DNA from: Faecalibacterium sp. I4-3-84 | GTDB taxonomy: Bacteria > Bacillota > Clostridia > Oscillospirales > Ruminococcaceae | Length of the DNA: 64,000 bases | Direction of reading: 5' to 3' | Assembly (NCBI RefSeq): GCF_023347255.1 | Contig: NZ_CP094466.1 | Coordinates: forward strand, 2,666,001 to 2,730,000 | Shown here: positions 1 to 64,000 of the stretch, one piece after another | How positions within the stretch are numbered: position 1 is the stretch's first letter | Layout: each line of letters begins with the position of its first letter | The notes under the pieces: generated by a model | The model's database searches: none | What the model was told of the DNA's origin: nothing | What the model saw: the letters and a program-made list of their open reading frames with translations, nothing else | Translations under genes and position numbers: made by a program

Positions 1-9
1 ACCACGACT

Positions 10-870
10 TTGCGCGCGGTTCACCGAAAGCGGGGTGATGTTATCGCAAAGAAAGCTACGATTATCGCGGTTACCAATCAAAAAGGTGGTGTGGGGAAAA
101 GCACCACCTGTGAAAATCTAGGCATCGGGCTGGCAATGGAGGGCAAAAAAGTCCTGCTGGTGGATACTGATCCACAGGGTTCACTTACCATCAGCATGGG
201 CTGGCAGCAGCCCGATGAACTGCCCACCACCCTTTCCACCCTGATGCAGAAAGCCATGAACGACCAGCCCATCCAGCCCGGTGAGGGCATCCTGCACCAC
301 GCAGAGGGCGTTGACTTGATCCCTGCCAACATCGAACTGGCAGGGCTGGAAGTGGCTCTGGTAAACAGCATGAACCGGGAAAAGATGCTGAAACAGGTGC
401 TGGACAGTGCCAAACGGGAGTACGATTTTATTTTGCTGGACTGTATGCCATCGCTGGGGATGCTCACCATCAACGCACTGGCGGCGGCAGACGCCGCCCT
501 GATTCCTGTGCAGGCACAGTACCTTTCCGCAAAAGGTCTGGAACAGCTTTTGCAGACCGTCCAAAAGGTCCGGCGGCAGATCAACCCGAAGCTGAAAATC
601 GAGGGCATTCTGCTGACCATGACCGACAGCCGTACCAACTACGGAAAACAAATCAGCAATCTGATCCGGCAGGCATACGGGAAACACCTAAAGGTGTTTG
701 AGCAGACCATTCCACGGTCCGTCCGAGCAGCAGAAACTAGTGCCGTGGGCAAGAGCATTTTCCAGCACGACCCCAAGGGCAAGGTGGCAGAAGCCTACAA
801 ATCTCTTGCGAAGGAGGTGCTGGCAGATGCCGATCGACAGCGGAAACTTAGCTCTGAAAGGGCTAGATGA
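10..870 (+). CDS. parA: ParA/Soj-type partition ATPase
   Basis: A deviant Walker ATPase of the ParA/Soj/MinD class that, with ParB, positions or stabilises the element's DNA. The N-terminus has the P-loop KGGVGKST (about residues 26-33), then the DTDPQG switch (about 53-58) and the LLDCMPSLG Walker B segment. Length (286 aa) is normal. The start is uncertain: an in-frame TTG lies at 10, but homologous proteins usually begin at the MAKKAT-like segment, and here that position (43-45) reads ATC. The region upstream lies outside the window. The gene overlaps parB by 44 bp, so the two are probably translated together. Confidence 0.93.
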   Translation: MRAVHRKRGDVIAKKATIIAVTNQKGGVGKSTTCENLGIGLAMEGKKVLLVDTDPQGSLTISMGWQQPDELPTTLSTLMQKAMNDQPIQPGEGILHHAEGVDLIPANIELAGLEVALVNSMNREKMLKQVLDSAKREYDFILLDCMPSLGMLTINALAAADAALIPVQAQYLSAKGLEQLLQTVQKVRRQINPKLKIEGILLTMTDSRTNYGKQISNLIRQAYGKHLKVFEQTIPRSVRAAETSAVGKSIFQHDPKGKVAEAYKSLAKEVLADADRQRKLSSERAR

Positions 871-1756
871 CTTGTTTTCCACCGAAGAAAACCGACAGGA
901 GGAACAGCGGGAGCAGGTACAGCAGATTCCCATTGATGCGCTGCACCCCTTCACCAACCACCCCTTCAAGGTGTTGGACGATGAAGCTATGACCCGGACG
1001 GTGGAGAGCATCGTTCAGTACGGTGTGCTGGCTCCGCTGCTTGCCCGTCCCCGCCCGGATGGTGACGGCTACGAGATCATCTCTGGGCACCGCCGTCAGT
1101 ATGCGGCGAAACTTGCCGGGCTGGATACCCTGCCGGTTATTGTGCGGAAAATGTCGGACGATGCTGCTGTGATATTGATGGTGGATTCCAATTTGCAGCG
1201 TGAACACATCCTCCCCAGTGAACGGGCTTTTGCCTACAAAATGAAGCTGGAAGCTCTAAAAAATCAAGGTGCTAGGTCAGATTTAACTTCGTGCCAAGTT
1301 GGCACGAAGTTCCGGGCAGATTCAGAACTTGCCGAAAGCGCTGGTGAAAGCGCACGAAACGTTCAGCGTTTTATTCGGCTCACCAATCTTGTTCCCGAAC
1401 TGCTGGACATGGTGGACGAAAAGAAGATTGCCTTTAATCCCGCTGTGGAACTTTCCTATCTGGACGAAAGCCAACAGCGGGATTTTTTAGAAGCAATGAA
1501 CGACACCCAGAACGCGCCGTCCTTATCGCAGGCGCAGCAACTGAAAAAGATGGCACAGCAGGGAGAGTTCAGCTACGAAAAAGCCTTTGATGTGATGGGG
1601 CAGGAGAAAAAAAGCGAGAAAGACACCGTGACCATCAAAAACGAGACCCTGCGGAAGTATTTCCCCCGCAGCTATACGCCTAAACAGATGGAGGAGAAGA
1701 TCATCCAGCTTTTGGATGCGTGGCAGAAAAAACAGCAGCGCCGCAACGAGCGCTGA
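827..1756 (+). CDS. parB: ParB-family partition/nuclease-like protein
   Basis: The CTP- and DNA-binding partner of ParA. The ParB N-terminal domain spans about residues 28-115, with the conserved segment EIISGHRRQYAA; a helix-turn-helix region follows in the middle and a basic tail ends KKQQRRNER. I chose the ATG at 827 (309 aa) over the longer open frame because AAGGAGG lies 9 bp upstream and homology begins there. It overlaps parA and is followed directly by a hairpin terminator, so parAB forms a closed operon end. Confidence 0.9.
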   Translation: MPIDSGNLALKGLDDLFSTEENRQEEQREQVQQIPIDALHPFTNHPFKVLDDEAMTRTVESIVQYGVLAPLLARPRPDGDGYEIISGHRRQYAAKLAGLDTLPVIVRKMSDDAAVILMVDSNLQREHILPSERAFAYKMKLEALKNQGARSDLTSCQVGTKFRADSELAESAGESARNVQRFIRLTNLVPELLDMVDEKKIAFNPAVELSYLDESQQRDFLEAMNDTQNAPSLSQAQQLKKMAQQGEFSYEKAFDVMGQEKKSEKDTVTIKNETLRKYFPRSYTPKQMEEKIIQLLDAWQKKQQRRNER

Positions 1757-1767
1757 CCCGTAACGTA

Positions 1768-1790
1768 AGACCCGATGGGGTCTTTTTTGT
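1768..1790 (+). terminator. Rho-independent terminator after parAB
   Basis: Inverted repeat AGACCC / GGGTCT with a 4-nt loop, followed by six T. It lies 12 bp after the parB stop. Confidence 0.75.
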
Positions 1791-1815
1791 TTGCAAAAAT
1801 TTGGAGGTAACGCCT

Positions 1816-2423
1816 ATGAACAACACGATTCCTTTTCACTCCGCAACCCATGCTCCGCAGATTACTGTGGATGTGAACATCCTGACCATGCTGAAACAGG
1901 CGGCATCCTGCCTGACCGAAATGGCAAGCGAGAATGTCTACCTTGCCGCCATCGGCCCGGGCATGGAACTGACCATTATCGTGGAGGAGGATGCCCCTTC
2001 CATTCTGCCTTGTTTTGACGAGGACGATGCCCTGATTTCTGTGAAGGGTGCGCCGCTGTTTATCTGGAGCCGCACCTTGGCTCCGAGCAGGGCGGTATCC
2101 GCCCTGTGGTCGTGGTGCAGAACAACACCGCAAACTGCTATTCGCCCAACCTCATTGTTGCGCCTGTCACATCCAATACTGCAAAGAAGCCTGATCACCA
2201 AGCCCACGTTCTTGTGGACGGTAATCGGGCTTTTTTGCAGCCCTCTATGATCTTGGCAGAATCTGTCCAGACCATCAGCAAGGGACGGCTGATCCGCCCG
2301 ATGGGACGGTTGAGCATCCCGGAACTCATTCGGCTTAATTATGCGCTGCTGTATCAGCTCGATCTGAACGAATGGGTATGGAGAAAGGAGGCCTATGAAC
2401 GCTATCTGCGATACCACCGCTAA
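1816..2423 (+). pseudogene. MazF/PemK-like toxin gene, frameshifted or chimeric
   Basis: The gene opens with a good RBS (TTGGAGG) and ATG at 1816 and encodes an unrecognised segment starting MNNTIPFHSATH. From about 2080 the MazF/PemK signature continues in another frame: LGSEQGGIRPVVVVQNN, then SPNLIVAPVTS, then the late motif PSMILAESVQTISKGRL, ending at 2423. The original frame instead runs on as unrelated sequence to 2250. The simplest reading is a single-frame gene whose frame was lost around 2045-2080; a fusion of two genes is possible. A toxin of this family would cleave RNA, but this copy is probably not made whole. Confidence 0.62.
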
Positions 2424-2556
2424 ATCCGAAACTCTTTCCGTCAAAGGCTGCAAAGTCAAGATCACCTATGCGTCTGCGGATACGGACTGTCTGGATGCGA
2501 TCCAGAAGCTGCTGCAAACCACCATCCTGCGCACGGCAGGGCACACCGCTGCCTGA
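2395..2556 (+). CDS. Small TnpW-like element protein (53 aa)
   Basis: A short gene with a strong RBS (AAAGGAGG) 4 bp before the ATG, overlapping the end of the MazF-like frame by 29 bp. The product has a VKITYASADTDCLDAIQKLL segment that resembles the central part of the small protein at 56412 (VKISFAATDTTMEDCLEHYL) and the TnpW-type small proteins that accompany serine recombinases. The function of the family is unknown to me. No recombinase follows here, so the gene has probably been separated from its usual partner by the cargo insertion just downstream. Confidence 0.5.
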   Translation: MNAICDTTAKSETLSVKGCKVKITYASADTDCLDAIQKLLQTTILRTAGHTAA

Positions 2557-2944
2557 CATCCTTGTGTTCCTTGAATGCGTGAGATAAGATAAAATCGAAC
2601 TGAACCTTGAAAACAAAATATGGACGAAACACGTTTGATTTTTCCTTTCTCACTCAAAGAAAGAGAGATTGAAATGAAAAAACGTGTCTATTTAGAATCC
2701 GCAGTTATAATGGTAAAAGATGACATCGCAGAAGACACATATAACTGATGAAGAACGGCCCAACGCCCAACAGTGCCATAATGGCCGATACTATAGGAGG
2801 AATGAGAACTCAGAGAATAGGATAGCAGCAAGAACAGGTCAACAATATTGCGGACGTTTAGTAAATCTTTTCAAGGTTATTCTTCGAGCAAACTTGGCCC
2901 CAAAAATGGAGGAAATCCAATTGACTCTTCTCCAAATAAAGATA
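2557..2944. other. Gene-poor junction between ICE A genes and the ietAS-like cargo
   Basis: No full gene seen. A 24-codon frame at 2674-2748 has an RBS-like GAGAG and starts MKKRVYLESAV, which resembles the start of PIN-type toxin proteins but then stops. Base composition becomes AT-rich here, matching the cargo to the right. It looks like scar sequence at an insertion border. Confidence 0.4.
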
Positions 2945-5497
2945 TTACGGTTTGTGCTCTGGCATTTCGACCTCGATTTCTCCGTTTTCAACAGCCAATT
3001 CAATTTCAGTCCGTATCGGTTCATAGATCGGTATATCCTGATTGACAGCTTCAAAACTGATAGCTAATGAATATTTTGCTTTAAACAAGCCTCCCCAGCC
3101 TTTATGACCACGAACCGCAATGCAAAAAGCATCACTCAATTGATTGGATTTGATTATACACCAATCCTTTTGAAGAGTACCATTTTTTCGTGAATATCCT
3201 TCTGCTACCCCCCGATTGGTTGCCTCTCCAAGCACCCAGTTAAAGTCTCCATCATCTTCAATGATAGCACCCGTTTCAAATATACGGCGAGCAAATGTCT
3301 CCGCACTCTCTCCAATTCGGCTACAGCACCAATCTAGCCATGTTGATAAATACCCTTTTACGTAACGCCGAGTCCGGCGAGGATTCGCTGCATAGGACAG
3401 AGTAACTTCGACCAGAATGTCATAATCTTCACCAACGTTAGATAGTTCTTCAGGAATAGGAACTTGAAAAATATGAGCTTCATCATCACCAAGTTCCATA
3501 AGAGATGGTGTTACCAACGTTATTCGGTACTCGTCATTGTGAGTAGCACGTTCGACATCCGGAACACCATATCCTATATGACGCAATGTAGAGACACATT
3601 CTTCTTTGCTAACTTCATTGATATTTTTAGGCCACCGGGCAGATTGGGCTATTAAAGCTCTATACAGCAATGCAGGCGACTCAGGCAAAGCCTTTTCAAC
3701 CTGTGATGCAATATAGGTGACTTTTGGTGCTGAAAAAGACGTGCCAACATCATCACGTGCAAAAGCTGGACCTTCTGGAGATTTACGAATTAGTTCTGGA
3801 CATACTTCCGGAGGCGTTGTGAGTTGAGGAGGGACGCTCCCTTTATTATATACGTGAGTTCCTCCATATTCGACAACTTCTGGCTTTAAGACATCCCAAA
3901 TACCGGGTCCTGAGCGTGAGAATGAAGAGACTTCCATATGCTTTCCCAGTGCGATAAAGTCATCCGTTTCTAGCTCGTCCGCTGACACGGAACCGACAGT
4001 AATCGCTTGTAGGCTCTGCGCTGGATTTGAAATTCTACATAACTCTCTGTCAAGATATTCAGGATATGGATATCCCGCCTGCCAATAGGCCGATATGACA
4101 TCTGTGGAAATATTTCCCGCAGCCTGTATAAACAAAACATCGTGGTTGTAAGACTGACTATCAATTTCAGCGGCCCATGGTGTCATGTGTTTCATTTCAC
4201 AAGGTTGATGGCTACCAATGGAGTGATTAAATATTTTAGTTGGGATTTGGTTTTCAACATTATATTTCTGTACAGCAATTGCAATTGCCTTTGGAGGATA
4301 TACATTTTCTGGCAGGCAATTGTTTTCATCGAGAATTCGCATGTTGCGAATCCAGCAAGGAAGTTGATAAACTCCATCTAAAGGGACTGCCTTTGGATAC
4401 AAGACTGCGCCGGCTACTCGTGTTCCATGTCCTCCTCCAGCAACTTCGTCACTTGTACTCGTATTATTGGGTAGTAAACTGATAGATTCGTCACTAGAAA
4501 TTGATGGTGCTAAATATTTGTGTTCTTCTTGAACACCGCTATCCATTATACATACAATGGGAGCGGATTGGGTAGGAGCCTCAATTTGTACGGTTTCGAT
4601 GAAATCGTCTTTATTTTCGGGCGTATATCCCATAGCTATTGTCTCGGCTTCGGATACTTCAAATATATATGCAAAATTCAACACTAGGTCAAGCAAACAT
4701 TTACCAGATATTCTTAAGCGTGCCGAGAAGCTGTCAGGTAAATCGGCTATTTCCGATATACCATCAGCGAGTTCCATAATTTCACCATTATAATCAGAAA
4801 CAAAATTTTCTATTGTTTCTTCTCGTTGCATCTTGATTTCGTCCCAAGCCATATAGGCGGCACTAAACTTTTCCTTCCACCGCTGTTCACGAGCAGAATA
4901 GTGTCCATCTGTTTCATCATCTTTTCGATTGGGCCGTTTAGGCAACTCGATGTTTCCACAGCAACTAACGCCTATATCAATAACATATACTGAATCTGGT
5001 GAAATTGTTGCCCATTTTGCATAGAGTTCTTTTGACAAAATCCGCTTAAGCCTATCACCATCTTCACAGAGAGCATAAACTTTTGCCGGTGAATTGCACC
5101 TTGCCGTTACATTTGCAACAAAAGCATCTACTTTCTCATTAAAGACTGAAAGATCAACATCTTCTGTAGCAACTATAATAAATCCTTCCTCAATCTCGCA
5201 GACGATTTCAAATCCCAATCCACGCAGGAAATCAATATCCGTAGAAGGATCTATTTCTAGCAGTATGGGAATACCAGTTTCTATTTCAGGTAACGCATTT
5301 TCTGAACGTTCTGCACGACGTTCTTTCCAAAAGCGGGACAATTCAGCAGAGCGATGTTTCACATAGCCACCGTGAGTAATTCGATTAGCAGTATTCCTCT
5401 TTGTCTGCGCAGATACTGCACCGCCACCACGTAATTTCGGTTTTCCTTGAAATAACAGTGGGAGGGGTAAATGCGTAAAACCATTATTCTCTGCCAT
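2945..5497 (-). CDS. ietS: Subtilisin-like S8 serine protease, IetS-like
   Basis: An 850-aa protease with a complete S8 triad: Asp319 (IVCIMDSG), His357 (GGGHGTRVAG), Ser587 (GTSFSAPK), and the oxyanion Asn462 (QAAGN). About 300 residues precede the catalytic domain and 250 follow it. There is no signal peptide, so it should act in the cytoplasm. It sits 19 bp downstream of an AAA ATPase gene, the order described for ietAS of Agrobacterium Ti plasmids (ATPase and serine protease acting as a stability/toxin-antitoxin pair) and also reported among antiphage systems. Start has RBS AAGGAGG. Lower GC than the ICE genes suggests separate acquisition. Confidence 0.8.
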   Translation of the reverse strand: MAENNGFTHLPLPLLFQGKPKLRGGGAVSAQTKRNTANRITHGGYVKHRSAELSRFWKERRAERSENALPEIETGIPILLEIDPSTDIDFLRGLGFEIVCEIEEGFIIVATEDVDLSVFNEKVDAFVANVTARCNSPAKVYALCEDGDRLKRILSKELYAKWATISPDSVYVIDIGVSCCGNIELPKRPNRKDDETDGHYSAREQRWKEKFSAAYMAWDEIKMQREETIENFVSDYNGEIMELADGISEIADLPDSFSARLRISGKCLLDLVLNFAYIFEVSEAETIAMGYTPENKDDFIETVQIEAPTQSAPIVCIMDSGVQEEHKYLAPSISSDESISLLPNNTSTSDEVAGGGHGTRVAGAVLYPKAVPLDGVYQLPCWIRNMRILDENNCLPENVYPPKAIAIAVQKYNVENQIPTKIFNHSIGSHQPCEMKHMTPWAAEIDSQSYNHDVLFIQAAGNISTDVISAYWQAGYPYPEYLDRELCRISNPAQSLQAITVGSVSADELETDDFIALGKHMEVSSFSRSGPGIWDVLKPEVVEYGGTHVYNKGSVPPQLTTPPEVCPELIRKSPEGPAFARDDVGTSFSAPKVTYIASQVEKALPESPALLYRALIAQSARWPKNINEVSKEECVSTLRHIGYGVPDVERATHNDEYRITLVTPSLMELGDDEAHIFQVPIPEELSNVGEDYDILVEVTLSYAANPRRTRRYVKGYLSTWLDWCCSRIGESAETFARRIFETGAIIEDDGDFNWVLGEATNRGVAEGYSRKNGTLQKDWCIIKSNQLSDAFCIAVRGHKGWGGLFKAKYSLAISFEAVNQDIPIYEPIRTEIELAVENGEIEVEMPEHKP

Positions 5498-5516
5498 TGT
5501 CGTACCTCCTTACAGA

Positions 5517-6500
5517 TTAAAATTTAGAGCTTTCTTCCAATGCTTTTACAAAATGTTCGTTACATACTTTTTTGCACCCTGTGAGAATACCAATTTTGGC
5601 AGCCCGTTGTGCAATCAAAACAACATTGGCGGCAGAGTATCCCTCCAATTGATTTGATATTTTATCCATATCAATATCCGGAGCAACTGGTATTGCAGAT
5701 AAAGTCATTTCCAATAAGCGTTTACGTTCTAATTTCCCCGGCATCGGCATTTTAATAACATCATCGAATCTTCGGAAAAGAGCCTCATCAAGAGATACTT
5801 TCAAATTTGTAGTGGCTAGAACCAATCCCGGAGCATCATATTCGTCTAACAAAGTGAGTAGCATATTGACGATTCTAGGAACTTCGCCAACATCCTGCGT
5901 TGTAATGCGAGATTTAGCGATAAAATCACATTCGTCAAGAAGTAAAACAACAGGTTCACTTTTGCAATAATCAAATACCATTCTAAGGTTTGATGCGGAC
6001 TCTCCAAAGTAAGAAGAAAGTAAAGAATCGAATCGAACTTTCAATAGTGGTAACCCGAGATTCCATGCAATTCGTTCGGCACTTAATGTTTTGCCACATC
6101 CCGGAGGACCATAGAGAAGTATTTTTCTTTTAGGTACAAGATTGAATTTTTTCAACCGTTCGCGTGCTACATATTCCTGCTCAATCGAAAGAAGTCGTTC
6201 TTCAACTTCGTTTGGTAAAATCATATGATGTTTTAATTGTTCTCTTGGAATATATGATACCAATTGTGAATTTGTACGCTTGCTCTTTGGCAAAGCAGAT
6301 AATCCACTTTCGTTTTTTCTACTATCAAACAGAGTATATTTGGGCTTTTCGGTAATTGAAATTTTTTCTAAAGAGTCTGCAAGAACGTTATGACCGAGTT
6401 TGCGCTCCTCTTGAATGATTGCAATGGCTATTTTTTTTAATGATGCTATATCTTCGGAGAAAATGGCTCGAAATAGTCTCTTGTATAATTCTGCTTTCAT
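5517..6500 (-). CDS. ietA: AAA+ ATPase partner of the S8 protease, IetA-like
   Basis: A 327-aa AAA+ ATPase of the classic FtsH/spastin-like type: Walker A GPPGCGKT (131-138), Walker B VVLLLDE (184-190), sensor-1 ATTN (229-232) and arginine finger FRRFD (about 242-246), with a roughly 100-residue N-terminal helical part. It is followed at 19 bp by the S8 protease gene and preceded at 52 bp by a DUF1413 gene, all on one strand. In the known IetAS pair the ATPase is required to restrain or control the protease; that role here is inferred from gene order and domains only. RBS GGGAGG before ATG 6500. Confidence 0.8.
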   Translation of the reverse strand: MKAELYKRLFRAIFSEDIASLKKIAIAIIQEERKLGHNVLADSLEKISITEKPKYTLFDSRKNESGLSALPKSKRTNSQLVSYIPREQLKHHMILPNEVEERLLSIEQEYVARERLKKFNLVPKRKILLYGPPGCGKTLSAERIAWNLGLPLLKVRFDSLLSSYFGESASNLRMVFDYCKSEPVVLLLDECDFIAKSRITTQDVGEVPRIVNMLLTLLDEYDAPGLVLATTNLKVSLDEALFRRFDDVIKMPMPGKLERKRLLEMTLSAIPVAPDIDMDKISNQLEGYSAANVVLIAQRAAKIGILTGCKKVCNEHFVKALEESSKF

Positions 6501-6552
6501 ATGGCAAATCCTCCCTCTCGAATAGTTGTCATTCTGATAGTGTATAAAACTA

Positions 6553-6792
6553 TCAATTGCTGCCGACTTTATACTTTTGCTGTCCAGAGGAAGTTTTTTC
6601 GATTGGTTTCAAACGGGTTCCAGAGGTGTGAACGTAGTTTAAGAACAAAGTTCCCAATAACAATCTGTCACTTCTTGAGATTCGATTCCACTCATAGCCT
6701 TTAAATAAATCTCGTACAAGAAAAATTTCATTAGTATGTAGATGCTTTGTTTCGTCTATAGCTCGAGCTAAAAGATCGTTTGCAGTTGCCAT
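6553..6792 (-). CDS. DUF1413-family small protein
   Basis: A 79-aa protein containing the DUF1413-type segment FLVRDLFKGYEWNRI..RLLLGTLF. The biochemical role of the family is not known to me. It is the first gene of the leftward three-gene cargo (this gene, ATPase, protease) with an RBS GGAGG 7 bp upstream. A link to IetAS-type pairs is not established as far as I know, so it may be a regulator, a target or an unrelated passenger. Confidence 0.62.
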   Translation of the reverse strand: MATANDLLARAIDETKHLHTNEIFLVRDLFKGYEWNRISRSDRLLLGTLFLNYVHTSGTRLKPIEKTSSGQQKYKVGSN

Positions 6793-7019
6793 TTCATGTC
6801 CTCCTTGTTGTAAACAATATGCTGAACAATGTTGTTTATATCATAGCATGTGCGCATACAAAAAGCAATAGCTTATATGCGTAACTTTCGAGGTGAAATA
6901 ATCAGTATCCGTAAAGGAGCAGATCAGCAAATGCAATGATATGACATTCTGCGATGTTCTAAGGCAGTACATCGAAGCAGAAAAATAAATAGTGGTGGTC
7001 TGACGCACAAATTAGCAGC
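6793..7019. other. Upstream region of the ietAS-like cargo and its right border
   Basis: Reading leftward, the first 50 bp hold imperfect repeats of AACAATNTTGTT-like sequence near an AT-rich region, a plausible operator/promoter for the cargo. Farther right, a 15-codon frame (6950-6994, MTFCDVLRQYIEAEK) looks like the tail of a lost gene. No other coding sequence seen. Confidence 0.35.
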
Positions 7020-7066
7020 AAAGCGCAACTTCTACTCTGAATGAATAGAAGCTGCGCTTTTATTTT
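7020..7066 (+). terminator. Rho-independent terminator at right border of cargo
   Basis: Stem AAAGCGCA-CTTCTA / TAGAAG-TGCGCTTT with one mismatch and an 11-nt loop, followed by a T-rich run. It stands after the remnant tail at 6994 and before the next ICE gene. Confidence 0.6.
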
Positions 7067-7098
7067 TACCCACAAAACATTTCAAAAGGAGGATGCCT

Positions 7099-7425
7099 AT
7101 GGATAAAGACTTTATGCTGAACTACTATGACAAAATGGTACGTCCAATATGGACGGAGCTGATGAAGACACCTCGCTATCAGCGAGTTGCCTGCGAGCGT
7201 GACAAAATTGAACGTGAGTTCCGGAGGCTGCTGGATGAAAAGCTGGGGCGGAAGTATCTTGAACTGGATGATGGAGTGAGGTGTGCCATGCTGAACTTTT
7301 TTATCGGTGTCGCATTTTTTGAGGCTGGTGCCTTTTTCGGCTTCTTCGTGGCAGCTCTGTTGAACGCCGCCCATGCCGGGCAGGAGAGCACAATCTTTAA
7401 GGAGAATGATAATGGAACAGAATGA
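7099..7425 (+). CDS. Small ICE protein with hydrophobic C-terminal segment
   Basis: A 108-aa protein I cannot assign to a named family. The first 65 residues are charged and helical (DYYDKMVRPIWTEL type); residues about 66-90 form one hydrophobic stretch that could be a membrane segment. I chose ATG 7099 rather than 7093 because the AAAGGAGG site is too close to 7093. It overlaps the next gene by 14 bp, so it belongs to the ICE A operon leading to pcfB and virD4. Confidence 0.6.
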   Translation: MDKDFMLNYYDKMVRPIWTELMKTPRYQRVACERDKIEREFRRLLDEKLGRKYLELDDGVRCAMLNFFIGVAFFEAGAFFGFFVAALLNAAHAGQESTIFKENDNGTE

Positions 7426-7849
7426 AAACACCCTGTCCGTGCTGAAAATTGCACCGGGACAGCATCCGCAGCAGGTCGAGATTGATAACGACCTGAAAGC
7501 CTTGCAGCAGGCGGTGGGCGGTTCCATCGGCGCAAGCTACCCTTTTGAAGATCCGGTTGCCATCGTTTATAACGATGACGGCAAGCTCATGGGTCTGCCC
7601 CTGAATCGTGCCCTTCGGGATGAAAACGGAGAAATGTATGATGCCGTTGCCGGAGACTTTCTGGTGGTGGGTCTGGGCGAGGAGGATTTTGCATCGCTCT
7701 CCCCGGAGATGGCACAGAAGTATGAGCAGCTTTTCCATCAGCCGGAAGCCTTTCTGAAACTGGGCAACCGTCTGCTGGTGCTGCCTGTGCCCGATGAACC
7801 TCCGGCAGAAAAGCCCCGCACTAAGCCCCCGGCAGAGCATGACCGCTAA
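7412..7849 (+). CDS. DUF3846-family protein
   Basis: A 145-aa soluble protein matching the DUF3846 layout: an N-terminal VLKIAPGQHPQQVEI strand region, a central GGSIGASYPFEDPVAIVYNDDGK segment and NRALRDENGEMYDAVAGDFLVVG. This family is common in clostridial ICEs and phages; its function is unknown. ATG 7412 follows TAAGGAG by 7 bp. It lies between the small protein at 7099 and pcfB, as usual for Tn1549-like elements. Confidence 0.75.
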   Translation: MEQNENTLSVLKIAPGQHPQQVEIDNDLKALQQAVGGSIGASYPFEDPVAIVYNDDGKLMGLPLNRALRDENGEMYDAVAGDFLVVGLGEEDFASLSPEMAQKYEQLFHQPEAFLKLGNRLLVLPVPDEPPAEKPRTKPPAEHDR

Positions 7850-7879
7850 AAGCATTCTGCTGCATGGGAGGTGATGGCA

Positions 7880-8334
7880 TTGCAGGAAGAAATCGAACAG
7901 AAATCCTTCAACCTGATGATCTCCACCACGAAGCTGTCTGCCCGGACTGTCCTCCGGGCGGTAAAGGCGGCGTTTCGGCTGTACCAGTCCAAAGCATCCC
8001 AAGGTAAGCAAAGCGTCCGCACCCTGTTGCGGCAAAACCGGGGCGTATCCAGCGTGGAGATCAGCAAGACCGGTATCCGAGGGCTGGAACGCTATGCCAA
8101 AAAGTACGGCATCGACTACGCCATCCGCAAGGACACCTCCGAGGTGCCGCCCCGGTATCTGGTCTTTTTCAAAGCCCCGGACGCAGAAGCCTTCAATTCA
8201 GCTTTCAAAGAATATTCGGCATCCCTGCTGAATAAAGACAACCGCCCCTCGGTGCTGGCAAAACTGCATGAACTGGTGCAGGCAGCAGCAGAACTCCCCG
8301 GCAAAGTCCGGCACAAGGAACAGGAACGCGGACT

Positions 8335-8338
<4 letters not shown>
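7880..8338 (+). CDS. pcfB: PcfB-like protein (DUF3801), ICE A copy
   Basis: A 152-aa relaxosome/coupling accessory protein of the PcfB (DUF3801) family, paralogous to the product at 11806: both share the N-terminal helix, SVRTLLRQNRGVSSVEI, then RYAKKYGIDYAIRKD and YLVFFKA. I placed the start at TTG 7880, 8 bp after GGGAGG, because the paralogue also starts at a TTG in the same context; GTG 7871 and ATG 7874 are alternatives. Its stop overlaps the following coupling-protein start (GTGA). Confidence 0.8.
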
Positions 8339-9281
<943 letters not shown>

Positions 9282-9374
9282 TCCCTTCTTTTTTTGACCG
9301 AAAACAAAGGACTTTCATAATAATCAAGCAAGCCGGAGGGTGCTGCTGCACACTTCCGGCAGAAGGAGGATATA

Positions 9375-9683
9375 GTGGGTGCTATCAAAGTCTTCTTGAA
9401 GGAGGTTGTGCTTCCAATCGCGCTTGCGTTCTGCCTCGCGTCATTTCTCAAGCCGATCTATATGCCTGACGGCGTATGTGACTACTTCCTTATGTGGATC
9501 TGCGTCGGCTTGCCATTCGGCATCCGGAGGATGTGCCTCTGGCTCGTTCCCAGCGGCTACGGTATCTCCGGCTCAGTCGGCATCTTCGCATTGAACTTAA
9601 TCATAGGCGGTCTCATCGGAGGACTCGCCTTCTTCATCGGGCTGCTGCTCGGTGTCATTCATACCATCCGAGAAATCATCTGA
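9375..9683 (+). CDS. DUF6050-like integral membrane protein
   Basis: A 102-aa protein with three hydrophobic segments (about residues 10-28, 38-58 and 68-97) and no catalytic motif. It resembles small membrane proteins found near the start of clostridial ICEs (DUF6050-type). The start is GTG 9375, 5-6 bp after AAGGAGG. A GC-rich stem-loop (9332-9360) lies in the leader just ahead of the RBS, so translation may be influenced by RNA structure. A strong terminator follows, so it is a single-gene unit. Confidence 0.6.
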   Translation: MGAIKVFLKEVVLPIALAFCLASFLKPIYMPDGVCDYFLMWICVGLPFGIRRMCLWLVPSGYGISGSVGIFALNLIIGGLIGGLAFFIGLLLGVIHTIREII

Positions 9684-9699
9684 ACTACATCGTAAACGA

Positions 9700-9751
9700 A
9701 GAGGGTTTGTTTCTTCTCCAATTTGGAGTAAGAAGCAAACCCTCTTTTTTT
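9700..9751 (+). terminator. Strong rho-independent terminator
   Basis: A long stem (AGAGGGTTTG... pairing with ...CAAACCCTCT, continuing through TTCTT/AAGAA and CTCC/GGAG) closes on a short AATT loop and ends in seven T. Confidence 0.9.
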
Positions 9752-9809
9752 GTTGCCCAAAAGCCGGAATATTTGCTGGCGATGCGGCGAAGGAAAGGAG
9801 TTTTTAAGC

Positions 9810-10058
9810 ATGAAACGCATGACAGCCGGTGATCTGCAAGCACTCGAATTGCTGATGCAGACCACACCCGGCTTTGAGCATTTTGACAGCGGCGCGGATG
9901 GCATTCTCCCTGAGTGCCGAAGCTGTCGATTTCATCGTCCCTTCTGGAAATATCAGTCCTGCGTGTTTGCAGAGTGTCCCTACTGCTGCAAGCCCGTTTC
10001 TACTCTCAAAAATCAAAATGGCACATCTGCTGCCGGAAAGGAAGTCAGTCATGAATAA
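9810..10058 (+). CDS. Cysteine-rich small ICE protein
   Basis: An 82-aa protein with two CxxC pairs (CRSC and CPYC) plus two further cysteines in its second half, which suggests a small zinc-binding fold. No family name recognised. ATG 9810 follows GAAAGGAG by 10 bp. Its end overlaps the antirepressor start by 8 bp, so the two are probably co-translated. Confidence 0.6.
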   Translation: MKRMTAGDLQALELLMQTTPGFEHFDSGADGILPECRSCRFHRPFWKYQSCVFAECPYCCKPVSTLKNQNGTSAAGKEVSHE

Positions 10059-10812
10059 CAAAATCGAAGTCTTCAAGAATGAACAGTTCGGTGAGGTGCG
10101 AACGATCCTCGAAGGGGAAACACTCCTGTTCTGCGGTTCAGATATTGCGAAAGCGCTTGGATATGCCCGACCCGGAAAGGCAATTATTGATCACTGCAAG
10201 GGTGTCCTAAAACGGGACACCCTTACAAGAGGTGGTATGCAGTCCCTTTCCTATATACCGGAGGGCGATGTTTACCGACTGATTGTTCACAGCAAACTCC
10301 CTGCTGCTGAGAAGTTTGAACACTGGCTGTTCGATGAAGTTGTCCCCACCATCCGCAAGACCGGCGGCTACATGACGGACTCCCTTCTGGAACGCATTCA
10401 GAAGGAACCGGCGGTCATCATGGAGTTCGCTCAGGCGTTGATTCGAGAAAAGAATCGCGTAAAGGTTCTTGAGGTTGAGCTGAACACTGCAAAGCCCAAA
10501 GCCGATTACTACGATGCCTTTATCAATCCGGATGACTGTACCAATATTAGAACAACGGCGAAGGAACTGAAAATCCCGGAGCGCAAGTTCGTCCAGTTTC
10601 TTCTTAGAGAAAAGTACCTATTCCGCTCTCCCTCCGGTCAGCTTCTTCCCTACAACAAGGACAGCAATGCCGGACTGTTCATCGTCCGCGATTTTGTGAC
10701 GTACTGCTACACCGGTTCTCAGACCTACTTCACGCCGAAGGGCAAGGATGTCATCCGAATGAAGTTCCAGAAAAAGTGCGGCGAAGAGCTGCTTCCCAAG
10801 ATGGCAAGGTGA
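10051..10812 (+). CDS. BRO/KilAC-type phage antirepressor-like protein
   Basis: A 253-aa DNA-binding protein. The N-terminus is a Bro-N domain (FGEVRTILEGETLLFCGSDIAKALGY, about residues 10-37, then PEGDVYRLIVHSKL and FEHWLFDEVVPTIRKTGGY), and the C-terminal half has the KilA-C-like TTAKELKIPERKFVQFLLREKYLFR and YFTPKGKDVI segments. Phage antirepressors of this type relieve repression of lytic genes; in an ICE it may play the same role for transfer genes. RBS GGAAAGGAAG before ATG 10051. Confidence 0.85.
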   Translation: MNNKIEVFKNEQFGEVRTILEGETLLFCGSDIAKALGYARPGKAIIDHCKGVLKRDTLTRGGMQSLSYIPEGDVYRLIVHSKLPAAEKFEHWLFDEVVPTIRKTGGYMTDSLLERIQKEPAVIMEFAQALIREKNRVKVLEVELNTAKPKADYYDAFINPDDCTNIRTTAKELKIPERKFVQFLLREKYLFRSPSGQLLPYNKDSNAGLFIVRDFVTYCYTGSQTYFTPKGKDVIRMKFQKKCGEELLPKMAR

Positions 10813-10816
10813 TTTT

Positions 10817-11665
10817 ATGGCAGTTTTCAGAGTCCCCAAGATCGAGAACTTCACGATGATGAGCAATCACCATCTTCGCAACAAGAAGCTCTCCCTCAAG
10901 GCTGTTGGGCTGATGTCGAAAATCCTCAGCCTTCCGGATGAATGGGACTACTCCCTCAAGGGGCTTGCCAAGCTCAACGCGGACGGCATCGACGGCGTTC
11001 GCTCTGCTGTGCAGGAATTGGAGGATGCCGGTTATATCATCAGGCGTCAGCGTAGGGACAAAAACGGCAGAATGGCGCAAAGCGAGTATCTTGTCTTTGA
11101 AATACCGGAGTTGTCAAAACCGGCGTTGGATTCACCGTCATCGGAAAAGCCGATACCGGTAAAACCGGCAACGGATGTCCCGACATCGGGAAACCCAATG
11201 CAAATAAATACGAACCAAGTAATTACACACCAAGAAAATACTCACTTGAACAATACTCCATCTATCAATCACTCAGGCACAGGACGCAGAAATGATGGGA
11301 CTGATTGGGTGGATGAGCGAGAGCGATATAGAGAAATCATCGAAGAGAACATCGAATACGAGATTATGAAAGACCGTCCTGACGGAGACCGCCTCGGTGA
11401 AATTGTCGAGATCATGCTGGATGCCGTTTGCTCAACTGCTCCTACCATCCGCATCAATGGCGAAGATATGCCGCAGCAAGTGGTCAAGTCCCGCTTTCTC
11501 AAGCTGGACAGCAGCCACATCGAGTATGTTTTCCACGCAATGAAGGAATGTCCGTCCAACATTCGGAACATCAGGGCATATCTCCTGACCACACTCTATA
11601 ACGCTCCGGCAACGATGGACAATTTCTACTCCGCAAAGGTCAATCATGATTTCAACGGCTGGTAA
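10817..11665 (+). CDS. Replication-initiator-like winged-helix protein (DUF6017 type)
   Basis: A 282-aa protein with an N-terminal winged-helix part (FTMMSNHHLRNKKLSLKAVGL, SLPDEWDYSLKGLAKL, GVRSAVQELEDAGYIIR) like that of phage and plasmid replication initiators, a low-complexity Pro/Ser/Thr linker at about 100-150, and a C-terminal helical domain ending in YLLTTLYNAPATMDNFY typical of DUF6017-type ICE proteins. It begins 4 bp after the antirepressor stop, so it is in the same operon. It likely takes part in element replication. Confidence 0.75.
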   Translation: MAVFRVPKIENFTMMSNHHLRNKKLSLKAVGLMSKILSLPDEWDYSLKGLAKLNADGIDGVRSAVQELEDAGYIIRRQRRDKNGRMAQSEYLVFEIPELSKPALDSPSSEKPIPVKPATDVPTSGNPMQINTNQVITHQENTHLNNTPSINHSGTGRRNDGTDWVDERERYREIIEENIEYEIMKDRPDGDRLGEIVEIMLDAVCSTAPTIRINGEDMPQQVVKSRFLKLDSSHIEYVFHAMKECPSNIRNIRAYLLTTLYNAPATMDNFYSAKVNHDFNGW

Positions 11666-11717
11666 ACCGCAAGCGAAACGCTGGCGGCTATTTTTATGCC
11701 TGAAAGGAGGGCTTTAC

Positions 11718-11756
11718 ATGGTCATATTCATTCATCTGCCGGGTGTGCCGCCTTAG
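11718..11756 (+). CDS. Possible 12-residue leader peptide
   Basis: A very short frame (MVIFIHLPGVPP, then stop) has an excellent RBS (AAAGGAGGGC, 7 bp spacing) in the 140-bp gap before pcfB. It could be a leader that couples or attenuates translation of pcfB-virD4. Only the RBS supports it. Confidence 0.3.
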   Translation: MVIFIHLPGVPP

Positions 11757-11805
11757 CTGAGGCAGCATTCCCTCAATTATTCCAAGGAAAGGAGGTATCA
11801 CTGCA

Positions 11806-12297
11806 TTGCAGGATGAAGTCAACACCAAAGTTGTTGCAATCATGATCAAGGGCGGTAAAATCTCCGCTGAGGTGCTGAAAAAGGCTCTGGACAAGTTCGT
11901 TCAGGAAATCGAGAAGGCGCAGAAGCAGATGCAGCAACCTAAAACCTATCGCGGCAAGCAGTCCATCAAACATCTGATGAGCCAGAATGCCGCCATCTCC
12001 AACATTGAAGTGACGGATGGCAACATCAAGTCCTTTGAGCGGACTGCCAGCAAATACGGTCTGGACTTTGCGCTCAAAAAGGACGTTTCCGTAGAGCCGC
12101 CCAGCTATCTTGTCTTCTTCAAGGGTCGGGACGTTGATGTCATGACCGCCGCCTTCAAGGAGTTCTCCGCCAAAACCGTCAAGCAGAAGGAACAGCCGTC
12201 CATCCGGCACAAGCTGGATCATGAGAAAGCCCAGAGCAAGGCACAACACAAAGAGAAGGTCAAGGTCAAGACCAAGGATCGGGGTGTGGAGCTGTGA
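11806..12297 (+). CDS. pcfB: PcfB-like protein (DUF3801), ICE B copy
   Basis: A 163-aa PcfB/DUF3801 protein, paralogue of the ICE A product at 7880 (shared SIKHLMSQNAAISNIEV, KYGLDFALKKD, SYLVFFKGRD). PcfB-type proteins link the relaxosome to the coupling ATPase. The start is TTG 11806, after AAAGGAGG at 9 bp spacing. The basic C-terminus (KVKVKTKDRGVEL) overlaps the virD4 start by 4 bp, indicating translational coupling. Confidence 0.85.
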   Translation: MQDEVNTKVVAIMIKGGKISAEVLKKALDKFVQEIEKAQKQMQQPKTYRGKQSIKHLMSQNAAISNIEVTDGNIKSFERTASKYGLDFALKKDVSVEPPSYLVFFKGRDVDVMTAAFKEFSAKTVKQKEQPSIRHKLDHEKAQSKAQHKEKVKVKTKDRGVEL

Positions 12298-14063
12298 ACA
12301 AACCCGATGTGAAGAAACTCATTCTTCTGAACCTTCCGTATGTCTTCGCCTTCTACTTCGCGGATAAGATCGCCGCCGTGTTTCGTCTCGCCCCCGGCAC
12401 AGAGTTCATCGACAAGCTGACAAACGGCTTTGCCGTGTTCGGCACTACCTTCGCAAATCCGCTGCCCAGCTTTCATCCCGTTGATCTACTCATCGGTCTG
12501 GTTGCCGGTGCGCTGCTCAAGCTGGCGGTCTATGTCAAGGGCAAGAACCGCAAGAAGTTCCGGCAGGGCGAAGAATACGGATCTGCACGATGGGGTAAGC
12601 CGGAGGACATCAAGCCGTACACGGACCCGGAGTTCTCGAACAACATCATTCTGACGCAGACGGAGTTCTTGACCATGAACAGCCGTCCAAAGCAGCCGAA
12701 ATACGCCCGCAACAAGAACATCCTTGTCATCGGCGGTTCCGGCTCAGGCAAGACGCGCTTTTTTGTAAAACCAAATCTGATGCAGATGCACAGCAGCTAC
12801 GTTGTGACTGACCCGAAGGGTACGGTGCTGGTGGAGTGCGGCAAAATGCTTGAAAAGGGCGGCTACGTCATCAAGTCGCTGAACACCATCAATTTCCGGA
12901 AATCCATGCACTACAACCCTTTCAGCTACATCCGCAGTGAGAAGGACATCCTCAAGCTGGTCAATACGATCATCGTCAACACGAAGGGAGACGGCGATAA
13001 GTCCGGCGAAGATTTCTGGGTCAAGGCGGAAAAGCTCTACTACACAGCTCTCATCGGCTACATCTGGTACGAGGCACCCGACCACGAGAAAAACTTTACT
13101 ACCCTGCTCGAAATGATCAATGCCTCGGAAGCCAGAGAGGACGATGAGACCTTTAAGAACCCGGTGGATGTCATGTTCGATGAGCTGGAAGCCCGCGACC
13201 CTGACCACTTTGCGGTCAAGCAATACCGCAAATACAAGCTGGCGGCGGGCAAAACCGCTAAGTCGATTTTGATTTCCTGCGGCGCAAGGCTTGCGCCCTT
13301 CGACATCGCAGAGCTGCGGGAGCTGATGAGCTACGATGAGATGGAGCTGGACACCATCGGAGACCGGAAGACGGCACTATTCGTCATCATTTCCGATACC
13401 GATGACACCTTCAATTTCGTCGTGGCAATCATGTATTCTCAGCTCTTCAACCTTCTCTGCGACAAAGCAGATGATGTTTACAACGGACGGCTGCCCGTTC
13501 ATGTGCGCTGTCTGCTGGACGAGTTTGCGAATATCGGTCAAATCCCGAAGTTTGATAAGCTCATCGCAACCATCCGAAGCCGGGAAATCTCGGCGTCAAT
13601 CATCTTACAGTCCCAGTCTCAGCTCAAGACCATCTACAAGGATGCGGCGGACACCATCACGGGCAACTGCGACTGCACACTTTTCCTCGGCGGAAAAGAA
13701 AAATCGACTCTCAAGGAAATCAGCGAGGTGCTGGGCAAGGAGACAATCGACCTTTACAACACCTCAGAAACCCGTTCCAACAACAACTCCTATGGCTTGA
13801 ACTATCAGAAAACCGGCAAAGAACTGATGTCTCAGGATGAGATCGCCGTCATGGACGGAGCCAAGTGTATTTTGCAGCTTCGAGGCGTGAGACCTTTTCT
13901 CAGTAACAAATACGACATTACAAAGCATCCAAAGTACCGGCAGCTCTCCGACTATAACAAGCGGAACGCCTTTGACATCGAGAAGTACCGGCAGCACAAG
14001 CTGATAGTCAAGCCCGATGACACATTCGACCTCTATGATATGGGCGAGGTCGAAGCGGATTAA
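12294..14063 (+). CDS. virD4: VirD4/TraG-type IV secretion coupling ATPase
   Basis: The complete coupling protein (589 aa) that brings the relaxase-DNA complex to the secretion channel. Two N-terminal membrane segments (about 10-28 and 60-82) are followed by EYGSARWG, Walker A GGSGSGKT (147-154), the TraG-family SYVVTDPKG segment, Walker B LLDEFANIGQIP (about 405-415), and the late SQSQLKTIY and GNCDCTLFLGG motifs. The start is GTG 12294 overlapping the pcfB stop. It is the undamaged counterpart of the fragment at 8335. Confidence 0.95.
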   Translation: MNKPDVKKLILLNLPYVFAFYFADKIAAVFRLAPGTEFIDKLTNGFAVFGTTFANPLPSFHPVDLLIGLVAGALLKLAVYVKGKNRKKFRQGEEYGSARWGKPEDIKPYTDPEFSNNIILTQTEFLTMNSRPKQPKYARNKNILVIGGSGSGKTRFFVKPNLMQMHSSYVVTDPKGTVLVECGKMLEKGGYVIKSLNTINFRKSMHYNPFSYIRSEKDILKLVNTIIVNTKGDGDKSGEDFWVKAEKLYYTALIGYIWYEAPDHEKNFTTLLEMINASEAREDDETFKNPVDVMFDELEARDPDHFAVKQYRKYKLAAGKTAKSILISCGARLAPFDIAELRELMSYDEMELDTIGDRKTALFVIISDTDDTFNFVVAIMYSQLFNLLCDKADDVYNGRLPVHVRCLLDEFANIGQIPKFDKLIATIRSREISASIILQSQSQLKTIYKDAADTITGNCDCTLFLGGKEKSTLKEISEVLGKETIDLYNTSETRSNNNSYGLNYQKTGKELMSQDEIAVMDGAKCILQLRGVRPFLSNKYDITKHPKYRQLSDYNKRNAFDIEKYRQHKLIVKPDDTFDLYDMGEVEAD

Positions 14064-14139
14064 AGCCCCGTCGCTGCACTGCGCAGTGGGTAAAGCCTGA
14101 TGGCTCCCAAAGCAGAACAGCGACGGGGCTTCTTTTTTT
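14063..14139 (+). terminator. Terminator after virD4
   Basis: AAGCCCCGTCGCTG pairs perfectly with CAGCGACGGGGCTT across a 40-nt loop that holds a small CACTGCGCAGTG hairpin; seven T follow. Confidence 0.85.
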
Positions 14140-14194
14140 ATGCCCATTTTCAAAAATACACAACCAATCTTTTTCAAATCAAGGAGGAAAATCT

Positions 14195-14410
14195 ATGGCT
14201 TTCATCAATCAGGCTGTCACGGTTCTTCAGACGCTCGTTATCGCCCTCGGCGCAGGTCTCGCAGTGTGGGGTGTTGTCAACCTCATGGAAGGCTACGGCA
14301 ACGACAACCCCGGCGCCAAGTCTCAGGGCATCAAGCAGCTCATGGCTGGCGGCGGTGTGGTGCTGATCGGCACGACCCTCATCCCTCTGCTCTCCGGTTT
14401 GTTCGGCTAA
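14195..14410 (+). CDS. Maff2-family VirB2-like membrane protein
   Basis: A 71-aa protein with two hydrophobic helices (about 8-27 and 47-68) separated by GYGNDNPGAKSQGIKQLMAGGG, the hallmark of Maff2-family mobile-element proteins. Size and topology resemble VirB2/TrbC pilin-like subunits of the conjugation channel. RBS AAGGAGG 9 bp before ATG 14195. It is expressed from downstream of the virD4 terminator, so either read-through or a local promoter is needed. Confidence 0.88.
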   Translation: MAFINQAVTVLQTLVIALGAGLAVWGVVNLMEGYGNDNPGAKSQGIKQLMAGGGVVLIGTTLIPLLSGLFG

Positions 14411-14449
14411 TCCACGGCAAGCCCAGCTTAACCGAAGGGTGGTGAAATA

Positions 14450-14783
14450 TTGGGCAGCATTTTAGAAAAGATTGAGCAGGCTCTCAAGGATATGCACCAA
14501 CGGAGAGAAGAACGCTTGCAGCTTTCTCTACGGTGCGGCGGCAAGAGCTGCTGCGGCTATGGGCTATAAGCGCATCATCACCTACACGCTGGAAAGCGAA
14601 AACGGTGCAAGCCTTCGGGCTTCCGGCTGGATTTGTCAAGGCAAAGCGGGTGGGCTTCGCTGGACAGGCAAGCGTCAGCCGAAGGAGGATCAATATCCCG
14701 CACAAATGAAGCTGCGCTATGAAAAGCAGCTTAGAAAGGAGGAAACAGTCAATGGCATTTGTTCCGGTCCCGAAGGATCTTAA
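14450..14783 (+). pseudogene. Deletion scar: TrbL/VirB6 start joined to XF1762-like tail
   Basis: In ICEs of this kind a large polytopic TrbL/VirB6 gene follows Maff2. Here a likely TTG start at 14450 (GSILEKIEQALKDM) breaks off after about 15 codons, and from 14500 another frame gives KNACSFLYGAAARAAAAMGYKRIITYTLESENGASLRASGW, the C-terminal part of an XF1762-type (GNAT-like) protein. That frame has no credible start of its own and runs into the prgI start. TrbL and the front of the XF1762 gene were probably lost in one deletion, which would damage the mating channel unless supplied in trans. Confidence 0.6.
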
Positions 14784-15132
14784 CCGCGTCAAAACGAAGG
14801 TCATGTTCAACCTGACCAAGCGGCAGCTCATTTGTTTTTCCATCGCTGCGGCGGTCGGCGTCCCGATCTTCTTTCTGGCGAAGGCGCATCTCGACTTGTC
14901 TACGGCGGCAATGCTGATGGTGGTCATCATGCTCCCGTTCATCTTCTTCGCGCTTTACGAGAAGGACGGACAGCCCGCCGAAAAGTATCTGTACCACATC
15001 GTACAGTCCATGTTCATCCGGGACAAGGTGCGTCCCTATCGCACAAACAATCTCTACGCTGAAATTCAGCAGAAAATCAAAGAACAGGAGGAATTGCAGC
15101 TTGAACAACAGCACAGCAAAGGCAAAGCCTAA
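14752..15132 (+). CDS. prgI: PrgI-family conjugal transfer membrane protein
   Basis: A 126-aa inner-membrane protein of the PrgI (VirB3-like) family: VPVPKDLNRVKTKVMFNLTKRQL at the N-terminus, two membrane helices (about 25-42 and 48-68), then the conserved EKYLYHIVQS segment and a charged coiled tail. It is a VirB4-associated part of the secretion apparatus. RBS AAAGGAGG 8 bp before ATG 14752. The end overlaps virB4 by 32 bp. Confidence 0.88.
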   Translation: MAFVPVPKDLNRVKTKVMFNLTKRQLICFSIAAAVGVPIFFLAKAHLDLSTAAMLMVVIMLPFIFFALYEKDGQPAEKYLYHIVQSMFIRDKVRPYRTNNLYAEIQQKIKEQEELQLEQQHSKGKA

Positions 15133-17533
15133 GATGACCGTCAAGAACGGCGTCGTTTACGGCGATGCCCTTTCCGCTCAGGAAAAGAAGCGGATCGTCA
15201 TGCAGAAGAAAAAGGACAGGAAGGCAAAGAAAGTCCGCAAGTCCGCCCAGCAGACCATCCCCTATGTGGAGATGTGCCGTGACGGTATCTGCAAGGTGAA
15301 CAGCCGCCTCTACACGAAGTCCATCGCCTTTGAGGACATCAACTACCAGCTTGCGCAGAACGAGGACAAAACTGCCATCTTTGAGAACTGGTGCGACTTT
15401 CTGAACTACTTCGACAGCTCGATTTTCGTCCAGCTCTCCTTCATCAATCAGAAGGCAAGCCTCAATGAGTTCCGCAAGCGCATCAACATTCCGGCACAGG
15501 AGGACGCCTTCAACGACATCCGCTCCGAGTATTCCGGAATGCTGCAAAGCCAGCTCACCAAAGGCAATAACGGGCTGATTAAGAAGAAGTACATCACCTT
15601 CGGCATTGAGGCGGACTCCCTCCGCACGGCAAAGCCGAAGCTCGAACGCATTGAAACCGACATCCTCAACAACTTCAAAACTCTCGGCGTGAAAACCGAG
15701 CCGCTGTCCGGCTACGAACGGCTGAAAGTGCTTCACGATGTGTTCAATATGGACAGCAATGAGCCGTTCCGCTTTTCCTTCGATATGGTTGCCCGGACGG
15801 GGCTTTCCAGCAAGGACTTCATCGCTCCCACTTCCTTTGACTTCCGTGAAGGCAAGTGCTTCAAGATGGGCAGAACCATCGGTGCGGTGAGCTTCCTGCA
15901 AATCCTCGCGCCGGAACTCAACGACCGTATGCTTGCCGACTTCCTTGAGATGGACAGCAACATTACGGTCAATTTTCATATCCGGACGATTGACCAGGCG
16001 AAGGCAATCAAGAGCATCAAGATGAAGATCACCGACCTCGACAAGATGAAGATCGAAGAGCAGAAAAAAGCCGTCCGCTCCGGCTACGATATGGACATCA
16101 TCCCATCCGATCTTGCCACCTTCGGCGGTGAGGCAAAGCGTCTGTTGCAGGATCTCCAGACCCGCAATGAGAGACTGTTCCTTGTGACTATCCTCATCAT
16201 GAATACGGCAACCAATCGCCAGAAGCTCGAAAATGCGGTATTCCAGACCGCCGCCATTGCCCAAAAGTATAACTGTGCGCTCAAGCGTCTTGACTTCCAG
16301 CAGGAGGAAGGGCTGATGTCCTCTCTGCCTATCGGCGTCAATCAGGTGGAGATTGAGCGCGGACTGACCACTTCCAGCACAGCGGTTTTCGTGCCGTTCA
16401 CCACGCAGGAGCTTTTTCAGGGCGGCGAAGCTCTCTACTACGGGCTGAATGCGCTGTCCAACAACATGATCATGGTTGACCGCAAGCAGCTCAAAAACCC
16501 CAACGGACTGATCTTGGGTACGCCCGGTTCCGGTAAGTCCTTCTCCGCAAAGCGTGAAATGACGAACGCCTTCCTCATCACGGAGGATGACATCATCGTC
16601 TGCGACCCCGAAGCCGAGTATTTTCCCCTCGTGCAGAAGCTCGGTGGTCAGGTCATCCGCATTTCGCCGGTCAGCACGGATTACATCAATCCGCTGGACA
16701 TCAACACGAACTACTCCGAAGAGGAAAACCCGCTGACGCTGAAATCCGACTTCATCCTCTCCATGTGTGAGCTGATTGTCGGCGGCAAGGACGGCTTGCA
16801 GCCGGTTGAGAAGACCATCATTGACCGCAGCGTCCGCATGGTCTATCAGGAGTTCCTTGCAGACCCCAAGCCGGAGAAAATGCCGATCCTCGAAGACCTC
16901 TACAACATTCTGAGAAATCAGAAGGAGCCGGAGGCACAGCGCATTGCAACTGCCCTTGAAATCTATGTTCACGGCTCTCTGAACGTCTTCAATCACAGAA
17001 CGAATGTGGATGTCAACAACCGCCTTGTCTGCTATGACATCCGCGAACTCGGCAAGCAGCTCAAAAAGCTCGGTATGCTGATCGTGCAGGATCAGGTGTG
17101 GAACAGAGTTACCATCAACCGCGCCCAGCACAAGGCAACTCGCTACTACATGGACGAGTTCCACCTTTTGCTGAAAGAGGAACAGACCGCCGCGTACAGC
17201 GTGGAAATCTGGAAGCGTTTCAGAAAATGGGGCGGCATCCCGACCGGAATCACGCAGAACGTCAAGGATCTTCTTGCCTCCCGCGAGGTGGAGAACATTT
17301 TTGAAAACTCGGATTTTGTCTACCTTCTGAATCAGGCATCCGGCGACCGGCAGATTCTCTCGAAGGCGCTGAACATCTCGCCCAGCCAGCAAAACTACAT
17401 CACCAACTCCAACGCCGGTGAGGGGCTGATCTTCTACGGCTCGACCATCGTTCCCTTCAAGGACGATTTCCCGAAGGACACCCAGCTTTACCGCATCATG
17501 ACCACCAAACCCGAAGAAACCGTACAGAACTGA
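15101..17533 (+). CDS. virB4: VirB4/TraE-type secretion ATPase
   Basis: An 810-aa cytoplasmic ATPase that powers the mating channel. The N-terminal half is the VirB4 CagE domain; Walker A is GTPGSGKS at 473-480 and Walker B is YYMDEFHLLL at about 683-692. The late GGIPTGITQNVKDLL and LNQASGDRQIL motifs are also typical of the family. The start is TTG 15101, 9 bp after GGAGG inside prgI. Length is normal and the frame is intact. Confidence 0.95.
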   Translation: MNNSTAKAKPKMTVKNGVVYGDALSAQEKKRIVMQKKKDRKAKKVRKSAQQTIPYVEMCRDGICKVNSRLYTKSIAFEDINYQLAQNEDKTAIFENWCDFLNYFDSSIFVQLSFINQKASLNEFRKRINIPAQEDAFNDIRSEYSGMLQSQLTKGNNGLIKKKYITFGIEADSLRTAKPKLERIETDILNNFKTLGVKTEPLSGYERLKVLHDVFNMDSNEPFRFSFDMVARTGLSSKDFIAPTSFDFREGKCFKMGRTIGAVSFLQILAPELNDRMLADFLEMDSNITVNFHIRTIDQAKAIKSIKMKITDLDKMKIEEQKKAVRSGYDMDIIPSDLATFGGEAKRLLQDLQTRNERLFLVTILIMNTATNRQKLENAVFQTAAIAQKYNCALKRLDFQQEEGLMSSLPIGVNQVEIERGLTTSSTAVFVPFTTQELFQGGEALYYGLNALSNNMIMVDRKQLKNPNGLILGTPGSGKSFSAKREMTNAFLITEDDIIVCDPEAEYFPLVQKLGGQVIRISPVSTDYINPLDINTNYSEEENPLTLKSDFILSMCELIVGGKDGLQPVEKTIIDRSVRMVYQEFLADPKPEKMPILEDLYNILRNQKEPEAQRIATALEIYVHGSLNVFNHRTNVDVNNRLVCYDIRELGKQLKKLGMLIVQDQVWNRVTINRAQHKATRYYMDEFHLLLKEEQTAAYSVEIWKRFRKWGGIPTGITQNVKDLLASREVENIFENSDFVYLLNQASGDRQILSKALNISPSQQNYITNSNAGEGLIFYGSTIVPFKDDFPKDTQLYRIMTTKPEETVQN

Positions 17534-17550
17534 TAGGAGGATTTTTGAAC

Positions 17551-18144
17551 ATGAACAACAAGATGATTACCATTCCCTACGCGGACGCTATCGAATACGG
17601 AGAGAACACCTCCGCGCTGTTTAAGGCTCTGTGGGAGCTGACCGATCTGATCCGACTGGAAAGCGACCTCAAGAAGCATCACCGCGCCTATCTCCATGTG
17701 AGGGAGGACATCGACGAAAAGGTCAAGGAAGCGCGTCAGATTATGACCAAAGTAGCCGTGGATATGATCGGCTTTTACTTCAATGTTGATGTTTCTGAGT
17801 GCAGCAACAACGATGAGAATACCCCTTTCGCTGACGCGGGTGAAGATGAAACCGTTTCTATCCCCAAGGGCGAGTATGAGCAGATGATCGACGATCTGCT
17901 TACGATGTCCGAAATCATTCAGTGCGTCGCAGATATGCGCACGCAGGATGTGAAGGCAATCCGCGAGTTCGGCAAGTTCGTCCCCGCCTTTGCCGCCTTT
18001 GAGAAGAACCGCCTGAGCCTCTATCGTGAGGCGGCGAAGGAAGCCGAGGAAATCTTCGACCGTTGGGCAGACGAGATTGACGATCTCGACGAGGACTTCA
18101 TGGAAGATGAGGACTACGAGCCGGACGAGTATTACTCCGACTGA
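17551..18144 (+). CDS. Acidic ICE protein of unknown function
   Basis: A 197-aa, strongly acidic protein (C-terminus rich in Asp/Glu, ending EYYSD), mostly helical with no membrane segment and no family I recognise. It lies 17 bp after virB4 with RBS ATAGGAGG, and before the methyltransferase, a place usual for conserved ICE hypotheticals. Two starts are possible (TTG 17545, ATG 17551); the ATG has the better spacing. Confidence 0.6.
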   Translation: MNNKMITIPYADAIEYGENTSALFKALWELTDLIRLESDLKKHHRAYLHVREDIDEKVKEARQIMTKVAVDMIGFYFNVDVSECSNNDENTPFADAGEDETVSIPKGEYEQMIDDLLTMSEIIQCVADMRTQDVKAIREFGKFVPAFAAFEKNRLSLYREAAKEAEEIFDRWADEIDDLDEDFMEDEDYEPDEYYSD

Positions 18145-18179
18145 TATGCGCTCAAATCCGAAGAAAGGAGCTGGTTTTT

Positions 18180-19127
18180 ATAGAGCTTGACATCATTCAT
18201 ACCGGCGATTGCCTTAAAATCCTGAAAACTCTGCCCGATGACAGCGTTCATTGCTGTGTGACGTCCCCTCCGTATTACGCGCTCCGCGATTACGGCATGG
18301 ATGCCCAGATCGGCAGAGAGACAACGCCGAAGGAATATATTTCGCGCCTGACGGAAGTGTTTACCGAAGTCAGGCGCGTTTTGCGTCCGGATGGAACGCT
18401 CTGGCTGAACATCTCGGACACCTACGCCGGGAAAGGCAATCAGGGCGAATTTATTGACCCGAAGAACCCCAACGGCAGAAACGGTCAGGCTGTGGCTCTC
18501 AACAACAAGGTTGAGGGCTGCAAGCCGAAAGACATGATCGGCATTCCGTGGATGCTGGCTTTTGCTCTCCGCGATACCGGATGGTATCTGCGCAACGACA
18601 TCATCTGGATGAAGGACAACCCCATGCCGGAGAGCGTGAAAGACCGCCTATCCCGCTGCTATGAGCATATTTTCCTGTTCTCAAAGTCCAAGAAGTATTT
18701 CTTTGACTACAAGGCAATTTCCGAGCCGATTGCCCCTGCAACGGCAGAACGCCTCAAGCGCGGCATGAAGGGCGGCAACAAATACGGCAAGCCCGTTCCC
18801 GGTCAGCCTCAGCCGCAGTCCATCAACCGCCCCCGTGAGCATGGTGAGATCAAGGACAGTGACATCAATCCGCTCCGCAATAAGCGCGATGTCTGGAAGA
18901 TCAACACCGTTCCCTTCAAGGGCGGTCACTACGCCGCCTACCCTCCGAAACTGGTTGAGACCTGTCTGCTTGCCGGTTGTCCCGAAGGCGGTATTGTGCT
19001 TGACCCCTTTATGGGAAGCGGCACAACCGGCATGGTTGCCGCGCAGATGGGGCGGCATTTTGTAGGCGTAGAGCTGAACCCTGAATACACCGAGCTTGCC
19101 TACAAGCGGATCGGAGGTGAAATCTGA
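18180..19127 (+). CDS. DNA methyltransferase (N6A/N4C type) with possible AUA start
   Basis: A site-specific amino-methyltransferase: catalytic motif TSPPYYALRDYG, target-recognition region in the middle, and the SAM-binding motif LDPFMGSGTTGMVA near the end followed by FVGVELNPEY. Homology begins before the first ordinary start (GTG 18258): the upstream frame reads ELDIIHTGDCLKILKTLPDDSVH, the expected N-terminus. The codon that should be the start, 9 bp after AAAGGAG, is ATA (18180-18182). Either AUA is used poorly or a shorter form from 18258 is made. The enzyme is likely an orphan that protects the ICE from host restriction. Confidence 0.8.
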   Translation: MELDIIHTGDCLKILKTLPDDSVHCCVTSPPYYALRDYGMDAQIGRETTPKEYISRLTEVFTEVRRVLRPDGTLWLNISDTYAGKGNQGEFIDPKNPNGRNGQAVALNNKVEGCKPKDMIGIPWMLAFALRDTGWYLRNDIIWMKDNPMPESVKDRLSRCYEHIFLFSKSKKYFFDYKAISEPIAPATAERLKRGMKGGNKYGKPVPGQPQPQSINRPREHGEIKDSDINPLRNKRDVWKINTVPFKGGHYAAYPPKLVETCLLAGCPEGGIVLDPFMGSGTTGMVAAQMGRHFVGVELNPEYTELAYKRIGGEI

Positions 19128-21334
19128 TGCCCAAGGAACCGGAACTTAAAGCCCGTGACAAGGTAGTCGTGCGGATGACGCGGGAAGGCGCGGTTGAGGA
19201 AAACCTGACGGCTGGCACCGAGCAGCGTGTGTCAAAGCGGCTGGAAGATGCAGAGTTGGTGAAGCCCGCTGAGACAGCCGAGCCTTCCGAAGCTCCTTCT
19301 GCGGAGGAACAGAAAAAGGTGCAGATGCGCCGTCAGCAGCGTCAGTTTCAGGCGGAACACGGCGTGGATAACGACACACAGCCGCCCTCGGAAATGTCCG
19401 TTACAGAAGAGAAAAAGCCGGATAATCCACCCCAGAATGTATCTGAACCGCTGCCCGTGTCAGAGACGCCGTTCAAGCCTCCTGCTTTGGAGCAGCGCGG
19501 TGTTTCTTCTCATACCGGCACGGTGATTGCCGAAACGGTTGTCACACACAAGCTGCGCAAGACCTCTGCGGTTGAAGCAGTGGATGCAGATGCCATTCTC
19601 ACTCAAGCGGCGGAAACCGCCTCTGCAAAGCCGCTCTCGGACGATGCCGTCCCGCCCACGAAGCGGATGCAGAAGCTCGAAAGGAAGTCCGAGAAGGCGC
19701 ATGAGCGTCTGGACGCTGCCCGCGAGAAGCTGCCCACGCACAAGGTTCTCAAGAAAGAGCGCGTCTTTGATGAAGAGACCGGAAAGGGCAAAACCCGCCT
19801 TCATTTTGAGGATGAGCTGAAAAAGCCCAAAGGCAAAGGCAAGCTGCAATTTGAAGCAGATAAAACCGTCCGCAAGGTCGGTGACACCCTCGCTTCCGGC
19901 ATTCACGGCAAAATCCATGAGGTCGAACAGGAAAACTCGGCGGTTGAGGCGGCGCATAAGACGGAGATCGCCGTCGAGACTGCCGCTCGGCATTTCCGTC
20001 ATCATCGGGAAAGCAGCGTCAACAAGCCGTATGAGAAGGTCTCCAAGCTGGAACACAAGGCGGATGCTGCTGATGCGAAGCTCCAATATGAGAGAAATCA
20101 GCAGGAGCATCCTGAGATGAAGAAGCAGAACATGAACAAGCACTACCAGAAGCAGAGCATCAAGAAGGAATATGCCGCCGCTCGAAATGCCGGTTCTCAG
20201 ACTGCCGGGACTGCAACAAAGAGCACCGGCAAGAAGCTCGGTGAGAAGGCGTCCGACAAGATCAAGGAGTTCTTTGAGAAGAACAAGAAGGTCTTCATCT
20301 GGATCGGCGTCGGAATTGTCCTTCTCGTTTTGCTCGGTGCCGGAATCAGCTCGTGTTCGATGCTTACTTCTACCGGCTCGACGGTAATCGCTTCCTCTTA
20401 TCTTAGTGAGGATGACGCGATGCTTGGCGCGGAGGCGCAGTATTGCCGGATGGAGCAAGAGCTGCAAAGCTATCTGGATAACTATGAAGGCACTCATGAC
20501 TATGACGAATATCACTTCGATCTGGATGATATTGAGCATGACCCCTATGTGCTGATCTCCATTCTCTCGGCTCTCCATGAGGGCGAGTTCACGCTGGATG
20601 AGGTGCAGGGTACGCTCCAAATGCTGTTTGAAAAGCAGTATATCCTCACAGAAGAGGTCATCGTCGAAACCAGATACCGCACGGAGACCGACACATGGAC
20701 GGATGCAGACGGCAATACGCACACGGAAACCTACCGCGTCCCGTATGACTACTACATCTGCAACGTGAAGCTCGAAAACTTCAATCTCTCCCATGTCCCG
20801 GTCTACATCATGTCTCAGGAACAGCTTTCCATGTACGCGACGTATATGTCGGTGCTGGGCAACCGTGAGGATCTGTTCGGTGACTCTCCCTATGTGGACA
20901 AGTACATCACAAATCCGCCCGCCGACTACGATGTCAACCCGGAATACCTGAACGACGAGAAGTTTGCAACGCTGATTACCGAGGCGGAAAAGTATCTCGG
21001 CTATCCGTATGTGTGGGGCGGCTCCAATCCCGACACGTCCTTTGACTGCTCCGGCTTTGTCAGCTATGTTCTCACGAACAGCGGGCTTGTGAATACCGGA
21101 CGGCTGGGCGCACAGGGGCTTTACAACGTCTGTACGCCGGTTTCAAAGGCGAATGCACAGCCCGGTGATCTTATCTTTTTCGTCGGAACGTATGACACCC
21201 CCGGCGTGTCTCACGTCGGCATTTATGTTGGTGATGGGGTCATGATCCACTGCGGCGATCCCATTCAGTACACATCCATCAACTCTTCCTATTGGCAGCA
21301 GCATTTCTACGCCTTCGGAAGACCCGCCTATTAA
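19127..21334 (+). CDS. NlpC/P60 cell-wall hydrolase of the conjugation system
   Basis: A 735-aa protein with a long, charged N-terminal part (about 1-385, Lys/Glu/Ala-rich), one membrane helix (about 390-412, FIWIGVGIVLLVLLGAG), and an extracellular C-terminus. Residues about 615-735 form an NlpC/P60 (C40) peptidase with the catalytic Cys in FDCSGFVSYV, His in VSHVGIYVGDG and a third polar residue in MIHCGDP. Such enzymes open the peptidoglycan for the mating channel (VirB1/CwlT role). ATG 19127 overlaps the methyltransferase stop. Confidence 0.9.
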   Translation: MPKEPELKARDKVVVRMTREGAVEENLTAGTEQRVSKRLEDAELVKPAETAEPSEAPSAEEQKKVQMRRQQRQFQAEHGVDNDTQPPSEMSVTEEKKPDNPPQNVSEPLPVSETPFKPPALEQRGVSSHTGTVIAETVVTHKLRKTSAVEAVDADAILTQAAETASAKPLSDDAVPPTKRMQKLERKSEKAHERLDAAREKLPTHKVLKKERVFDEETGKGKTRLHFEDELKKPKGKGKLQFEADKTVRKVGDTLASGIHGKIHEVEQENSAVEAAHKTEIAVETAARHFRHHRESSVNKPYEKVSKLEHKADAADAKLQYERNQQEHPEMKKQNMNKHYQKQSIKKEYAAARNAGSQTAGTATKSTGKKLGEKASDKIKEFFEKNKKVFIWIGVGIVLLVLLGAGISSCSMLTSTGSTVIASSYLSEDDAMLGAEAQYCRMEQELQSYLDNYEGTHDYDEYHFDLDDIEHDPYVLISILSALHEGEFTLDEVQGTLQMLFEKQYILTEEVIVETRYRTETDTWTDADGNTHTETYRVPYDYYICNVKLENFNLSHVPVYIMSQEQLSMYATYMSVLGNREDLFGDSPYVDKYITNPPADYDVNPEYLNDEKFATLITEAEKYLGYPYVWGGSNPDTSFDCSGFVSYVLTNSGLVNTGRLGAQGLYNVCTPVSKANAQPGDLIFFVGTYDTPGVSHVGIYVGDGVMIHCGDPIQYTSINSSYWQQHFYAFGRPAY

Positions 21335-21350
21335 AAGAAAGGAGTTTTGC

Positions 21351-21587
21351 ATGAATCCCAAGTATCAGAAAGTCCTCTCCGACATTGAGAAGGCTGAAAA
21401 GAAGAAGTCCGAAATCGAAGGTCAGCTCAAGGAGCTGTACGACAAGAAGACAGAGCTGGAAAACCTTGAAATCATCAATACCGTGCGCTCTATGGTGATG
21501 GACAAGGATCAGATCATGGCGTTCCTGTCTTCCATGAAGGGCGGCACCATGCCCGCCGGAAATACGGAGGTAATCGACAATGCGTAA
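21351..21587 (+). CDS. DUF4315-family protein
   Basis: A 78-aa coiled-coil protein (KVLSDIEKAEKKKSEIEGQLKELY...) matching DUF4315, a small conserved component of clostridial conjugation modules with no known activity. RBS AAAGGAG 8 bp upstream. It overlaps the DUF4366 gene by 8 bp. Confidence 0.85.
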   Translation: MNPKYQKVLSDIEKAEKKKSEIEGQLKELYDKKTELENLEIINTVRSMVMDKDQIMAFLSSMKGGTMPAGNTEVIDNA

Positions 21588-22359
21588 GAAGTTTCGTTTT
21601 CTGACCATCCTTGCGGTCTGCGTCATGGTTCTGTCCTGCTTCTCTGTCACGGCGTTTGCCTACGCCGATGATACCGAGCAGAACCTTCCGGTTACGGAGG
21701 CAACTCAGCCCGAACAGCAGCCCGCAGTCACTCCCACGCCGGAAAAGCCGAAGGGTGAGCCGATTGACGATGAGGGCAACGCCTACACCCGCGACTTGCT
21801 CTATGACAAGGCAACCAACAAGCAGTTCATCACCATCCAGACGAAAAGCGGCAACACCTTCTTCATTGTCATCGACTACGATGCGCCGATCAACGAAGAC
21901 GAGGAACAGTACCAGACGTACTTCCTGAACATGGTCGATGAGAGCGATCTGCTTGCACTGCTGGATGATGACACTGCGGCGGCTCTGACCACCTGTAACT
22001 GCAAGGAAAAGTGCGCTGCCGGTCAGGTCAACACCGACTGCCCGGTCTGCAAGACCAACATGAGCGAATGCACCGGCACAGCTCTCGCTACACCTGAGCC
22101 GGACAAGGATGCGGAAACCGATGTCCCCGCGCCCAAACCCGAAAAGAAGTCCAACGTCGGCATGATCCTCGTCATCTTTGCCCTTGCCGGTGCTGCGGGT
22201 GCAGCCTATTACTACATCAAGTTCGTCAAGGGCAGAAAGCCCAAGGATGAGGATATGGACTTCTTCGACGATGAAGGCTACGAGGAAGAGCCGTACATCA
22301 ACGAGGATGAAGAGCCGCAGATCGCGGAGGATGCCGAAACGGAAGGTGATGAAGATTGA
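21580..22359 (+). CDS. DUF4366-family secreted/membrane ICE protein
   Basis: A 259-aa surface protein: an N-terminal signal peptide (FLTILAVCVMVLSCFSVTAFA), a Pro/Glu-rich stretch, the conserved DUF4366 core (YDKATNKQFITIQTKSGNTFFIVIDYD and NMVDESDLLALL), a four-cysteine segment (CNCKEKCAAG...CPVC), one membrane helix (about 197-217) and an acidic cytoplasmic tail. It is a standard member of Tn1549-type transfer regions, probably part of the outer face of the mating complex. Confidence 0.88.
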   Translation: MRKKFRFLTILAVCVMVLSCFSVTAFAYADDTEQNLPVTEATQPEQQPAVTPTPEKPKGEPIDDEGNAYTRDLLYDKATNKQFITIQTKSGNTFFIVIDYDAPINEDEEQYQTYFLNMVDESDLLALLDDDTAAALTTCNCKEKCAAGQVNTDCPVCKTNMSECTGTALATPEPDKDAETDVPAPKPEKKSNVGMILVIFALAGAAGAAYYYIKFVKGRKPKDEDMDFFDDEGYEEEPYINEDEEPQIAEDAETEGDED

Positions 22360-23792
22360 TCTTAGTCATTGCTGAAAAGCCCAGCGTCGCCCAGTCCATC
22401 GCAAAGGTGCTGGGCGCGACATCCCGCAAGGACGGCTACATGGAGGGCGGCAATTACATCGTTTCGTGGTGCTTCGGTCATCTGGTGGAGTTGGCAGACG
22501 CCAGCTCCTACGATGAGCGGTATGCCAAGTGGCGATATGACGATCTGCCCATTGTTCCGGAAAGCTGGATGTTTAAGGTCACGAAGGACAAAACACAGCA
22601 GTTCAAGGTGCTGTCCGCTCTCATGAAGGACAAGCGCGTCACCGAGCTGGTCTGTGCAACCGATGCAGGACGCGAGGGTGAGCTGATCTTCCGGCTGGTC
22701 TACAACAAAGCCGGATGCACCAAGCCCTTCAAGCGTCTGTGGATCAGCTCATTGGAGGACTCCGCCATCCGCGAAGGCTTCCAGCATCTCCGGGACGGCA
22801 AGGACTATGACCGCCTCTATGAAGCGGCACTCAGCCGCTCGAAGGCGGACTGGATTGTCGGCATCAACGGCACCCGCCTTTTCACCACGCTCTATCACAA
22901 GAAGCTGGTGGTCGGGCGCGTCCAGACGCCTACTCTTGCAATGCTGGTGGAGCGTGACGGGAAAATCTCCACGTTCCAGAAGGAGAAGTATTTCAACGTC
23001 CACGTCGGCAAGGGCGATCTGACCGCCGATCTGGAAAAGGTCAAAACCGAAGAGGAAGCAAAAAGAATTGCGGCGGCTTGCGAGAAAAAGCAAGCCGTCG
23101 TTTCTTCTCTCAAGCGGGAGACGAAAACCGTCAATCCTCCGAAGCTCTATGATCTGACCACCTTGCAGCGCGAGGCAAACCGATATTACGGCTTCACTGC
23201 CCAGCAGACGCTTGATCTCGTTCAGACGCTCTACGAAAAGAAGCTCCTGACCTATCCGCGCACGGACAGCCAGTTCATCACGGATGATATGGAGGACACC
23301 GCCCGTCAGGTCATTTCTATCGTTTGCCGCCAACTTCCGCTCTTCTCTGGCGTTTCGATTACGCCGGACATTGCCCGCGTAACCGACAACAGTAAGGTCA
23401 CAGATCACCACGCCATTCTCCCGACCGTCCAGCTTGAAAAGCAGGATGTTTCCGTTCTCCCTCAGTCAGAGCAGAAAATCCTCAATCTTGTCGGGATGCG
23501 CCTTCTGTGTGCGACCGGCGAGAAGCACACCTACGCAGAAACGCAGATCTCGCTCTCCTGCGAGGGCTACGAGTTCAAAACCAAGGGCAAGACCGTCGTT
23601 CAAAACGGCTGGAAATCCATTGAAGAGCTGTTCAAGGCTTCCCTCAAGGCGAAGGAAAAAGACGATCCCGTGAAGTCCCTGCCCGAAGTCCATGAGGGCG
23701 ATGCTCTGGATGGTGTATCTGCCAGCGTCACCGAACACTTCACAACGCCTCCGAAGCAGTACACGGATGTGATATGTTATCATCGTGGGTAG
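22356..23792 (+). pseudogene. topB: DNA topoisomerase III, 3'-truncated
   Basis: A type IA topoisomerase from TTG 22356: Toprim domain (VIAEKPSVAQSIA, then CATDAGREGELIFR) and the active-site Tyr in LLTYPRTDSQFI. About 470 residues are preserved up to FTTPPKQYTD; then the sequence changes to VICYHRG and stops. Full-length relatives are roughly 200 residues longer, so the last domain and any zinc ribbon are gone. The break coincides with the left edge of the recombinase element at 23.8 kb. Residual cleavage activity is conceivable. Confidence 0.88.
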
Positions 23793-23825
23793 TTGATATG
23801 CAGAATTGGAGGTGAGAAACGACCC

Positions 23826-25697
23826 ATGAAAAAGAAAAAAGTCAAAGAAATTGGCATTACAGCGTTATATGAACGCCTTTCTCGTGACGATGATGGAGAT
23901 GGCGACAGCAATAGCATCGTCCATCAGAAGCAAATGCTGGAAGCCTACGCCAAAGAACATGGCTTTGTGAATCTGCGGCATTATACGGACGATGGTTGGT
24001 CTGGTGCTTCCTTTGACCGTCCTGCGTGGAACGAACTCGTTGCAGGGGTAAAGGCCGAAGAAATCACGACTGTCATTGTAAAAGACCTTAGCCGTGTCGG
24101 ACGCGACCACCTTCAAGTTGGCTTTTTCACAGACATTCTCTTTCGAGAAAAGGAAGTTCATTTTATCGCCATTGGGAACGGCATTGACAGCAACGATCAG
24201 CAGAGCAGCGAATTTGCGCCGTTCCTGAACATTATGAACGAATGGTACGTCCGGGATACCAGTAAAAAAATCAAGTCCGTCTTAAAGGCAAGAGGAATGT
24301 CAGGAAGCGCGCATACAAGCAACTGCGCTTGTTATGGGTACAAAAAAGACCCGGAGAATCCAGACAAGTGGGTTATAGACGAAGAAGCCGCTTCCGTTGT
24401 CCGCGAAATCTTTCAGATGTGTGTGGACGGAAAAGGCCCTTATGAAATCGCCCGCTGCCTTGCAGAAAGAAAAGTTGAGCGGCCATCTTATTACCTTGCC
24501 AAAAGAGGTTTGGGAAATCATCAGTCTGATTGCGATTATAGTAATCCCTATACTTGGCGAGGGCACACCGTTGCCACAATACTGGAAAGACCTGAATATA
24601 CTGGCTGCACCGTGAACTTTCGCACCTATAAAAATTCCTATAAAGACAAGAAAATCAAAAAGGCGGATAAATCTGATTGGGTGATTTTTGAAGGCACTCA
24701 AGAACCTATCATTGATAAAGAGACATGGAGTATCGTCCAAAACCTGCGCAAGCATACCCGCCGTACAGATTCACTAGGTGAAGCCAATCCCCTTACGGGC
24801 AAGGTTTTCTGTGGTGAGTGCGGTTCTTTAATGTACAACCATCGTCGAAAGAATGGCCGGGTGCGTGTTTACTACACATCAAAAGGTGAACGCAGGGAAA
24901 GTTATTCTAAACCTGAAGATTGCTATGCCTGTTCAAAACACATTCTCACTCGTCAAACGTATAAAGCTGCTTGTTCCGGTCATCATATCAGAACTTCAGC
25001 TTTAAGAAGCATCGTTCTCGAATGTATCCGCAAAACGTGTTCTTACGTCCAAAGCAATCCGGAAGAATTTCTGGAACTGTACAATCAGATTTCAGAATCG
25101 CAAAATCAAAGCCATTTACAAGAACTGCGCAGCCGGATTACCAAGGCCGAGCATCGTACAAAAGACATTGATGCCTTAATTCGTAAAATTTACGAGGATA
25201 ATATTGCAGGGCGGCTTTCAGACAAAATGCTGGAAAATCTTCTGGAAGGATATGAAAAAGAAAAAAATGAACTGGAAGAAGAACAAAAAGACTGTCAGCA
25301 ACAGTTAGATAGTGCTGAAAAGCAAGCGGACAACACGAACCACTTTATTGAATTGGCAAAGAAATATACCGACTTTTCAGAACTGACCCCAGCAATGGTA
25401 AACGAATTTGTTTCAAAAATCATTGTCCATCGTCCATTTGAGTTGAATGGAACGCGAGCAGTTCAAGTTGAAGTTTATCTGAACTATATCGGAAAGTTTG
25501 ATGTGCCAGAGGAGCCTATAATTTTATCCGAAGAAGAACTTGCGACTCAAAAAATCCGTGAAGAAAAGCTAGAGAAGCATCGGATAGCCAGCCGAAAGTA
25601 TATGGCAAAGTATCGAAAACGCCTTAAAGAAATGAAAAAAGCTGGCACCATCCTACCAGAGAATCTACCCGCCGAAACAAAAGGAGAATGGTTATGA
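23826..25697 (+). CDS. Large serine recombinase (TnpX-like)
   Basis: A 623-aa site-specific recombinase: catalytic domain with [12 protein letters not shown] (nucleophile Ser), TVIVKDLSRVGRDHLQVG, then the recombinase domain (GYKKDPENPDKWVIDEEAASVVREIF), a zinc ribbon (CGECGSLM ... CYACSKH), a long coiled coil and a basic tail. It probably moves the 23.8-29.3 kb segment and is likely responsible for the insertion in topB. Start ATG 23826 lies 13 bp after GGAGG, somewhat far. The tnpV start overlaps its stop (ATGA). Confidence 0.9.
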   Translation: MKKKKVKEIGITALYERLSRDDDGDGDSNSIVHQKQMLEAYAKEHGFVNLRHYTDDGWSGASFDRPAWNELVAGVKAEEITTVIVKDLSRVGRDHLQVGFFTDILFREKEVHFIAIGNGIDSNDQQSSEFAPFLNIMNEWYVRDTSKKIKSVLKARGMSGSAHTSNCACYGYKKDPENPDKWVIDEEAASVVREIFQMCVDGKGPYEIARCLAERKVERPSYYLAKRGLGNHQSDCDYSNPYTWRGHTVATILERPEYTGCTVNFRTYKNSYKDKKIKKADKSDWVIFEGTQEPIIDKETWSIVQNLRKHTRRTDSLGEANPLTGKVFCGECGSLMYNHRRKNGRVRVYYTSKGERRESYSKPEDCYACSKHILTRQTYKAACSGHHIRTSALRSIVLECIRKTCSYVQSNPEEFLELYNQISESQNQSHLQELRSRITKAEHRTKDIDALIRKIYEDNIAGRLSDKMLENLLEGYEKEKNELEEEQKDCQQQLDSAEKQADNTNHFIELAKKYTDFSELTPAMVNEFVSKIIVHRPFELNGTRAVQVEVYLNYIGKFDVPEEPIILSEEELATQKIREEKLEKHRIASRKYMAKYRKRLKEMKKAGTILPENLPAETKGEWL

Positions 25698-26080
25698 TTG
25701 ATTTGAAAAAACACATCCATGATAGTGCCAATGGTCTGGATTACACCCTTGTCAACGACCACTATCTGCCGAACCTGACCGTAGCAGCCCAGGCAGAGCA
25801 CCCCACCGGGCGGTGGGGCCGCTTACATAAGATGTATCTGAAGGAGCAACATCCCATCCGGTACAACCAACTGCTCCTGTCCGGCGAACTGGGCGGCTAC
25901 CTTGCCAAGCTGGACAAGCAGACCGAGGAACAGCTTGCGCTGACCATCCGGCAAATGCAGGAAGCCGAGGGCGTGACCGAAGCCCTGAAAGCCGCCGATC
26001 AACTGGAATGGGTGCGCCGGATGAACAATATTCGCAACCGGGCCGAAGAAATTGTTTATAACGAGATTGTTTACAAATAA
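25694..26080 (+). CDS. tnpV: TnpV-family transposon protein
   Basis: A 128-aa protein of the TnpV type that accompanies TnpX-like recombinases: LPNLTVAAQAEHPTGRWGRLHKMYLKEQHPIRYNQLLLSGELGGYL is the recognisable core. Its role is not established. ATG 25694 is 7 bp after AAGGAG and overlaps the recombinase stop, so it is the second gene of that operon. GC content is higher than in the recombinase. Confidence 0.85.
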   Translation: MIDLKKHIHDSANGLDYTLVNDHYLPNLTVAAQAEHPTGRWGRLHKMYLKEQHPIRYNQLLLSGELGGYLAKLDKQTEEQLALTIRQMQEAEGVTEALKAADQLEWVRRMNNIRNRAEEIVYNEIVYK

Positions 26081-26098
26081 TCAGCTAGGAGGTTCTTT

Positions 26099-26512
26099 AT
26101 GAAATCGTCAGAAGCAATCCCATTATATATTGTACGGTTTATGCGGCTTGATGACTATCCAGATGAAGAATACAATTACATTCGCAAGTCAGATGCAGAA
26201 AAACACTTTTCAATGTATGCTACTGACAATAGCGGGCTTTATTATGAAATTCAATTATCGGAAGTGAGAAATAAAACAGCGAAAATTTTGAATGCAAAAC
26301 TGCTCCTTCCTTTGTCGCTCACCGAACTTCATATTCTAAAAGAATACGGAACATCGGATCAACTTGAAACTTGTATGGCTCTAAAGCTGTTAGTAGACCG
26401 CTGCCAGATTTCCAATCCTTATGCTGCTATAAATGCACGGGTAGCGATTGAACGCCTTTCGCCAAAGCAATATCTTCGTTTCTTTGCATCCCTTGAATCC
26501 CTGAAAGTATAA
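26099..26512 (+). CDS. Hypothetical protein in the recombinase element
   Basis: A 137-aa soluble, AT-richer gene with a clear RBS (TAGGAGG) 6-7 bp before ATG 26099. It has no recognised domain; the C-terminal part is helical (LSLTELHILKEYG...). It is the last rightward gene before a two-way terminator and stands back to back with the restriction-modification operon, so it may belong to that cargo. Confidence 0.55.
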   Translation: MKSSEAIPLYIVRFMRLDDYPDEEYNYIRKSDAEKHFSMYATDNSGLYYEIQLSEVRNKTAKILNAKLLLPLSLTELHILKEYGTSDQLETCMALKLLVDRCQISNPYAAINARVAIERLSPKQYLRFFASLESLKV

Positions 26513-26559
26513 AAAGAGATAGCCGCCATGTGCCAAAACACAGGCGGCTATCTCTTTTT
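26511..26559. terminator. Bidirectional terminator between convergent operons
   Basis: AAAAAGAGATAGCCGCC and GGCGGCTATCTCTTTTT form a perfect 17-bp stem around a 15-nt loop, with A-run on one side and T-run on the other. It serves the rightward hypothetical gene and the leftward restriction gene. Confidence 0.92.
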
Positions 26560-27184
26560 ACGGAGCCTGATATGTACTTAGATAATTCTCAACACGCAAT
26601 AACCAATCTTCTCTTGAAATCGCATTCGGCTTGAGTTTTTCGGCCCATTCACGACCGGGATGAATACAATCCCACGGTGAACGTTGCTGCTGATAACGTC
26701 CACTGCCGGGGTCGTGGTTTCCAAAGCCATCTATACATCTGTTCCATAGCGGCTTAAATCGCTCGATCATCATGGATTCTGCAAGCGGAATCCAAATGTC
26801 ATCAACTACCAGAAAGCGGCATACAAAGTCATTTTCATCAAGATTGGATGCTTTTGAAACAGAAGTGAAATGTTCTGAAAGACGATTTGCAAGAGCTTGA
26901 CCGTGGTCTACATTTACCCCAAAACCACCTTTTCTTGCACCCGCTGGAACAGCTTTACCTACATAAATCGGGACATTCCAACCATCTTGATTTAATTCAA
27001 CTAATTTGCGATAAGGTTCAAAATCACCCTTATAGTAGATTGCATACACACCTGCACCAATAAAAGGCTCTGGCGGCAATTTCTGGACAGGAGTGTGCAG
27101 CATAGCTGATGCTACACTCTCTGCCAAATTTCGCTTATCAAGAGGATTGTAGGGAGTAATAACAGGAATATCACTTCTTGGCAT
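26558..27184 (-). CDS. Eco29kI-like GIY-YIG restriction endonuclease
   Basis: A 208-aa type II restriction enzyme of the Eco29kI group. The N-terminal PYNPLDKRNLAESVASAML and PPEPFIGAGVYAIYY (45-51) lead into PIYVGKAVPAG (Tyr74), then RLSEH (Arg101, His105) and ESMMIERFKPLWN (Glu141, Asn148), which match the GIY-YIG active-site pattern. Eco29kI itself cuts CCGCGG; the specificity here is inferred only. It overlaps its methyltransferase by 14 bp, with RBS GAGGAGG. Confidence 0.88.
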   Translation of the reverse strand: MPRSDIPVITPYNPLDKRNLAESVASAMLHTPVQKLPPEPFIGAGVYAIYYKGDFEPYRKLVELNQDGWNVPIYVGKAVPAGARKGGFGVNVDHGQALANRLSEHFTSVSKASNLDENDFVCRFLVVDDIWIPLAESMMIERFKPLWNRCIDGFGNHDPGSGRYQQQRSPWDCIHPGREWAEKLKPNAISREDWLLRVENYLSTYQAP

Positions 27185-28370
27185 GATGAACCTCCTCTAG
27201 TTGGGTTAAAACAGATACGCCAACCGCGTTGGCCAGCTTTACTGGAACTGCATTACCAATTTGGCGCATACTCTCCGTCCACGATGCAACAAACTTATAA
27301 TCATCGGGGAAAGTCTGGATTCTTGCACTTTCACGAACCGTATAATACCGCACTTCACCAGAATCCAAAACCAGCATATTTTCTCCACCGGGAACACCGT
27401 GTGCGCCAGCCTTGATGGTTTTTGAAGGCTCATCTAGCACCGAGCCAGAGTGACCGGGATAGCTTTTAGCTCCTGCACGGAAGATGTGATTATCAAATTT
27501 TTGCGCATCGTTGCTTCGAGGGTCGGGTAAATCATGTAGCGCATCTCTGACGGTTTGCCAAGGAAACAGCTTTTTATCGGTACATTCAATAGCTGTGCGA
27601 ACAGACCGCTCCATGTTTTTTGACAATGGCGATTCAGATGGTTTCAACAACTTGTGCTGCTCCCAGTAATCACCGGTAATCCATTTGGAATAAAGCAACG
27701 CTTCTTTAGAGTGTGTAGCTTTCGGAAAAGACCATTTTGCATCTATATCTTTTCTAAAGCCAACAATAACCACCCTGTGCCTGAGCTGGGGAACGCCATA
27801 ATCGGCAGCATTCAACAGCCTAAATACAACATTATACTCGCAATCATCGTGACTGCTAGATGTGTGATGCTTTTCCAATAGTTCACGATGCTCTTCCCAA
27901 GTCATTCCAGCTGGCTTTTGGATGCTCGGATATGTCAACTGCAAAATAATATAACTGAAGTATAGGCTGAATGATTTTCTTAACAGTCCCTTGACATTTT
28001 CAAAGATAAAGACTTCGGGCATGATTTCTCTGACAGCCCGAACAGCTTCAGGAAACATATCACGCTTGTCATTATAGGCTTGAGCCTTTCCTCCCATAGA
28101 GAACGGCTGGCAGGGTGGGCCACCAGATACCATATTGATTTTTCCAGATAACCCATCATAGCAAACCGCACGAACATCCGCTTGATGGACATTCCACGAT
28201 TCAATGCCTTTGTATCCAGCCTGAATGTTCGCCCTAATATTATCACAGGAATCTTTATCCCACTCATACAAAGCAGTGTGGTGGAATCCTGCTTTCTGCA
28301 AGCCAAGTGCCAAGCCACCTGTTCCGCAGAAAAGCTCGATTGACCTATTCTGTTGCACCTGACTACGCAT
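27171..28370 (-). CDS. C5-cytosine DNA methyltransferase, partner of the Eco29kI-like enzyme
   Basis: A 399-aa m5C methyltransferase: motif I ELFCGTGGLALG (12-23), motif IV GGPPCQPFSMGG with catalytic Cys87, motif VI FENVKG (about 123), motif VIII QLRHRVVIVG and late motifs RIQTFPDDY and QIGNAVPVKLA. It precedes the endonuclease gene in the same leftward operon, the safe order in which protection is made first. A good promoter lies 40-70 bp upstream of its ATG. Confidence 0.93.
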   Translation of the reverse strand: MRSQVQQNRSIELFCGTGGLALGLQKAGFHHTALYEWDKDSCDNIRANIQAGYKGIESWNVHQADVRAVCYDGLSGKINMVSGGPPCQPFSMGGKAQAYNDKRDMFPEAVRAVREIMPEVFIFENVKGLLRKSFSLYFSYIILQLTYPSIQKPAGMTWEEHRELLEKHHTSSSHDDCEYNVVFRLLNAADYGVPQLRHRVVIVGFRKDIDAKWSFPKATHSKEALLYSKWITGDYWEQHKLLKPSESPLSKNMERSVRTAIECTDKKLFPWQTVRDALHDLPDPRSNDAQKFDNHIFRAGAKSYPGHSGSVLDEPSKTIKAGAHGVPGGENMLVLDSGEVRYYTVRESARIQTFPDDYKFVASWTESMRQIGNAVPVKLANAVGVSVLTQLEEVHHAKK

Positions 28371-28409
28371 CTCTCAACCATCCTCCAAGATAAAATGACA
28401 TACAATATT

Positions 28410-28438
28410 AGTATATCGCATCCCCAACGATATTGCAA
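28410..28438 (-). promoter_or_regulatory. Sigma-A promoter for the type II RM operon
   Basis: Read leftward: TTGCAA, 17 bp, TATACT; ATG of the methyltransferase is 40 bp downstream of the -10. Confidence 0.6.
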
Positions 28439-28484
28439 CATAAAGCAGAGGACTTCCGCTTTTTTATCAAAAAAACACGTTTAA

Positions 28485-28513
28485 TTGAACATTTCCAAGA
28501 GGTGTGGTATAAT
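28485..28513 (+). promoter_or_regulatory. Sigma-A promoter for the gene at 28561
   Basis: TTGAAC, 17 bp, TATAAT with a TG just upstream of the -10 (extended -10). It is divergent from the methyltransferase promoter. Confidence 0.6.
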
Positions 28514-28560
28514 GAACTCCCCCTATTCGTACAACCAACCTCTGACCAAAGGAGCAAACA

Positions 28561-29739
28561 TTGAAACTATTTGCAATCGGAAATGGAAGCGTATCGGATT
28601 ACTTAAGAAGCAACATCAGTTCATTAAAAGATAAAATCGCTTCATACACTGACGAACAGATAATGAACAGCGATTTTGATGAATGGGTTGAATATCTTAC
28701 GAAAAAGTATCAGGTTGAACCTATTACCTTTTTCGTTAATGCAACTACAAGAAGTTTGCATGAAACAACCATTCAACAGTACAATCCATGGAGCAGGATG
28801 GGAAGTGCCTATGGAGAGCCTGAATATTACAACTTGGATGGCTATAACATTGACTTCAAAATTCCCTTTGCTGGTGATTCGGTTCTTCTTAAATGCCAAC
28901 CGTCCACTTATACATTCACAAGTTATGAAATCGTAGACTTTCAACGCTCGACAGAGAGTAGCTATGGCTATATCACAATTCGCTTGTCTTATACAAACCA
29001 AGAAATAAAATCTTTTGGTGAGCAGCTAGAAGAAAAGATTGACACCGCTTTCAAAAACCGATTCAAAAATTTTGAAGAAACGAGTGGCTATGTAAACAAC
29101 GAAGTTCGCAGCTATAATGAGCAGTTGGAATCAACAGTTCGGCAACTGTTAAATGAACGGAAAAATAAAGCATCAGACTTCTTTTCAATTAGCAAGGCAT
29201 TGAAAATTCCACTCAATCTAAACTCGTCTGCACCTAATTTGACTCCTATTCCCTTAAAGAAACCACATCGGGCAAACCTGAACGAACCTAAGCAGCACGC
29301 ACCCGAAAAGCAATTCTTGAAGCGCAATGGTCGAGGTTGCGATGATAACCGGCTTGTTCATGCGTTTGCTGTACAGCAGCACCGGCACAAGATAGCCAAA
29401 GGACTTTCCAATGCCCACGCCAGCTTCAATCGCAAAATGCTGATCGTTTATGAGGGCGTCCACAATCTCAAAGGACATATCCTGCTGCCCTTCACGCATT
29501 TCCAAGCCATGCTGCGGGGCTTCATCCCAAAAGAAGGTGCTGACTTGCTCACTCATGGAGTACAGCTCTGCTTTTCTGCGCTTTTTCCGTTCCTCCGATG
29601 TATTGAATCCAAAATAGAATCTGTTGTCCATCCATATTCCTCCCGGAATAGAAACCAAGGCTATCCGCGTTTCAGCTCAATGCTGACGTTTCCGTTCTCG
29701 TCGATAGTCAGCGTCATGTGCCTGATGTGCTTCTCATAG
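28561..29739 (+). pseudogene. RM-associated hypothetical protein, 3'-truncated
   Basis: Starts at TTG 28561 after AAAGGAG. About 247 codons look like a real gene: charged, AT-rich, with a long coiled-coil stretch (about 155-205) and an LTPIPLKK segment. I do not recognise the family. From about 29300 the frame runs antisense over a DinG-like helicase fragment, so the last 145 codons are accidental. The gene diverges from the methyltransferase and may be an accessory of the restriction module whose C-terminus was removed at the segment border. Confidence 0.6.
29254..29631 (-). pseudogene. DinG-like helicase, N-terminal fragment
   Basis: From ATG 29631 (RBS GGGAGG) the protein begins MDNRFYFGFNTSEERKKRR and shows REGQQDMSFEIVDAL (Q-motif-like) and the P-loop EAGVGIGKSFGYLVPVLLY, followed by IIATSTIALQE, all typical of DinG/XPD-type helicases. 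Homology stops at about 29310, where the border with the type II RM segment lies. Only about 107 of the usual 650-900 residues remain, so it cannot work as a helicase. Confidence 0.78.
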
Positions 29740-31052
29740 AACTGCCGCCGCTCTGCGGGAGACATTTCGATCCTCGTGTTTCGCAGAGCTGTATCAAACA
29801 TATCGTTGACATTCAGGTGAACGGAGTTGTCAATCCAGCGGTACATCTCCTTGAACAGTGCGTTTTTCTTGATGTCCTCGCTGTTGCCGGAGTAGAAGTC
29901 ATCCAGATAGCAGTAGAATATCCCAGATTCTGAAAGTGCCGCCTTCATATCCGGTCCGCATTTTTCCCGCTCAATCATGACAAGGAATCTGGCGTCCGGT
30001 AAGGAAGAGATCAGCCCCCAGTAGTCGGAATCGCTTGAGACGATGACGAAGGAATCCACTTGCTTCTGGTAGTGTTCCTGACAGGCTCTTGCGGTGAGCT
30101 TGATGTCTACCAGTGATTTGTTCTGCTTGATCCGCTCAATCATGATATGTTCAACGGGGATGCGGGTGTAGTTTTCAAGAATCCGCCATGCCGTAGCGGT
30201 GTGTACATCATCAAAGAGAATGATCGCCGTAATCTTCTGCATGACCTCATAATCAAGATTTTTGAGCGTGGCGCACAGCTTGTACGGGTCGGAGTTTTCG
30301 CAGTCCACTACCAATACGGTCTTCTCACTGTCATCTATGAAGTCGTAGATATTGTTTTTTACAAAAGCCCCTGCATCGGAGACTTTACTGTATTCCGTGA
30401 AGGCGTCGCAATGCCATTGATAAAGCAGGGTAGCAAACTTCTTGTCATTATAGAGGACATTACCCTCGTCCATCGGTACCCAGTTGATGTACATTTGATA
30501 GGGGTAGTAGGAGAGACTTGCGTAATAGATGTCCGCAGCATCTTTCGTTCCGTCCTCTGTCAAGCCGTTTGGCATAATGAACAGCTCTTTTATGTACGCC
30601 CAGTTAATCCAGATTGGAAAGAGGCTTTTGCAGTTGTTAATGCGGTCTGAAATCAGCCGGTTGATCTCGATAATGTGGTGGCAGAGCTTTGTACTCGACT
30701 TTTTAATAAAGCTGATTCCGTCATTTGAAAGCTGCTGCATACTGGACATTGGAAGGATCTCAGGCATCGAAAGAAGCCCACGGTATTCCATCCGCATGAT
30801 GTCATTTATTTTCCGGTAGTTGCGCTCAATGGCGGTGCGGATGATACATAGATTACGAATGATACGGGCATTTTTATCCTGTTCAAGCCGGTTGTATATC
30901 TCTATCTTCGGCGGCTCGTGTTCATTTTGGAAAATACGAAGCGGGACGCCGATCAGGTAAGCGACCTTTGACACAAGCTCATAGGTGCTGTCTTTGTAGG
31001 CAATCTGTTCTCCGGCATATTCGATGCCATTCAACATGACTGAATTGCCCAT
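29661..31052 (-). CDS. NYN-domain (PIN-like) putative ribonuclease
   Basis: A 463-aa protein. The central region (about 240-385) has a NYN/PIN-like pattern: TVLVVDCENSDPYKL (acidic DxE), IKQNKSLVDIKLTARACQEH (Asp), and FVIVSSDSDYWGLI (DSD). These acidic residues form the metal site of NYN nucleases. The N-terminal 230 residues are helical and unassigned. It lies 29 bp upstream of the helicase fragment in the same direction, and the two may once have worked together. RBS AAAGGAG before ATG 31052. Confidence 0.75.
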   Translation of the reverse strand: MGNSVMLNGIEYAGEQIAYKDSTYELVSKVAYLIGVPLRIFQNEHEPPKIEIYNRLEQDKNARIIRNLCIIRTAIERNYRKINDIMRMEYRGLLSMPEILPMSSMQQLSNDGISFIKKSSTKLCHHIIEINRLISDRINNCKSLFPIWINWAYIKELFIMPNGLTEDGTKDAADIYYASLSYYPYQMYINWVPMDEGNVLYNDKKFATLLYQWHCDAFTEYSKVSDAGAFVKNNIYDFIDDSEKTVLVVDCENSDPYKLCATLKNLDYEVMQKITAIILFDDVHTATAWRILENYTRIPVEHIMIERIKQNKSLVDIKLTARACQEHYQKQVDSFVIVSSDSDYWGLISSLPDARFLVMIEREKCGPDMKAALSESGIFYCYLDDFYSGNSEDIKKNALFKEMYRWIDNSVHLNVNDMFDTALRNTRIEMSPAERRQFYEKHIRHMTLTIDENGNVSIELKRG

Positions 31053-31078
31053 GATCTACTCCTTTCTCGTAGGGGGAG

Positions 31079-34000
31079 TTAAGCGGTCATTACATTGTCC
31101 GTCCACATCTCACACTGGCTCATGACAGTCTGGACAGCATCATCCATACCCTCTGGCGGATATTTGTGTTTTTTCAGCAACCTTTTGACCAGGCGGCGCA
31201 TTCCAGCTCTTGCGCTCTCTTTCTTTTGCCAGTCTATTGTCTGGTTTTTGCGAAGCAAATCTGTCAGTTCTTTCGTGATAGCAATAAGCTCGTCATGCTC
31301 GTAAAAGTCCTTGATTGCTTGCGGCTTTGTGAGGGCATCATAGAAAGCAAGCTCGTCCGCTGTCAATCCGAGTTTTTCACCCTCGGCGGCAGCAGCGGCA
31401 ATGTCTTTCGCCAGCTTGAGTAATTCTTGAATGACTTCCTCGTTGGTCAACATTCCGTTCAAATAGCGGTTCATTGCGCTCTGAATGATTTCGGAGAACT
31501 TCTCGGATTTGACAATGTTTGTACGACGATAAACAGATACTTGTTCAGCAATCAGCTTTTTCAGAAGTTCGACTGCCAGATTCTTCTCCTTCATGTTTGC
31601 CACTTCTTCAAGGAACTTCGGATCGAACAACGAAAACTCAGTCTGGACATCGGAGAAGAGGTTGATAACGCCTTCGCTCTTGATGCTGTGCTTCAATAGC
31701 TCGTTAATGCGCTCATTTACTTCCGGAAGCGTAAACTTCTTTCCGGTACCGCCTGAAACCAAGCGCACGGTCATTGTTCTTACGGACTCGAAGAAAGCCG
31801 CCTCCATGCGAGTTTGCTCGTCTACCAAACTGCTGCACAGCGAAAGTGCCTGCTTGAGAAGTAGCGCTTCTTTGATAAACACATTCTGTGTCTTCTCATT
31901 GTCGGGAAGATCGTACTCTGCAACACTCTTGCCGAGTATGAAGTTCACGCCGCCGCTGATAAGCTTTGCACGGTCGAGGTCGCTTCCGGTCATGAATTTC
32001 TCATAACTGAATCCGTGGAACAAATCTCTGCAAATAGAGAGCTTTTCAAGGAACTTCGGATATGCAGCCTTGCTTACATCTGTATCACCATAGTTCTTCT
32101 TGTCTCTGGCAGTATAGTCGTTCATTGCCTGTTTCAGTGCAGCCGCAATACCGACGTAATCAACAACCAAACCGCCTTCTTTATCTTTGAAGACACGATT
32201 GACGCGGGCGATAGCTTGCATCAGGTTGTGTCCAGCCATTGGCTTATAGACATACATCGTAGCGAGGGAGGGAACATCAAAGCCGGTCAGCCACATATCC
32301 ACGACGATAGCGATTTTCAGCGGGGAGTTATTGTCTTTGAATTTCCGCGCCATATCGTCCTTATGAGCTTTGTTGCCGATAATCTCACGCCATTCTTCGG
32401 GATCGTTATTGCCTTGCGTCATGACCACTGCAATCTTTTCCGTCCACGCTGGGCGTAGCTCAAGAATGCGCTTATAAATCTTCATTGCTATGGGACGCGA
32501 ATAAGCAACGATCATCGCCTTGCCGGTTAGGATATTCTCACGGTAATTCTCGTAATGATCAAGAATGTCATTTACCAAGGAATTGATCGTCTGGTCGGCA
32601 CCGAGGATTGCTTCCATCTGACCAAGTTCCTTTTTGCTCTTTTCAATGACATACGGATCGGCGTTGTCAGCCATAATGTCATACTCATTATCGATCAGAT
32701 GGAGGGTGTTCTCGTCGAGTTTCAGGTGAATCACACGGCTCTCGTAGTAGACGGGTCTGGTCGCGCCATCTTCAACTGCCTGAGTCATATCATAGATGTC
32801 GATGTAATCACCGAAGACCTCTCGTGTACTGCGATCTTTTGTGGAGATCGGTGTTCCGGTGAATCCAATGTAGGTCGCATTAGGAAGCGTGTCTCTTATA
32901 ATGCGGGCAGTGCCTATAACGGTTTTCGCCTCGACTTCGCCGTTGTCCTTCTGCTTGACCACAACCTTCTCATTAAGACCATATTGCCCACGATGCGCTT
33001 CATCAGCCATCACGATAATGTTCCGGCGTTCCGAAAGAGCTTCGTTGCTTTCTTCAAACTTCTGCATGGTCGTGAAGATTATGCCGTTTGCCTGTCTGTT
33101 TGCAAGCAGTTCTTTGAGATTCTTGCGGCTCTCAGCGTGCTGCGGCGTTTGCCGGAGGAAGTCCTTGCAGCGGGCAAATTGTCCGTAAAGCTGGTCGTCC
33201 AGATCGTTACGGTCGGTAATGACAACGATAGTGGGGCTTTCTAACGCTTCTTGCAGATAATGAGCATAGAAGACCATAGACAACGATTTTCCGCTGCCCT
33301 GTGTATGCCAGAAGACGCCACCCTTACCGTCCGTCACGGTTGCGTGTTTTGTAGACTCAATCGCCTTTTTGACTGCGAAATACTGATGATACCCGGCGAG
33401 TATCTTGAAAGTATTCTGTCCATCCACATTAAAGCAGATGAAGTTTTTCACGATGTCAAGGAAGCGGGTCTTCTCAAACAGTCCTACAAAGAATGTGTCA
33501 AATGATGCGTGTTGCGTATTCTCATAGCTGCCGTCTGTTGTTTTCCACTCCATAAAGCGGTCTTCGCCGGACGTGATTGTACCAGCCTTTGAAGTGGTCA
33601 AGTCGCTCATGACACATACCGCATTATAAATGAACATAGAGGGGATCTCATACATATAGTTCCGGAGCTGGCGGTATGCTGCGGAAGCGTCGGTTTCCTC
33701 GCGGGACGGAGACTTCAACTCCACAATGACGAGCGGGAGACCATTGACAAAGAGAATCACATCTGGTCTTTTTTCGGAGTTCTCAATGAAAGTCCATTGA
33801 TTCGCAACTGTGAACTCGTTACTGGCAGGATTTTTGAAGTCTACAAGGTAAACAAGGGTAGAGCGTTCTTCACCCTTGTCATAGTATTTTACCGGGACTC
33901 CGTTTTGGAGGTAGTCCATAAATACCATGTTCTTCTGCAAGAGCGTTCCGGTTTCAAAGTTCTTGAGCTTATAGGTTGCCTCCGTCAGAGCATCCATTGG

Positions 34001-34168
34001 CAAGTTTTTGTTGATTCGCTGCAAAGAGGGCAGCAGGACATCCTCATAAAGCGGAGAGTGATAATCGCGCTCCACATCCGGTCCATAGACATAGGTATAT
34101 CCAAGCTCCTCATTGAGAAGCTGCAAGACGGCATTCTCATAATTTGATTCGGTAAAATAGCCCGACAT
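31079..34168 (-). CDS. hsdR: Type I restriction enzyme R subunit (motor and nuclease)
   Basis: A full-length 1029-aa HsdR of the EcoR124 type. N-terminal nuclease: Asp136 in RPDVILF and ExK at 150-152 in IVELKSPS. Motor: Walker A TQGSGKS (289-295), DEAH 389-392, GFTGTP (435-440), and late motifs (IVVDMWLTGFDVPSLATMYVYKP, LMQAIARVNR). It cleaves unmethylated DNA after translocation with HsdM and HsdS. It is the last gene of the leftward hsd cluster, 16 bp after the 500-aa gene. RBS AGGGAG. Confidence 0.95.
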   Translation of the reverse strand: MSGYFTESNYENAVLQLLNEELGYTYVYGPDVERDYHSPLYEDVLLPSLQRINKNLPMDALTEATYKLKNFETGTLLQKNMVFMDYLQNGVPVKYYDKGEERSTLVYLVDFKNPASNEFTVANQWTFIENSEKRPDVILFVNGLPLVIVELKSPSREETDASAAYRQLRNYMYEIPSMFIYNAVCVMSDLTTSKAGTITSGEDRFMEWKTTDGSYENTQHASFDTFFVGLFEKTRFLDIVKNFICFNVDGQNTFKILAGYHQYFAVKKAIESTKHATVTDGKGGVFWHTQGSGKSLSMVFYAHYLQEALESPTIVVITDRNDLDDQLYGQFARCKDFLRQTPQHAESRKNLKELLANRQANGIIFTTMQKFEESNEALSERRNIIVMADEAHRGQYGLNEKVVVKQKDNGEVEAKTVIGTARIIRDTLPNATYIGFTGTPISTKDRSTREVFGDYIDIYDMTQAVEDGATRPVYYESRVIHLKLDENTLHLIDNEYDIMADNADPYVIEKSKKELGQMEAILGADQTINSLVNDILDHYENYRENILTGKAMIVAYSRPIAMKIYKRILELRPAWTEKIAVVMTQGNNDPEEWREIIGNKAHKDDMARKFKDNNSPLKIAIVVDMWLTGFDVPSLATMYVYKPMAGHNLMQAIARVNRVFKDKEGGLVVDYVGIAAALKQAMNDYTARDKKNYGDTDVSKAAYPKFLEKLSICRDLFHGFSYEKFMTGSDLDRAKLISGGVNFILGKSVAEYDLPDNEKTQNVFIKEALLLKQALSLCSSLVDEQTRMEAAFFESVRTMTVRLVSGGTGKKFTLPEVNERINELLKHSIKSEGVINLFSDVQTEFSLFDPKFLEEVANMKEKNLAVELLKKLIAEQVSVYRRTNIVKSEKFSEIIQSAMNRYLNGMLTNEEVIQELLKLAKDIAAAAAEGEKLGLTADELAFYDALTKPQAIKDFYEHDELIAITKELTDLLRKNQTIDWQKKESARAGMRRLVKRLLKKHKYPPEGMDDAVQTVMSQCEMWTDNVMTA

Positions 34169-34184
34169 TTGTACTCAACTCCCT

Positions 34185-35687
34185 CTATATAATATCCGCA
34201 TAGATGCGGTTTTCAGCTTTTGTGAAGATTACCTCAGCAGGAAATAAATCTTCTCCTGTATTTGCCATTGAAACCAGCGTCATTGCCCATTCGTTCAACT
34301 GTACAGGCAGCCTATAACATAGATTTTCAGGTGATGCCTCAACAGTGACTAATGGGATGCCGCCCTTTGCAATACCGACAGAAAGAACTACAAAGGCGTT
34401 TTTTCCTTTGGTGAGTTCCAGAATGGGTTGTCTGTCTACATCGTGATAAACTTTTGCGCCGCGTCGATTCCTAAAAAAACCCTTTTCTTGATCTTTCACC
34501 GGCTCAACAGGCAGCTTATTTTTCATCTGCTCAAAATGGGTTTCAAGTCTTTGGCAGATGCAGCTATTACAATACTCCGGTTGCATATCAAAGTCTTGTT
34601 CGATGTCTTTAGCTGAATTGAAATGATTCATGAAATCCAGCAGTCCCAAAAAGCTAACAAGGTCATCTGAATAATTACCGGCATAGACCTTATACCAATC
34701 ATTGTTGATCTCAAACACGATATGAAAAAGCTGCTTGTATAGCTGTAACTGCCCATCGGTTAGTCTGAACCATTCTTTGCTAAGAAGAGTCTTCGCAATG
34801 CGGGGACTGTCCTGCGTCGGTGTCAAGGAATGGTATAGCGATTTCATCAGTTTGCCGATAATTCCTACCAGCATATCAGCCATTCTAATTCCAAAGTGGT
34901 CTATCGAGTCTGCCTCTTCGCAATTCTTCAAACTGGCTTCTTTCGCGGCAATGAGAGTTTTGCTTTCGGCTCCTGCTTCACCTTCCTTGTCAAGCAAGAC
35001 TGAATAATCAAGAATGCCCTTGCTGCTCAGGAAATTTCCAAACCCGACAAACTGCAAATGGTAGTCCCAAGCGAGGGACTGCGGAACATCGACGTTATTC
35101 AGGACATAAAGGACGGCTTCAAATGCCGTGTTTTCCTGCGCCTTCAATTCGCGGTTTTCTTTGTTACGACTAATCCGGTTCGTCAAGAATGTCATTAACG
35201 CAGCTACAAACTCCGCCGGACTTTTATACAGGCTTTCAATTACCTCTGTGGGTCGGTATGTAACTATCGCTTTGACTATTGAGTAGCGTGCAGCGTCCAT
35301 ATCAAAGAAGACGCTATTGCGATAGCCTTTGAAAATCTGGGTGATAACGTATTCGATTTTGCTTGCACAGAACAGATAGATATAGCTGTTCTCATCAAAG
35401 ATGGAGAAGAAATCTCCAAGCAGCTTTACATTTGCTTCGTTGAGAGAGGCAAATCCATGAACTAACTGCTTCGGCTTTATCGTTCCGCTTTTCAGCTCTC
35501 CTTTTTTCTTCCTATCAGCGTATTTTTCTTCAAAAGCATGATAACGCTGTTCAAAAGCTGTTTCGTGATCGCTGCGCCACCCAATAATAGCTGCCAGAAA
35601 ACCATCATAATACGTCTCGCCAGTAACGGTTGAGAGATTGATGACCCTGCTATGCTCAGACTCATCGTAGTAAAAGCAGTATTGCAT
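34185..35687 (-). CDS. DUF3800-like protein within the hsd cluster
   Basis: A 500-aa protein that starts with YYFYYDES-like sequence (CFYYDESEHSRVINL), the acidic signature of DUF3800 proteins, which are thought to have an RNase H-like fold. The middle is helical (NRISRNKENRELKAQENTAFEAVLYVLNNV). A cysteine pair (CNSCICQ) lies at about 375. It sits between hsdS and hsdR with short spacers (35 and 16 bp), so it should be co-expressed with the restriction enzyme. Whether it is a fourth subunit, a repair factor or a passenger is not known. Confidence 0.6.
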   Translation of the reverse strand: MQYCFYYDESEHSRVINLSTVTGETYYDGFLAAIIGWRSDHETAFEQRYHAFEEKYADRKKKGELKSGTIKPKQLVHGFASLNEANVKLLGDFFSIFDENSYIYLFCASKIEYVITQIFKGYRNSVFFDMDAARYSIVKAIVTYRPTEVIESLYKSPAEFVAALMTFLTNRISRNKENRELKAQENTAFEAVLYVLNNVDVPQSLAWDYHLQFVGFGNFLSSKGILDYSVLLDKEGEAGAESKTLIAAKEASLKNCEEADSIDHFGIRMADMLVGIIGKLMKSLYHSLTPTQDSPRIAKTLLSKEWFRLTDGQLQLYKQLFHIVFEINNDWYKVYAGNYSDDLVSFLGLLDFMNHFNSAKDIEQDFDMQPEYCNSCICQRLETHFEQMKNKLPVEPVKDQEKGFFRNRRGAKVYHDVDRQPILELTKGKNAFVVLSVGIAKGGIPLVTVEASPENLCYRLPVQLNEWAMTLVSMANTGEDLFPAEVIFTKAENRIYADII

Positions 35688-35703
35688 CTTATCCCTCCTA
35701 ACG

Positions 35704-35717
35704 TAAACGATAATTTA
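35704..35717 (+). repeat. Inversion site 1 (TAAACGATAATTTA)
   Basis: One of four exact copies of a 14-bp site in the hsdS region. This one lies just past the stop of the active hsdS and is inverted relative to the copy at 36299. Confidence 0.8.
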
Positions 35718-35722
35718 GCGGC

Positions 35723-36853
35723 TTAGAGTTGGATGTCAGAGACGTCTATCTCGCCGGACATGAGCTTCGGCAGCAGTGTATCACGCATTTGGGACAGTGC
35801 TTTCGATTGAACATCGTTTGCTTCCATAGCCTCATACATTGGCGCAACCAGAGATTCAAACTCTTCAAGGGCTGACGCGGAGGGAATGACAACTTCCATC
35901 GCATTCAATATATCCGTTGTCATGCTTGGAACGGCGGATCCAGCATTCATTGATGCGAGGTCTTTTGCCTTGACAAAGTGATATACAAACTTCGCTACAT
36001 TCGGAAGTTTCATTTCGGTGTAGAACATGGTGTCAACAGACCAAAACGGTTGATTGACATACATGACGTTGTTCAGAGTCCCTTTTCTTGGAATCAGAAC
36101 TGATTCCTTATTATACAGAGGGCGCTCAACATAGCGCATTATCCCACCAGAGCCATAGACGGGATAGATACCATCAGCTAATTTCTTGTGGTCTTTACCG
36201 TATTTTACGGTTATGAGATCAGATAGATGTCCATGCGACCATGCAGGATCAGGGTTATCAATGAACATTGAAGAGTAAATCGCCTGAGCCTGCTGCTGTA
36301 AATTATCGTTTATCTTTATGTTGTTCTCGATCTTGTCGTTTATCGTCTCTACAATGCTTGCAATTCGCCTTTGCTCTTGAAGGCTCGGCAAACAAAGACG
36401 AATTTTTTTGAAGTTTTTGAGTGGTTGCGATAACGCAGGTACTCCCGTTTGGTTAGCAAACGATAGTATCTTGTTTTGACCTTCAAATGTATGAAAGTAA
36501 AACACAAGATACGGAACATAGACCATAGAAGAATCGAAAGACACGCGGAACTGTCGTTGTGAGCAAAGGTATTCATCATACAATGAATTTTCCGGAATAT
36601 ATGCTATTTGCCCAATCGTACCACTGATTGTAACAATCACATCTCCGCGATGTGCAATCGATCTGCTCAGCGAACGAGCCTTTTCCTCTGTAACGAATTT
36701 AGTTATGTTGTCAGTGACCTTGTACCCTTTTAAGTTCGCTCCATCAATGATAGGGAAGCCACTTGGGACAAAACACTCGACTTTCAGATTTGATCCAAAT
36801 GGTCCTGCGGCTATATCTGTAATCGCAGTAGACAATTCAATTTCTTTGCCCAT
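35723..36853 (-). CDS. hsdS: Type I restriction specificity subunit, complete (N1-C1)
   Basis: A 376-aa HsdS with two target-recognition domains. Half 1 (about 1-180) ends in the conserved helix KIENNIKINDNLQQQAQAIYSS; half 2 follows and ends in LRDTLLPKLMSGEIDVSDIQL. The DNA encoding INDNL is one copy of the 14-bp inversion site (36299-36312), placing the recombination point exactly between the halves. It forms the methylase with HsdM and sets the sequence recognised. It reads from ATG 36853, 13 bp downstream of the tyrosine recombinase. Confidence 0.9.
   Translation of the reverse strand: MGKEIELSTAITDIAAGPFGSNLKVECFVPSGFPIIDGANLKGYKVTDNITKFVTEEKARSLSRSIAHRGDVIVTISGTIGQIAYIPENSLYDEYLCSQRQFRVSFDSSMVYVPYLVFYFHTFEGQNKILSFANQTGVPALSQPLKNFKKIRLCLPSLQEQRRIASIVETINDKIENNIKINDNLQQQAQAIYSSMFIDNPDPAWSHGHLSDLITVKYGKDHKKLADGIYPVYGSGGIMRYVERPLYNKESVLIPRKGTLNNVMYVNQPFWSVDTMFYTEMKLPNVAKFVYHFVKAKDLASMNAGSAVPSMTTDILNAMEVVIPSASALEEFESLVAPMYEAMEANDVQSKALSQMRDTLLPKLMSGEIDVSDIQL
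36299..36312 (-). repeat. Inversion site 2 (inside active hsdS)
   Basis: Exact copy of the 14-bp site (TAAATTATCGTTTA on the + strand) at the junction of the two HsdS halves. Confidence 0.85.
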
Positions 36854-36865
36854 CTTTACACCATC

Positions 36866-37849
36866 CTAACCAATGTATTTTCTATGTGCCAGCTTCACAT
36901 TCTGTTGTTTCACCATTGCATAGTGCATGGTGGTATCGATTTTCTGATGCCCTAAGAGCTGCTGGACTTGCTCTATGGGCATTCCTTTGTCTATGGCAGT
37001 AGTAGCCAGTGTGCGCCTGAACTTGTGAGGGTGAACCTTCGGGATATTCAGACGCTTTCCCATCTCCCGAAGGCGTGTCTCCACTCCGCCAATCATCAAT
37101 CGGTCGAAGGGAGCTTTCAGGGAAACAAACAAAGCCGGGTTTTCATCCGATCTGCCCTCAAGATAGTTTTGAAGGTGGATCTTCGTCCTTGCATCGAAGT
37201 AGACCAATCGTTCCTTATTGCCCTTGCCGATAACCACGCATTCGCGTTCGTTGAAGTTGATGTCTTCGCGGTTTAGCGTGACCAGTTCTCCAACACGCAT
37301 TCCGGACGAAGCCAGAAGATCAACCATAGCCAAATCACGCGCCGTTGTACAGTTGTCGCGCATCAGCTCCAACGCTTCATCGGTGTAGGTGTCCTTAACA
37401 ACCTTTGCGGTTTTAACTTTGTGAATCCGGCGTACCGGACTTTTCACGATGAAGTCCTCATCCTCAAGCCAAGAGAAGAAACTGGACAGGATCCGGCGGA
37501 TGTTGTCTATGGTCACTTTACTCGACCTGCGCTGAACCTGATAGTTGGTTAGATAGCGGCGCAAATCATCTGTGGTGACCTGTTGCACAGCCTTTCCGAC
37601 TCCGGCAATCAGAGATTCAATCGTCTTCCGGTAGTAGCTCAGGGTTTTCTCTGAGCAGCCTTCGATCCGCTTTGCCGTGATAAATGCTTCGACTGCATCT
37701 GTTTCTTCTGCTGGAATTGAGCCACTATCATAGGTGATCGTTGCCCCTTCCAATGTCTCAGCCATTGCATCCCGAAGGTGCATGAGCTGTTCGTTGTTAA
37801 GATACGGCAGCATTTTTCGCTGTATCTCCGTGATGAGTTGTTCTGTCAT
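36866..37849 (-). CDS. Tyrosine recombinase of the hsdS inversion locus
   Basis: A 327-aa XerC/XerD-like integrase. The N-terminal SAM-like domain (AVEAFITAKRIEGCSEKTLSYY) is followed by the catalytic domain with Arg in SSGMRVGEL, HxxR in HPHKFRRTL, the late LLGHQKIDTTMHYAM with His and the nucleophile Tyr. It lies between two sets of hsdS halves flanked by identical inverted 14-bp sites, so its likely work is switching the specificity gene. RBS AAAGGAG before ATG 37849. Confidence 0.92.
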   Translation of the reverse strand: MTEQLITEIQRKMLPYLNNEQLMHLRDAMAETLEGATITYDSGSIPAEETDAVEAFITAKRIEGCSEKTLSYYRKTIESLIAGVGKAVQQVTTDDLRRYLTNYQVQRRSSKVTIDNIRRILSSFFSWLEDEDFIVKSPVRRIHKVKTAKVVKDTYTDEALELMRDNCTTARDLAMVDLLASSGMRVGELVTLNREDINFNERECVVIGKGNKERLVYFDARTKIHLQNYLEGRSDENPALFVSLKAPFDRLMIGGVETRLREMGKRLNIPKVHPHKFRRTLATTAIDKGMPIEQVQQLLGHQKIDTTMHYAMVKQQNVKLAHRKYIG

Positions 37850-37938
37850 TGTCGTGTCTCCTTTCGAGGTAAGAGAACGACATTCAGTGGCAGTCCCTTT
37901 TGTAAAACTCTCGCCACTGGTGAGAGTTATTCAGGCGG

Positions 37939-37952
37939 TAAACGATAATTTA
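37939..37952 (+). repeat. Inversion site 3 (start of silent C2 half)
   Basis: Exact copy of TAAACGATAATTTA, inverted relative to the copy at 38585. Confidence 0.85.
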
Positions 37953-38579
37953 CAGCAGCAAGCAGCCGCATTGTTTTCGAGCCTCTATGATCGGTCAAAC
38001 ACCGAGGTTAGATTCACCGATTTGATACAGATACTCGGCGGTGGGACACCAAAAACAGGCGAAAATACTTATTGGAACGGTAATATTGCCTTCTTTACCC
38101 CAAAAGATGTTGGCACACCATACACACTTATCACAGAAAAGACTATCTCAAAAGAAGGTCTTTCACATTGTAACAGCCGACTGTATCCTGTGAACACCGT
38201 TTTCGTCACTGCAAGAGGCACTGTTGGTAAAGTTGGTATGTCCGGAGTTCCGATGGCTATGAACCAATCCTGCTATGCGCTTGTCGGTAAAGAGACGCAT
38301 CAACTTCTTGTATATTTCTACACACTCAAAGCTGTTGATAGGCTCAAGCACAAAGCAAGTGGAGCCGTATTTGATGCGATTACCACCAGAGATTTTGAAT
38401 CAGAGCAAATCATGAAACTCTCTGATGATGATGCTACGGCGTTTCTCCGTGTTGCAGAGCCCATGTTTCAGGAGGTGCTTAACAACAACATCGAAAACTT
38501 GCGACTTTCAACACTACGGGATTCATTGCTGCCTAAGCTCATGTCAGGCGAGATAGACGTCTCTGCCGTCCAGCTCTAA
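37939..38579 (+). pseudogene. hsdS: Silent hsdS C-terminal half (C2 cassette), inverted
   Basis: Starts at the 14-bp site with NDNLQQQAAALFSSLYD, carries one target-recognition domain (LIQILGGGTPKTGENTYWNG ... NTVFVTARGTVGKVG), and ends LLPKLMSGEIDVSAVQL, nearly the same tail as the active gene. It has no start codon or RBS and points opposite to the rest of the cluster. Inversion of 37939-38598 would join it in frame to the N-terminal half at 39079. It is a stored cassette rather than a decayed gene. Confidence 0.85.
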
Positions 38580-39079
38580 GCCGCTAAATTATCGTTTATC
38601 TTCTTATTGACTGTAATCCGATCATCAATGCTTCTTAGCAACTTACCAATACGAAGTTGAGTCTCGTGAGTGAAACATGGGACCTCGTATTGCATAATCG
38701 CGGTTTTGTCGCCTCTTGGCATCTTTGTCCCCTTAGACGTAGCAGAAGCATAATTGAAAAACGCATCATTAGCTAAGACGTAGTATAAAAATGTCGAGTC
38801 ACACCCGCACTCTGCTCTGAAAACAAGAACATCATTTGAACACCCGCCATCATCATCCGCCATCCAGATTTTCTTGAAATATGGGCGGATATTGGAAACT
38901 AATATATCGTCTTTCATGTACTGCTGGGTATATTGGGCAGAAGGCAATGCTCCTGCATCAACAATACCGCCTTTGTTTGGCACCATATTCTCAGTGGAAA
39001 CATAGTTTCGTTTAGATAGAGTATCAACTGATACTTTTCCTTTAGCGTAGGAACACAGAGAGCTAAGTTCAGATGTCAT
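38576..39079 (-). CDS. hsdS: HsdS N-terminal half only (N2)
   Basis: A 167-aa single-TRD specificity protein. It begins MTSELSSLCSYAKGK, overlaps the hsdM end by 11 bp, and ends RITVNKKINDNLAA: the last codons run through the 14-bp site and meet a stop supplied by the inverted C2 cassette. Half-HsdS proteins of this kind can in some systems dimerise and still guide methylation, so it may not be silent. After inversion it would become a full HsdS (N2-C2). Confidence 0.85.
   Translation of the reverse strand: MTSELSSLCSYAKGKVSVDTLSKRNYVSTENMVPNKGGIVDAGALPSAQYTQQYMKDDILVSNIRPYFKKIWMADDDGGCSNDVLVFRAECGCDSTFLYYVLANDAFFNYASATSKGTKMPRGDKTAIMQYEVPCFTHETQLRIGKLLRSIDDRITVNKKINDNLAA
38585..38598 (-). 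repeat. Inversion site 4 (end of N2, downstream of C2)
   Basis: Exact copy of the 14-bp site (TAAATTATCGTTTA on the + strand); it encodes part of INDNL in the N2 frame. Confidence 0.85.
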
Positions 39080-40571
39080 ATCCAATCGCCCCCAGTCGTT
39101 CTTTGATCTGCGCTTCAAGTTCATGAGACTTAGTGAAAAGCTCAGACAGTTCAGAAGTCAGGCGTCCCATTTTCTCTTCAAACGGCTCACCGTCATCTTC
39201 TTGTTCCTCAATGCCAACATAGCGTCCCGGAGTAAGAATGTAGTCCTGCTTTGCAATGTCCTGAGTAGTAACAACCGCACAGAAGCCTTTCTCGTCTTCA
39301 AGTGTTCCTTCAACGAAGGCATTGTAGGTGTCAGCAATTTTTCTGATGTCTTCATCCGTCAGCTCACGCAGCTTCCGCGTGACCATAGTACCGAGTTTCC
39401 GTGCGTCGATGAATAGCGTCTTTCCTTTCTGTTTCTTGTTCTTTGCAAGGAACCAGAGCGATACCGGAATCTGCGTCGTGTAGAATAACTGCGTCGGCAT
39501 TGCGACGATACAGTCCACAAGGTCGGCATTGATAATGTTCTTGCGGATTTCACCTTCACCGCCGGACTGCGAGGAAAGCGAACCATTTGCAAGAACCATA
39601 CCGATACGCCCATTCGGGGCGAGATGCCAGATCATGTGCTGCAACCACGCGAAGTTTGCATTTCCAGCAGGAGGCGTACCATACTGCCAACGGACATCAT
39701 CAACGAGTTTATCCGCACCCCAGCCGGAGAGATTGAAGGGAGGATTTGCCATAATGAAGTCTGCCTTGAGTTGAGGGTGGCAGTCGTTAAAGAACGTGTC
39801 CGCATTAAACTTGCCGAGGTCGGCTTCAATACCGCGAATGGCAAGATTCATCTGCGCCATCTTCCATGTGGTCGGGTTGGAGTCCTGACCAAAAACGGAA
39901 ATCTTGTTGATGTTGCCGCCGTGATTCTCGATGAACTTTGCAGACTGAACGAACATACCGCCAGAGCCGCAGCATGGGTCATAAACACGTCCATTAAACG
40001 GCTGCAACACCTCAACAAGGGTACGCACAACACAAGAGGGTGTATAGAACTCACCAGCAAGTTTACCTTCTTGCTCAGCAAACTTGGAGAGACAGTATTC
40101 GTATGTACGACCGAGAATGTCCTTGCTGTTTCCATGTTCGATCATCTGAATGTTGGTGAAGAGATCAACCACTTCACCAAGACGCCGCTTGTCCAGCTCT
40201 GGACGGGCGAAGTTCTTAGGAAGAATATCTTTGAGGCGCTTGTTTTCTTTCTCGATACTGCGCATTGCGTCATCAATCACCGTGCCAATTTCCGGCGTGT
40301 GAGCGGCAGCAGCAATCGCACTCCATCGTGCATTCTCAGGGACAAAGAAGATGTTTTCGGCAGTGTATTCGTCCTGATCCTCTTCAAATCCATCGCCTTC
40401 CTCGACCAGTTCCTTGTACTTTGCCTCGAAGCGATCAGAAATGTATTTCAAGAAAATCAATCCAAGAACGACGGACTTGTATTCGGATGCGTCGATGTTT
40501 CCGCGCAGGACGCAAGCCGCGTCCCAGATTTGTTTTTCAAAGCCGATATTGCTTGTGTTATTCTCAGCCAT
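39069..40571 (-). CDS. hsdM: Type I methyltransferase subunit
   Basis: A 500-aa N6-adenine methyltransferase: N-terminal HsdM helical domain, SAM motif YDPCCGSGGM (197-206) and catalytic NPPF (276-279, ANPPFNLSGWG). It is needed both for protection and, with HsdS and HsdR, for restriction. I set the start at ATG 40571 (8 bp after GGAGG) instead of the TTG five codons upstream. It follows a small XRE gene and overlaps the N2 half-hsdS. Confidence 0.93.
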   Translation of the reverse strand: MAENNTSNIGFEKQIWDAACVLRGNIDASEYKSVVLGLIFLKYISDRFEAKYKELVEEGDGFEEDQDEYTAENIFFVPENARWSAIAAAAHTPEIGTVIDDAMRSIEKENKRLKDILPKNFARPELDKRRLGEVVDLFTNIQMIEHGNSKDILGRTYEYCLSKFAEQEGKLAGEFYTPSCVVRTLVEVLQPFNGRVYDPCCGSGGMFVQSAKFIENHGGNINKISVFGQDSNPTTWKMAQMNLAIRGIEADLGKFNADTFFNDCHPQLKADFIMANPPFNLSGWGADKLVDDVRWQYGTPPAGNANFAWLQHMIWHLAPNGRIGMVLANGSLSSQSGGEGEIRKNIINADLVDCIVAMPTQLFYTTQIPVSLWFLAKNKKQKGKTLFIDARKLGTMVTRKLRELTDEDIRKIADTYNAFVEGTLEDEKGFCAVVTTQDIAKQDYILTPGRYVGIEEQEDDGEPFEEKMGRLTSELSELFTKSHELEAQIKERLGAIGYDI

Positions 40572-40640
40572 TTCAGCAACCTCCAAAGTTATAGTTTCAC
40601 ACTTACTATTTTACAAAAAGAGCTGTACGAAAAACCGGAC

Positions 40641-40862
40641 TTAATTCTTGTCCGTTCGCACAGCCTCACATATATCTCCGATGTCACAGTTCAGGTAATC
40701 ACAAATGCGCAGCAAAATAGAGAGGGACACTTCTTCCCCCTTATTCAGTTTTGTCCATGTTCCGGCAGACAGCCCTACCTCATGTCGTAGAGAAGCCCTC
40801 TTTATGTCGCGTTCCAGAAGAAGCATCCATAGTTTCTTATAGCTTATGCGCACGGCAACCAT
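40641..40862 (-). CDS. Small XRE/Cro-type regulator upstream of hsdM
   Basis: A 73-aa helix-turn-helix protein (ISYKKLWMLLLERDIKRASLRHEVGLS ... NKGEEVSLSILLRICDYLNCDIGDI), the short Cro/C1 type common beside mobile and restriction genes. It is 69 bp upstream of hsdM in the same direction and may act as a controller of the hsd operon. ATG 40862 has its AAAGG almost touching; GTG 40853 has better spacing and may be the true start. Confidence 0.82.
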   Translation of the reverse strand: MVAVRISYKKLWMLLLERDIKRASLRHEVGLSAGTWTKLNKGEEVSLSILLRICDYLNCDIGDICEAVRTDKN

Positions 40863-40897
40863 CCTTTCACTTGCTTGCATTCAACATCGCTTATAAT

Positions 40898-40926
40898 ATT
40901 ATACCGGATTTCATTCTCAAAAGCAA
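40898..40926 (-). promoter_or_regulatory. Sigma-A promoter for XRE-hsd operon
   Basis: Read leftward: TTGCTT, 17 bp, TATAAT, 35 bp before the XRE start. A second TATAA-like repeat (TTATAA) lies just downstream. Confidence 0.6.
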
Positions 40927-40984
40927 TCCGTTGATGCAAAAATTAAAGAAAAAGTTTCAACTTCTCGAACCTTCTCTCAAGGAT

Positions 40985-41018
40985 GCAGGGCATCTCCGGT
41001 CAACAGAAGATGCCCTGC
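40985..41018. terminator. Hairpin after the relaxase gene
   Basis: GCAGGGCATC / GATGCCCTGC, a perfect 10-bp stem with a 14-nt loop, 12 bp beyond the relaxase stop. The T-run (TTTT) is on the + side, so on the minus strand it is a weaker or factor-aided terminator. Confidence 0.55.
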
Positions 41019-41029
41019 TTTTGAAGAGA

Positions 41030-42394
41030 TTATTCGCGCTGTGTGCTGCGCAGATGATCACGGTCATGGTCAACAGAAGGAGCGAGAAACGTATCAACAT
41101 TAGACTTGATCGTCTCTATGTGCTTCGCTTCTTTTTTGAGCTTCGCACGTTCATCATAGAGCCGTTGCTGCTCTTCAAGAAGTCGCTGCTGTTCCGCTTG
41201 CAGTGTCTTCAAGCTCGGCAGTTTTTCATCGCCCTGCATGGCAAGAAGCGTACTCCGCGCCGCCTCAAAGATCACAAGCTCTGCCTCGTGCTTTGCCTTG
41301 AAGCTCGGCTTATCCTTCGCCTTCTGGAAGGCGTCATACACGGGCTTGAGCCGCTGATAGTTGGAGATATTCTTGATAAGCGGCTGGACTTCACGCAGAC
41401 GTGCTTCCACAGCTTTCAGTTCCTTGCCGGTGCGGTCATAGGAGCCGTGAACATCCTCAACCTTCTTCTCAAGATCAGCGTATTGGAGCAAGTTGTTTTC
41501 CGTGAGATAGTTGAGCGTCCGTGCCGCTTCCTTGAGGATTGTGAGCTTGGCTTTATACTCATAGCCCTTGCTGTCGATGAGCCTGATCCGCTCCTGAATA
41601 TCTCCGATAAGGGAGATGCCATTCGGCACGGTCTGTCTCTGGCTTCTTCGGGGCGTCCGTCCGGCAATTCGTTCCTTGATGCGTTCCTCTGTGTAGTTCT
41701 CTCCGATGGTTTTAGAACGGGTAAACCGCTCCTGACCTTCAGCACGGAAGGAGATGTATTTGCCGGTCTTTATTTCATAACCGGCTTCCTGCATGAGCCG
41801 AAGGAAGTCATCATAGTCTTTGGCGGTGATGACAAGCCGATCGATGGTCTGCTTGAGCTTTTGCTTCCAACTCGTGCCGCGTTTGGCTTCTGTGTACTCT
41901 TTGTAGTCCATGCCTTTGTTCTGAGAGGGAGGGATAACAGAGAGACCGTTTTCCTTACAGAGCCGGTCGCTGACCTCGCGCATATCATAGTAAATCCGCT
42001 TGTAGCTCTTGTATGCGTGGTAGTCCACAAAGTCAACCGCATTGAAAATCAGATGGTTATGAACATGGTCTTTGTCAATGTGAGTGGTCAGCACATACTC
42101 ATATTTTCCTCCGAGGATTTCGTCTGCAAACTGCTTGCCGATCTCGTGGGCAAGCTCCGGTGTGACCTCTCCAATTTCAAAGGACTGGATCACATGACGG
42201 GCTATGATCCTGACCGGATTCATCCCTTTTTGCTCGGCTATTTTCCGCGTCCACTCAAATTCCCGCGCTGCGGTCTCGCTGGCACAGCCGTAGGACGAGA
42301 CCAGCAGCTTCTCATCGGTCTTTTCGGGATTCAGAATGTACGCGATTGCCTTGCTCAAAGTTCCTCGGATTGCTTTGATTTTAGTAACTGCCAT
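41030..42394 (-). CDS. mobA: MobA/VirD2-type relaxase
   Basis: A 454-aa relaxase that nicks oriT and leads DNA transfer. The N-terminal domain has AIAYILNPEKT (Tyr19 a candidate nucleophile; SSYG gives another at 35), the HVIQSF motif, and the metal-binding THIDKDHVHNH motif (His105, His110, His112, His114). A long coiled coil fills the C-terminal half (about 290-440). It overlaps mobC by 40 bp. It is the only relaxase in the window, so ICE B's transfer channel might rely on it or on a lost one. Confidence 0.92.
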   Translation of the reverse strand: MAVTKIKAIRGTLSKAIAYILNPEKTDEKLLVSSYGCASETAAREFEWTRKIAEQKGMNPVRIIARHVIQSFEIGEVTPELAHEIGKQFADEILGGKYEYVLTTHIDKDHVHNHLIFNAVDFVDYHAYKSYKRIYYDMREVSDRLCKENGLSVIPPSQNKGMDYKEYTEAKRGTSWKQKLKQTIDRLVITAKDYDDFLRLMQEAGYEIKTGKYISFRAEGQERFTRSKTIGENYTEERIKERIAGRTPRRSQRQTVPNGISLIGDIQERIRLIDSKGYEYKAKLTILKEAARTLNYLTENNLLQYADLEKKVEDVHGSYDRTGKELKAVEARLREVQPLIKNISNYQRLKPVYDAFQKAKDKPSFKAKHEAELVIFEAARSTLLAMQGDEKLPSLKTLQAEQQRLLEEQQRLYDERAKLKKEAKHIETIKSNVDTFLAPSVDHDRDHLRSTQRE

Positions 42395-42684
42395 ACCGCG
42401 TCCATCTTTTCTTTCAGCTCGTCAATATCGTCCTGATAGAATCGTCCCGTCGAGTTGATCCTGCGGCAGACGGTATTGATGTTCACGCCGATCTTGTTGA
42501 TTTCGGCGGCGAGCTTTTTCTGCTCTGTGTAGTCCACAACGATGATGTAGCCGTCGATCAGCATCTTCCTTGCATACGCACCGAAGTTCTCTGTGCCGAT
42601 CATCTCCATCTTCTTTGCAATCGTCCGTTCTTCCTGTGGTGTCAGCCAAATCTTCTTCTGAATGTCTCGTGTTCTTCGTACCAT
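42355..42684 (-). CDS. mobC: MobC-type relaxosome protein
   Basis: A 109-aa ribbon-helix-helix-like accessory protein: RTRDIQKKIWLTPQEERTIAKKM, then FGAYARKMLIDGYI and the MobC helix LAAEINKIGVNINTVCRRIN. It helps the relaxase open oriT. I chose ATG 42684 (6-7 bp after GGAGGG) over the longer frame to 42738. The hairpin-rich region just upstream is the best oriT candidate. Confidence 0.88.
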   Translation of the reverse strand: MVRRTRDIQKKIWLTPQEERTIAKKMEMIGTENFGAYARKMLIDGYIIVVDYTEQKKLAAEINKIGVNINTVCRRINSTGRFYQDDIDELKEKMDAVWQLLKSKQSEEL

Positions 42685-42853
42685 GCTGCGCCCTCCGTCG
42701 TAAAGATTAGAAGGGTTTGGGACTATCCCAACAAGCAAAAATCTGATGTTAAGGGCAGGGTCTCCTTAACTGATTTTTCTCCGGTGGGTACTCACCGGAT
42801 TTGCTTGCTAATCTCCCAAAATCGTATTCCCCGAAGATTCCTCCGTGAAATGT
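42685..42853. other. Candidate oriT: three hairpins upstream of mobC
   Basis: Non-coding DNA with three perfect inverted repeats: TTGGGA-CTA-TCCCAA (42717-42731), GTTAAGG-N9-CCTTAAC (42748-42770) and CCGGTG-GGTACT-CACCGG (42781-42798, first C at 42780). Clusters of inverted repeats directly upstream of mobC-mobA are the usual form of an oriT. The nick site cannot be fixed by eye. Confidence 0.6.
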
Positions 42854-42899
42854 CCCTTCACTTTACAACGGACACAAAAAGGGCGTTTGTTGAGTACCG
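42854..42899 (-). repeat. Copy 1 of a 46-bp repeat with imperfect dyad
   Basis: Read on the minus strand: CGGTACTCAACAAACG, about 11 bp variable, then TGTCCGTTGTAAAGTGAA and GGG. The same two blocks recur at 55902-55948 in opposite orientation. The AACAAACG and CGTTGT arms form an imperfect dyad. Confidence 0.75.
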
Positions 42900-42920
42900 G
42901 ATTTCAAAAAAGTCAAAAAA

Positions 42921-43580
42921 TCATTGGATTTCCCATGTGAAAGCCACTGTGTCTGTCACATCAATATCAACCGGCTCAATCTCAGGTGCGGCGCACTTGC
43001 TCATCGCCATGAGAGGCTGAATGCAGTCTTCAACATCGTAGCTTGTTCTGGAAAAAACATTGAGTTCGCCCCAGTTGTAGTCGATGTTGAGCAACTGCCC
43101 AAGCGTACTGCCTGATGCTTTGCAAAGAATCTCCGCCTTTGCCCTGGCGTTCTCCGTCGCATTGATCAGCAGCTCTTCGCTGACTCTTGCCGGATTTTTC
43201 ACGGTGAACGCAATGCTGAGTTCTGGTTGCGCCCCACAATCCGCAATCGCAGAAATGACCTTTGCAAGCTGCTTGCTGTCAAAGTCAAAGGCAAGTTTCA
43301 AGCGATAGCTGCAAGCATATCCGGCAAACTCTCGCTTGTAATTTCCTTGCCGATCCTTGACATTCTCGTACCTTGTCTGGACATCAAAGCTCGTGGTTTT
43401 CAGGTCTTCCTTGCGATACCCAACGCGGACTGCGGCACCTTGCAGTCTTTCGATTCTCTCGGCTGCTTCCGACATTGCGCGGTCATAGGTTTCAGATAAG
43501 ACTTCAATGTTCAGGGATAGGATGATGTAATCCGGTCTTGCGGAGACATTGCCTGTCCCTTTTACGGTGATTATTCTCAT
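42921..43580 (-). CDS. SIMPL-domain (DUF541) protein
   Basis: A 219-aa protein of the SIMPL/DUF541 family: start RIITVKGTGNVSARPDYIILSLNIEV, then DLKTTSFDVQTRYE and the late ARAKAEILCKASGSTLGQLLNI. Most relatives are secreted or periplasmic, but this copy has no signal peptide. The function of the family is not firmly known; some members are linked to oxidative stress. It begins at the base where the vWA gene ends, so the two form a pair. Confidence 0.82.
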   Translation of the reverse strand: MRIITVKGTGNVSARPDYIILSLNIEVLSETYDRAMSEAAERIERLQGAAVRVGYRKEDLKTTSFDVQTRYENVKDRQGNYKREFAGYACSYRLKLAFDFDSKQLAKVISAIADCGAQPELSIAFTVKNPARVSEELLINATENARAKAEILCKASGSTLGQLLNIDYNWGELNVFSRTSYDVEDCIQPLMAMSKCAAPEIEPVDIDVTDTVAFTWEIQ

Positions 43581-44236
43581 TACTTTCTCCCGTCCTTTCT
43601 GGAATTGTAGTCCTCATCAATACGCTTTTTCCAATTCGTACCCAGCGGTACGCTGCATCGGACAGCGGAAACCGCTTCGCTCAGAACTTCATAGTTGAGT
43701 TGCGTTCCCTCGCGGTCAGAGTGGTAATTGACCGCTCGATCTGCTCCAATTCCAAAATGCTTTGCCGTCTCAACTGCATCAATGTTTGCACCGAGGAAAA
43801 GAAACTCCCAGCCGTACTTTTCCTTCTGTCGCTCAATCATCTTCTTGACCTTCTCGCTGTCATAACGGCGGCTTGCATTCTCCATGCCATCCGTTGTGAT
43901 GACGAACAGTGTGTGTTCAGGGACATCCTCTTTTCTTGCGTACTTATGGACATTCCCAATGTGATGAATCGCTCCGCCGATAGCATCCAGAAGCGCGGTG
44001 CAGCCGCGAACGGAATAGTCTCTGTCGGTCATCGGATCCACCTTCTGAACCGGCACACGGTCATGGATAACCTCGCTCACGTTGTCAAAGAGAACGGTAG
44101 AGATCAATGCCTCGCCATTCTCTTTTTTCTGCTTTTCAATCATGGAGTTGAATCCTCCGATGGTGTCTGTTTCCAGTCCGCTCATAGAGCCGCTGCGATC
44201 AAGGATGAATACGATCTCCGTCAAGTTCTTTCTCAT
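43580..44236 (-). CDS. von Willebrand factor A-domain protein
   Basis: A 218-aa vWA protein with a complete MIDAS: DRSGSMSG (Asp/Ser/Ser), Thr in RGCTALLDAIG, and Asp in ITTDGMENAS. It is a stand-alone metal-binding adhesion-type domain, cytoplasmic, similar to TerY-like proteins. I placed the start at ATG 44236 (8 bp after GGAGG), which leaves out 34 codons of spurious extension. It overlaps the SIMPL gene by one base and has its own transcription gap upstream. Confidence 0.85.
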   Translation of the reverse strand: MRKNLTEIVFILDRSGSMSGLETDTIGGFNSMIEKQKKENGEALISTVLFDNVSEVIHDRVPVQKVDPMTDRDYSVRGCTALLDAIGGAIHHIGNVHKYARKEDVPEHTLFVITTDGMENASRRYDSEKVKKMIERQKEKYGWEFLFLGANIDAVETAKHFGIGADRAVNYHSDREGTQLNYEVLSEAVSAVRCSVPLGTNWKKRIDEDYNSRKDGRK

Positions 44237-44255
44237 GTTTTGTACCTCCGTATAT

Positions 44256-44294
44256 AAAAATATGACTGCTTGGTGTCTCACCTTACAGTCATAT
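44256..44294 (-). terminator. Terminator between YolD and vWA genes
   Basis: Read leftward: ATATGACTG / CAGTCATAT stem (9 bp) enclosing a GGTG-AGA-CACC hairpin, followed by TTTTTATA. It ends the long leftward operon or attenuates it. Confidence 0.7.
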
Positions 44295-44337
44295 TGTACT
44301 TCGGTATTCACTTCATTTGGTCGCATGGCAAGCGACA

Positions 44338-44760
44338 TTATTCTAAGGACAAGAACAGCTCTCCGTCAATGCTTAGGATGTCATCCATCGGAATCTTCGT
44401 GCCGTCCTGCATGGTAATCAGGCGCTCAAAGTCATCAACCTTTATGACTGCGCCGGTTGCAGTTACATACGCACCGCCAGCTTTGCGCTCATCAGGTTTG
44501 AAGTAGGTTATTTCAACCTCCGGCTCTTCATCAAGGGCATCCATGAGAAGCTGATACCTCATGTTCAAAGCGGTCAAGGCTCCCTCATCAAGCTCAATCC
44601 TTTCGTCGGTCAGACGTCCGGTTTCCTTGATTGCAGAATCATAGCCGGTGAGGGCGGCAAAGGGCGCAAACTGCGCTGCACGATCTGACATCGGCATTTG
44701 TGGTCGCGTTTTGGAAACGTGGTGAGGAAGTCCCATGATCTCGTCGTATTTTCCGTTCAC
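44338..44760 (-). CDS. YolD-like protein
   Basis: A 140-aa YolD-family protein (KTRPQMPMSDRAAQFAPFAALTGYDSAIKETGRLT, then KVDDFERLITMQDGTKIPMDDILSIDG). YolD-like genes habitually accompany Y-family polymerase genes and are thought to act as their UmuD-like partner or regulator. The start is GTG 44760, overlapping the polymerase stop by 4 bp, with GGAGGG 8 bp upstream. Confidence 0.86.
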   Translation of the reverse strand: MNGKYDEIMGLPHHVSKTRPQMPMSDRAAQFAPFAALTGYDSAIKETGRLTDERIELDEGALTALNMRYQLLMDALDEEPEVEITYFKPDERKAGGAYVTATGAVIKVDDFERLITMQDGTKIPMDDILSIDGELFLSLE

Positions 44761-46265
44761 GCCTTATGCCCTCCAATCTGCGCATTGCGGTCTTTCGCGG
44801 TTGCACCTTCTTCAAGATTCATTGCCTTGAGGATGGCGTTCTTTCCATACTTCTTCTTGATGGCAAGCGTGGCGGCTTGTATCTTCCGCTCACGCTCCAA
44901 AGCGGCATCTTCGGCTTTCTGTTTTTCCTCTTCGGCGGCATAGTCGGTAAAGAGGTCGAGCTGGACTGCACCGTCGTTTTTCTTCGGTACATCAGCTTCC
45001 GGCAGGACATGATTTGCAACAACATACATACGGCGGACAAGCAGATTCTTATCCACGATCCGGTCGAAGAGTTCTGACACAGCACACATTATTTTGCGAG
45101 TAGAGGATGTGTGACCGTCGAGGTTAATAGAGCCGTGCGCCTGTTTCGGAATCTGCCTCCCATAATGATCTGTCTCCACCGCGCCGTGATACTTTGCCCG
45201 TCGCGCCGGATCAGTCAGGTTCTCAATGTCGTAGCCAACTGTGAGAACCATCTGGTCGGTGACAAGCCCCTTGTCTACCAAGTCCAGCACAAGCAAGTCC
45301 GTCATTTCCCGCACAACCAGCTTCGCCTTCTGCGGCTCATAGGGGCAGTGCAAAACCTGACCAGAGCTGAGGCTGTTGGAGCTGGGACGGTACGCTTTGA
45401 TTGCTTCAATGGTGGTCGGTTCCCATCCCCACGCATGGTCAATGAGCAATTCCGCATTCTTGCCGAACAGCTTGTAAAGCAAGTCCTCGTTCCGCTCTGA
45501 ACAGAGGGCAACATCACCCATCGTGAACATCCCGTTCTGCTCAAGTTTCTTGGCAATGCCCCGACCCACGCGCCAGAAGTCCGTGAGAGGCTGATGAGAC
45601 CAAAGCTCACGCCGGAACTTCATCTCATCCAGCTCTGCAATGCGGACACCGTTCTTGTCGGCGGGGATGTGCTTCGCCACAATATCCATTGCCACTTTGC
45701 AGAGAAAGAGATTCGTCCCAATCCCAGCGGTTGCCGTGATGCCGGTTGTCTCAAGCACGTCGAGGATGATCTTCATGGCAAGGTCATGTGCCGAGAGCTT
45801 GTAGGTGTTCAGGTAGTCCGTCACGTCCATGAACACCTCGTCGATGGAATAGACCACAATGTCCTCCGGCGCGATGTACTTGAGGTAGACCTGATAGATG
45901 CGGGTGCTGTACTCCATGTAATACGCCATTCGGGGCGGCGCAATGATAAAGTCAATCGCCAGAGACGGGTTTGCTTGCAACTCCGAGAAGAAGTGTGATG
46001 TGCCGTCCAGTCTGCGTCCCGGTGCGTCGTGCTGCCGTCCGGCATTTGCTTCCTTCACACGCTGCTTGACTTCAAACAGCCGCCCGCGTCCGGAGATACC
46101 GTAGCTCTTGAGGGAGGGCGTGACGGCAAGGCAGATGGTCTTATCGGTACGGCTTTCATCCGCAACAACAAGGTTTGTGTCCAGAGGATCTAAGCCGCGC
46201 TCCCGGCACTCCACGGAGGCGTAGAAGGATTTCAGGTCGATTGCGATGTAAGTGTGTTGTTTCAC
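44757..46265 (-). CDS. Y-family translesion DNA polymerase (UmuC/DinB-like)
   Basis: A 502-aa error-prone polymerase: catalytic IAIDLKSFYASVECRERG (first Asp), VYSIDEVFMDVT (Asp-Glu pair), helix-hairpin-helix GRGIAKKLEQNGMFTMGDVAL, and a little-finger domain (SNSLSSGQVLHCPY). It bypasses lesions in DNA, probably during single-stranded transfer or after SOS induction. The start is GTG 46265 with GGAGG 8 bp upstream. It is paired with YolD and placed in the XRE/ImmA-controlled operon. Confidence 0.92.
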   Translation of the reverse strand: MKQHTYIAIDLKSFYASVECRERGLDPLDTNLVVADESRTDKTICLAVTPSLKSYGISGRGRLFEVKQRVKEANAGRQHDAPGRRLDGTSHFFSELQANPSLAIDFIIAPPRMAYYMEYSTRIYQVYLKYIAPEDIVVYSIDEVFMDVTDYLNTYKLSAHDLAMKIILDVLETTGITATAGIGTNLFLCKVAMDIVAKHIPADKNGVRIAELDEMKFRRELWSHQPLTDFWRVGRGIAKKLEQNGMFTMGDVALCSERNEDLLYKLFGKNAELLIDHAWGWEPTTIEAIKAYRPSSNSLSSGQVLHCPYEPQKAKLVVREMTDLLVLDLVDKGLVTDQMVLTVGYDIENLTDPARRAKYHGAVETDHYGRQIPKQAHGSINLDGHTSSTRKIMCAVSELFDRIVDKNLLVRRMYVVANHVLPEADVPKKNDGAVQLDLFTDYAAEEEKQKAEDAALERERKIQAATLAIKKKYGKNAILKAMNLEEGATAKDRNAQIGGHKA

Positions 46266-46287
46266 CTTCTTTGCCTCCGCTTTCTTC

Positions 46288-47820
46288 TTAGATCAGCCCT
46301 AATGACATTTCATTGGAGCTTTTAATGTTGAATACGATACGCCATTCAATATCACCCTCCACCGGCTCAAAGTGTAGAGAGGAACAAACTGCATGAAGTT
46401 TTTCTTTTGAGCTGTCTCCACACACGATTGCGATTGGACCGTCCGCTCCGCCGATAATGCCGATACAAGCAATATCGTTTCGTGCCTCTGGTGCATAGCG
46501 GTCAGAGCATGGCGCAATTTCCAAAGGCTTGTCCCCCTCAGCGCAATCACAGATCGTAACATCGCTGTCAGGTTCAGGAGAAAACGTATAGCTCATGGCG
46601 GTAAAATGCGTCGGATAAAGCCAGCGGTCAGAACCGAAACGCTTTTCGGAAATTGTCTGCCGCTCCAATTCCTGTACGGTCAATGTGTATTTTTTTCCAC
46701 TGACCGGATGGAGGAAAGAAAACGAATCACCGGGAGCGTGTGCCTTGAAATGTGGTCCCGGGACACGACACGACTGCTGCTCCATTGTAAGGGAGAGGGC
46801 TTTTATTTCAGGACGGCGTTTGCTTGTCCACGGAAAAGCTGCCCGAAAAATCATCCATCCATAGGATGTATCCAAATCATAGTGTTCCAATGCCCACTTT
46901 GCTTCCGCTTCATTGATCACCCCGTCTGGCAAACATGGATTAAAGACCACGGAACAGCCGTGGGAGGTCAGCATTGTTTTCCCGTTCAATTCCAAACGAG
47001 GAATAAAGTCAAGGCAAAGTGGATTGTCTAAATCTATCTGCATTTGCTGCTCCTGCGTGAAGTATTCGCAGAAGTCGTTTTCGGGGTGTAAATCCCATTT
47101 AGTTATGAACTTGCGAATGTCTTCTTCCGGGGTGCGCATACAAAAGTCCATGACGAGTCCCTTGCTGCAAGAATACGCCGCAGGAATAACCCAATGATGC
47201 CTCGCCCAGTCAAATTGCTTATTCAACCGGATTTCCGTTCCGGCATGGTCTTTTCCCGAATGTCCCCAGAAGTTTCCATCAAAGTAGACCTTCCACTCAG
47301 GCATGGTCGGTTCTGCTTCTGGGTTCATATCAACATCATAATAGTCCTCGGTGTACTTGATCTTACTATAATCAAAAGATGCTTGCAGCTTTTTGATGTA
47401 TACCCACGGCTGTTCCATAGGCGTCAATTTCATTTTCTCAGCAAGCTCTGATAGCGTTCTTTGCTGATCCTGCGTTGGAGGGTTGTCCTGCAAAAAGGCT
47501 TCAAACTGGGCTTTATCCCACATCCACGCCTGTTCCAGCGCTGCCGAATCACTGCAAGCAAGGAGCAACCTCAGAAAGTCTTCAAAATCGTTTGCCAGCG
47601 GATGAACAAAATCCGGAGCCGAGTTCATGGGACTGACGGAAAATACCATACCGCCAAAGTCTCGAACAAAGCAGAAGTGGATGCCGTCCACACCCGCCCA
47701 GCCAAAAATAGATGCACCTTTTGGCGTGCAAAAGTATGGGTTGTTATCTTCACGACGCTCCACCCCTACGGGCGAAAGGTCAATACCACTTCGCAAAAAT
47801 TTCTGAAACACTTTATCCAT
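46288..47820 (-). CDS. Large hypothetical protein with GGADGP motif
   Basis: A 510-aa soluble protein that I cannot assign. The N-terminus (FLRSGIDLSPVGVERREDNNPYFCTPKGASIFGWAGVDGIHFCFV) looks like a SMI1/KNR4-type or small-molecule-sensing fold; the C-terminal IGIIGGADGPIAIVCG segment copies a motif of sodium-pump decarboxylase beta subunits, although no membrane segment is present. It is 22 bp upstream of the polymerase gene and in the same operon. Confidence 0.55.
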   Translation of the reverse strand: MDKVFQKFLRSGIDLSPVGVERREDNNPYFCTPKGASIFGWAGVDGIHFCFVRDFGGMVFSVSPMNSAPDFVHPLANDFEDFLRLLLACSDSAALEQAWMWDKAQFEAFLQDNPPTQDQQRTLSELAEKMKLTPMEQPWVYIKKLQASFDYSKIKYTEDYYDVDMNPEAEPTMPEWKVYFDGNFWGHSGKDHAGTEIRLNKQFDWARHHWVIPAAYSCSKGLVMDFCMRTPEEDIRKFITKWDLHPENDFCEYFTQEQQMQIDLDNPLCLDFIPRLELNGKTMLTSHGCSVVFNPCLPDGVINEAEAKWALEHYDLDTSYGWMIFRAAFPWTSKRRPEIKALSLTMEQQSCRVPGPHFKAHAPGDSFSFLHPVSGKKYTLTVQELERQTISEKRFGSDRWLYPTHFTAMSYTFSPEPDSDVTICDCAEGDKPLEIAPCSDRYAPEARNDIACIGIIGGADGPIAIVCGDSSKEKLHAVCSSLHFEPVEGDIEWRIVFNIKSSNEMSLGLI

Positions 47821-47825
47821 AGACC

Positions 47826-48869
47826 TTATGCTCCTATTAAACTTTGGTCGAAGGCAAACAGAGCCTCGTTGATCTCAAAGACATTATAGTTCCCATGCTC
47901 CACGAAATACTCCACGATGATGTCAAACTTGTTGGAGTGGGAGAGCGCAAAGCCAGCCTTCATGAGCATATCCTTCATTTCAACAAGCGGCAGCTCAAGG
48001 GCAATGGCAAACGCAATGACCGTGGGCTTGGAAGGCTTATAAGACTTGTCCGAGCGGATCTTCGAGAAGAGCTTCCGGTCAATATTCGCCTTCTTATAGC
48101 ACTGCGCGTCCGTCATGCCGCGCTCATCAATCTTTCGCAGAAGCATCTCGGAAAAACTCTCGTCGATCTGTCCCAGCGCGTCATCAAGGGTTGCCGCCTT
48201 TTTGGGGGCAGCCGCCGCAGAGACGGGAGGCATGAGCTGTTCGATTGCCTCTTCACAAACGGATGCCTCGCAAGGCATGGGTTCTTCCATCCGGAAGGCG
48301 TTCATCCTGCGCAGACGCTCGGAACGATTATCAGTATGCTCATCCACATAGCGGTCATCTATGTACGCTGCAATATCGGCAAACAGCTTGCCGCTGATCT
48401 GATAGGCTTTGCGGTCAAAAATGACGATGTACACCGTCATTTCATTTTCGAGAAGGAAACTGCTAATGGTGTCAATCGCCACTTTGAGAGCCTGATCCTT
48501 CGGATAGCCGAAAATGCCGGAGGAAATCAGAGGGAACGCAGCCGATTCGCAGCCGTATTCCTTCGCCAGCATGAGCGATGTCCGATAACAGGATGTCAGT
48601 AGTTCGCGCTCACCATGCCGTCCGTCATACCAGCGCGGACCGACAGCATGAATGACATATTTGCAGGGCAGCTTGTAGCCCTTCGTGATTTTTGCGCTCC
48701 CGGTTTTGCAGCCGTGGAGCGTTTCACATTCCGTCAGCAGCTCCGGTCCTGCAGCACGATGAATGCAGCCGTCCACACCGCCGCCACCCAGCAGCGACTC
48801 GTTGGCAGCGTTGACGATGGCGTCCACCTTCATTTTCGTGATGTCATTTCTGACAATTTGAAGCGGCAT
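47826..48869 (-). CDS. Macro-domain protein fused to a helical C-terminal domain
   Basis: A 347-aa protein. Residues 1-165 form a macro domain ([30 protein letters not shown]-like [12 protein letters not shown], and [12 protein letters not shown]), which binds or hydrolyses ADP-ribose derivatives. Residues about 225-347 ([47 protein letters not shown]) form a helical, HTH-like domain. This fusion is found in gut Firmicutes. The role may be in removing ADP-ribose from protein or nucleic acid under stress. Confidence 0.85.
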
Positions 48870-48888
48870 GATTCTATCCTCCGTCCTA

Positions 48889-49098
48889 TCAAAGCGGCAT
48901 CGGTGTCCGGGCGATCAGAATGACCGCCAGAATCGCACCCACAAATGCCGCAGCCCCTATGACAGCCAATACCTTTTTGCCGAGTTTCTTCTTCGCTGCC
49001 TTGCCAATCAGCGCAGCGCAAGCCATGCAGACAGCCGCAGCAACAAGCGCAATGCCCAGCGTTTCCCATAGCCAAGAAAGTTCATGTAGGATTTTCAT
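48889..49098 (-). CDS. Small membrane protein (69 aa)
   Basis: Two predicted membrane helices (about 12-32 and 42-62) joined by a lysine-rich loop ([11 protein letters not shown]). No family recognised. RBS AGGAGA about 10 bp before ATG 49098. It lies between the macro-domain gene and the NTF2-like gene. Confidence 0.55.
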
Positions 49099-49142
49099 GC
49101 GATCATCATCTCCTGTTCGTTAAACTGGAATTTATAGTCCTC

Positions 49143-49562
49143 TCAAAACCAATTTGCTTTTTCTTCTCGAAATACGGGAATATCACTATCTCGATATGGA
49201 TTGTAATTATGAAGATTGCAACCAAACTCTTTTAATGATTTTATTTTGTTATCCTGTGTCCATACAATTAAAGATATTCCGTCAAATTCTTCAACATTTC
49301 CATTATTCATTTTGTTTTTAAAATACCACTCCACGATTGTTTGATTGCCTTGATGAAAAAATTGCTTAATCTCCCAGACAAGAACACTTCCGCGTGTATT
49401 CCATTCGTCAAACCAGTGCTTTACCGTTTTGCGGTTTTCATATTTAGGACTCCAACTCTCAGTATATACAACATCATCTGTAAAAATATTGTCAATTCCT
49501 AAATCTGCTTTCTTAATCCACATATCAAACCATAATCGGATAATTTTTTCTCTCTCGTTCAT
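49143..49562 (-). CDS. SnoaL/NTF2-like protein
   Basis: A 139-aa protein with the NTF2-like layout: N-terminal helices (REKIIRLWFDMWIKKADLGIDNIFTDDVVYTESWSP), VKHWFDEWNTRG, then a beta-rich half (VLVWEIKQFFHQGNQTIVEWYFKNKM). SnoaL-like domains bind small ligands; no substrate can be named. Start ATG 49562 has GGAGG 6 bp upstream. The gene is much more AT-rich than its neighbours, which suggests separate origin. Confidence 0.72.
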   Translation of the reverse strand: MNEREKIIRLWFDMWIKKADLGIDNIFTDDVVYTESWSPKYENRKTVKHWFDEWNTRGSVLVWEIKQFFHQGNQTIVEWYFKNKMNNGNVEEFDGISLIVWTQDNKIKSLKEFGCNLHNYNPYRDSDIPVFREEKANWF

Positions 49563-49596
49563 AAAGCACCTCCACAACTTTCGATTTGTCTGCCCC

Positions 49597-50076
49597 TTAA
49601 AGTCCAAGTCCTTCAACCCACGCCGCAAGCTCCTGATGCCCGACGCAGCCCTTGAAAACCTTGCCGTCCATCAGCTTTGCGCCTTTGCAGCTCGGCGCAA
49701 GGCGTTCGTTCGTCTTGCCAATGTCGCTTCCTCCGGAGGTTGCAAACGGGATGATCGTCTTGCCGGTCATATCATAGCTCTCAAGGAACGTATTGATAAT
49801 CGTCGGCGCAACGTACCACCAGATCGGGAAGCCCACAAAAATTGTGTCGTAGTCCTTCATGTTGTCCCGCTTTATGGCAATCTCTGGACGGGAAACAGGA
49901 TCGTTCATCTCAATCGTGCTGCGGGCTTTCTTGTCCATCCAGTTCAGATCGGCTTCCGTATAAGGCACTTTCGGCTCAATCTCAAAGATGTCCGCGCCGA
50001 TTGCCTCTGCCAGCGTCTCGGCAACCTTTGCGGTCACGCCGGACGCAGAAAAATACGCTACAAGTTTCTTACTCAT
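49597..50076 (-). CDS. Flavodoxin-like protein
   Basis: A 159-aa flavodoxin: YFSASGVTAKVAETLAEAIG (FMN phosphate loop), DTIFVGFPIWWYVAPTIINTFLESYD (the WW-containing isoalloxazine loop) and IIPFATSGGSDIGKT. It probably carries electrons for an oxidoreductase that is not in this window. Start ATG 50076 has GAGGAA 8 bp upstream and overlaps the preceding gene by 8 bp. Confidence 0.88.
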   Translation of the reverse strand: MSKKLVAYFSASGVTAKVAETLAEAIGADIFEIEPKVPYTEADLNWMDKKARSTIEMNDPVSRPEIAIKRDNMKDYDTIFVGFPIWWYVAPTIINTFLESYDMTGKTIIPFATSGGSDIGKTNERLAPSCKGAKLMDGKVFKGCVGHQELAAWVEGLGL

Positions 50077-50800
50077 TGTGTTCTTCCTCATCAATCTTTT
50101 CATTTCCTTCATTCAGCATGAAGTATAGCAGAGCTTCCAGCAATGTTGCCATATAATGAAGCGACCAGTTTTCTTCCGGCTCTTTTGTCATCTTATCAAG
50201 CACGGCTCGAAAAGCCGTGGTACGGTCAATCCTTGTTTCATCATCAATGCGGTCAAGTATGCCCTTCATTTTCAGGGCGAGTTCTTTTTCCTCGTCAGAA
50301 AGCTCCGGTATGCCAAGTAACTCAGATAGTTTCTTGTCCTGCATAATAGCATCGTATTCGATGTATGACTTGTGTTCGGCTGACATCAATTCTTCAAAGT
50401 AGTTGATAAAAATATGAACGCGAATGCCACCTTCTTCGTCCGGGGAGAAGCAGACGGTTTGCGATTTTTCTGCAATTTCTTTCAAAAATGCAAGGTCTTC
50501 TGAGTCATCGAACTCCGCAAACGGAAGAAACATATTGATTTCCGCGTGCCAACGATGATAGTCCACGATTCCCTTGATATACCCGCGGTGTTGCTTGACA
50601 AACGCATCACAGCGTTCCAGAAGATACTCGTAGTTCTTCTTGTCCTCCGGTACAATGATCTTTGGTATCTTGTCCATTGCTTCGGAGTACGCTTTCAGCA
50701 TACCACAATTAACTGCGCGGTCAAACACCTCATCGCACCATTTATCGTATTCGGCAGACTCGGTTTCCCGGTAATCCTTCTCAAAGATAATATCGTCCAT
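50069..50800 (-). CDS. Hypothetical acidic protein
   Basis: A 243-aa acidic, helical protein with no recognised domain (DIIFEKDYRETESAEYDKWCDEVFDRAVNCG at the N-terminus; EEEHNE at the end). No signal peptide or membrane helix. It lies inside the leftward operon, 5 bp after the gene at 50805 and overlapping the flavodoxin gene. Confidence 0.55.
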   Translation of the reverse strand: MDDIIFEKDYRETESAEYDKWCDEVFDRAVNCGMLKAYSEAMDKIPKIIVPEDKKNYEYLLERCDAFVKQHRGYIKGIVDYHRWHAEINMFLPFAEFDDSEDLAFLKEIAEKSQTVCFSPDEEGGIRVHIFINYFEELMSAEHKSYIEYDAIMQDKKLSELLGIPELSDEEKELALKMKGILDRIDDETRIDRTTAFRAVLDKMTKEPEENWSLHYMATLLEALLYFMLNEGNEKIDEEEHNE

Positions 50801-50804
50801 TGCG

Positions 50805-51491
50805 TTACCCCTTTATGATTTTCTCAAGCTGCATTTCGGTCGCGTTAGGCAGACGTGATTGCAGATGTTTTAGAATGCGTTCTTTGGATTCCTGCGGGTC
50901 TCGCTGATAGGCAGATGTGATAAGGTCGTACCCGAAAAGTTCTTCCGGCGTCGCATACTCTGCGACACCCCAGCCATAAGGTCTTCCATATCTGTCCTGC
51001 ATATAGACGAAATCCGCGATGCAGACATAGCTCTGCATTTGCAGCCGCGTGATGCACGTCTCAAAACCGGTGTTGCCGCCCTTGCGGTAGTTCAGAGCTT
51101 CTTTCAGCCGTTTGGAAAGCATCCTGCCTTCACCGGCTATGGCTTCATAAAGCTCTTTGTCCTTGTAGGACGCCAAGCCGTCATCCCAACGGGCGTCAAA
51201 GTCATAGCCGTCACGCCGGAAGTTCGCAAAGTCCGGAATCCACTCCCGGCTCACAAATCCAGCCTTCTTGTTGAAAAGTTTGCCGTAAAGACATTTGCCG
51301 CTCCGCGCAGCCGGTCCTTTCCATTCCCACGGACCATCTACATCATCCGCAAACCATAACTCAGGTGGGCAAAGTTCCTCGATGGAGAAGCCGTGAATCT
51401 CGTTCCGAAAGAAGGGCAGAAAGCCGTGTTGTTCGACGGCTGCAATCAAACCATCTGCACTATGTAGTTGTCTGGCATATCTCTTTGACAT
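50805..51491 (-). CDS. AlkZ-related-like hypothetical protein
   Basis: A 228-aa protein resembling the AlkZ-related group often found in gut Firmicutes: LISADGLIAAVEQHGFLPFF-type start, then CPPELWFADDVDGPWEWKG, GKLFNKKAGFVSREWIPDFANFRRDGYDFDARWDDG, and RLQMQSYVCIADFVY. AlkZ proteins are DNA glycosylase-like, but the relation is distant and a repair role is only suggestive. It begins at the last base of the gene at 51491. Confidence 0.6.
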   Translation of the reverse strand: MSKRYARQLHSADGLIAAVEQHGFLPFFRNEIHGFSIEELCPPELWFADDVDGPWEWKGPAARSGKCLYGKLFNKKAGFVSREWIPDFANFRRDGYDFDARWDDGLASYKDKELYEAIAGEGRMLSKRLKEALNYRKGGNTGFETCITRLQMQSYVCIADFVYMQDRYGRPYGWGVAEYATPEELFGYDLITSAYQRDPQESKERILKHLQSRLPNATEMQLEKIIKG

Positions 51492-51796
51492 TACTCCGCC
51501 TCTTCAATCACGCCATAATCAATCAGGATATTCTTCTCCGCATACTGCGGGTAAACAACACCCATCATCTCATACTGATAACGTCTTACGCGGCGATGCT
51601 CCTGAACCGGCTCCGGTGCATACGCAGCGGTTTCGCAGTGCGCATACTCCGGCATTTCCGCAAGATCATCCCGAACAGCACGGATAAGCGCGTCTGCCAC
51701 ATCATCAATGTTCTTGCCGGTCTCCACGGCAACCAGTTCGTGCTTCTGGACTGCCTTGTCCAGATTACCGGGGGAGCGAAACAGCTTATATTTCAT
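51491..51796 (-). CDS. Hypothetical protein (101 aa)
   Basis: A 101-aa acidic protein without recognised domain; the only marked feature is a helical middle (NIDDVADALIRAVRDDLAEMP). RBS is GGACGGG-like about 8 bp upstream. It shares one base with the AlkZ-related gene, so it is translated with it. Confidence 0.5.
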   Translation of the reverse strand: MKYKLFRSPGNLDKAVQKHELVAVETGKNIDDVADALIRAVRDDLAEMPEYAHCETAAYAPEPVQEHRRVRRYQYEMMGVVYPQYAEKNILIDYGVIEEAE

Positions 51797-51829
51797 ATCG
51801 TTGCCCGTCCTTTCTCTCTTTCGGTCTGC

Positions 51830-52654
51830 CTATTCTTCCTGAAATCTGTTCTTTAGGGACGCAATCATCGCTTGTGCGGCAATGCTCAGATACAAAACTC
51901 CAATTTCATAGATAAAGTCGCGGTCGATTACGATAAAGTATTCTCTAACGTGTGTAAAAACCAGTTCCATCAAGTCCCTGTACAGTGGATCATCAAAGGG
52001 CTTGAACCGCGTAAACTTGCTTTTGGCAGCGTCCCATGTCATAGACGCTTCGCCCTCAGCACTGGTCATTGCCTCACAGAGAATCATGCTGACGCCCATT
52101 TTTCCGTTGCCGGTTAGGAGTTCTCCTTCGTAATAGCTGAGTAGGTCTTTCTTGCGTCGAACCGGAACTACATCGCAGTTGTCATCCAGCTCAAATGCAA
52201 TCAGCTCCGCAATCAGTTCCCGCCAGACCGCATAACCGGCGTTAATGGTTCCGTCCTCTTCGCGGCTGATGGTATCGTCCATGCAGTATCGCTCAAAGAA
52301 ATTATCTCCGTCAATCTCGTTGCGGGTGCAGAAGATATGCGCCAGCTCATGCAGAAGAATGTGCTTCAACTCTGCCGGATGACGCGCTATATCTGTGCGC
52401 AGAAGGATTCCGTCCGCGCCGTCTCCTGTGCCGACGAATGCAGCGGCGTGAAAGTCAAAATAGCCGTCCTCTGTATATCGGTCTTCCAGCCGGTCAGGGA
52501 AATACTGCTTGCAGAACTGCTCAAAGACTTCCTGCTGGTTTTCCGTCTGAAAGCAGCGCAGTACAAGGTTGTCCTCACTGAACTCTGTCCCCAAGCGTTC
52601 GTTAAAGATGGAAGCAGCATAGAAAAGGGCTTCTTTATAGTCGTTGTTGTTCAT
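51830..52654 (-). CDS. HExxH metalloprotease-like protein
   Basis: A 274-aa protein with a zinc-protease motif HELAH at 102-106 (HILLHELAHIFC) and a later WRELIAELIAFELDD helix that can supply the third ligand. The layout is reminiscent of ImmA/IrrE or related zincins, but the rest is unassigned. It is the second protease-like gene after the XRE repressor (third in the operon) and may act on a regulator or a host protein. Confidence 0.68.
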   Translation of the reverse strand: MNNNDYKEALFYAASIFNERLGTEFSEDNLVLRCFQTENQQEVFEQFCKQYFPDRLEDRYTEDGYFDFHAAAFVGTGDGADGILLRTDIARHPAELKHILLHELAHIFCTRNEIDGDNFFERYCMDDTISREEDGTINAGYAVWRELIAELIAFELDDNCDVVPVRRKKDLLSYYEGELLTGNGKMGVSMILCEAMTSAEGEASMTWDAAKSKFTRFKPFDDPLYRDLMELVFTHVREYFIVIDRDFIYEIGVLYLSIAAQAMIASLKNRFQEE

Positions 52655-52678
52655 CTAATTACTATCCTTCATCCTCAT

Positions 52679-53215
52679 TCAGCCCTCCGGTCTAACATTT
52701 TTCAGGAAGTCAGAGTGCGGTACATACGGCAAGTTGAGCTGCCAGCCCATGCGGTTCAGCTCGTTGAGCTTGATCAGCATCAGGTTGATGTTTGTTCCCA
52801 TTGCAGCCGAGAGCTGCACCACATCGTAGTCCTGCTTCATCAGGTCAATCAGCTCATCATCGTCAATGATCAGGTGAGAGGCAAACGCATTCGCCTCATA
52901 TTCGTGTTTTGTGCGCATATCGAACAGCACGAACTCCGGGAGCGGTTCGTTCCCTTTGGCAAGATCGCGATGAAAGGTATCATGCCCGATCTCGTGACCG
53001 CAGACCATTTGCATGATCAGATACTCCATATTGGAGTTCAGAAGAATATGCCGCTCTTTATGGCGGTAGGTGTACATTCCGAGCAGATCGTTCAGATTGT
53101 CAAGGAAATGGAGATGAATGCCCAGCTCACGGGCAATCTTCAAGGTATCTCTTGTTCCACAGCTTTTGACAATGCTGTTCGCCTTTTTGTATATTTCCTC
53201 GGAGCGAATTATCAC
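52679..53215 (-). CDS. ImmA/IrrE-family metallopeptidase
   Basis: A 178-aa ImmA/IrrE peptidase: HEIGH at 74-78 (QMVCGHEIGHDTFH) and the third-ligand region EYEANAFASHLI at about 108-119. In ICEBs1 and related elements ImmA cuts the XRE repressor ImmR when DNA is damaged, starting excision. Here it follows an XRE gene by 68 bp in the same operon, so the same arrangement is likely. Confidence 0.88.
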   Translation of the reverse strand: MIIRSEEIYKKANSIVKSCGTRDTLKIARELGIHLHFLDNLNDLLGMYTYRHKERHILLNSNMEYLIMQMVCGHEIGHDTFHRDLAKGNEPLPEFVLFDMRTKHEYEANAFASHLIIDDDELIDLMKQDYDVVQLSAAMGTNINLMLIKLNELNRMGWQLNLPYVPHSDFLKNVRPEG

Positions 53216-53283
53216 GGGACCTTCACCCCTTTCATGTTGAATACAGTCAAAGTAAATCCGTCGGGAAGCCGAGACGCAGACAG

Positions 53284-53712
53284 TTATTCCTCTGCGTCCG
53301 TCTCGGTCTTCTTGTATTTCTTCGGCGTGTATTTCTCAACATTCCGGGCTTTGGATTCCCAATATATATCCTGCAACGCCTTCATCACCGCATCCTTGTC
53401 CTGCTCGGACAGCGTACCGCCCGCAAACAAGCCGGACATCCCTTCAATCAGGTCCTTTGCCTGTTTCATGCCACGGGAGCCGTACTGCTCGGATGCCTGA
53501 ACCACAAACTCTTCGTCCTCGGTCAGCAGATAGTTCACATCCACCTTGAAGTATTCCGCGATTTTTCTGTAAGCGTCCTTGGTACGGGGGAAGGAAATGC
53601 CGTTCTCGTACCGGGTAATCATACGCCTGTTGATCCCCAGTGCATCGGCTACTTCCTGCTGGGTCAGCTTCCGCTTCTCCCGTTCAGCCTTGAATTTCTC
53701 TCCAAACGTCAT
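53284..53712 (-). CDS. XRE-family repressor (ImmR-like)
   Basis: A 142-aa repressor: HTH at about residues 1-60 (FGEKFKAEREKRKLTQQEVADALGINRRMITRYENG), then a flexible acidic C-terminal part (LTEDEEFVVQASEQYG...). Together with the following ImmA/IrrE protease gene it forms an ImmR-ImmA-like switch. I chose ATG 53712 (11 bp after AGGAG) over GTG 53724, which touches the RBS. The likely binding sites are in the 53777-53867 region upstream. Confidence 0.88.
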   Translation of the reverse strand: MTFGEKFKAEREKRKLTQQEVADALGINRRMITRYENGISFPRTKDAYRKIAEYFKVDVNYLLTEDEEFVVQASEQYGSRGMKQAKDLIEGMSGLFAGGTLSEQDKDAVMKALQDIYWESKARNVEKYTPKKYKKTETDAEE

Positions 53713-53767
53713 TTTGGTAATCACTCCTGTTCACAAAAAGTTTGCGACATCAAATTGCGCAAGTCTA

Positions 53768-53796
53768 TTGACAAAGGCACTTGAAGTGCGTATAAT
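53768..53796 (+). promoter_or_regulatory. Rightward consensus sigma-A promoter
   Basis: TTGACA, 17 bp, TATAAT: perfect consensus. A 13-bp palindrome GCACTT-G-AAGTGC (53777-53789) fills the spacer, a natural repressor site. It drives the genes from 53982 on. Confidence 0.85.
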
Positions 53797-53811
53797 AATG
53801 ACTGAGCAATC

Positions 53812-53867
53812 CAACTACTCATAGTATATCCTGAATTGCTCATCCTGTCAAGGGGCATGAGTAGTTG
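53812..53867. repeat. Inverted operator-like repeat
   Basis: CAACTACTCAT (53812-53822) and its exact inverse ATGAGTAGTTG (53857-53867) bracket the leftward promoter. TGAGCA-like half sites lie near them. Confidence 0.65.
53823..53851 (-). promoter_or_regulatory. Leftward sigma-A promoter of the XRE operon
   Basis: Read leftward: TTGACA, 17 bp, TATACT. It faces the rightward promoter; each transcript would run through the other promoter. Confidence 0.8.
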
Positions 53868-53981
53868 TACACGAAAAAGTTACATCTTTTGAGCAGTTCA
53901 AATGGACAGGCATTTATGCTGCCGAAGATCATCCGTACCGGCATACACCGGTATGAGGGAACAGGAGTGAGAAAAACGGAA

Positions 53982-54242
53982 ATGGCTACACAGTACAGAA
54001 AAGCATACGTCCCGGTTACGCTGGATGTAGACAAGGAGGGGGCAATCCTTCCTCGCCTTATCTGGTGGGACAACGGTGTAATCTTTCAAATCGACCAGAT
54101 TCTATACAAATGCCGCGCCACATCCAAAAAGGTTGGGGGCGGAGGCATCCGTTACACAGTTCAGATTCGCGGAAAGGAGTCATTTCTTTTCCACGAAGGA
54201 GACAAGTGGTTCGTCGAAGCAAAGGAGGACAACTACTCATGA
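53982..54242 (+). CDS. Small protein preceding the second ImmA-like gene
   Basis: An 86-aa, beta-rich protein (YVPVTLDVDKEGAILPRLIWWDNG ... GGIRYTVQIRGKESFLFHEGDKWFVE), possibly a small SH3-like barrel. Function unknown. The frame is open from 53865, but ATG 53982 fits the conserved part; its RBS is weak (GGAG at 14 bp). Its stop overlaps the next gene's ATG, so both are from the rightward promoter. Confidence 0.6.
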   Translation: MATQYRKAYVPVTLDVDKEGAILPRLIWWDNGVIFQIDQILYKCRATSKKVGGGGIRYTVQIRGKESFLFHEGDKWFVEAKEDNYS

Positions 54243-54967
54243 TTTTATCCCAGCGCCAACTTGAAGAAATTGCAGCCTCAACAACGAAGGACTTCAACCG
54301 GTTCTTTTTCGGGGATGAGGCGGACAAGCCCGACCGATCAGCTTTGCCAACACCCATTGATCAGTTTGCAAAGAACTATCTCGGTCTTCGCGTATCATTC
54401 GCCCGTCTCTCGCCGGACGGAAGCATCTGCGGTGTCACTGCCTATGCCGACACTGAGTACAAGATCACGGAACTTGGTATTACGCGCACACTGGCTTTGA
54501 AGCGTAATCAGGTCATCTTGGACGAGAGCTTCATTCGATCCGGAAATGTGCAGCGGCTCTGCGCCAAGCGCAGATTTACCCTTGCCCACGAGTGCGCCCA
54601 TCAGATTCTCTTCCAACTGGAATCGGAAGAGGTAAAGGCGTCCTGCGAAATGAAATATTCCGCACGGACAGCCTATACGCCGCGAGAGCTGAAAACCCGC
54701 GAGGACTGGAACGAGTGGCAAGCAAATGTCTTGGGCGCGGCGATCCTGCTTCCTCAAAAAGAGGTTGACCTGGCAATGCGTCGGTTTGCAGAAACGCCGC
54801 TGATCAATTACGAGGGGAGGTATTCGTATGGTGATCACTTAACGCTGCGCCTTTTCTGCCGGTTGTTCGGTGTCTCCAAGACAACGGCGTCTATCCGCCT
54901 TCGTCAGCTCGGCTACATGGTAGATCGTCCATTCAGTGAGTATGTTGACCCATTGGAGGTGTGGTAA
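54239..54967 (+). CDS. ImmA/IrrE-like metallopeptidase (rightward)
   Basis: A 242-aa protein with HECAH at 117-121 (RFTLAHECAHQILF) and a third-ligand helix WNEWQANVLGAAILLP (about 159-174), matching the ImmA/IrrE fold; a C-terminal HTH-like end (LFGVSKTTASIRLRQLGY) follows. It is on the far side of the promoter pair from the first ImmA gene. It could destroy the XRE repressor to lock the rightward state, which is inference. RBS GGAGG 10 bp before ATG 54239. Confidence 0.82.
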   Translation: MILSQRQLEEIAASTTKDFNRFFFGDEADKPDRSALPTPIDQFAKNYLGLRVSFARLSPDGSICGVTAYADTEYKITELGITRTLALKRNQVILDESFIRSGNVQRLCAKRRFTLAHECAHQILFQLESEEVKASCEMKYSARTAYTPRELKTREDWNEWQANVLGAAILLPQKEVDLAMRRFAETPLINYEGRYSYGDHLTLRLFCRLFGVSKTTASIRLRQLGYMVDRPFSEYVDPLEVW

Positions 54968-55209
54968 TGAAGAGAGCATCCATTCGGGTTCAGGAACCGA
55001 CGCCGGAGCTGATCGAAAAAATCCGCAGGGCAAGAGTTGCCATTTCCCAGCAGAAGCCCCGATACCTGAAATGTCCCTATTGTCAGCATAATGCCATTGC
55101 TGTCTACGAGGACACGAGGGGTCATGTAGAATCCAAGTGCAAGAAATGCGGGCGGATCACAGTCTTTGATGTGCTGAATATGAGAAGACTGCGACCGCGT
55201 ACCAAGTAA
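54967..55209 (+). CDS. Zinc-ribbon protein (80 aa)
   Basis: An 80-aa basic protein with CPYC (about 38-41) and CKKC (about 60-63), forming a one-domain zinc ribbon, probably for nucleic-acid binding. ATG 54967 overlaps the preceding stop by one base; GGAGG is 7 bp upstream. Third gene of the rightward operon, ahead of a structured terminator. Confidence 0.68.
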   Translation: MKRASIRVQEPTPELIEKIRRARVAISQQKPRYLKCPYCQHNAIAVYEDTRGHVESKCKKCGRITVFDVLNMRRLRPRTK

Positions 55210-55265
55210 GAACCGGAGGACAAGCCTCTGTTCTAAAATAAAATATATGTCATAGCTGAGCTGTG

Positions 55266-55370
55266 GAGCCGCCTGATAGGTGAAGTCATCCTAATGCCGC
55301 ATGAGACAGAGTTTAATTGCTCTGTTTTATCGGCATGGGATTCAAACCTCACCGTCATGCGGCTCTTTTT
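55266..55370 (+). terminator. Large branched terminator or structured leader RNA
   Basis: GAGCCGCCTGATAGGTGA pairs (with small bulges) with TCACCGTCATGCGGCTC, followed by TTTTT. Inside are two nested stems: ATGCCG / CGGCAT and ACAGAG / CTCTGT. This is more complex than a plain terminator and lies 47 bp before the sigma-like gene. Confidence 0.65.
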
Positions 55371-55417
55371 CTGTCTTCACCCTTCCCGCTGCTCCCGCGC
55401 AGCGGAAAGGATGAACA

Positions 55418-55900
55418 ATGAAAATCCCTAAAACCCCTATCGCGTTCGATTACGACCTCTGGACTACGGAGGACGGCAAGTGCATGGTGCGCGTGAAACG
55501 AACCGGCGAAGTTTCCGAGGTTGACCGCAAGGTTATGAGAATCCTTCGCGCAGAGGAAAAGCGGATCAGACGCTCGTATGGCTCTGACAACACCTCTGAG
55601 GATGAGGACGGCGCAGAGAAAATTTCTGATACCGTGCTGTCCCTTGACGCTATGCCGGAGGACGATGTGAAGTCCGCTGCATGGCTGGCAGACTCCCGCG
55701 ACTGCATGGAGGAACTGATCACCGCTCTCAAAGAGAAGGAGCTTCTTTCCATTCTGACCGGGAAGCAGCGCGAATTGTATCTTGCGATGACCCGTGAAGG
55801 ACTGACTCTTCGAGAGTTTGCCCGAAGGAAAGGCATCGGCATCAGAGCTGCATTTGACCTCAAAGCAGCGGTGCAGAAAAAATTTCAAAGAATTTTTTGA
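55418..55900 (+). CDS. Sigma-70-like transcription regulator
   Basis: A 160-aa protein with a sigma region-4-like HTH at the C-terminus (ELLSILTGKQRELYLAMTREGLTLREFARRKGIGIRAAFDLKAAVQKKF), comparable to the short sigma-like regulators (Orf7 type) of conjugative transposons. The N-terminal 90 residues are acidic and unassigned. RBS AAAGGATG 6-8 bp before ATG 55418. It is separated from the upstream operon by a structured terminator and followed at once by the repeat at 55902. Confidence 0.75.
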   Translation: MKIPKTPIAFDYDLWTTEDGKCMVRVKRTGEVSEVDRKVMRILRAEEKRIRRSYGSDNTSEDEDGAEKISDTVLSLDAMPEDDVKSAAWLADSRDCMEELITALKEKELLSILTGKQRELYLAMTREGLTLREFARRKGIGIRAAFDLKAAVQKKFQRIF

Positions 55901-55901
55901 G

Positions 55902-55948
55902 CGGTACTCAACAAACGGCAAAAAGATGTCCGTTGTAAAGTGAAAGGG
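55902..55948 (+). repeat. Copy 2 of the 46-bp repeat
   Basis: Same two blocks as 42854-42899 (CGGTACTCAACAAACG and TGTCCGTTGTAAAGTGAA plus GGG), on the + strand. It begins one base after the sigma-like gene's stop. Confidence 0.75.
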
Positions 55949-56411
55949 TCAATCAGACCACTTCACTGCTCCTTGAAAACTGAATAGTTCAGTGCTGCGG
56001 ATCTTTCCGCTTCTGCGAAGCAACACAGCTTCCGACGCCAAGACCTCCCGAAAGGGAGTGAGCGACCTCCGGAGAGCTATAACAGTCGTGTGGTGCGGCT
56101 GCTTGCGACGATGCAGATGCCGGGTATAATGATACTTCCGTCTTTTCTTTGAATGGGCGGCTCGGAGCGATCCTCGGAGGGGTGAGAGTCCCATGATACC
56201 GATTGACCATTGGTAGTCCGCAGCATTCCCGGAACTGCAAAGTTCTTCTGGCAGGGGCGCGAGCTGCAAATATGCCGGACAATGAAACAAACCCAAAAGA
56301 AACTTACTATATAGTTTCAGGATGAAAACTATGTGGCAGAGTGTCTTCACAAGATGCTCTGCCATATCCTTTTGTCCTGAATATTTCCACGAAACAGGAG
56401 GTGCTTAGAAT
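55949..56411. other. 460-bp non-coding, hairpin-rich region
   Basis: No gene seen. Stem-loops include GAAACT/AGTTTC (about 56310-56330) and GGCAGAG-N15-CTCTGCC (56335-56363), the latter 50 bp before the TnpW-like gene; a possible TATAATGAT box lies at about 56125. Its place before the recombinase operon fits an attachment or regulatory region or a small RNA. Confidence 0.4.
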
Positions 56412-56654
56412 ATGATGGGCATTGAAACAATGAAAAGCGTCAGCCCGAAAACGGTTGACCGAAGCACACTCGTTCAGAGAAGCAGCATCCGGCTTGATCC
56501 TGCGGCACCGCGCGAGGACAGGCTGAGGGAGTTCATCAAGCAGATCAGAAATCCCTACTGTTATCTGGACGGGAAAACTGTGGTGAAGATCAGCTTCGCC
56601 GCGACGGACACGACAATGGAAGATTGTCTGGAACACTATCTGAGAGGTCTTTGA
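56412..56654 (+). CDS. TnpW-like small protein (80 aa)
   Basis: An 80-aa protein whose second half (REFIKQIRNPYCYLDGKTVVKISFAATDTTMEDCLEHYL) has the form of small TnpW-type proteins that precede large serine recombinases. The same motif appears in the 53-aa product at 2395. Its role is unknown; it may be an excision factor. RBS AGGAGG 10 bp upstream. The recombinase genes start 214 bp downstream. Confidence 0.65.
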   Translation: MMGIETMKSVSPKTVDRSTLVQRSSIRLDPAAPREDRLREFIKQIRNPYCYLDGKTVVKISFAATDTTMEDCLEHYLRGL

Positions 56655-56689
56655 TTTATGAACAGTCTGAATCTTTTCACCCGGTTCTA

Positions 56690-56718
56690 TGGACAAGCGA
56701 TTGAGCCTGTGGTATAAT
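56690..56718 (+). promoter_or_regulatory. Sigma-A promoter for the recombinase operon
   Basis: TGGACA, 17 bp, TATAAT with TG-like context before the -10; 150 bp leader before the first recombinase ATG. Confidence 0.65.
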
Positions 56719-56867
56719 GAAATCGGTCAAAAAAAGAAGAATACGGATTAAGCCGCTTGCCTAGATGGTCATGTGGCGTTTTCGTGTTCCTCTCATAAGA
56801 GTTGAAGCAAGCCTTCGTCTTTCTGATTTGATGTACCACACCAAACAGAAAAACGGAGGTTATTTTT

Positions 56868-58502
56868 ATGCCAGACAAGGTTTACCGCACGGCGATCTAC
56901 TGCCGCCTGTCCCGTGAGGATGGAGACAAAGTTGAAAGCAACTCCATCGCCAGCCAGAGAGCCATCTGCGAGGACTATATCGCAAGACATGAGGATTTGG
57001 AGCTTGTCTGTGAGCCGTTTGTGGATGACGGTTACAGCGGCGTTTCCTTCAATCGTCCTCAGTTCAAAAAGCTGGAAGAGGCAATCCGCAAGGGTGCGCT
57101 TGACTGCATTGTGGTCAAGGATCTCAGCCGATTCTCAAGAAACTACATCGACGGCGGACGTTACATTGAGAAGATATTCCCGCAGCTCGGCATACGCTTC
57201 ATCGCAATCAATGATGCGTATGACAGTCTGACCGGTGATCCGCAGTCCGACTCCTTTGTTATCCCGTTCAAAAACCTGATTAACGATTCTTACTGCAAGG
57301 ACATCTCCATGAAAATCCGAAGCAGTTTGGAAGTCAAGCAGAAGAGCGGTGAGTTCGTCGGCTCGTTCGCGCCTTACGGCTACATGAAATCACCGGAGAA
57401 TAAAAACCAGCTCATCGTGGATGAAGCGGTCAGCGAATATGTGCAGATGATCTTTTCCATGTACAAGGACGGCTTCTCCATCGGACGTATTGCAAAGCGT
57501 CTGAACCAGATGGGCGTCCTGTCCCCAATGGAATACAAGCATTCTGCCGGTGTGAAGTTTGATACCGTCTTCAAAACCGGCGATACCGCAAAATGGACAT
57601 ACAAAGCCGTCCAGCGTATTCTCACCAACGAGGTTTATATCGGCGTTCTGGCTCAGGGCAAGCGCGGCACTCCCAACTACAAAGTCCGCGTCGTGAAAAG
57701 CAAGGATGAATCCGAATGGGTCAAGGTTGAAAATGCGCATGAAGCTCTTGTGTCCTACGAGGACTTCATGGCAGTCAAGGTCATGATGCAGAGAGATATG
57801 CGCTGTTCACCCGATCAGGACGAGGCGCATCTGTTTTCCGGCTTCCTGTTCTGCGGAGACTGTCAGCAGCCAATGATCCGCAAGAACGTCCCGTCGAAGA
57901 CAAAAAAGTATATCTACTACGTCTGCTCCACCAATAAGCACAGCCGGACGTGCAGCCCGCACAGCATCGCCGCAAAAGAGGTTGAAGAGAAGGTCTTCCG
58001 TGCCATTCATGACCAGATCGAGCTTGTCATCAATCTGGAACACGCGCTTGCGATGATAGAACGGCTTCCGTCTCAGAGCCGTAAGGCTTTCAATTACGAA
58101 GCTCAGATCGCCAAAATCGAGGAAGAGATTGAACGGTACCAAAAGCTCAAGCTGGGGCTTTACGAGAACTTCATCGGCGGCGTCATTGATAAATCGGAAT
58201 ACTTCGAGTTCCGCAGCAGCTACACCAAAATCATTGAGGGCAAGCAGGACGCGCTTCTGCGGGTCAAAAAAGAAATGAAGCAGACGGTGACAACCGGCAC
58301 GACTGAACGGAACTGGGTAACGCTTTTCAAGCAGTATGAAAACGTCGAAGAACTGAACCGCCGTGTGCTGATGTCCCTTGTTGACCGCATTCTGATTCAC
58401 GAAAACCATGCAATCGAAATCGTCTTCAAATATAGGGATGAATACCAGCAGACGATTGAATACGTTCTCGGCTATGCCGATGAACTGGATATTGCCGTAT
58501 AA
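56868..58502 (+). CDS. Large serine recombinase 1
   Basis: A 544-aa recombinase: catalytic YCRLSRED with Ser15, DGYSGVSFNRPQFKKL, VVKDLSRFSRNYIDGGRY; recombinase domain (GYMKSPENKNQLIVDEAVSEYVQMIF), zinc ribbon (CGDCQQPM ... CSTNKHSRTC) and a coiled-coil C-terminal part. It is the first of three tandem genes, with RBS ACGGAGG. In Tn1549/CTn-like and TnpX-like elements, such enzymes excise and insert the element. Confidence 0.93.
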   Translation: MPDKVYRTAIYCRLSREDGDKVESNSIASQRAICEDYIARHEDLELVCEPFVDDGYSGVSFNRPQFKKLEEAIRKGALDCIVVKDLSRFSRNYIDGGRYIEKIFPQLGIRFIAINDAYDSLTGDPQSDSFVIPFKNLINDSYCKDISMKIRSSLEVKQKSGEFVGSFAPYGYMKSPENKNQLIVDEAVSEYVQMIFSMYKDGFSIGRIAKRLNQMGVLSPMEYKHSAGVKFDTVFKTGDTAKWTYKAVQRILTNEVYIGVLAQGKRGTPNYKVRVVKSKDESEWVKVENAHEALVSYEDFMAVKVMMQRDMRCSPDQDEAHLFSGFLFCGDCQQPMIRKNVPSKTKKYIYYVCSTNKHSRTCSPHSIAAKEVEEKVFRAIHDQIELVINLEHALAMIERLPSQSRKAFNYEAQIAKIEEEIERYQKLKLGLYENFIGGVIDKSEYFEFRSSYTKIIEGKQDALLRVKKEMKQTVTTGTTERNWVTLFKQYENVEELNRRVLMSLVDRILIHENHAIEIVFKYRDEYQQTIEYVLGYADELDIAV

Positions 58503-58517
58503 AGGGGGGATGAGCAA

Positions 58518-59552
58518 ATGGCAAGAAAAAGCAGAAAGCAAATTGCAGTTGAAGAGCCGGTTATCGAGTCTGTTTCTTCCGAGGTCTTCTCAACAGCCAT
58601 CTATGCCCGTCTTTCCGTTGAAAACAGCGGCAAGTCCGAAAAGGTGGATGTCATCGCAAATCAGATTGAGATTTGCAAGTCCTACATTGCAGAGCGTCCC
58701 TACCTGAATCTGATAGATACCTATGTGGACAACGGACGAACAGGAACGGTTTTTGATAGACCGGAGTTCAACCGGCTGATGAACGACATCCGCACCGGCA
58801 AGATCAAGTGCCTTGTAGTTCGTGATCTCAGCCGGTTCGGGCGTGACTACATCGAGGCTGGAATCTATCTGGAACGGGTCTTTCCGCAGATCGGGCTTCG
58901 GTTTATCGCCATCAAAGAGAACTACGACAACTTTGATACGGACGGCTCCGGCGAAAGCCTCATCATCCCTCTGCAAAACATGATCAACACCCTTTACTCG
59001 AAGGACATCTCCCGCAAGGTTTCTACTGCGCTCAAAGCACAGATGGAAAGTGGAGAGTTCAAGAAGCGCAATCTCCCGTATGGTTATCGCTGGGATGAAG
59101 AACACAGCAATATGGTTTTCGATGAAGAAACCGCACCGATTGTCCGGAAGATTTTCCAATGGAAAATTGAAGGACTGTCCCTTCCTGCGATTGCAGACCG
59201 GCTTGATGCAATGAACGCGCCCAATCCGGAGTTTCAGAAGTATCAGGTCGGCGTCCGCACAGGCAATGCTACGGCAAAGAAGATTTGGAACAAGTCTTCA
59301 CTGACTACCATTCTGGATAATCCCCATTACGTCGGAGATACCGTTCTCGGACGGACGCTGAACGCCATCTACAAGGGCGTCAAGAATCAACATATCGACC
59401 GCGAGGAATGGATTGTTTTTCCCAATACTCACGAGGCGATTATCTCTCGTGAGGACTTTCAGAAGGTTCGTGAGATGCGGGACGCCGCTGCAAGGACGAG
59501 AGTTGAAAAGATGGAACGCACGGAAGAAATCCGTGCTACACTGATCAATCTC
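58518..59552 (+). pseudogene. Large serine recombinase 2, 5' part (split by IS110)
   Basis: The first 345 residues of a second recombinase: YARLSVENSG with Ser33, GRTGTVFDRPEF, VVRDLSRFGRDYIEAG, and the recombinase domain (GYRWDEEHSNMVFDEETAPIVRKIF). The frame is whole up to EIRATLINL at 59552 and there enters an IS element. The rest resumes in register at 61291 (FEDKIVCADCGRKL). In this state the protein would lack its zinc ribbon and coiled coil, and would probably be inactive. Confidence 0.93.
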
Positions 59553-59616
59553 TATTACAATAAACATGGAACCGGATATGGCAGCCAGCCATATTCCATT
59601 CCAACTCGTACCTAAG

Positions 59617-59703
59617 CTACAATAAGAGAGTAATCGGCTAACGCATCATTCTCTGGGCTTCTACGCCCGTTCTAAAGACAGTTGACCATCTCTCTTGTTG
59701 TAG
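59617..59703 (+). ncRNA. Candidate bridge/seek RNA in the IS110 left end
   Basis: CTACAATAAGAGAG pairs with CTCTCTTGTTGTAG (14-bp stem with G-T/mismatch) around a 59-nt region that holds a GGGC-TTCTAC-GCCC hairpin. IS110-type elements encode a target- and donor-binding RNA in their left end; this fold is in the right place. Expression is not shown. Confidence 0.5.
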
Positions 59704-59825
59704 CATTCGTTTTAAGCAGGTTGAGCCACCCGCCAAGCGGAGCGTTCGTGTCACCCAATAGATTGAATCGGCAACGAGTAAAAGATGGATTCCGGTTGCA
59801 AATACAAAGTAATGGAGGAACCGTT

Positions 59826-61031
59826 ATGAACGCTGTAGGCATTGACGTTTCCAAAGGAAAGAGCATGGTTTGCGTCATGCGCCCCTTTGGAGAAGTAGTA
59901 CTCGAACCCTTTGAAGTTTTACACACCGCCCAAAGCCTGAACGATCTGGCTGGGAAGCTCAAAGCTTTGGACGGAGAGACCCGTGTCGTCATGGAAGCCA
60001 CCGGGAATTACCACAAACCAGTTGCTTTCGTTTTACACGATGCGGGCTTATTCGTTTCCGTAGTCAATCCTGTTCTGATTCATGACTATGACAACAACAG
60101 TTTAAGACGTGTCAAAACGGATAGAAAAGACGCTGTTAAAATCGCCAACTATACGCTCGACAAGTGGACACGGCTACGACAGTATCTTCCCGAAGATGAT
60201 ACCCGGCTGGCTTTGAAGAATTGTTATCGTCAGTACCAGCAAGCCGTGGCAGTTCGTACTATGCTGAAGAATAATCTGATCTCATCTCTTGACCTGACCT
60301 TTCCAGATGCAAACAAGCTATTTTCAAGCCCCGCAAAGAGCAACGGGTGCGAAAAATGGGTCGATTTCATTGGAGACTTCTGGCACAGTGAGTGTGTTTC
60401 AAGCCTTTCCTCTGATGCCTTTGCTAAAAAGTATTTAAAGTGGTGTCAGAAGCACGGATATAATTTCACTCGCTCAAAATCGGATACGATCTATGCCTGT
60501 GCAGTCAATGCTGCTTCTCTTCCAAAATCCCCAACCTCAAAACTCCTTATTCAGCAACAGGTCGCTCAGCTGAAAGCCGTATCTCAGTCCGTGGCTGCAT
60601 TCCAGCAGGAGATGCTTCGCCTTTCTCAACAGCTTCCGGAATTTGATACTGTGATGGAAATGTACGGCGTCGGCCCTTCTCTCGGTCCTCAACTGATGGC
60701 TGAGATCGGAGATGTCCGTCGTTTCTCATCCAAGAAATCACTCATTGCATTTGCAGGAATTGAACCGCAGCCAAATGATTCTGGCAAGATTGTGGGCAAC
60801 GATAGCGGAATTAGTAAAGTGGGTTCGGCTGTTCTACGTAGGACGCTCTTTCTGATTATGACTGTCATCTTGAAGACACAACCTCAGGATGAGCCGGTTT
60901 TTCAATTCATGAACAAAAAGCGCTCTGAGGGAAAACCCTACAAAGTTTACATGATGGCTTCAGCCAACAAGTTCTTGCGAATCTATTATGCTAGAGTGAA
61001 AGCTGTAATGGACTCCAAACACTCAAAATAA
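59826..61031 (+). CDS. IS110-family transposase
   Basis: A 401-aa DEDD-type transposase: N-terminal GIDVSKGKSMVCV (Asp) and VVMEATGNY (Glu), RRVKTDRKDAVKIA (the DEDD Asp pair), coiled middle, then the C-terminal Transposase_20 region with GVGPSLGPQLMAEIGD and AFAGIEPQPNDSGK, where Ser is the second catalytic group. ATG 59826 follows GGAGG by 8 bp. The gene is intact. Confidence 0.93.
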   Translation: MNAVGIDVSKGKSMVCVMRPFGEVVLEPFEVLHTAQSLNDLAGKLKALDGETRVVMEATGNYHKPVAFVLHDAGLFVSVVNPVLIHDYDNNSLRRVKTDRKDAVKIANYTLDKWTRLRQYLPEDDTRLALKNCYRQYQQAVAVRTMLKNNLISSLDLTFPDANKLFSSPAKSNGCEKWVDFIGDFWHSECVSSLSSDAFAKKYLKWCQKHGYNFTRSKSDTIYACAVNAASLPKSPTSKLLIQQQVAQLKAVSQSVAAFQQEMLRLSQQLPEFDTVMEMYGVGPSLGPQLMAEIGDVRRFSSKKSLIAFAGIEPQPNDSGKIVGNDSGISKVGSAVLRRTLFLIMTVILKTQPQDEPVFQFMNKKRSEGKPYKVYMMASANKFLRIYYARVKAVMDSKHSK

Positions 61032-61113
61032 GCATGGATATTTGTTTTTGGTCGTAATTTCCTCTTGAGCCTGAGCTGAATTCAAAGAACCGCTTAGCTG
61101 GCGCAGCGAACCC

Positions 61114-61231
61114 TTGACAAACCGAAGCATTCAAATGCTATCCTGATTTTGCGAGGGCTGGCTGGGCTTGCTTTGCTATCCCCTCCGTCGCCCTCGCTGT
61201 GTTTTGACCAGCATTTGAATACTGTTTGTCA
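61114..61231. other. Structured right end of the IS110 element
   Basis: A long inverted repeat (TGACAAAC...ATTCAAATGCT, 61115-61139, against AGCATTTGAAT...GTTTGTCA, 61210-61231) encloses a second stem GCGAGGGC / GCCCTCGC (61151-61158 and 61190-61197). It may be the end-recognition structure or an alternative guide RNA as in IS1111-type relatives. Confidence 0.5.
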
Positions 61232-61290
61232 TGGGCAGCGGTCGGTTAGCGAATTTTCTTGTTTTGGGACTTGACTTTTATTAGCAGGTC

Positions 61291-61962
61291 TTTGAAGACA
61301 AAATCGTCTGCGCAGACTGCGGCAGGAAGCTCTATTTCCATCGCAAGCGTGTTGACAAGCGTAAGGACGGCGCATGGTACGCCTTCTATGAGTGCAGCTC
61401 ATCCGTCAAGCGCGGCAATCTCTGTACGCCGCACTATACGCGGCAGGACAAACTCGAAGCAGATGTGCTTGCGGCGATCCAGCTTCAAGTCAAGGCGGCT
61501 CTCAATTACGACAAGCTGCTTGCCAAACTGAGAAACAGCGAAGGCGAACGCAGCATCCGCGATCAACAGAATGCGCTCATCACAAGCCTGAATCTGAAAC
61601 TCAGCGGCATCTCCAAGAAACGCACCCGGCTCTACGAGGACTTCACGGAAGGCGTTCTCGATGAAGAGGAATACGCCTTTGCCAAGAAAGCCTACGATGA
61701 GCAGTATGTCGATCTTTCACGGCGGTTGGATGAAGCGGTTCAGCGGAAGGTAAAGTTTGCCGAGGCAATGTCCGAGGACAACAAGTGGCTCACGCTGATG
61801 AAATCCGTCAGCGGTGCAACGATGCTCTCTCAGGAGTTGGTTGACGAGTCCGTAGAGCTTGTGAAAGTCCATGAGGACGGCTCAATCGAGCTGGTCATGA
61901 AATACGGCGATATTTACGCTCTGACCGTTCAGAGTATCAAGGAAGTACAGGAGGCGATGTAA
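61291..61962 (+). pseudogene. Large serine recombinase 2, 3' part
   Basis: Continues the gene split at 59552: zinc ribbon (CADCGRKLYF ... CSSSVKRGNLC), long coiled coil (LRNSEGERSIRDQQNALITSLNLKLSGISKK), and the C-terminal strand region (VELVKVHEDGSIELVMKYGD). The frame is open throughout, so precise IS loss would restore the gene. Its stop is at the same place as the start of recombinase 3 (ATGTAAATG context). Confidence 0.92.
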
Positions 61963-63570
61963 ATGAGCAAGGAATTCAACATCGGCATCTACATCCGCCT
62001 CTCAATGGCTGATGAAGATACTGGCTATGGCAGCAAGGCGGAAAGTGACAGCATCGGCAACCAACGTATGCTCATCAATCGCTTTCTTGACAATCATCCG
62101 GAGCTGTCTCGCTGTCAGCGGTCTGAGTTTGCGGATGACGGTTATACCGGCACGAACTTTCACCGTCCTCAATTCACGCAGATGATGGAGAAGGTCAAGC
62201 GCGGCGAAATCGATCTGATCTGCGTCAAAGACTTTTCCCGCTTTTCTCGTGACTACATTGAAACGGGAAACTATCTGGAATGCACTTTCCCATTCATGGG
62301 CGTCCGCTTTATCTCTATCAATGATGGCTATGACAGCGACGATTACAAAGGCACAACGGGCGGTCTGGAAGTGGTTATGCGCAGCATCATCTATGCGGCA
62401 TACAGCAAAGACCTCTCCGTAAAGACCACATCGGCAAAAATCCAGATGATGAAGCAAGGCAAGTATGTCGGTGGCTACGCTCCATACGGCTACGTCCTGC
62501 ATCCAACCATTCGGAACAAACTTGCCGTAGACCCGGAGGCGGCTGATGTGATCCGTCGTATTTTCCGCGAGGCGCTGGAAGGCAGCAACACCTCTCAGAT
62601 TGCCCGCAGCCTGAATGATGACGGCATCCCGACGCCGGGGCAATACTTCAAGGGCAAGCATCCCGACAAGAAGAAGTTCAGTAACATGAGCGAGAAAATC
62701 AGTTGGGAAACCGTGATGGTCTACAACATCCTCAAAAACCTTGTTTACACCGGAACACTGGTCAGCCGCAAAATGAAGTCCTGCGGTGTCGGCTCAAAAA
62801 GGCGTGTTGTCAATGAGCCGATTATCGTAGAAGGTACGCATGAAGCTATTATCAGCAAGGAAGACTTTGAGCTTGCTCAGAAGGTCATTCGAGGCGGAGG
62901 TCGGAATCCCACGCGCAAGCAGCATGACTATCCGCTCAAGGGACTCGTCCGCTGCGGTAACTGTAAACGTGCTATGACACGCCGAAAGAACAAGGCTGGC
63001 ATTCGATACTTCCAGTGCATTCACTCGGTCAACAACGGAAACACAGACTGTCCGGTTGGCAGGAGCTTTCCGGAAATGGATATTGAGAAGGTTGTCTTCC
63101 ATGCCCTTACTCAGTTTCTTGCTTTGGCACAGAAGGAAGCAATACAGAACCGCGAAGTCGGTGATCTGCGGAAATCTGCCATCAAGGAATGTGCTGATAA
63201 AATCCGCACTCTGCAAAAGCAGAACGAGCAGCACAAGGCGTCCAAGCTGAGGCTCTACGAGAAGTATGCAGCCGGAAGCATCACGAAGGAGGCGTACATT
63301 CAGCAGAAGGCGACAGCGGATGTGAAGATTGCTGAAAACGATGGAGTAATCCAGCGCAGTCACGAACGGATGAAAGAGCTTGACTCCGAGACCGCCTGTT
63401 CAGATGAAAAGCTGGATGCGGTCTGCGAACAGTACGCCGACTGCAAAGCTCTGACCCATGAGCTGACCCACACATTCATTTCTGCGGTCTACATTTACGA
63501 TCTTGACAACATAGAAATCGTCTGGAAGTTCAAGGACTTCCTCACTACATCAGAAGGAGAAGCCAAATGA
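61963..63570 (+). CDS. Large serine recombinase 3
   Basis: A 535-aa recombinase: IYIRLSMADED with Ser14, DDGYTGTNFHRPQF, VKDFSRFSRDYIETG; recombinase domain (GYVLHPTIRNKLAVDPEAADVIRRIF), zinc ribbon (CGNCKRAM ... HSVNNGNTDC), and C-terminal coiled coil. It begins directly after recombinase 2 and overlaps the small resolvase gene by 4 bp. Three adjacent recombinases suggest that they act as a set or that duplication has occurred. Confidence 0.93.
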   Translation: MSKEFNIGIYIRLSMADEDTGYGSKAESDSIGNQRMLINRFLDNHPELSRCQRSEFADDGYTGTNFHRPQFTQMMEKVKRGEIDLICVKDFSRFSRDYIETGNYLECTFPFMGVRFISINDGYDSDDYKGTTGGLEVVMRSIIYAAYSKDLSVKTTSAKIQMMKQGKYVGGYAPYGYVLHPTIRNKLAVDPEAADVIRRIFREALEGSNTSQIARSLNDDGIPTPGQYFKGKHPDKKKFSNMSEKISWETVMVYNILKNLVYTGTLVSRKMKSCGVGSKRRVVNEPIIVEGTHEAIISKEDFELAQKVIRGGGRNPTRKQHDYPLKGLVRCGNCKRAMTRRKNKAGIRYFQCIHSVNNGNTDCPVGRSFPEMDIEKVVFHALTQFLALAQKEAIQNREVGDLRKSAIKECADKIRTLQKQNEQHKASKLRLYEKYAAGSITKEAYIQQKATADVKIAENDGVIQRSHERMKELDSETACSDEKLDAVCEQYADCKALTHELTHTFISAVYIYDLDNIEIVWKFKDFLTTSEGEAK

Positions 63571-63962
63571 AAGTATTTCTTTATATCCGCGTTGCCTGTG
63601 CGGATCAGCTTGCGGCAGCAGACCAGCGGGAAGAGCTGGAACGCTATGCGAAGGACAAAGGCTATGAGGTGGCTGCTGCTGTGGCGGCAGACGGCATCTC
63701 CGGCGTCCATACGGAAGGTATCATGAACTTCCTGCTGAACGAAGCAAAGCGTCAGGACATCGGTACGATCCTCACCCGCGACACCTCGCGAATCAGCCGG
63801 GACACTTCCTCTTTCATGAGGTTTGAGCGAAAGTTCCGGGAGAACGGCATCCGGTTCGAGTATCTGTCCAAGCCTGACAACGAGCTTCCGGTCACTCCGA
63901 TGATGGAGGCGTTTGAAGCGGCGTATAAGAAACGTCGCACAAAGAACGGCAAAAGAGCATAG
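63567..63962 (+). CDS. Small resolvase-like protein without catalytic serine
   Basis: A 131-aa protein made only of a resolvase catalytic fold: YIRVACADQLAAADQREELERYAKDKGY, then DTSRISRD-like TRDTSRISRDTSSFMRF and FRENGIRFEYL. At the place of the nucleophile Ser (YxRxS) it has Ala10 (YIRVAC), so ordinary strand cleavage should not be possible; Cys11 is next to it. It has no DNA-binding tail beyond a basic end (KKRRTKNGKRA). It may be a regulatory partner of the large recombinases. The overlap with recombinase 3 implies co-translation. Confidence 0.82.
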   Translation: MKVFLYIRVACADQLAAADQREELERYAKDKGYEVAAAVAADGISGVHTEGIMNFLLNEAKRQDIGTILTRDTSRISRDTSSFMRFERKFRENGIRFEYLSKPDNELPVTPMMEAFEAAYKKRRTKNGKRA

Positions 63963-64000
63963 AGAAAACTCAAGCCGTTCATGGGTGGTTGTCCACCTAT
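63963..64000. other. Window end after the recombinase operon
   Basis: A GGTGG-TTGT-CCACC hairpin starts at 63984. It could be the operon terminator or lie near the element's right attachment site, but the window ends here. Confidence 0.3.

Follow-up and report, generated by a model that had tools for sequence, protein, structure and literature searches.

The closest described counterpart of the locus analyzed here is SsuCC20p of Streptococcus suis, in which xerD is required for switching and allele-specific methylomes have been shown (PMC10790761, mBio 2023). Its hsdS is active in either of two positions, behind hsdM or behind xerD, giving the alleles A, D, E, and H, and assemblies with a complete locus, from 22 isolates, carry exactly one complete hsdS (PMC10790761). 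Coordinated recombination was raised by the authors of that study as a speculation, unproven there (PMC10790761). SpnIII (cod or ivr) of Streptococcus pneumoniae expresses a single specificity out of six at any time (PMC7394358), while in the single-active-copy type of Listeria and Porphyromonas the second hsdS is startless and silent, with repeats before the 5′ TRD and between the TRDs (PMC7394358, PMC7662400). The locus described here, located in a 64-kb window (the whole analyzed stretch of 64,000 nucleotides from the gut bacterium Faecalibacterium sp. I4-3-84), is a further example of the switch kind already known from S. suis. It does not belong to the single-active-copy type, as both N halves have starts and the sites lie in the center and after the C half. 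With the kind known from streptococci, the comparison presented below extends one rule across many Bacillota.

Four exact copies of TAAACGATAATTTA in alternating orientation, two per C-half cassette, mark the boundaries of the HsdS halves (Table 1). These sites, noted in the initial annotation, are the only four matches in the whole genome (3,119,411 bases, ≤ 1 mismatch), where the reversed pattern has 0 matches. No fifth match occurs in the window with up to two mismatches, and shuffled windows contained 0.43 matches on average, four being reached in 0 of 100 shuffles. Each C-half cassette has a copy of the site at either end, the two inverted relative to each other, and the gene of a XerD-like recombinase sits between the cassettes. 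All four sites encode I-N-D-N-L of HsdS. Moreover, a longer inverted repeat of 95 nt (85%) is common to sites A and D, and one of 25 nt (96%) is common to sites B and C. A scan returned 14 promoter-like (8.2 in shuffles) and 8 terminator-like sites (4.7 in shuffles), which we set aside as evidence.

Table 1. Features of the switch locus, in coordinates of the window.
Feature	Position	Strand	Remarks
hsdR	31079–34168	−	NCBIfam TIGR00348 hsdR, E 2e-179; PADLOC REase_I, E 3e-298
500-aa accessory gene	34185–35687	−	Between hsdS and hsdR; Lactococcus gene in the equivalent place annotated DUF3800
Site A	35704–35717	+	Just past C1 stop, E-type flank; 16 bp to ATG of next gene
N1-C1, complete HsdS	35723–36853	−	376 aa; on; Methylase_S, E 1e-21; ATG 12 bp past recombinase gene
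Site B	36299–36312	−	Junction N1-C1
XerC/D-like tyrosine recombinase	36866–37849	−	Open frame; Pfam Phage_integrase, E 7e-33
Site C	37939–37952	+	C2 start, S-type flank (CAGCAGCAAGC)
C2, stored C-terminal HsdS half	37953–38579	+	208 codons; inverted relative to N2
N2, N-terminal HsdS half	38576–39079	−	167 aa; off; ends ...NKKINDNLAA*
Site D	38585–38598	−	N2 end, E-type flank (GCGGCTTAG = Ala-Ala-stop)
hsdM	39069–40586	−	Start uncertain; listed ORF opens at TTG 40586

The locus carries a predicted type I restriction-modification system, with hsdR, hsdM, and hsdS all in open frames. HsdM matches Pfam N6_Mtase (E 1e-111) and HsdM_N (3e-28) as well as PADLOC MTase_I (E 2e-215), and HsdR also matches Pfam HSDR_N and others. 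The accessory gene between hsdS and hsdR has no match in Pfam or NCBIfam. The window is currently in the N1-C1 on, N2 off state, N1-C1 being its one complete hsdS. The AlphaFold model of N1-C1 (pLDDT 90.3) places the site residues 181–185 within helix 158–199, and Foldseek matches include 1yf2, 1ydx, EcoKI 2y7c, and 3okg. The N2 half is modeled with a pLDDT of 93.4 and a final helix 138–166; its ORF opens at ATG 39124, but ATG 39079 is preferred for the smaller overlap with the end of hsdM, and Methylase_S was found on the longer ORF (38576–39124). The same family is matched for C2 (E 1e-14) on an enclosing ORF (37734–38579) that opens at GTG 37734, antisense to the start of the recombinase gene. 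The recombinase, which had been proposed to lie between the sites and indeed does so, also matches the NCBIfam model XerA_Arch (244.7 bits; cut-off 220). Its residues 50–324 align with 4a8e, and the stretches GMRVGEL, GKGNKER, HPHKFRR, LLGH, and MHY are present, which we take to hold the catalytic R, K, H-R, H, and Y. Translations and Methylase_S matches bear out the full N1-C1, the early-stop N2, and the inverted C2, and the annotated anatomy is thereby confirmed.

The two N halves have starts of their own, as read from the sequence, one after hsdM and one after the recombinase gene, both positions lying downstream of hsdM and being joinable, at the short site in the central helix, to either C cassette. 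N halves enter the site in one phase and C halves exit in one phase, such that each of the four N-C junctions preserves the frame. This arrangement, together with its match to the characterized SsuCC20p (PMC10790761), supports the earlier prediction of four specificities.

To place this arrangement among its relatives, 80 of 184 relatives were retained, and the survey comprised 136 loci (80 genome contigs, 7 viral, 13 plasmid, 35 other genome regions, and the window). A site was accepted at ≤ 1 mismatch to the core of its locus. Sixteen loci without a repeated core by the search expression, 29 without the four-site pattern in the searched span (several of them cut contigs, some with 2, 3, or 5 sites), and 8 identical duplicates were dropped. 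Among the remaining 83 unique four-site loci, 42 are of class SEES, 36 ESSE, 3 ESES, and none SESE, while two have a broken cassette and were set aside. Hence, exactly one complete hsdS is found in 78 of 81 typable loci, none in three (the double-off loci L070, L097, and L113), and two in none. As the 53 uncounted loci include more distant recombinase relatives (e.g., L134–L138), the rule is shown only for loci with recognizable sites; these are distributed over many Bacillota and a few metagenome bins labeled as other phyla. The alignments of complete HsdS (A1) and of halves (A2) hold the window protein with 48 of 67 and the window half with 44 of 63 sequences, respectively.

The state of these loci appears to change often. 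On the recombinase tree, the SEES class requires 26 changes, compared to 27.2 in shuffles, and at least 12 changes are forced by starred branches; this lack of clustering indicates frequent switching, with single-flip products rarely seen. Close pairs point in the same direction. The Lactococcus plasmids L099 and L102 show 0 differences over 1500 + 1580 + 1500 bp, with two cassettes swapped (635 and 650 bp, each identical between the plasmids), and L077 and L116 share the same cassette, inverted in place. It is highly improbable that the locus is a static relic with old repeats and a recombinase inactive here, although the assembly of this genome contains one arrangement: the recombinase frame is open with its conserved stretches present, the four sites are identical over 14 bp, and cassette moves, accompanied by zero or few substitutions, distinguish near-identical relatives. 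Additionally, contigs L047, L054, and L058 have both ends exactly at the core, the pattern expected of an assembly fork. Within loci, core departures among 332 sites are confined to positions 1 (24) and 14 (5), while core positions 5–9 differ between loci.

We suggest that cassette exchange by the recombinase takes place at the inner 12 bp of the site, with exchanges coupled in pairs. Four sites pair in three ways, and a concerted double exchange would turn N1-C1 into N1-C2, N2-C1, or N2-C2. Any paired exchange would keep the number of complete HsdS at exactly one and the recombinase co-directional with hsdM, and the net effect would be one of four specificities per cell, changing between cells. 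The four-state orbit, out of 16 arrangements, holds 73 of the 79 loci with known hsdM direction; the recombinase is co-directional with hsdM in 76 of these 79 and reversed in three. Pairing of like flanks (A-D and B-C, the longer repeats) was rejected as the rule on the latter count, since on its own it would be expected to leave about half of the loci with a recombinase pointing against hsdM. Independent cassette flipping as a sufficient neutral account is likewise rejected on the class counts (binomial P = 4e-20). Of the inversions initially annotated, the four combinations stand, but free independent flipping appears unlikely, given 78 of 81 relatives with one gene on and no double-on.

Class counts and swapped cassettes fit paired exchange among four sites, or selection. 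In the latter case, cassettes would flip independently, and cells with two or no complete hsdS or a reversed recombinase would be lost. This is a serious contender, albeit one that we lean against. Selective loss of cells having zero or two complete hsdS genes predicts the same counts as the concerted model; single inversions link all 16 arrangements, double-on and double-off included, and the double-off loci show that single flips or their products can occur. Together with the three recombinase-reversed loci, they count against strictly concerted exchange. S. suis long reads, among which the source describes none with two complete hsdS alleles, are compatible with rapid cell loss (PMC10790761). 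On the other hand, frequent class changes on the tree imply that selected-against intermediates must be crossed often, yet they are almost never sampled, with double-on seen in 0 of 81 loci. To our knowledge, no strong cost of two specificities has been described. It is also possible that single-flip products are absent solely because they are unstable and deleted. If paired exchange holds, it would be an unusual reaction for a tyrosine recombinase.

A second regularity concerns the unjoined N half. The off-oriented cassette end is predicted to close it two codons past the site with Ala-Ala-stop or Val-Ala-stop. Stops fall exactly two codons past the core in 136 of 157 unique cassettes; across all 157, the off-end is AA or VA in 136 and Ala is last in 147, with LAA in 95 and LVA in 27. 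Eighteen of the 21 cassettes with other stop distances end in AA, VA, or MA, one of them with SSLLAA after 49 codons; exceptions are one cassette of L059 and both of L117. A frame-blind scan of the 60 bp next to the core located GYNGCTTRR in 141 of 196 unique off-ends, at 0, 3, 9, 12, or 18 bp only, and the other 55 lack it in this span. The AA/VA/MA end of several lineages is shifted away from the core by 3, 9, 18, 21, 84, or 141 bp, all multiples of three, and loci with a displaced end follow the one-on rule except L113 (the displaced L032 has a broken cassette). The off-end flank is also kept in four cassettes with the sense stop 204–209 bp away. GCGGCTTA beside the off-end core is unlikely to be part of the recombination site at the DNA level instead of a coding end: it directly adjoins the core in most cassettes and is better conserved than the adjacent C-terminal codons, but its displacement in steps of three and its lack on the opposite cassette flank argue against such a role.

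As SsrA tags commonly end in LAA, with LVA as a variant (PMC9382460), we propose that the AA/VA tail is a putative built-in degron clearing half-subunits. N2 itself ends in NDNLAA, and the host tmRNA tag, DNNNSQLLAA, has the LLAA end. The genome has clpX (above cut-off) and a clpP match (308.2 bits, just below the cut-off of 308.6). The closed N half would thus bear an SsrA-like -LAA tail and be removed by ClpXP; an unremoved half could dimerize into an enzyme of unwanted palindromic specificity. Several points weigh against this proposal: the overlapping sense stop of the C half partly dictates the last off-end bases, some of the conservation stems from common ancestry of the cassette ends, 55 of 196 off-ends lack the scanned motif, the L059 and L117 cassettes named above lack the tail, and the half is modeled as well folded, with the tail ending a helix and not obviously floppy. 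The same predicted fold, along with engineered half-HsdS proteins that are active and palindromic (PMC6158711; PMC3320862), would suit a functional homodimerizing subunit that adds palindromic specificities, with LAA only as a helix cap. We regard this as rather unlikely, as the AA/VA end, which matches that of SsrA, persists at displacements ranging from 3 to 141 bp, and S. suis methylomes are reported to be accounted for by complete hsdS alleles (PMC10790761). Nor do the half-subunits constitute the extra states initially counted, since one N half stays unjoined in any one-on state, and double-off loci amount to 3 of 81. In Mycoplasma pneumoniae, most HsdS proteins, including truncated MPN289, rise on Lon depletion, and for MPN201 no clear degron was found in the reported data (PMC7737663). 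A term search of the text of PMC10790761 returned no "degrad", "C-terminal", or "stop codon"; by title, a search on truncated HsdS with SsrA/ClpXP gave no paper on a half-HsdS degradation tail, and one on partial hsdS with xerC in L. salivarius gave nothing.

Taken as a whole explanation, a four-site switch with paired cassette exchange and a degron-tailed unused half is probable (about 0.8). The relatives suggest that flips are coupled to yield exactly one full specificity protein, and that the half-protein left over carries a tail resembling a degradation tag at its end. Somewhat short of even confidence, we further consider that two layers may enforce one specificity per cell, namely obligatorily paired recombination and an SsrA-like degron derived from the antisense end of the inverted cassette; DNA inversion would then mark a protein for destruction. 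A degron at the off-half tail, if true, would explain how such loci avoid stray half-enzymes.

In its architecture, the locus closely resembles SsuCC20p, which has four 14-bp inverted sites with xerD between them, and in which TRD2 and TRD4 are each flanked by sites like the C cassettes of the window (PMC10790761). The SsuCC20p site TAAATCATCATTTA falls within the same TAAA......TTTA series and equals the site of Lactococcus loci L099–L102, while the window differs in site core, host, and TRDs. The recombinase of a Lactococcus locus with the S. suis-type site is 62.4% identical to that of the window, a value for the Lactococcus protein and not for that of S. suis. Before hsdR, the window has the 500-aa gene, whereas two hypothetical genes are named for S. 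suis, and recombinase-dependent switching in culture has been shown for SsuCC20p (PMC10790761), while for the window it is predicted from sequence. SpnIII shares the type I system, a locus-encoded recombinase, and hsdS inversions (PMC7394358), but uses repeats of 15, 85, and 333 bp, and in SpnIII-like systems the active hsdS is reported to be only the copy after hsdM (PMC10790761). In SpnIV (tvr) of S. pneumoniae, a recombinase likewise drives the shuffling of TRDs, with N- and C-terminal TRD elements kept separate (PMC6265443). Lmo0320I-type systems of Listeria monocytogenes also combine two N and two C TRDs into four alleles, with a recombinase in the locus; in contrast to the window, their second hsdS lacks a proper start codon or promoter and is inactive (PMC7662400). 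Finally, plasmid pRV500 of Latilactobacillus sakei (NC_004942, L107) shares a recombinase of 57.8% identity, the same site series, and the off half INDNLAA*, but represents a two-site form with one cassette between convergent N1 and N2 halves.

The four exact copies of the site alternate in orientation, as the initial annotation had it, and occur nowhere else in the genome. On the minus strand, the operon runs hsdM, N2 half, site D, C2 cassette (inverted), site C, recombinase, N1 half, site B, C1 cassette (sense), site A, 500-aa gene, and hsdR. The claimed halves are all present: N1-C1 is complete, the N-terminal half N2 reads through the core (the site sequence) and stops after Ala-Ala, and the C-terminal half C2 is inverted. 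The recombinase indeed lies between the HsdS parts, flanked by the C2 cassette/site C and the N1 half. By translation, every N-C junction keeps phase, and the predicted N1-C1, N1-C2, N2-C1, and N2-C2 are thus all possible in frame. The HsdS sense strand of the site reads I-N-D-N-L, corresponding to residues 181-185 within the long helix 158-199 of the N1-C1 AlphaFold model (pLDDT 90.3), with which Foldseek ranks solved HsdS structures first. An alignment of 49 HsdS proteins (the window's and 48 of the 67 complete proteins from the compared loci; mean column identity 25%) has only six invariant columns, four of which are I181, N182, N184, and L185, an invariance partly by construction because these proteins were chosen by site presence. 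The switch locus is real and well formed and most probably active.

Features of the window's hsdS locus and its surroundings
Feature	Position	Strand	Remark
463-aa NYN-domain protein	29661-31052	-	directly downstream of hsdR, same direction
hsdR	31079-34168	-	
500-aa gene	34185-35687	-	between hsdS and hsdR
Site A (14 bp)	35704	+	
Site B (14 bp)	36299	-	
XerC/D-like tyrosine recombinase	36866-37849	-	
Site C (14 bp)	37939	+	
Site D (14 bp)	38585	-	
hsdM	39069-40586	-	
Small HTH regulator and MobA/VirD2-type relaxase	40641-42394	-	just upstream of hsdM
pemK RNA motif	56126-56196	+	above Rfam gathering score

The 500-aa gene gave no match in Pfam and NCBIfam searches and a weak PADLOC match to PDC-S51 (E 9e-5); its positional counterpart on Lactococcus plasmids carries the annotation DUF3800. 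Site A precedes the ATG of the window's gene by 16 bp, so that exchange there changes the leader of this gene. The NYN-domain protein is a possible accessory nuclease. Since the HTH regulator (top NCBIfam match VanU, under cut-off) and the relaxase adjoin hsdM, the locus may lie within a mobilizable element.

To place the locus among its relatives, 80 of 184 relatives from a recombinase scan of the genome collection were kept and loci from 7 viral contigs, 13 plasmid records, and 35 regions of further genomes added; dropping duplicates and loci without the four-site pattern left 83 unique four-site loci out of 136. Among the further genomes, the recombinase matches at E <=1e-80 in 20/396 of the window's family and 19/391 of its class, the window's genome being counted in both. 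A flank was called S if reading from the core into the cassette gives an open frame of >=150 codons, and otherwise E; read in the order D, C, B, A, ESSE denotes N1 on and N2 off, and SEES the reverse. The 83 loci comprise 42 SEES, 36 ESSE, 3 ESES, no SESE, and 2 with a broken cassette. Non-mirrored classes (3/81) are far below the half expected from independent flips (binomial P 4e-20), and among 58 clusters at 95% recombinase identity, three hold a non-mirrored member and six both ESSE and SEES. On the recombinase tree, built by a quick method with 31/74 weak inner branches, the two classes imply 25 changes; counted per group, SEES takes 26, hardly fewer than in shuffles (27.2; 190/500 as low), and starred branches force at least 12 SEES changes. 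The classes are scattered on the tree, and state therefore changes often, though products of single cassette flips are rarely seen. Two loci have other layouts: L107 (pRV500; sites at 6393 and 7033) is a two-site switch with a single cassette enclosed by convergent N1 and N2 halves; it may be a simpler or reduced relative, and its off half likewise ends INDNLAA-stop. L038 has six sites and, with the recombinase-N1-cassette unit present as a tandem copy, two recombinase genes.

Single inversions would link 16 arrangements, of which 12 have one complete hsdS (the recombinase being reversed in 8 of these), 2 have two, and 2 none. Three pairings of the four sites exist. Starting from N1-C1, the double exchange DC+BA would yield N2-C2, DA+CB N1-C2, and DB+CA N2-C1, each leaving a single complete hsdS and the recombinase in its original direction, so that the orbit would comprise four states. 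Within it lie 73/79 loci with known hsdM direction; outside are the three ESES loci and the recombinase-reversed L026, L074, and L111. This one-on rule could be enforced either by the exchange chemistry or by selection.

Across the 83 loci, core positions 1-4 and 10-14 are invariant and 5-9 variable, the constancy of 2-4 and 11-14 being partly by construction because the search expression required the former and favoured the latter. The 332 sites depart from their own locus core only at positions 1 (24) and 14 (5). In tyrosine recombinases, strand exchange with homology testing needs a central stretch identical between partner sites, which fits a central core identical within and variable between loci. 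Core type tracks the recombinase tree (21 changes versus 49 in shuffles).

Near-identical pairs display the switch in different states. In the Lactococcus plasmids pJM2A (L099) and pUCCL627F (L102), the backbone shows no difference in the 1500 bp before the cassettes, the 1580 bp separating them, and the 1500 bp after them, while their cassettes of 635 and 650 bp, each identical, are swapped with the one-on arrangement kept in both; pUC073A (L101) matches L099. On the same backbone, pJM1A (L100) is an ESSE locus whose two slots both hold the 635-bp cassette, perhaps the outcome of homologous recombination between two copies of the plasmid that were in different states. The three backbone pieces of L077 and L116 show 1, 2, and 3 differences, and one cassette is inverted in place (848/850 identical), with different cassettes in the other slot. 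L016 and L017 carry a common cassette in opposite slots; at the similarity threshold used, none was found in other close pairs tested, e.g., the window versus L005 or L007. Contigs L047, L054, and L058 end exactly at the core on both sides, and L069 within one base; as an assembly graph would fork there, these ends point indirectly to mixed arrangements.

A cassette in the off orientation gives the unjoined N half its end (off-end). Among 157 unique cassettes, the N half stops exactly two codons past the core in 136; the termini are AA in 101 and VA in 35 (final Ala 147; last three residues LAA 95, LVA 27). The 21 cassettes with another stop distance end in AA, VA, or MA in 18 cases, after 3, 5, 8, 9, 30, or 49 codons, and Lachnoanaerobaculum loci end SSLLAA; such a tail is lacking in one L059 and both L117 cassettes of the 157. 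A frame-blind scan within 60 bp of the core found GYNGCTTRR in 141/196 unique off-ends, always at 0, 3, 9, 12, or 18 bp, and not in the other 55. The sense stop precedes the core by 5 bp in 118/157 cassettes, so that the flank bases there are non-coding on the sense strand, yet in the 141 off-ends with a two-codon tail they are better conserved than the adjoining C-terminal codons. In 18 cassettes the far core supplies the sense stop with its first codon; 17 of them retain an Ala-terminated two-codon off-end (13 AA, 3 VA, 1 YA), and 14 of the 18 use TGA as off-end stop. L013, L053, L077, and L116 retain the flank although 204-209 bp of extra sequence, alike among these loci by eye, separate the sense stop of the C half from the far core. 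Three of these facts point to coding selection on the off-end flank: the AA, VA, or MA ends kept at other stop distances, with the scanned motif always a multiple of three away; the Ala ends in 17 of the 18 cassettes whose sense stop belongs to the far core; and the flank retained in the four loci with the distant stop. The L059 and L117 exceptions speak against it, and common ancestry inflates all of these counts, which are per cassette or off-end.

SsrA tags commonly end LAA, with LVA a variant serving as degron (PMC9382460), and a half-HsdS can itself be active and act on palindromic targets (PMC6158711; PMC3320862). The tmRNA tag of the window's genome is DNNNSQLLAA, and its clpX and clpP genes lie next to each other at genome positions 141809-143709 (clpP 308.2 bits, slightly below the curated cut-off of 308.6). 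Given these points and the coding-like off-ends, we propose that the tail is a degron, which would remove the unjoined half by degradation. The last helix of the predicted N2 half (pLDDT 93.4) extends to residue 166 of 167, which speaks neither for nor against degradation.

Inverting hsdS loci are widespread, making up ~6% of type I systems in a REBASE survey (PMC7394358) and found in 13 species by read-based detection (PMC5903667, which cites one of the older lactobacillus and lactococcus studies of hsdS shuffling). Among the papers listed from a library with few subscription papers and no preprints, judged by title and abstract start, we found no description of the family outside streptococci or of the off-end tail, which is weak evidence of absence. 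The interest lies in the family-wide one-on rule and the degron hypothesis for a known kind of switch. Systems with a single active copy have a silent second hsdS (PMC7394358, PMC7662400). Four identical sites with two active positions are already described for Streptococcus suis SsuCC20p, which has relatives in five further streptococcal species besides S. agalactiae (PMC10790761). SsuCC20p reportedly follows the same rule as the present family, with one complete hsdS in assemblies with a complete locus, and xerD is inverted in no S. suis assembly, the five inverted cases lying outside these (PMC10790761).
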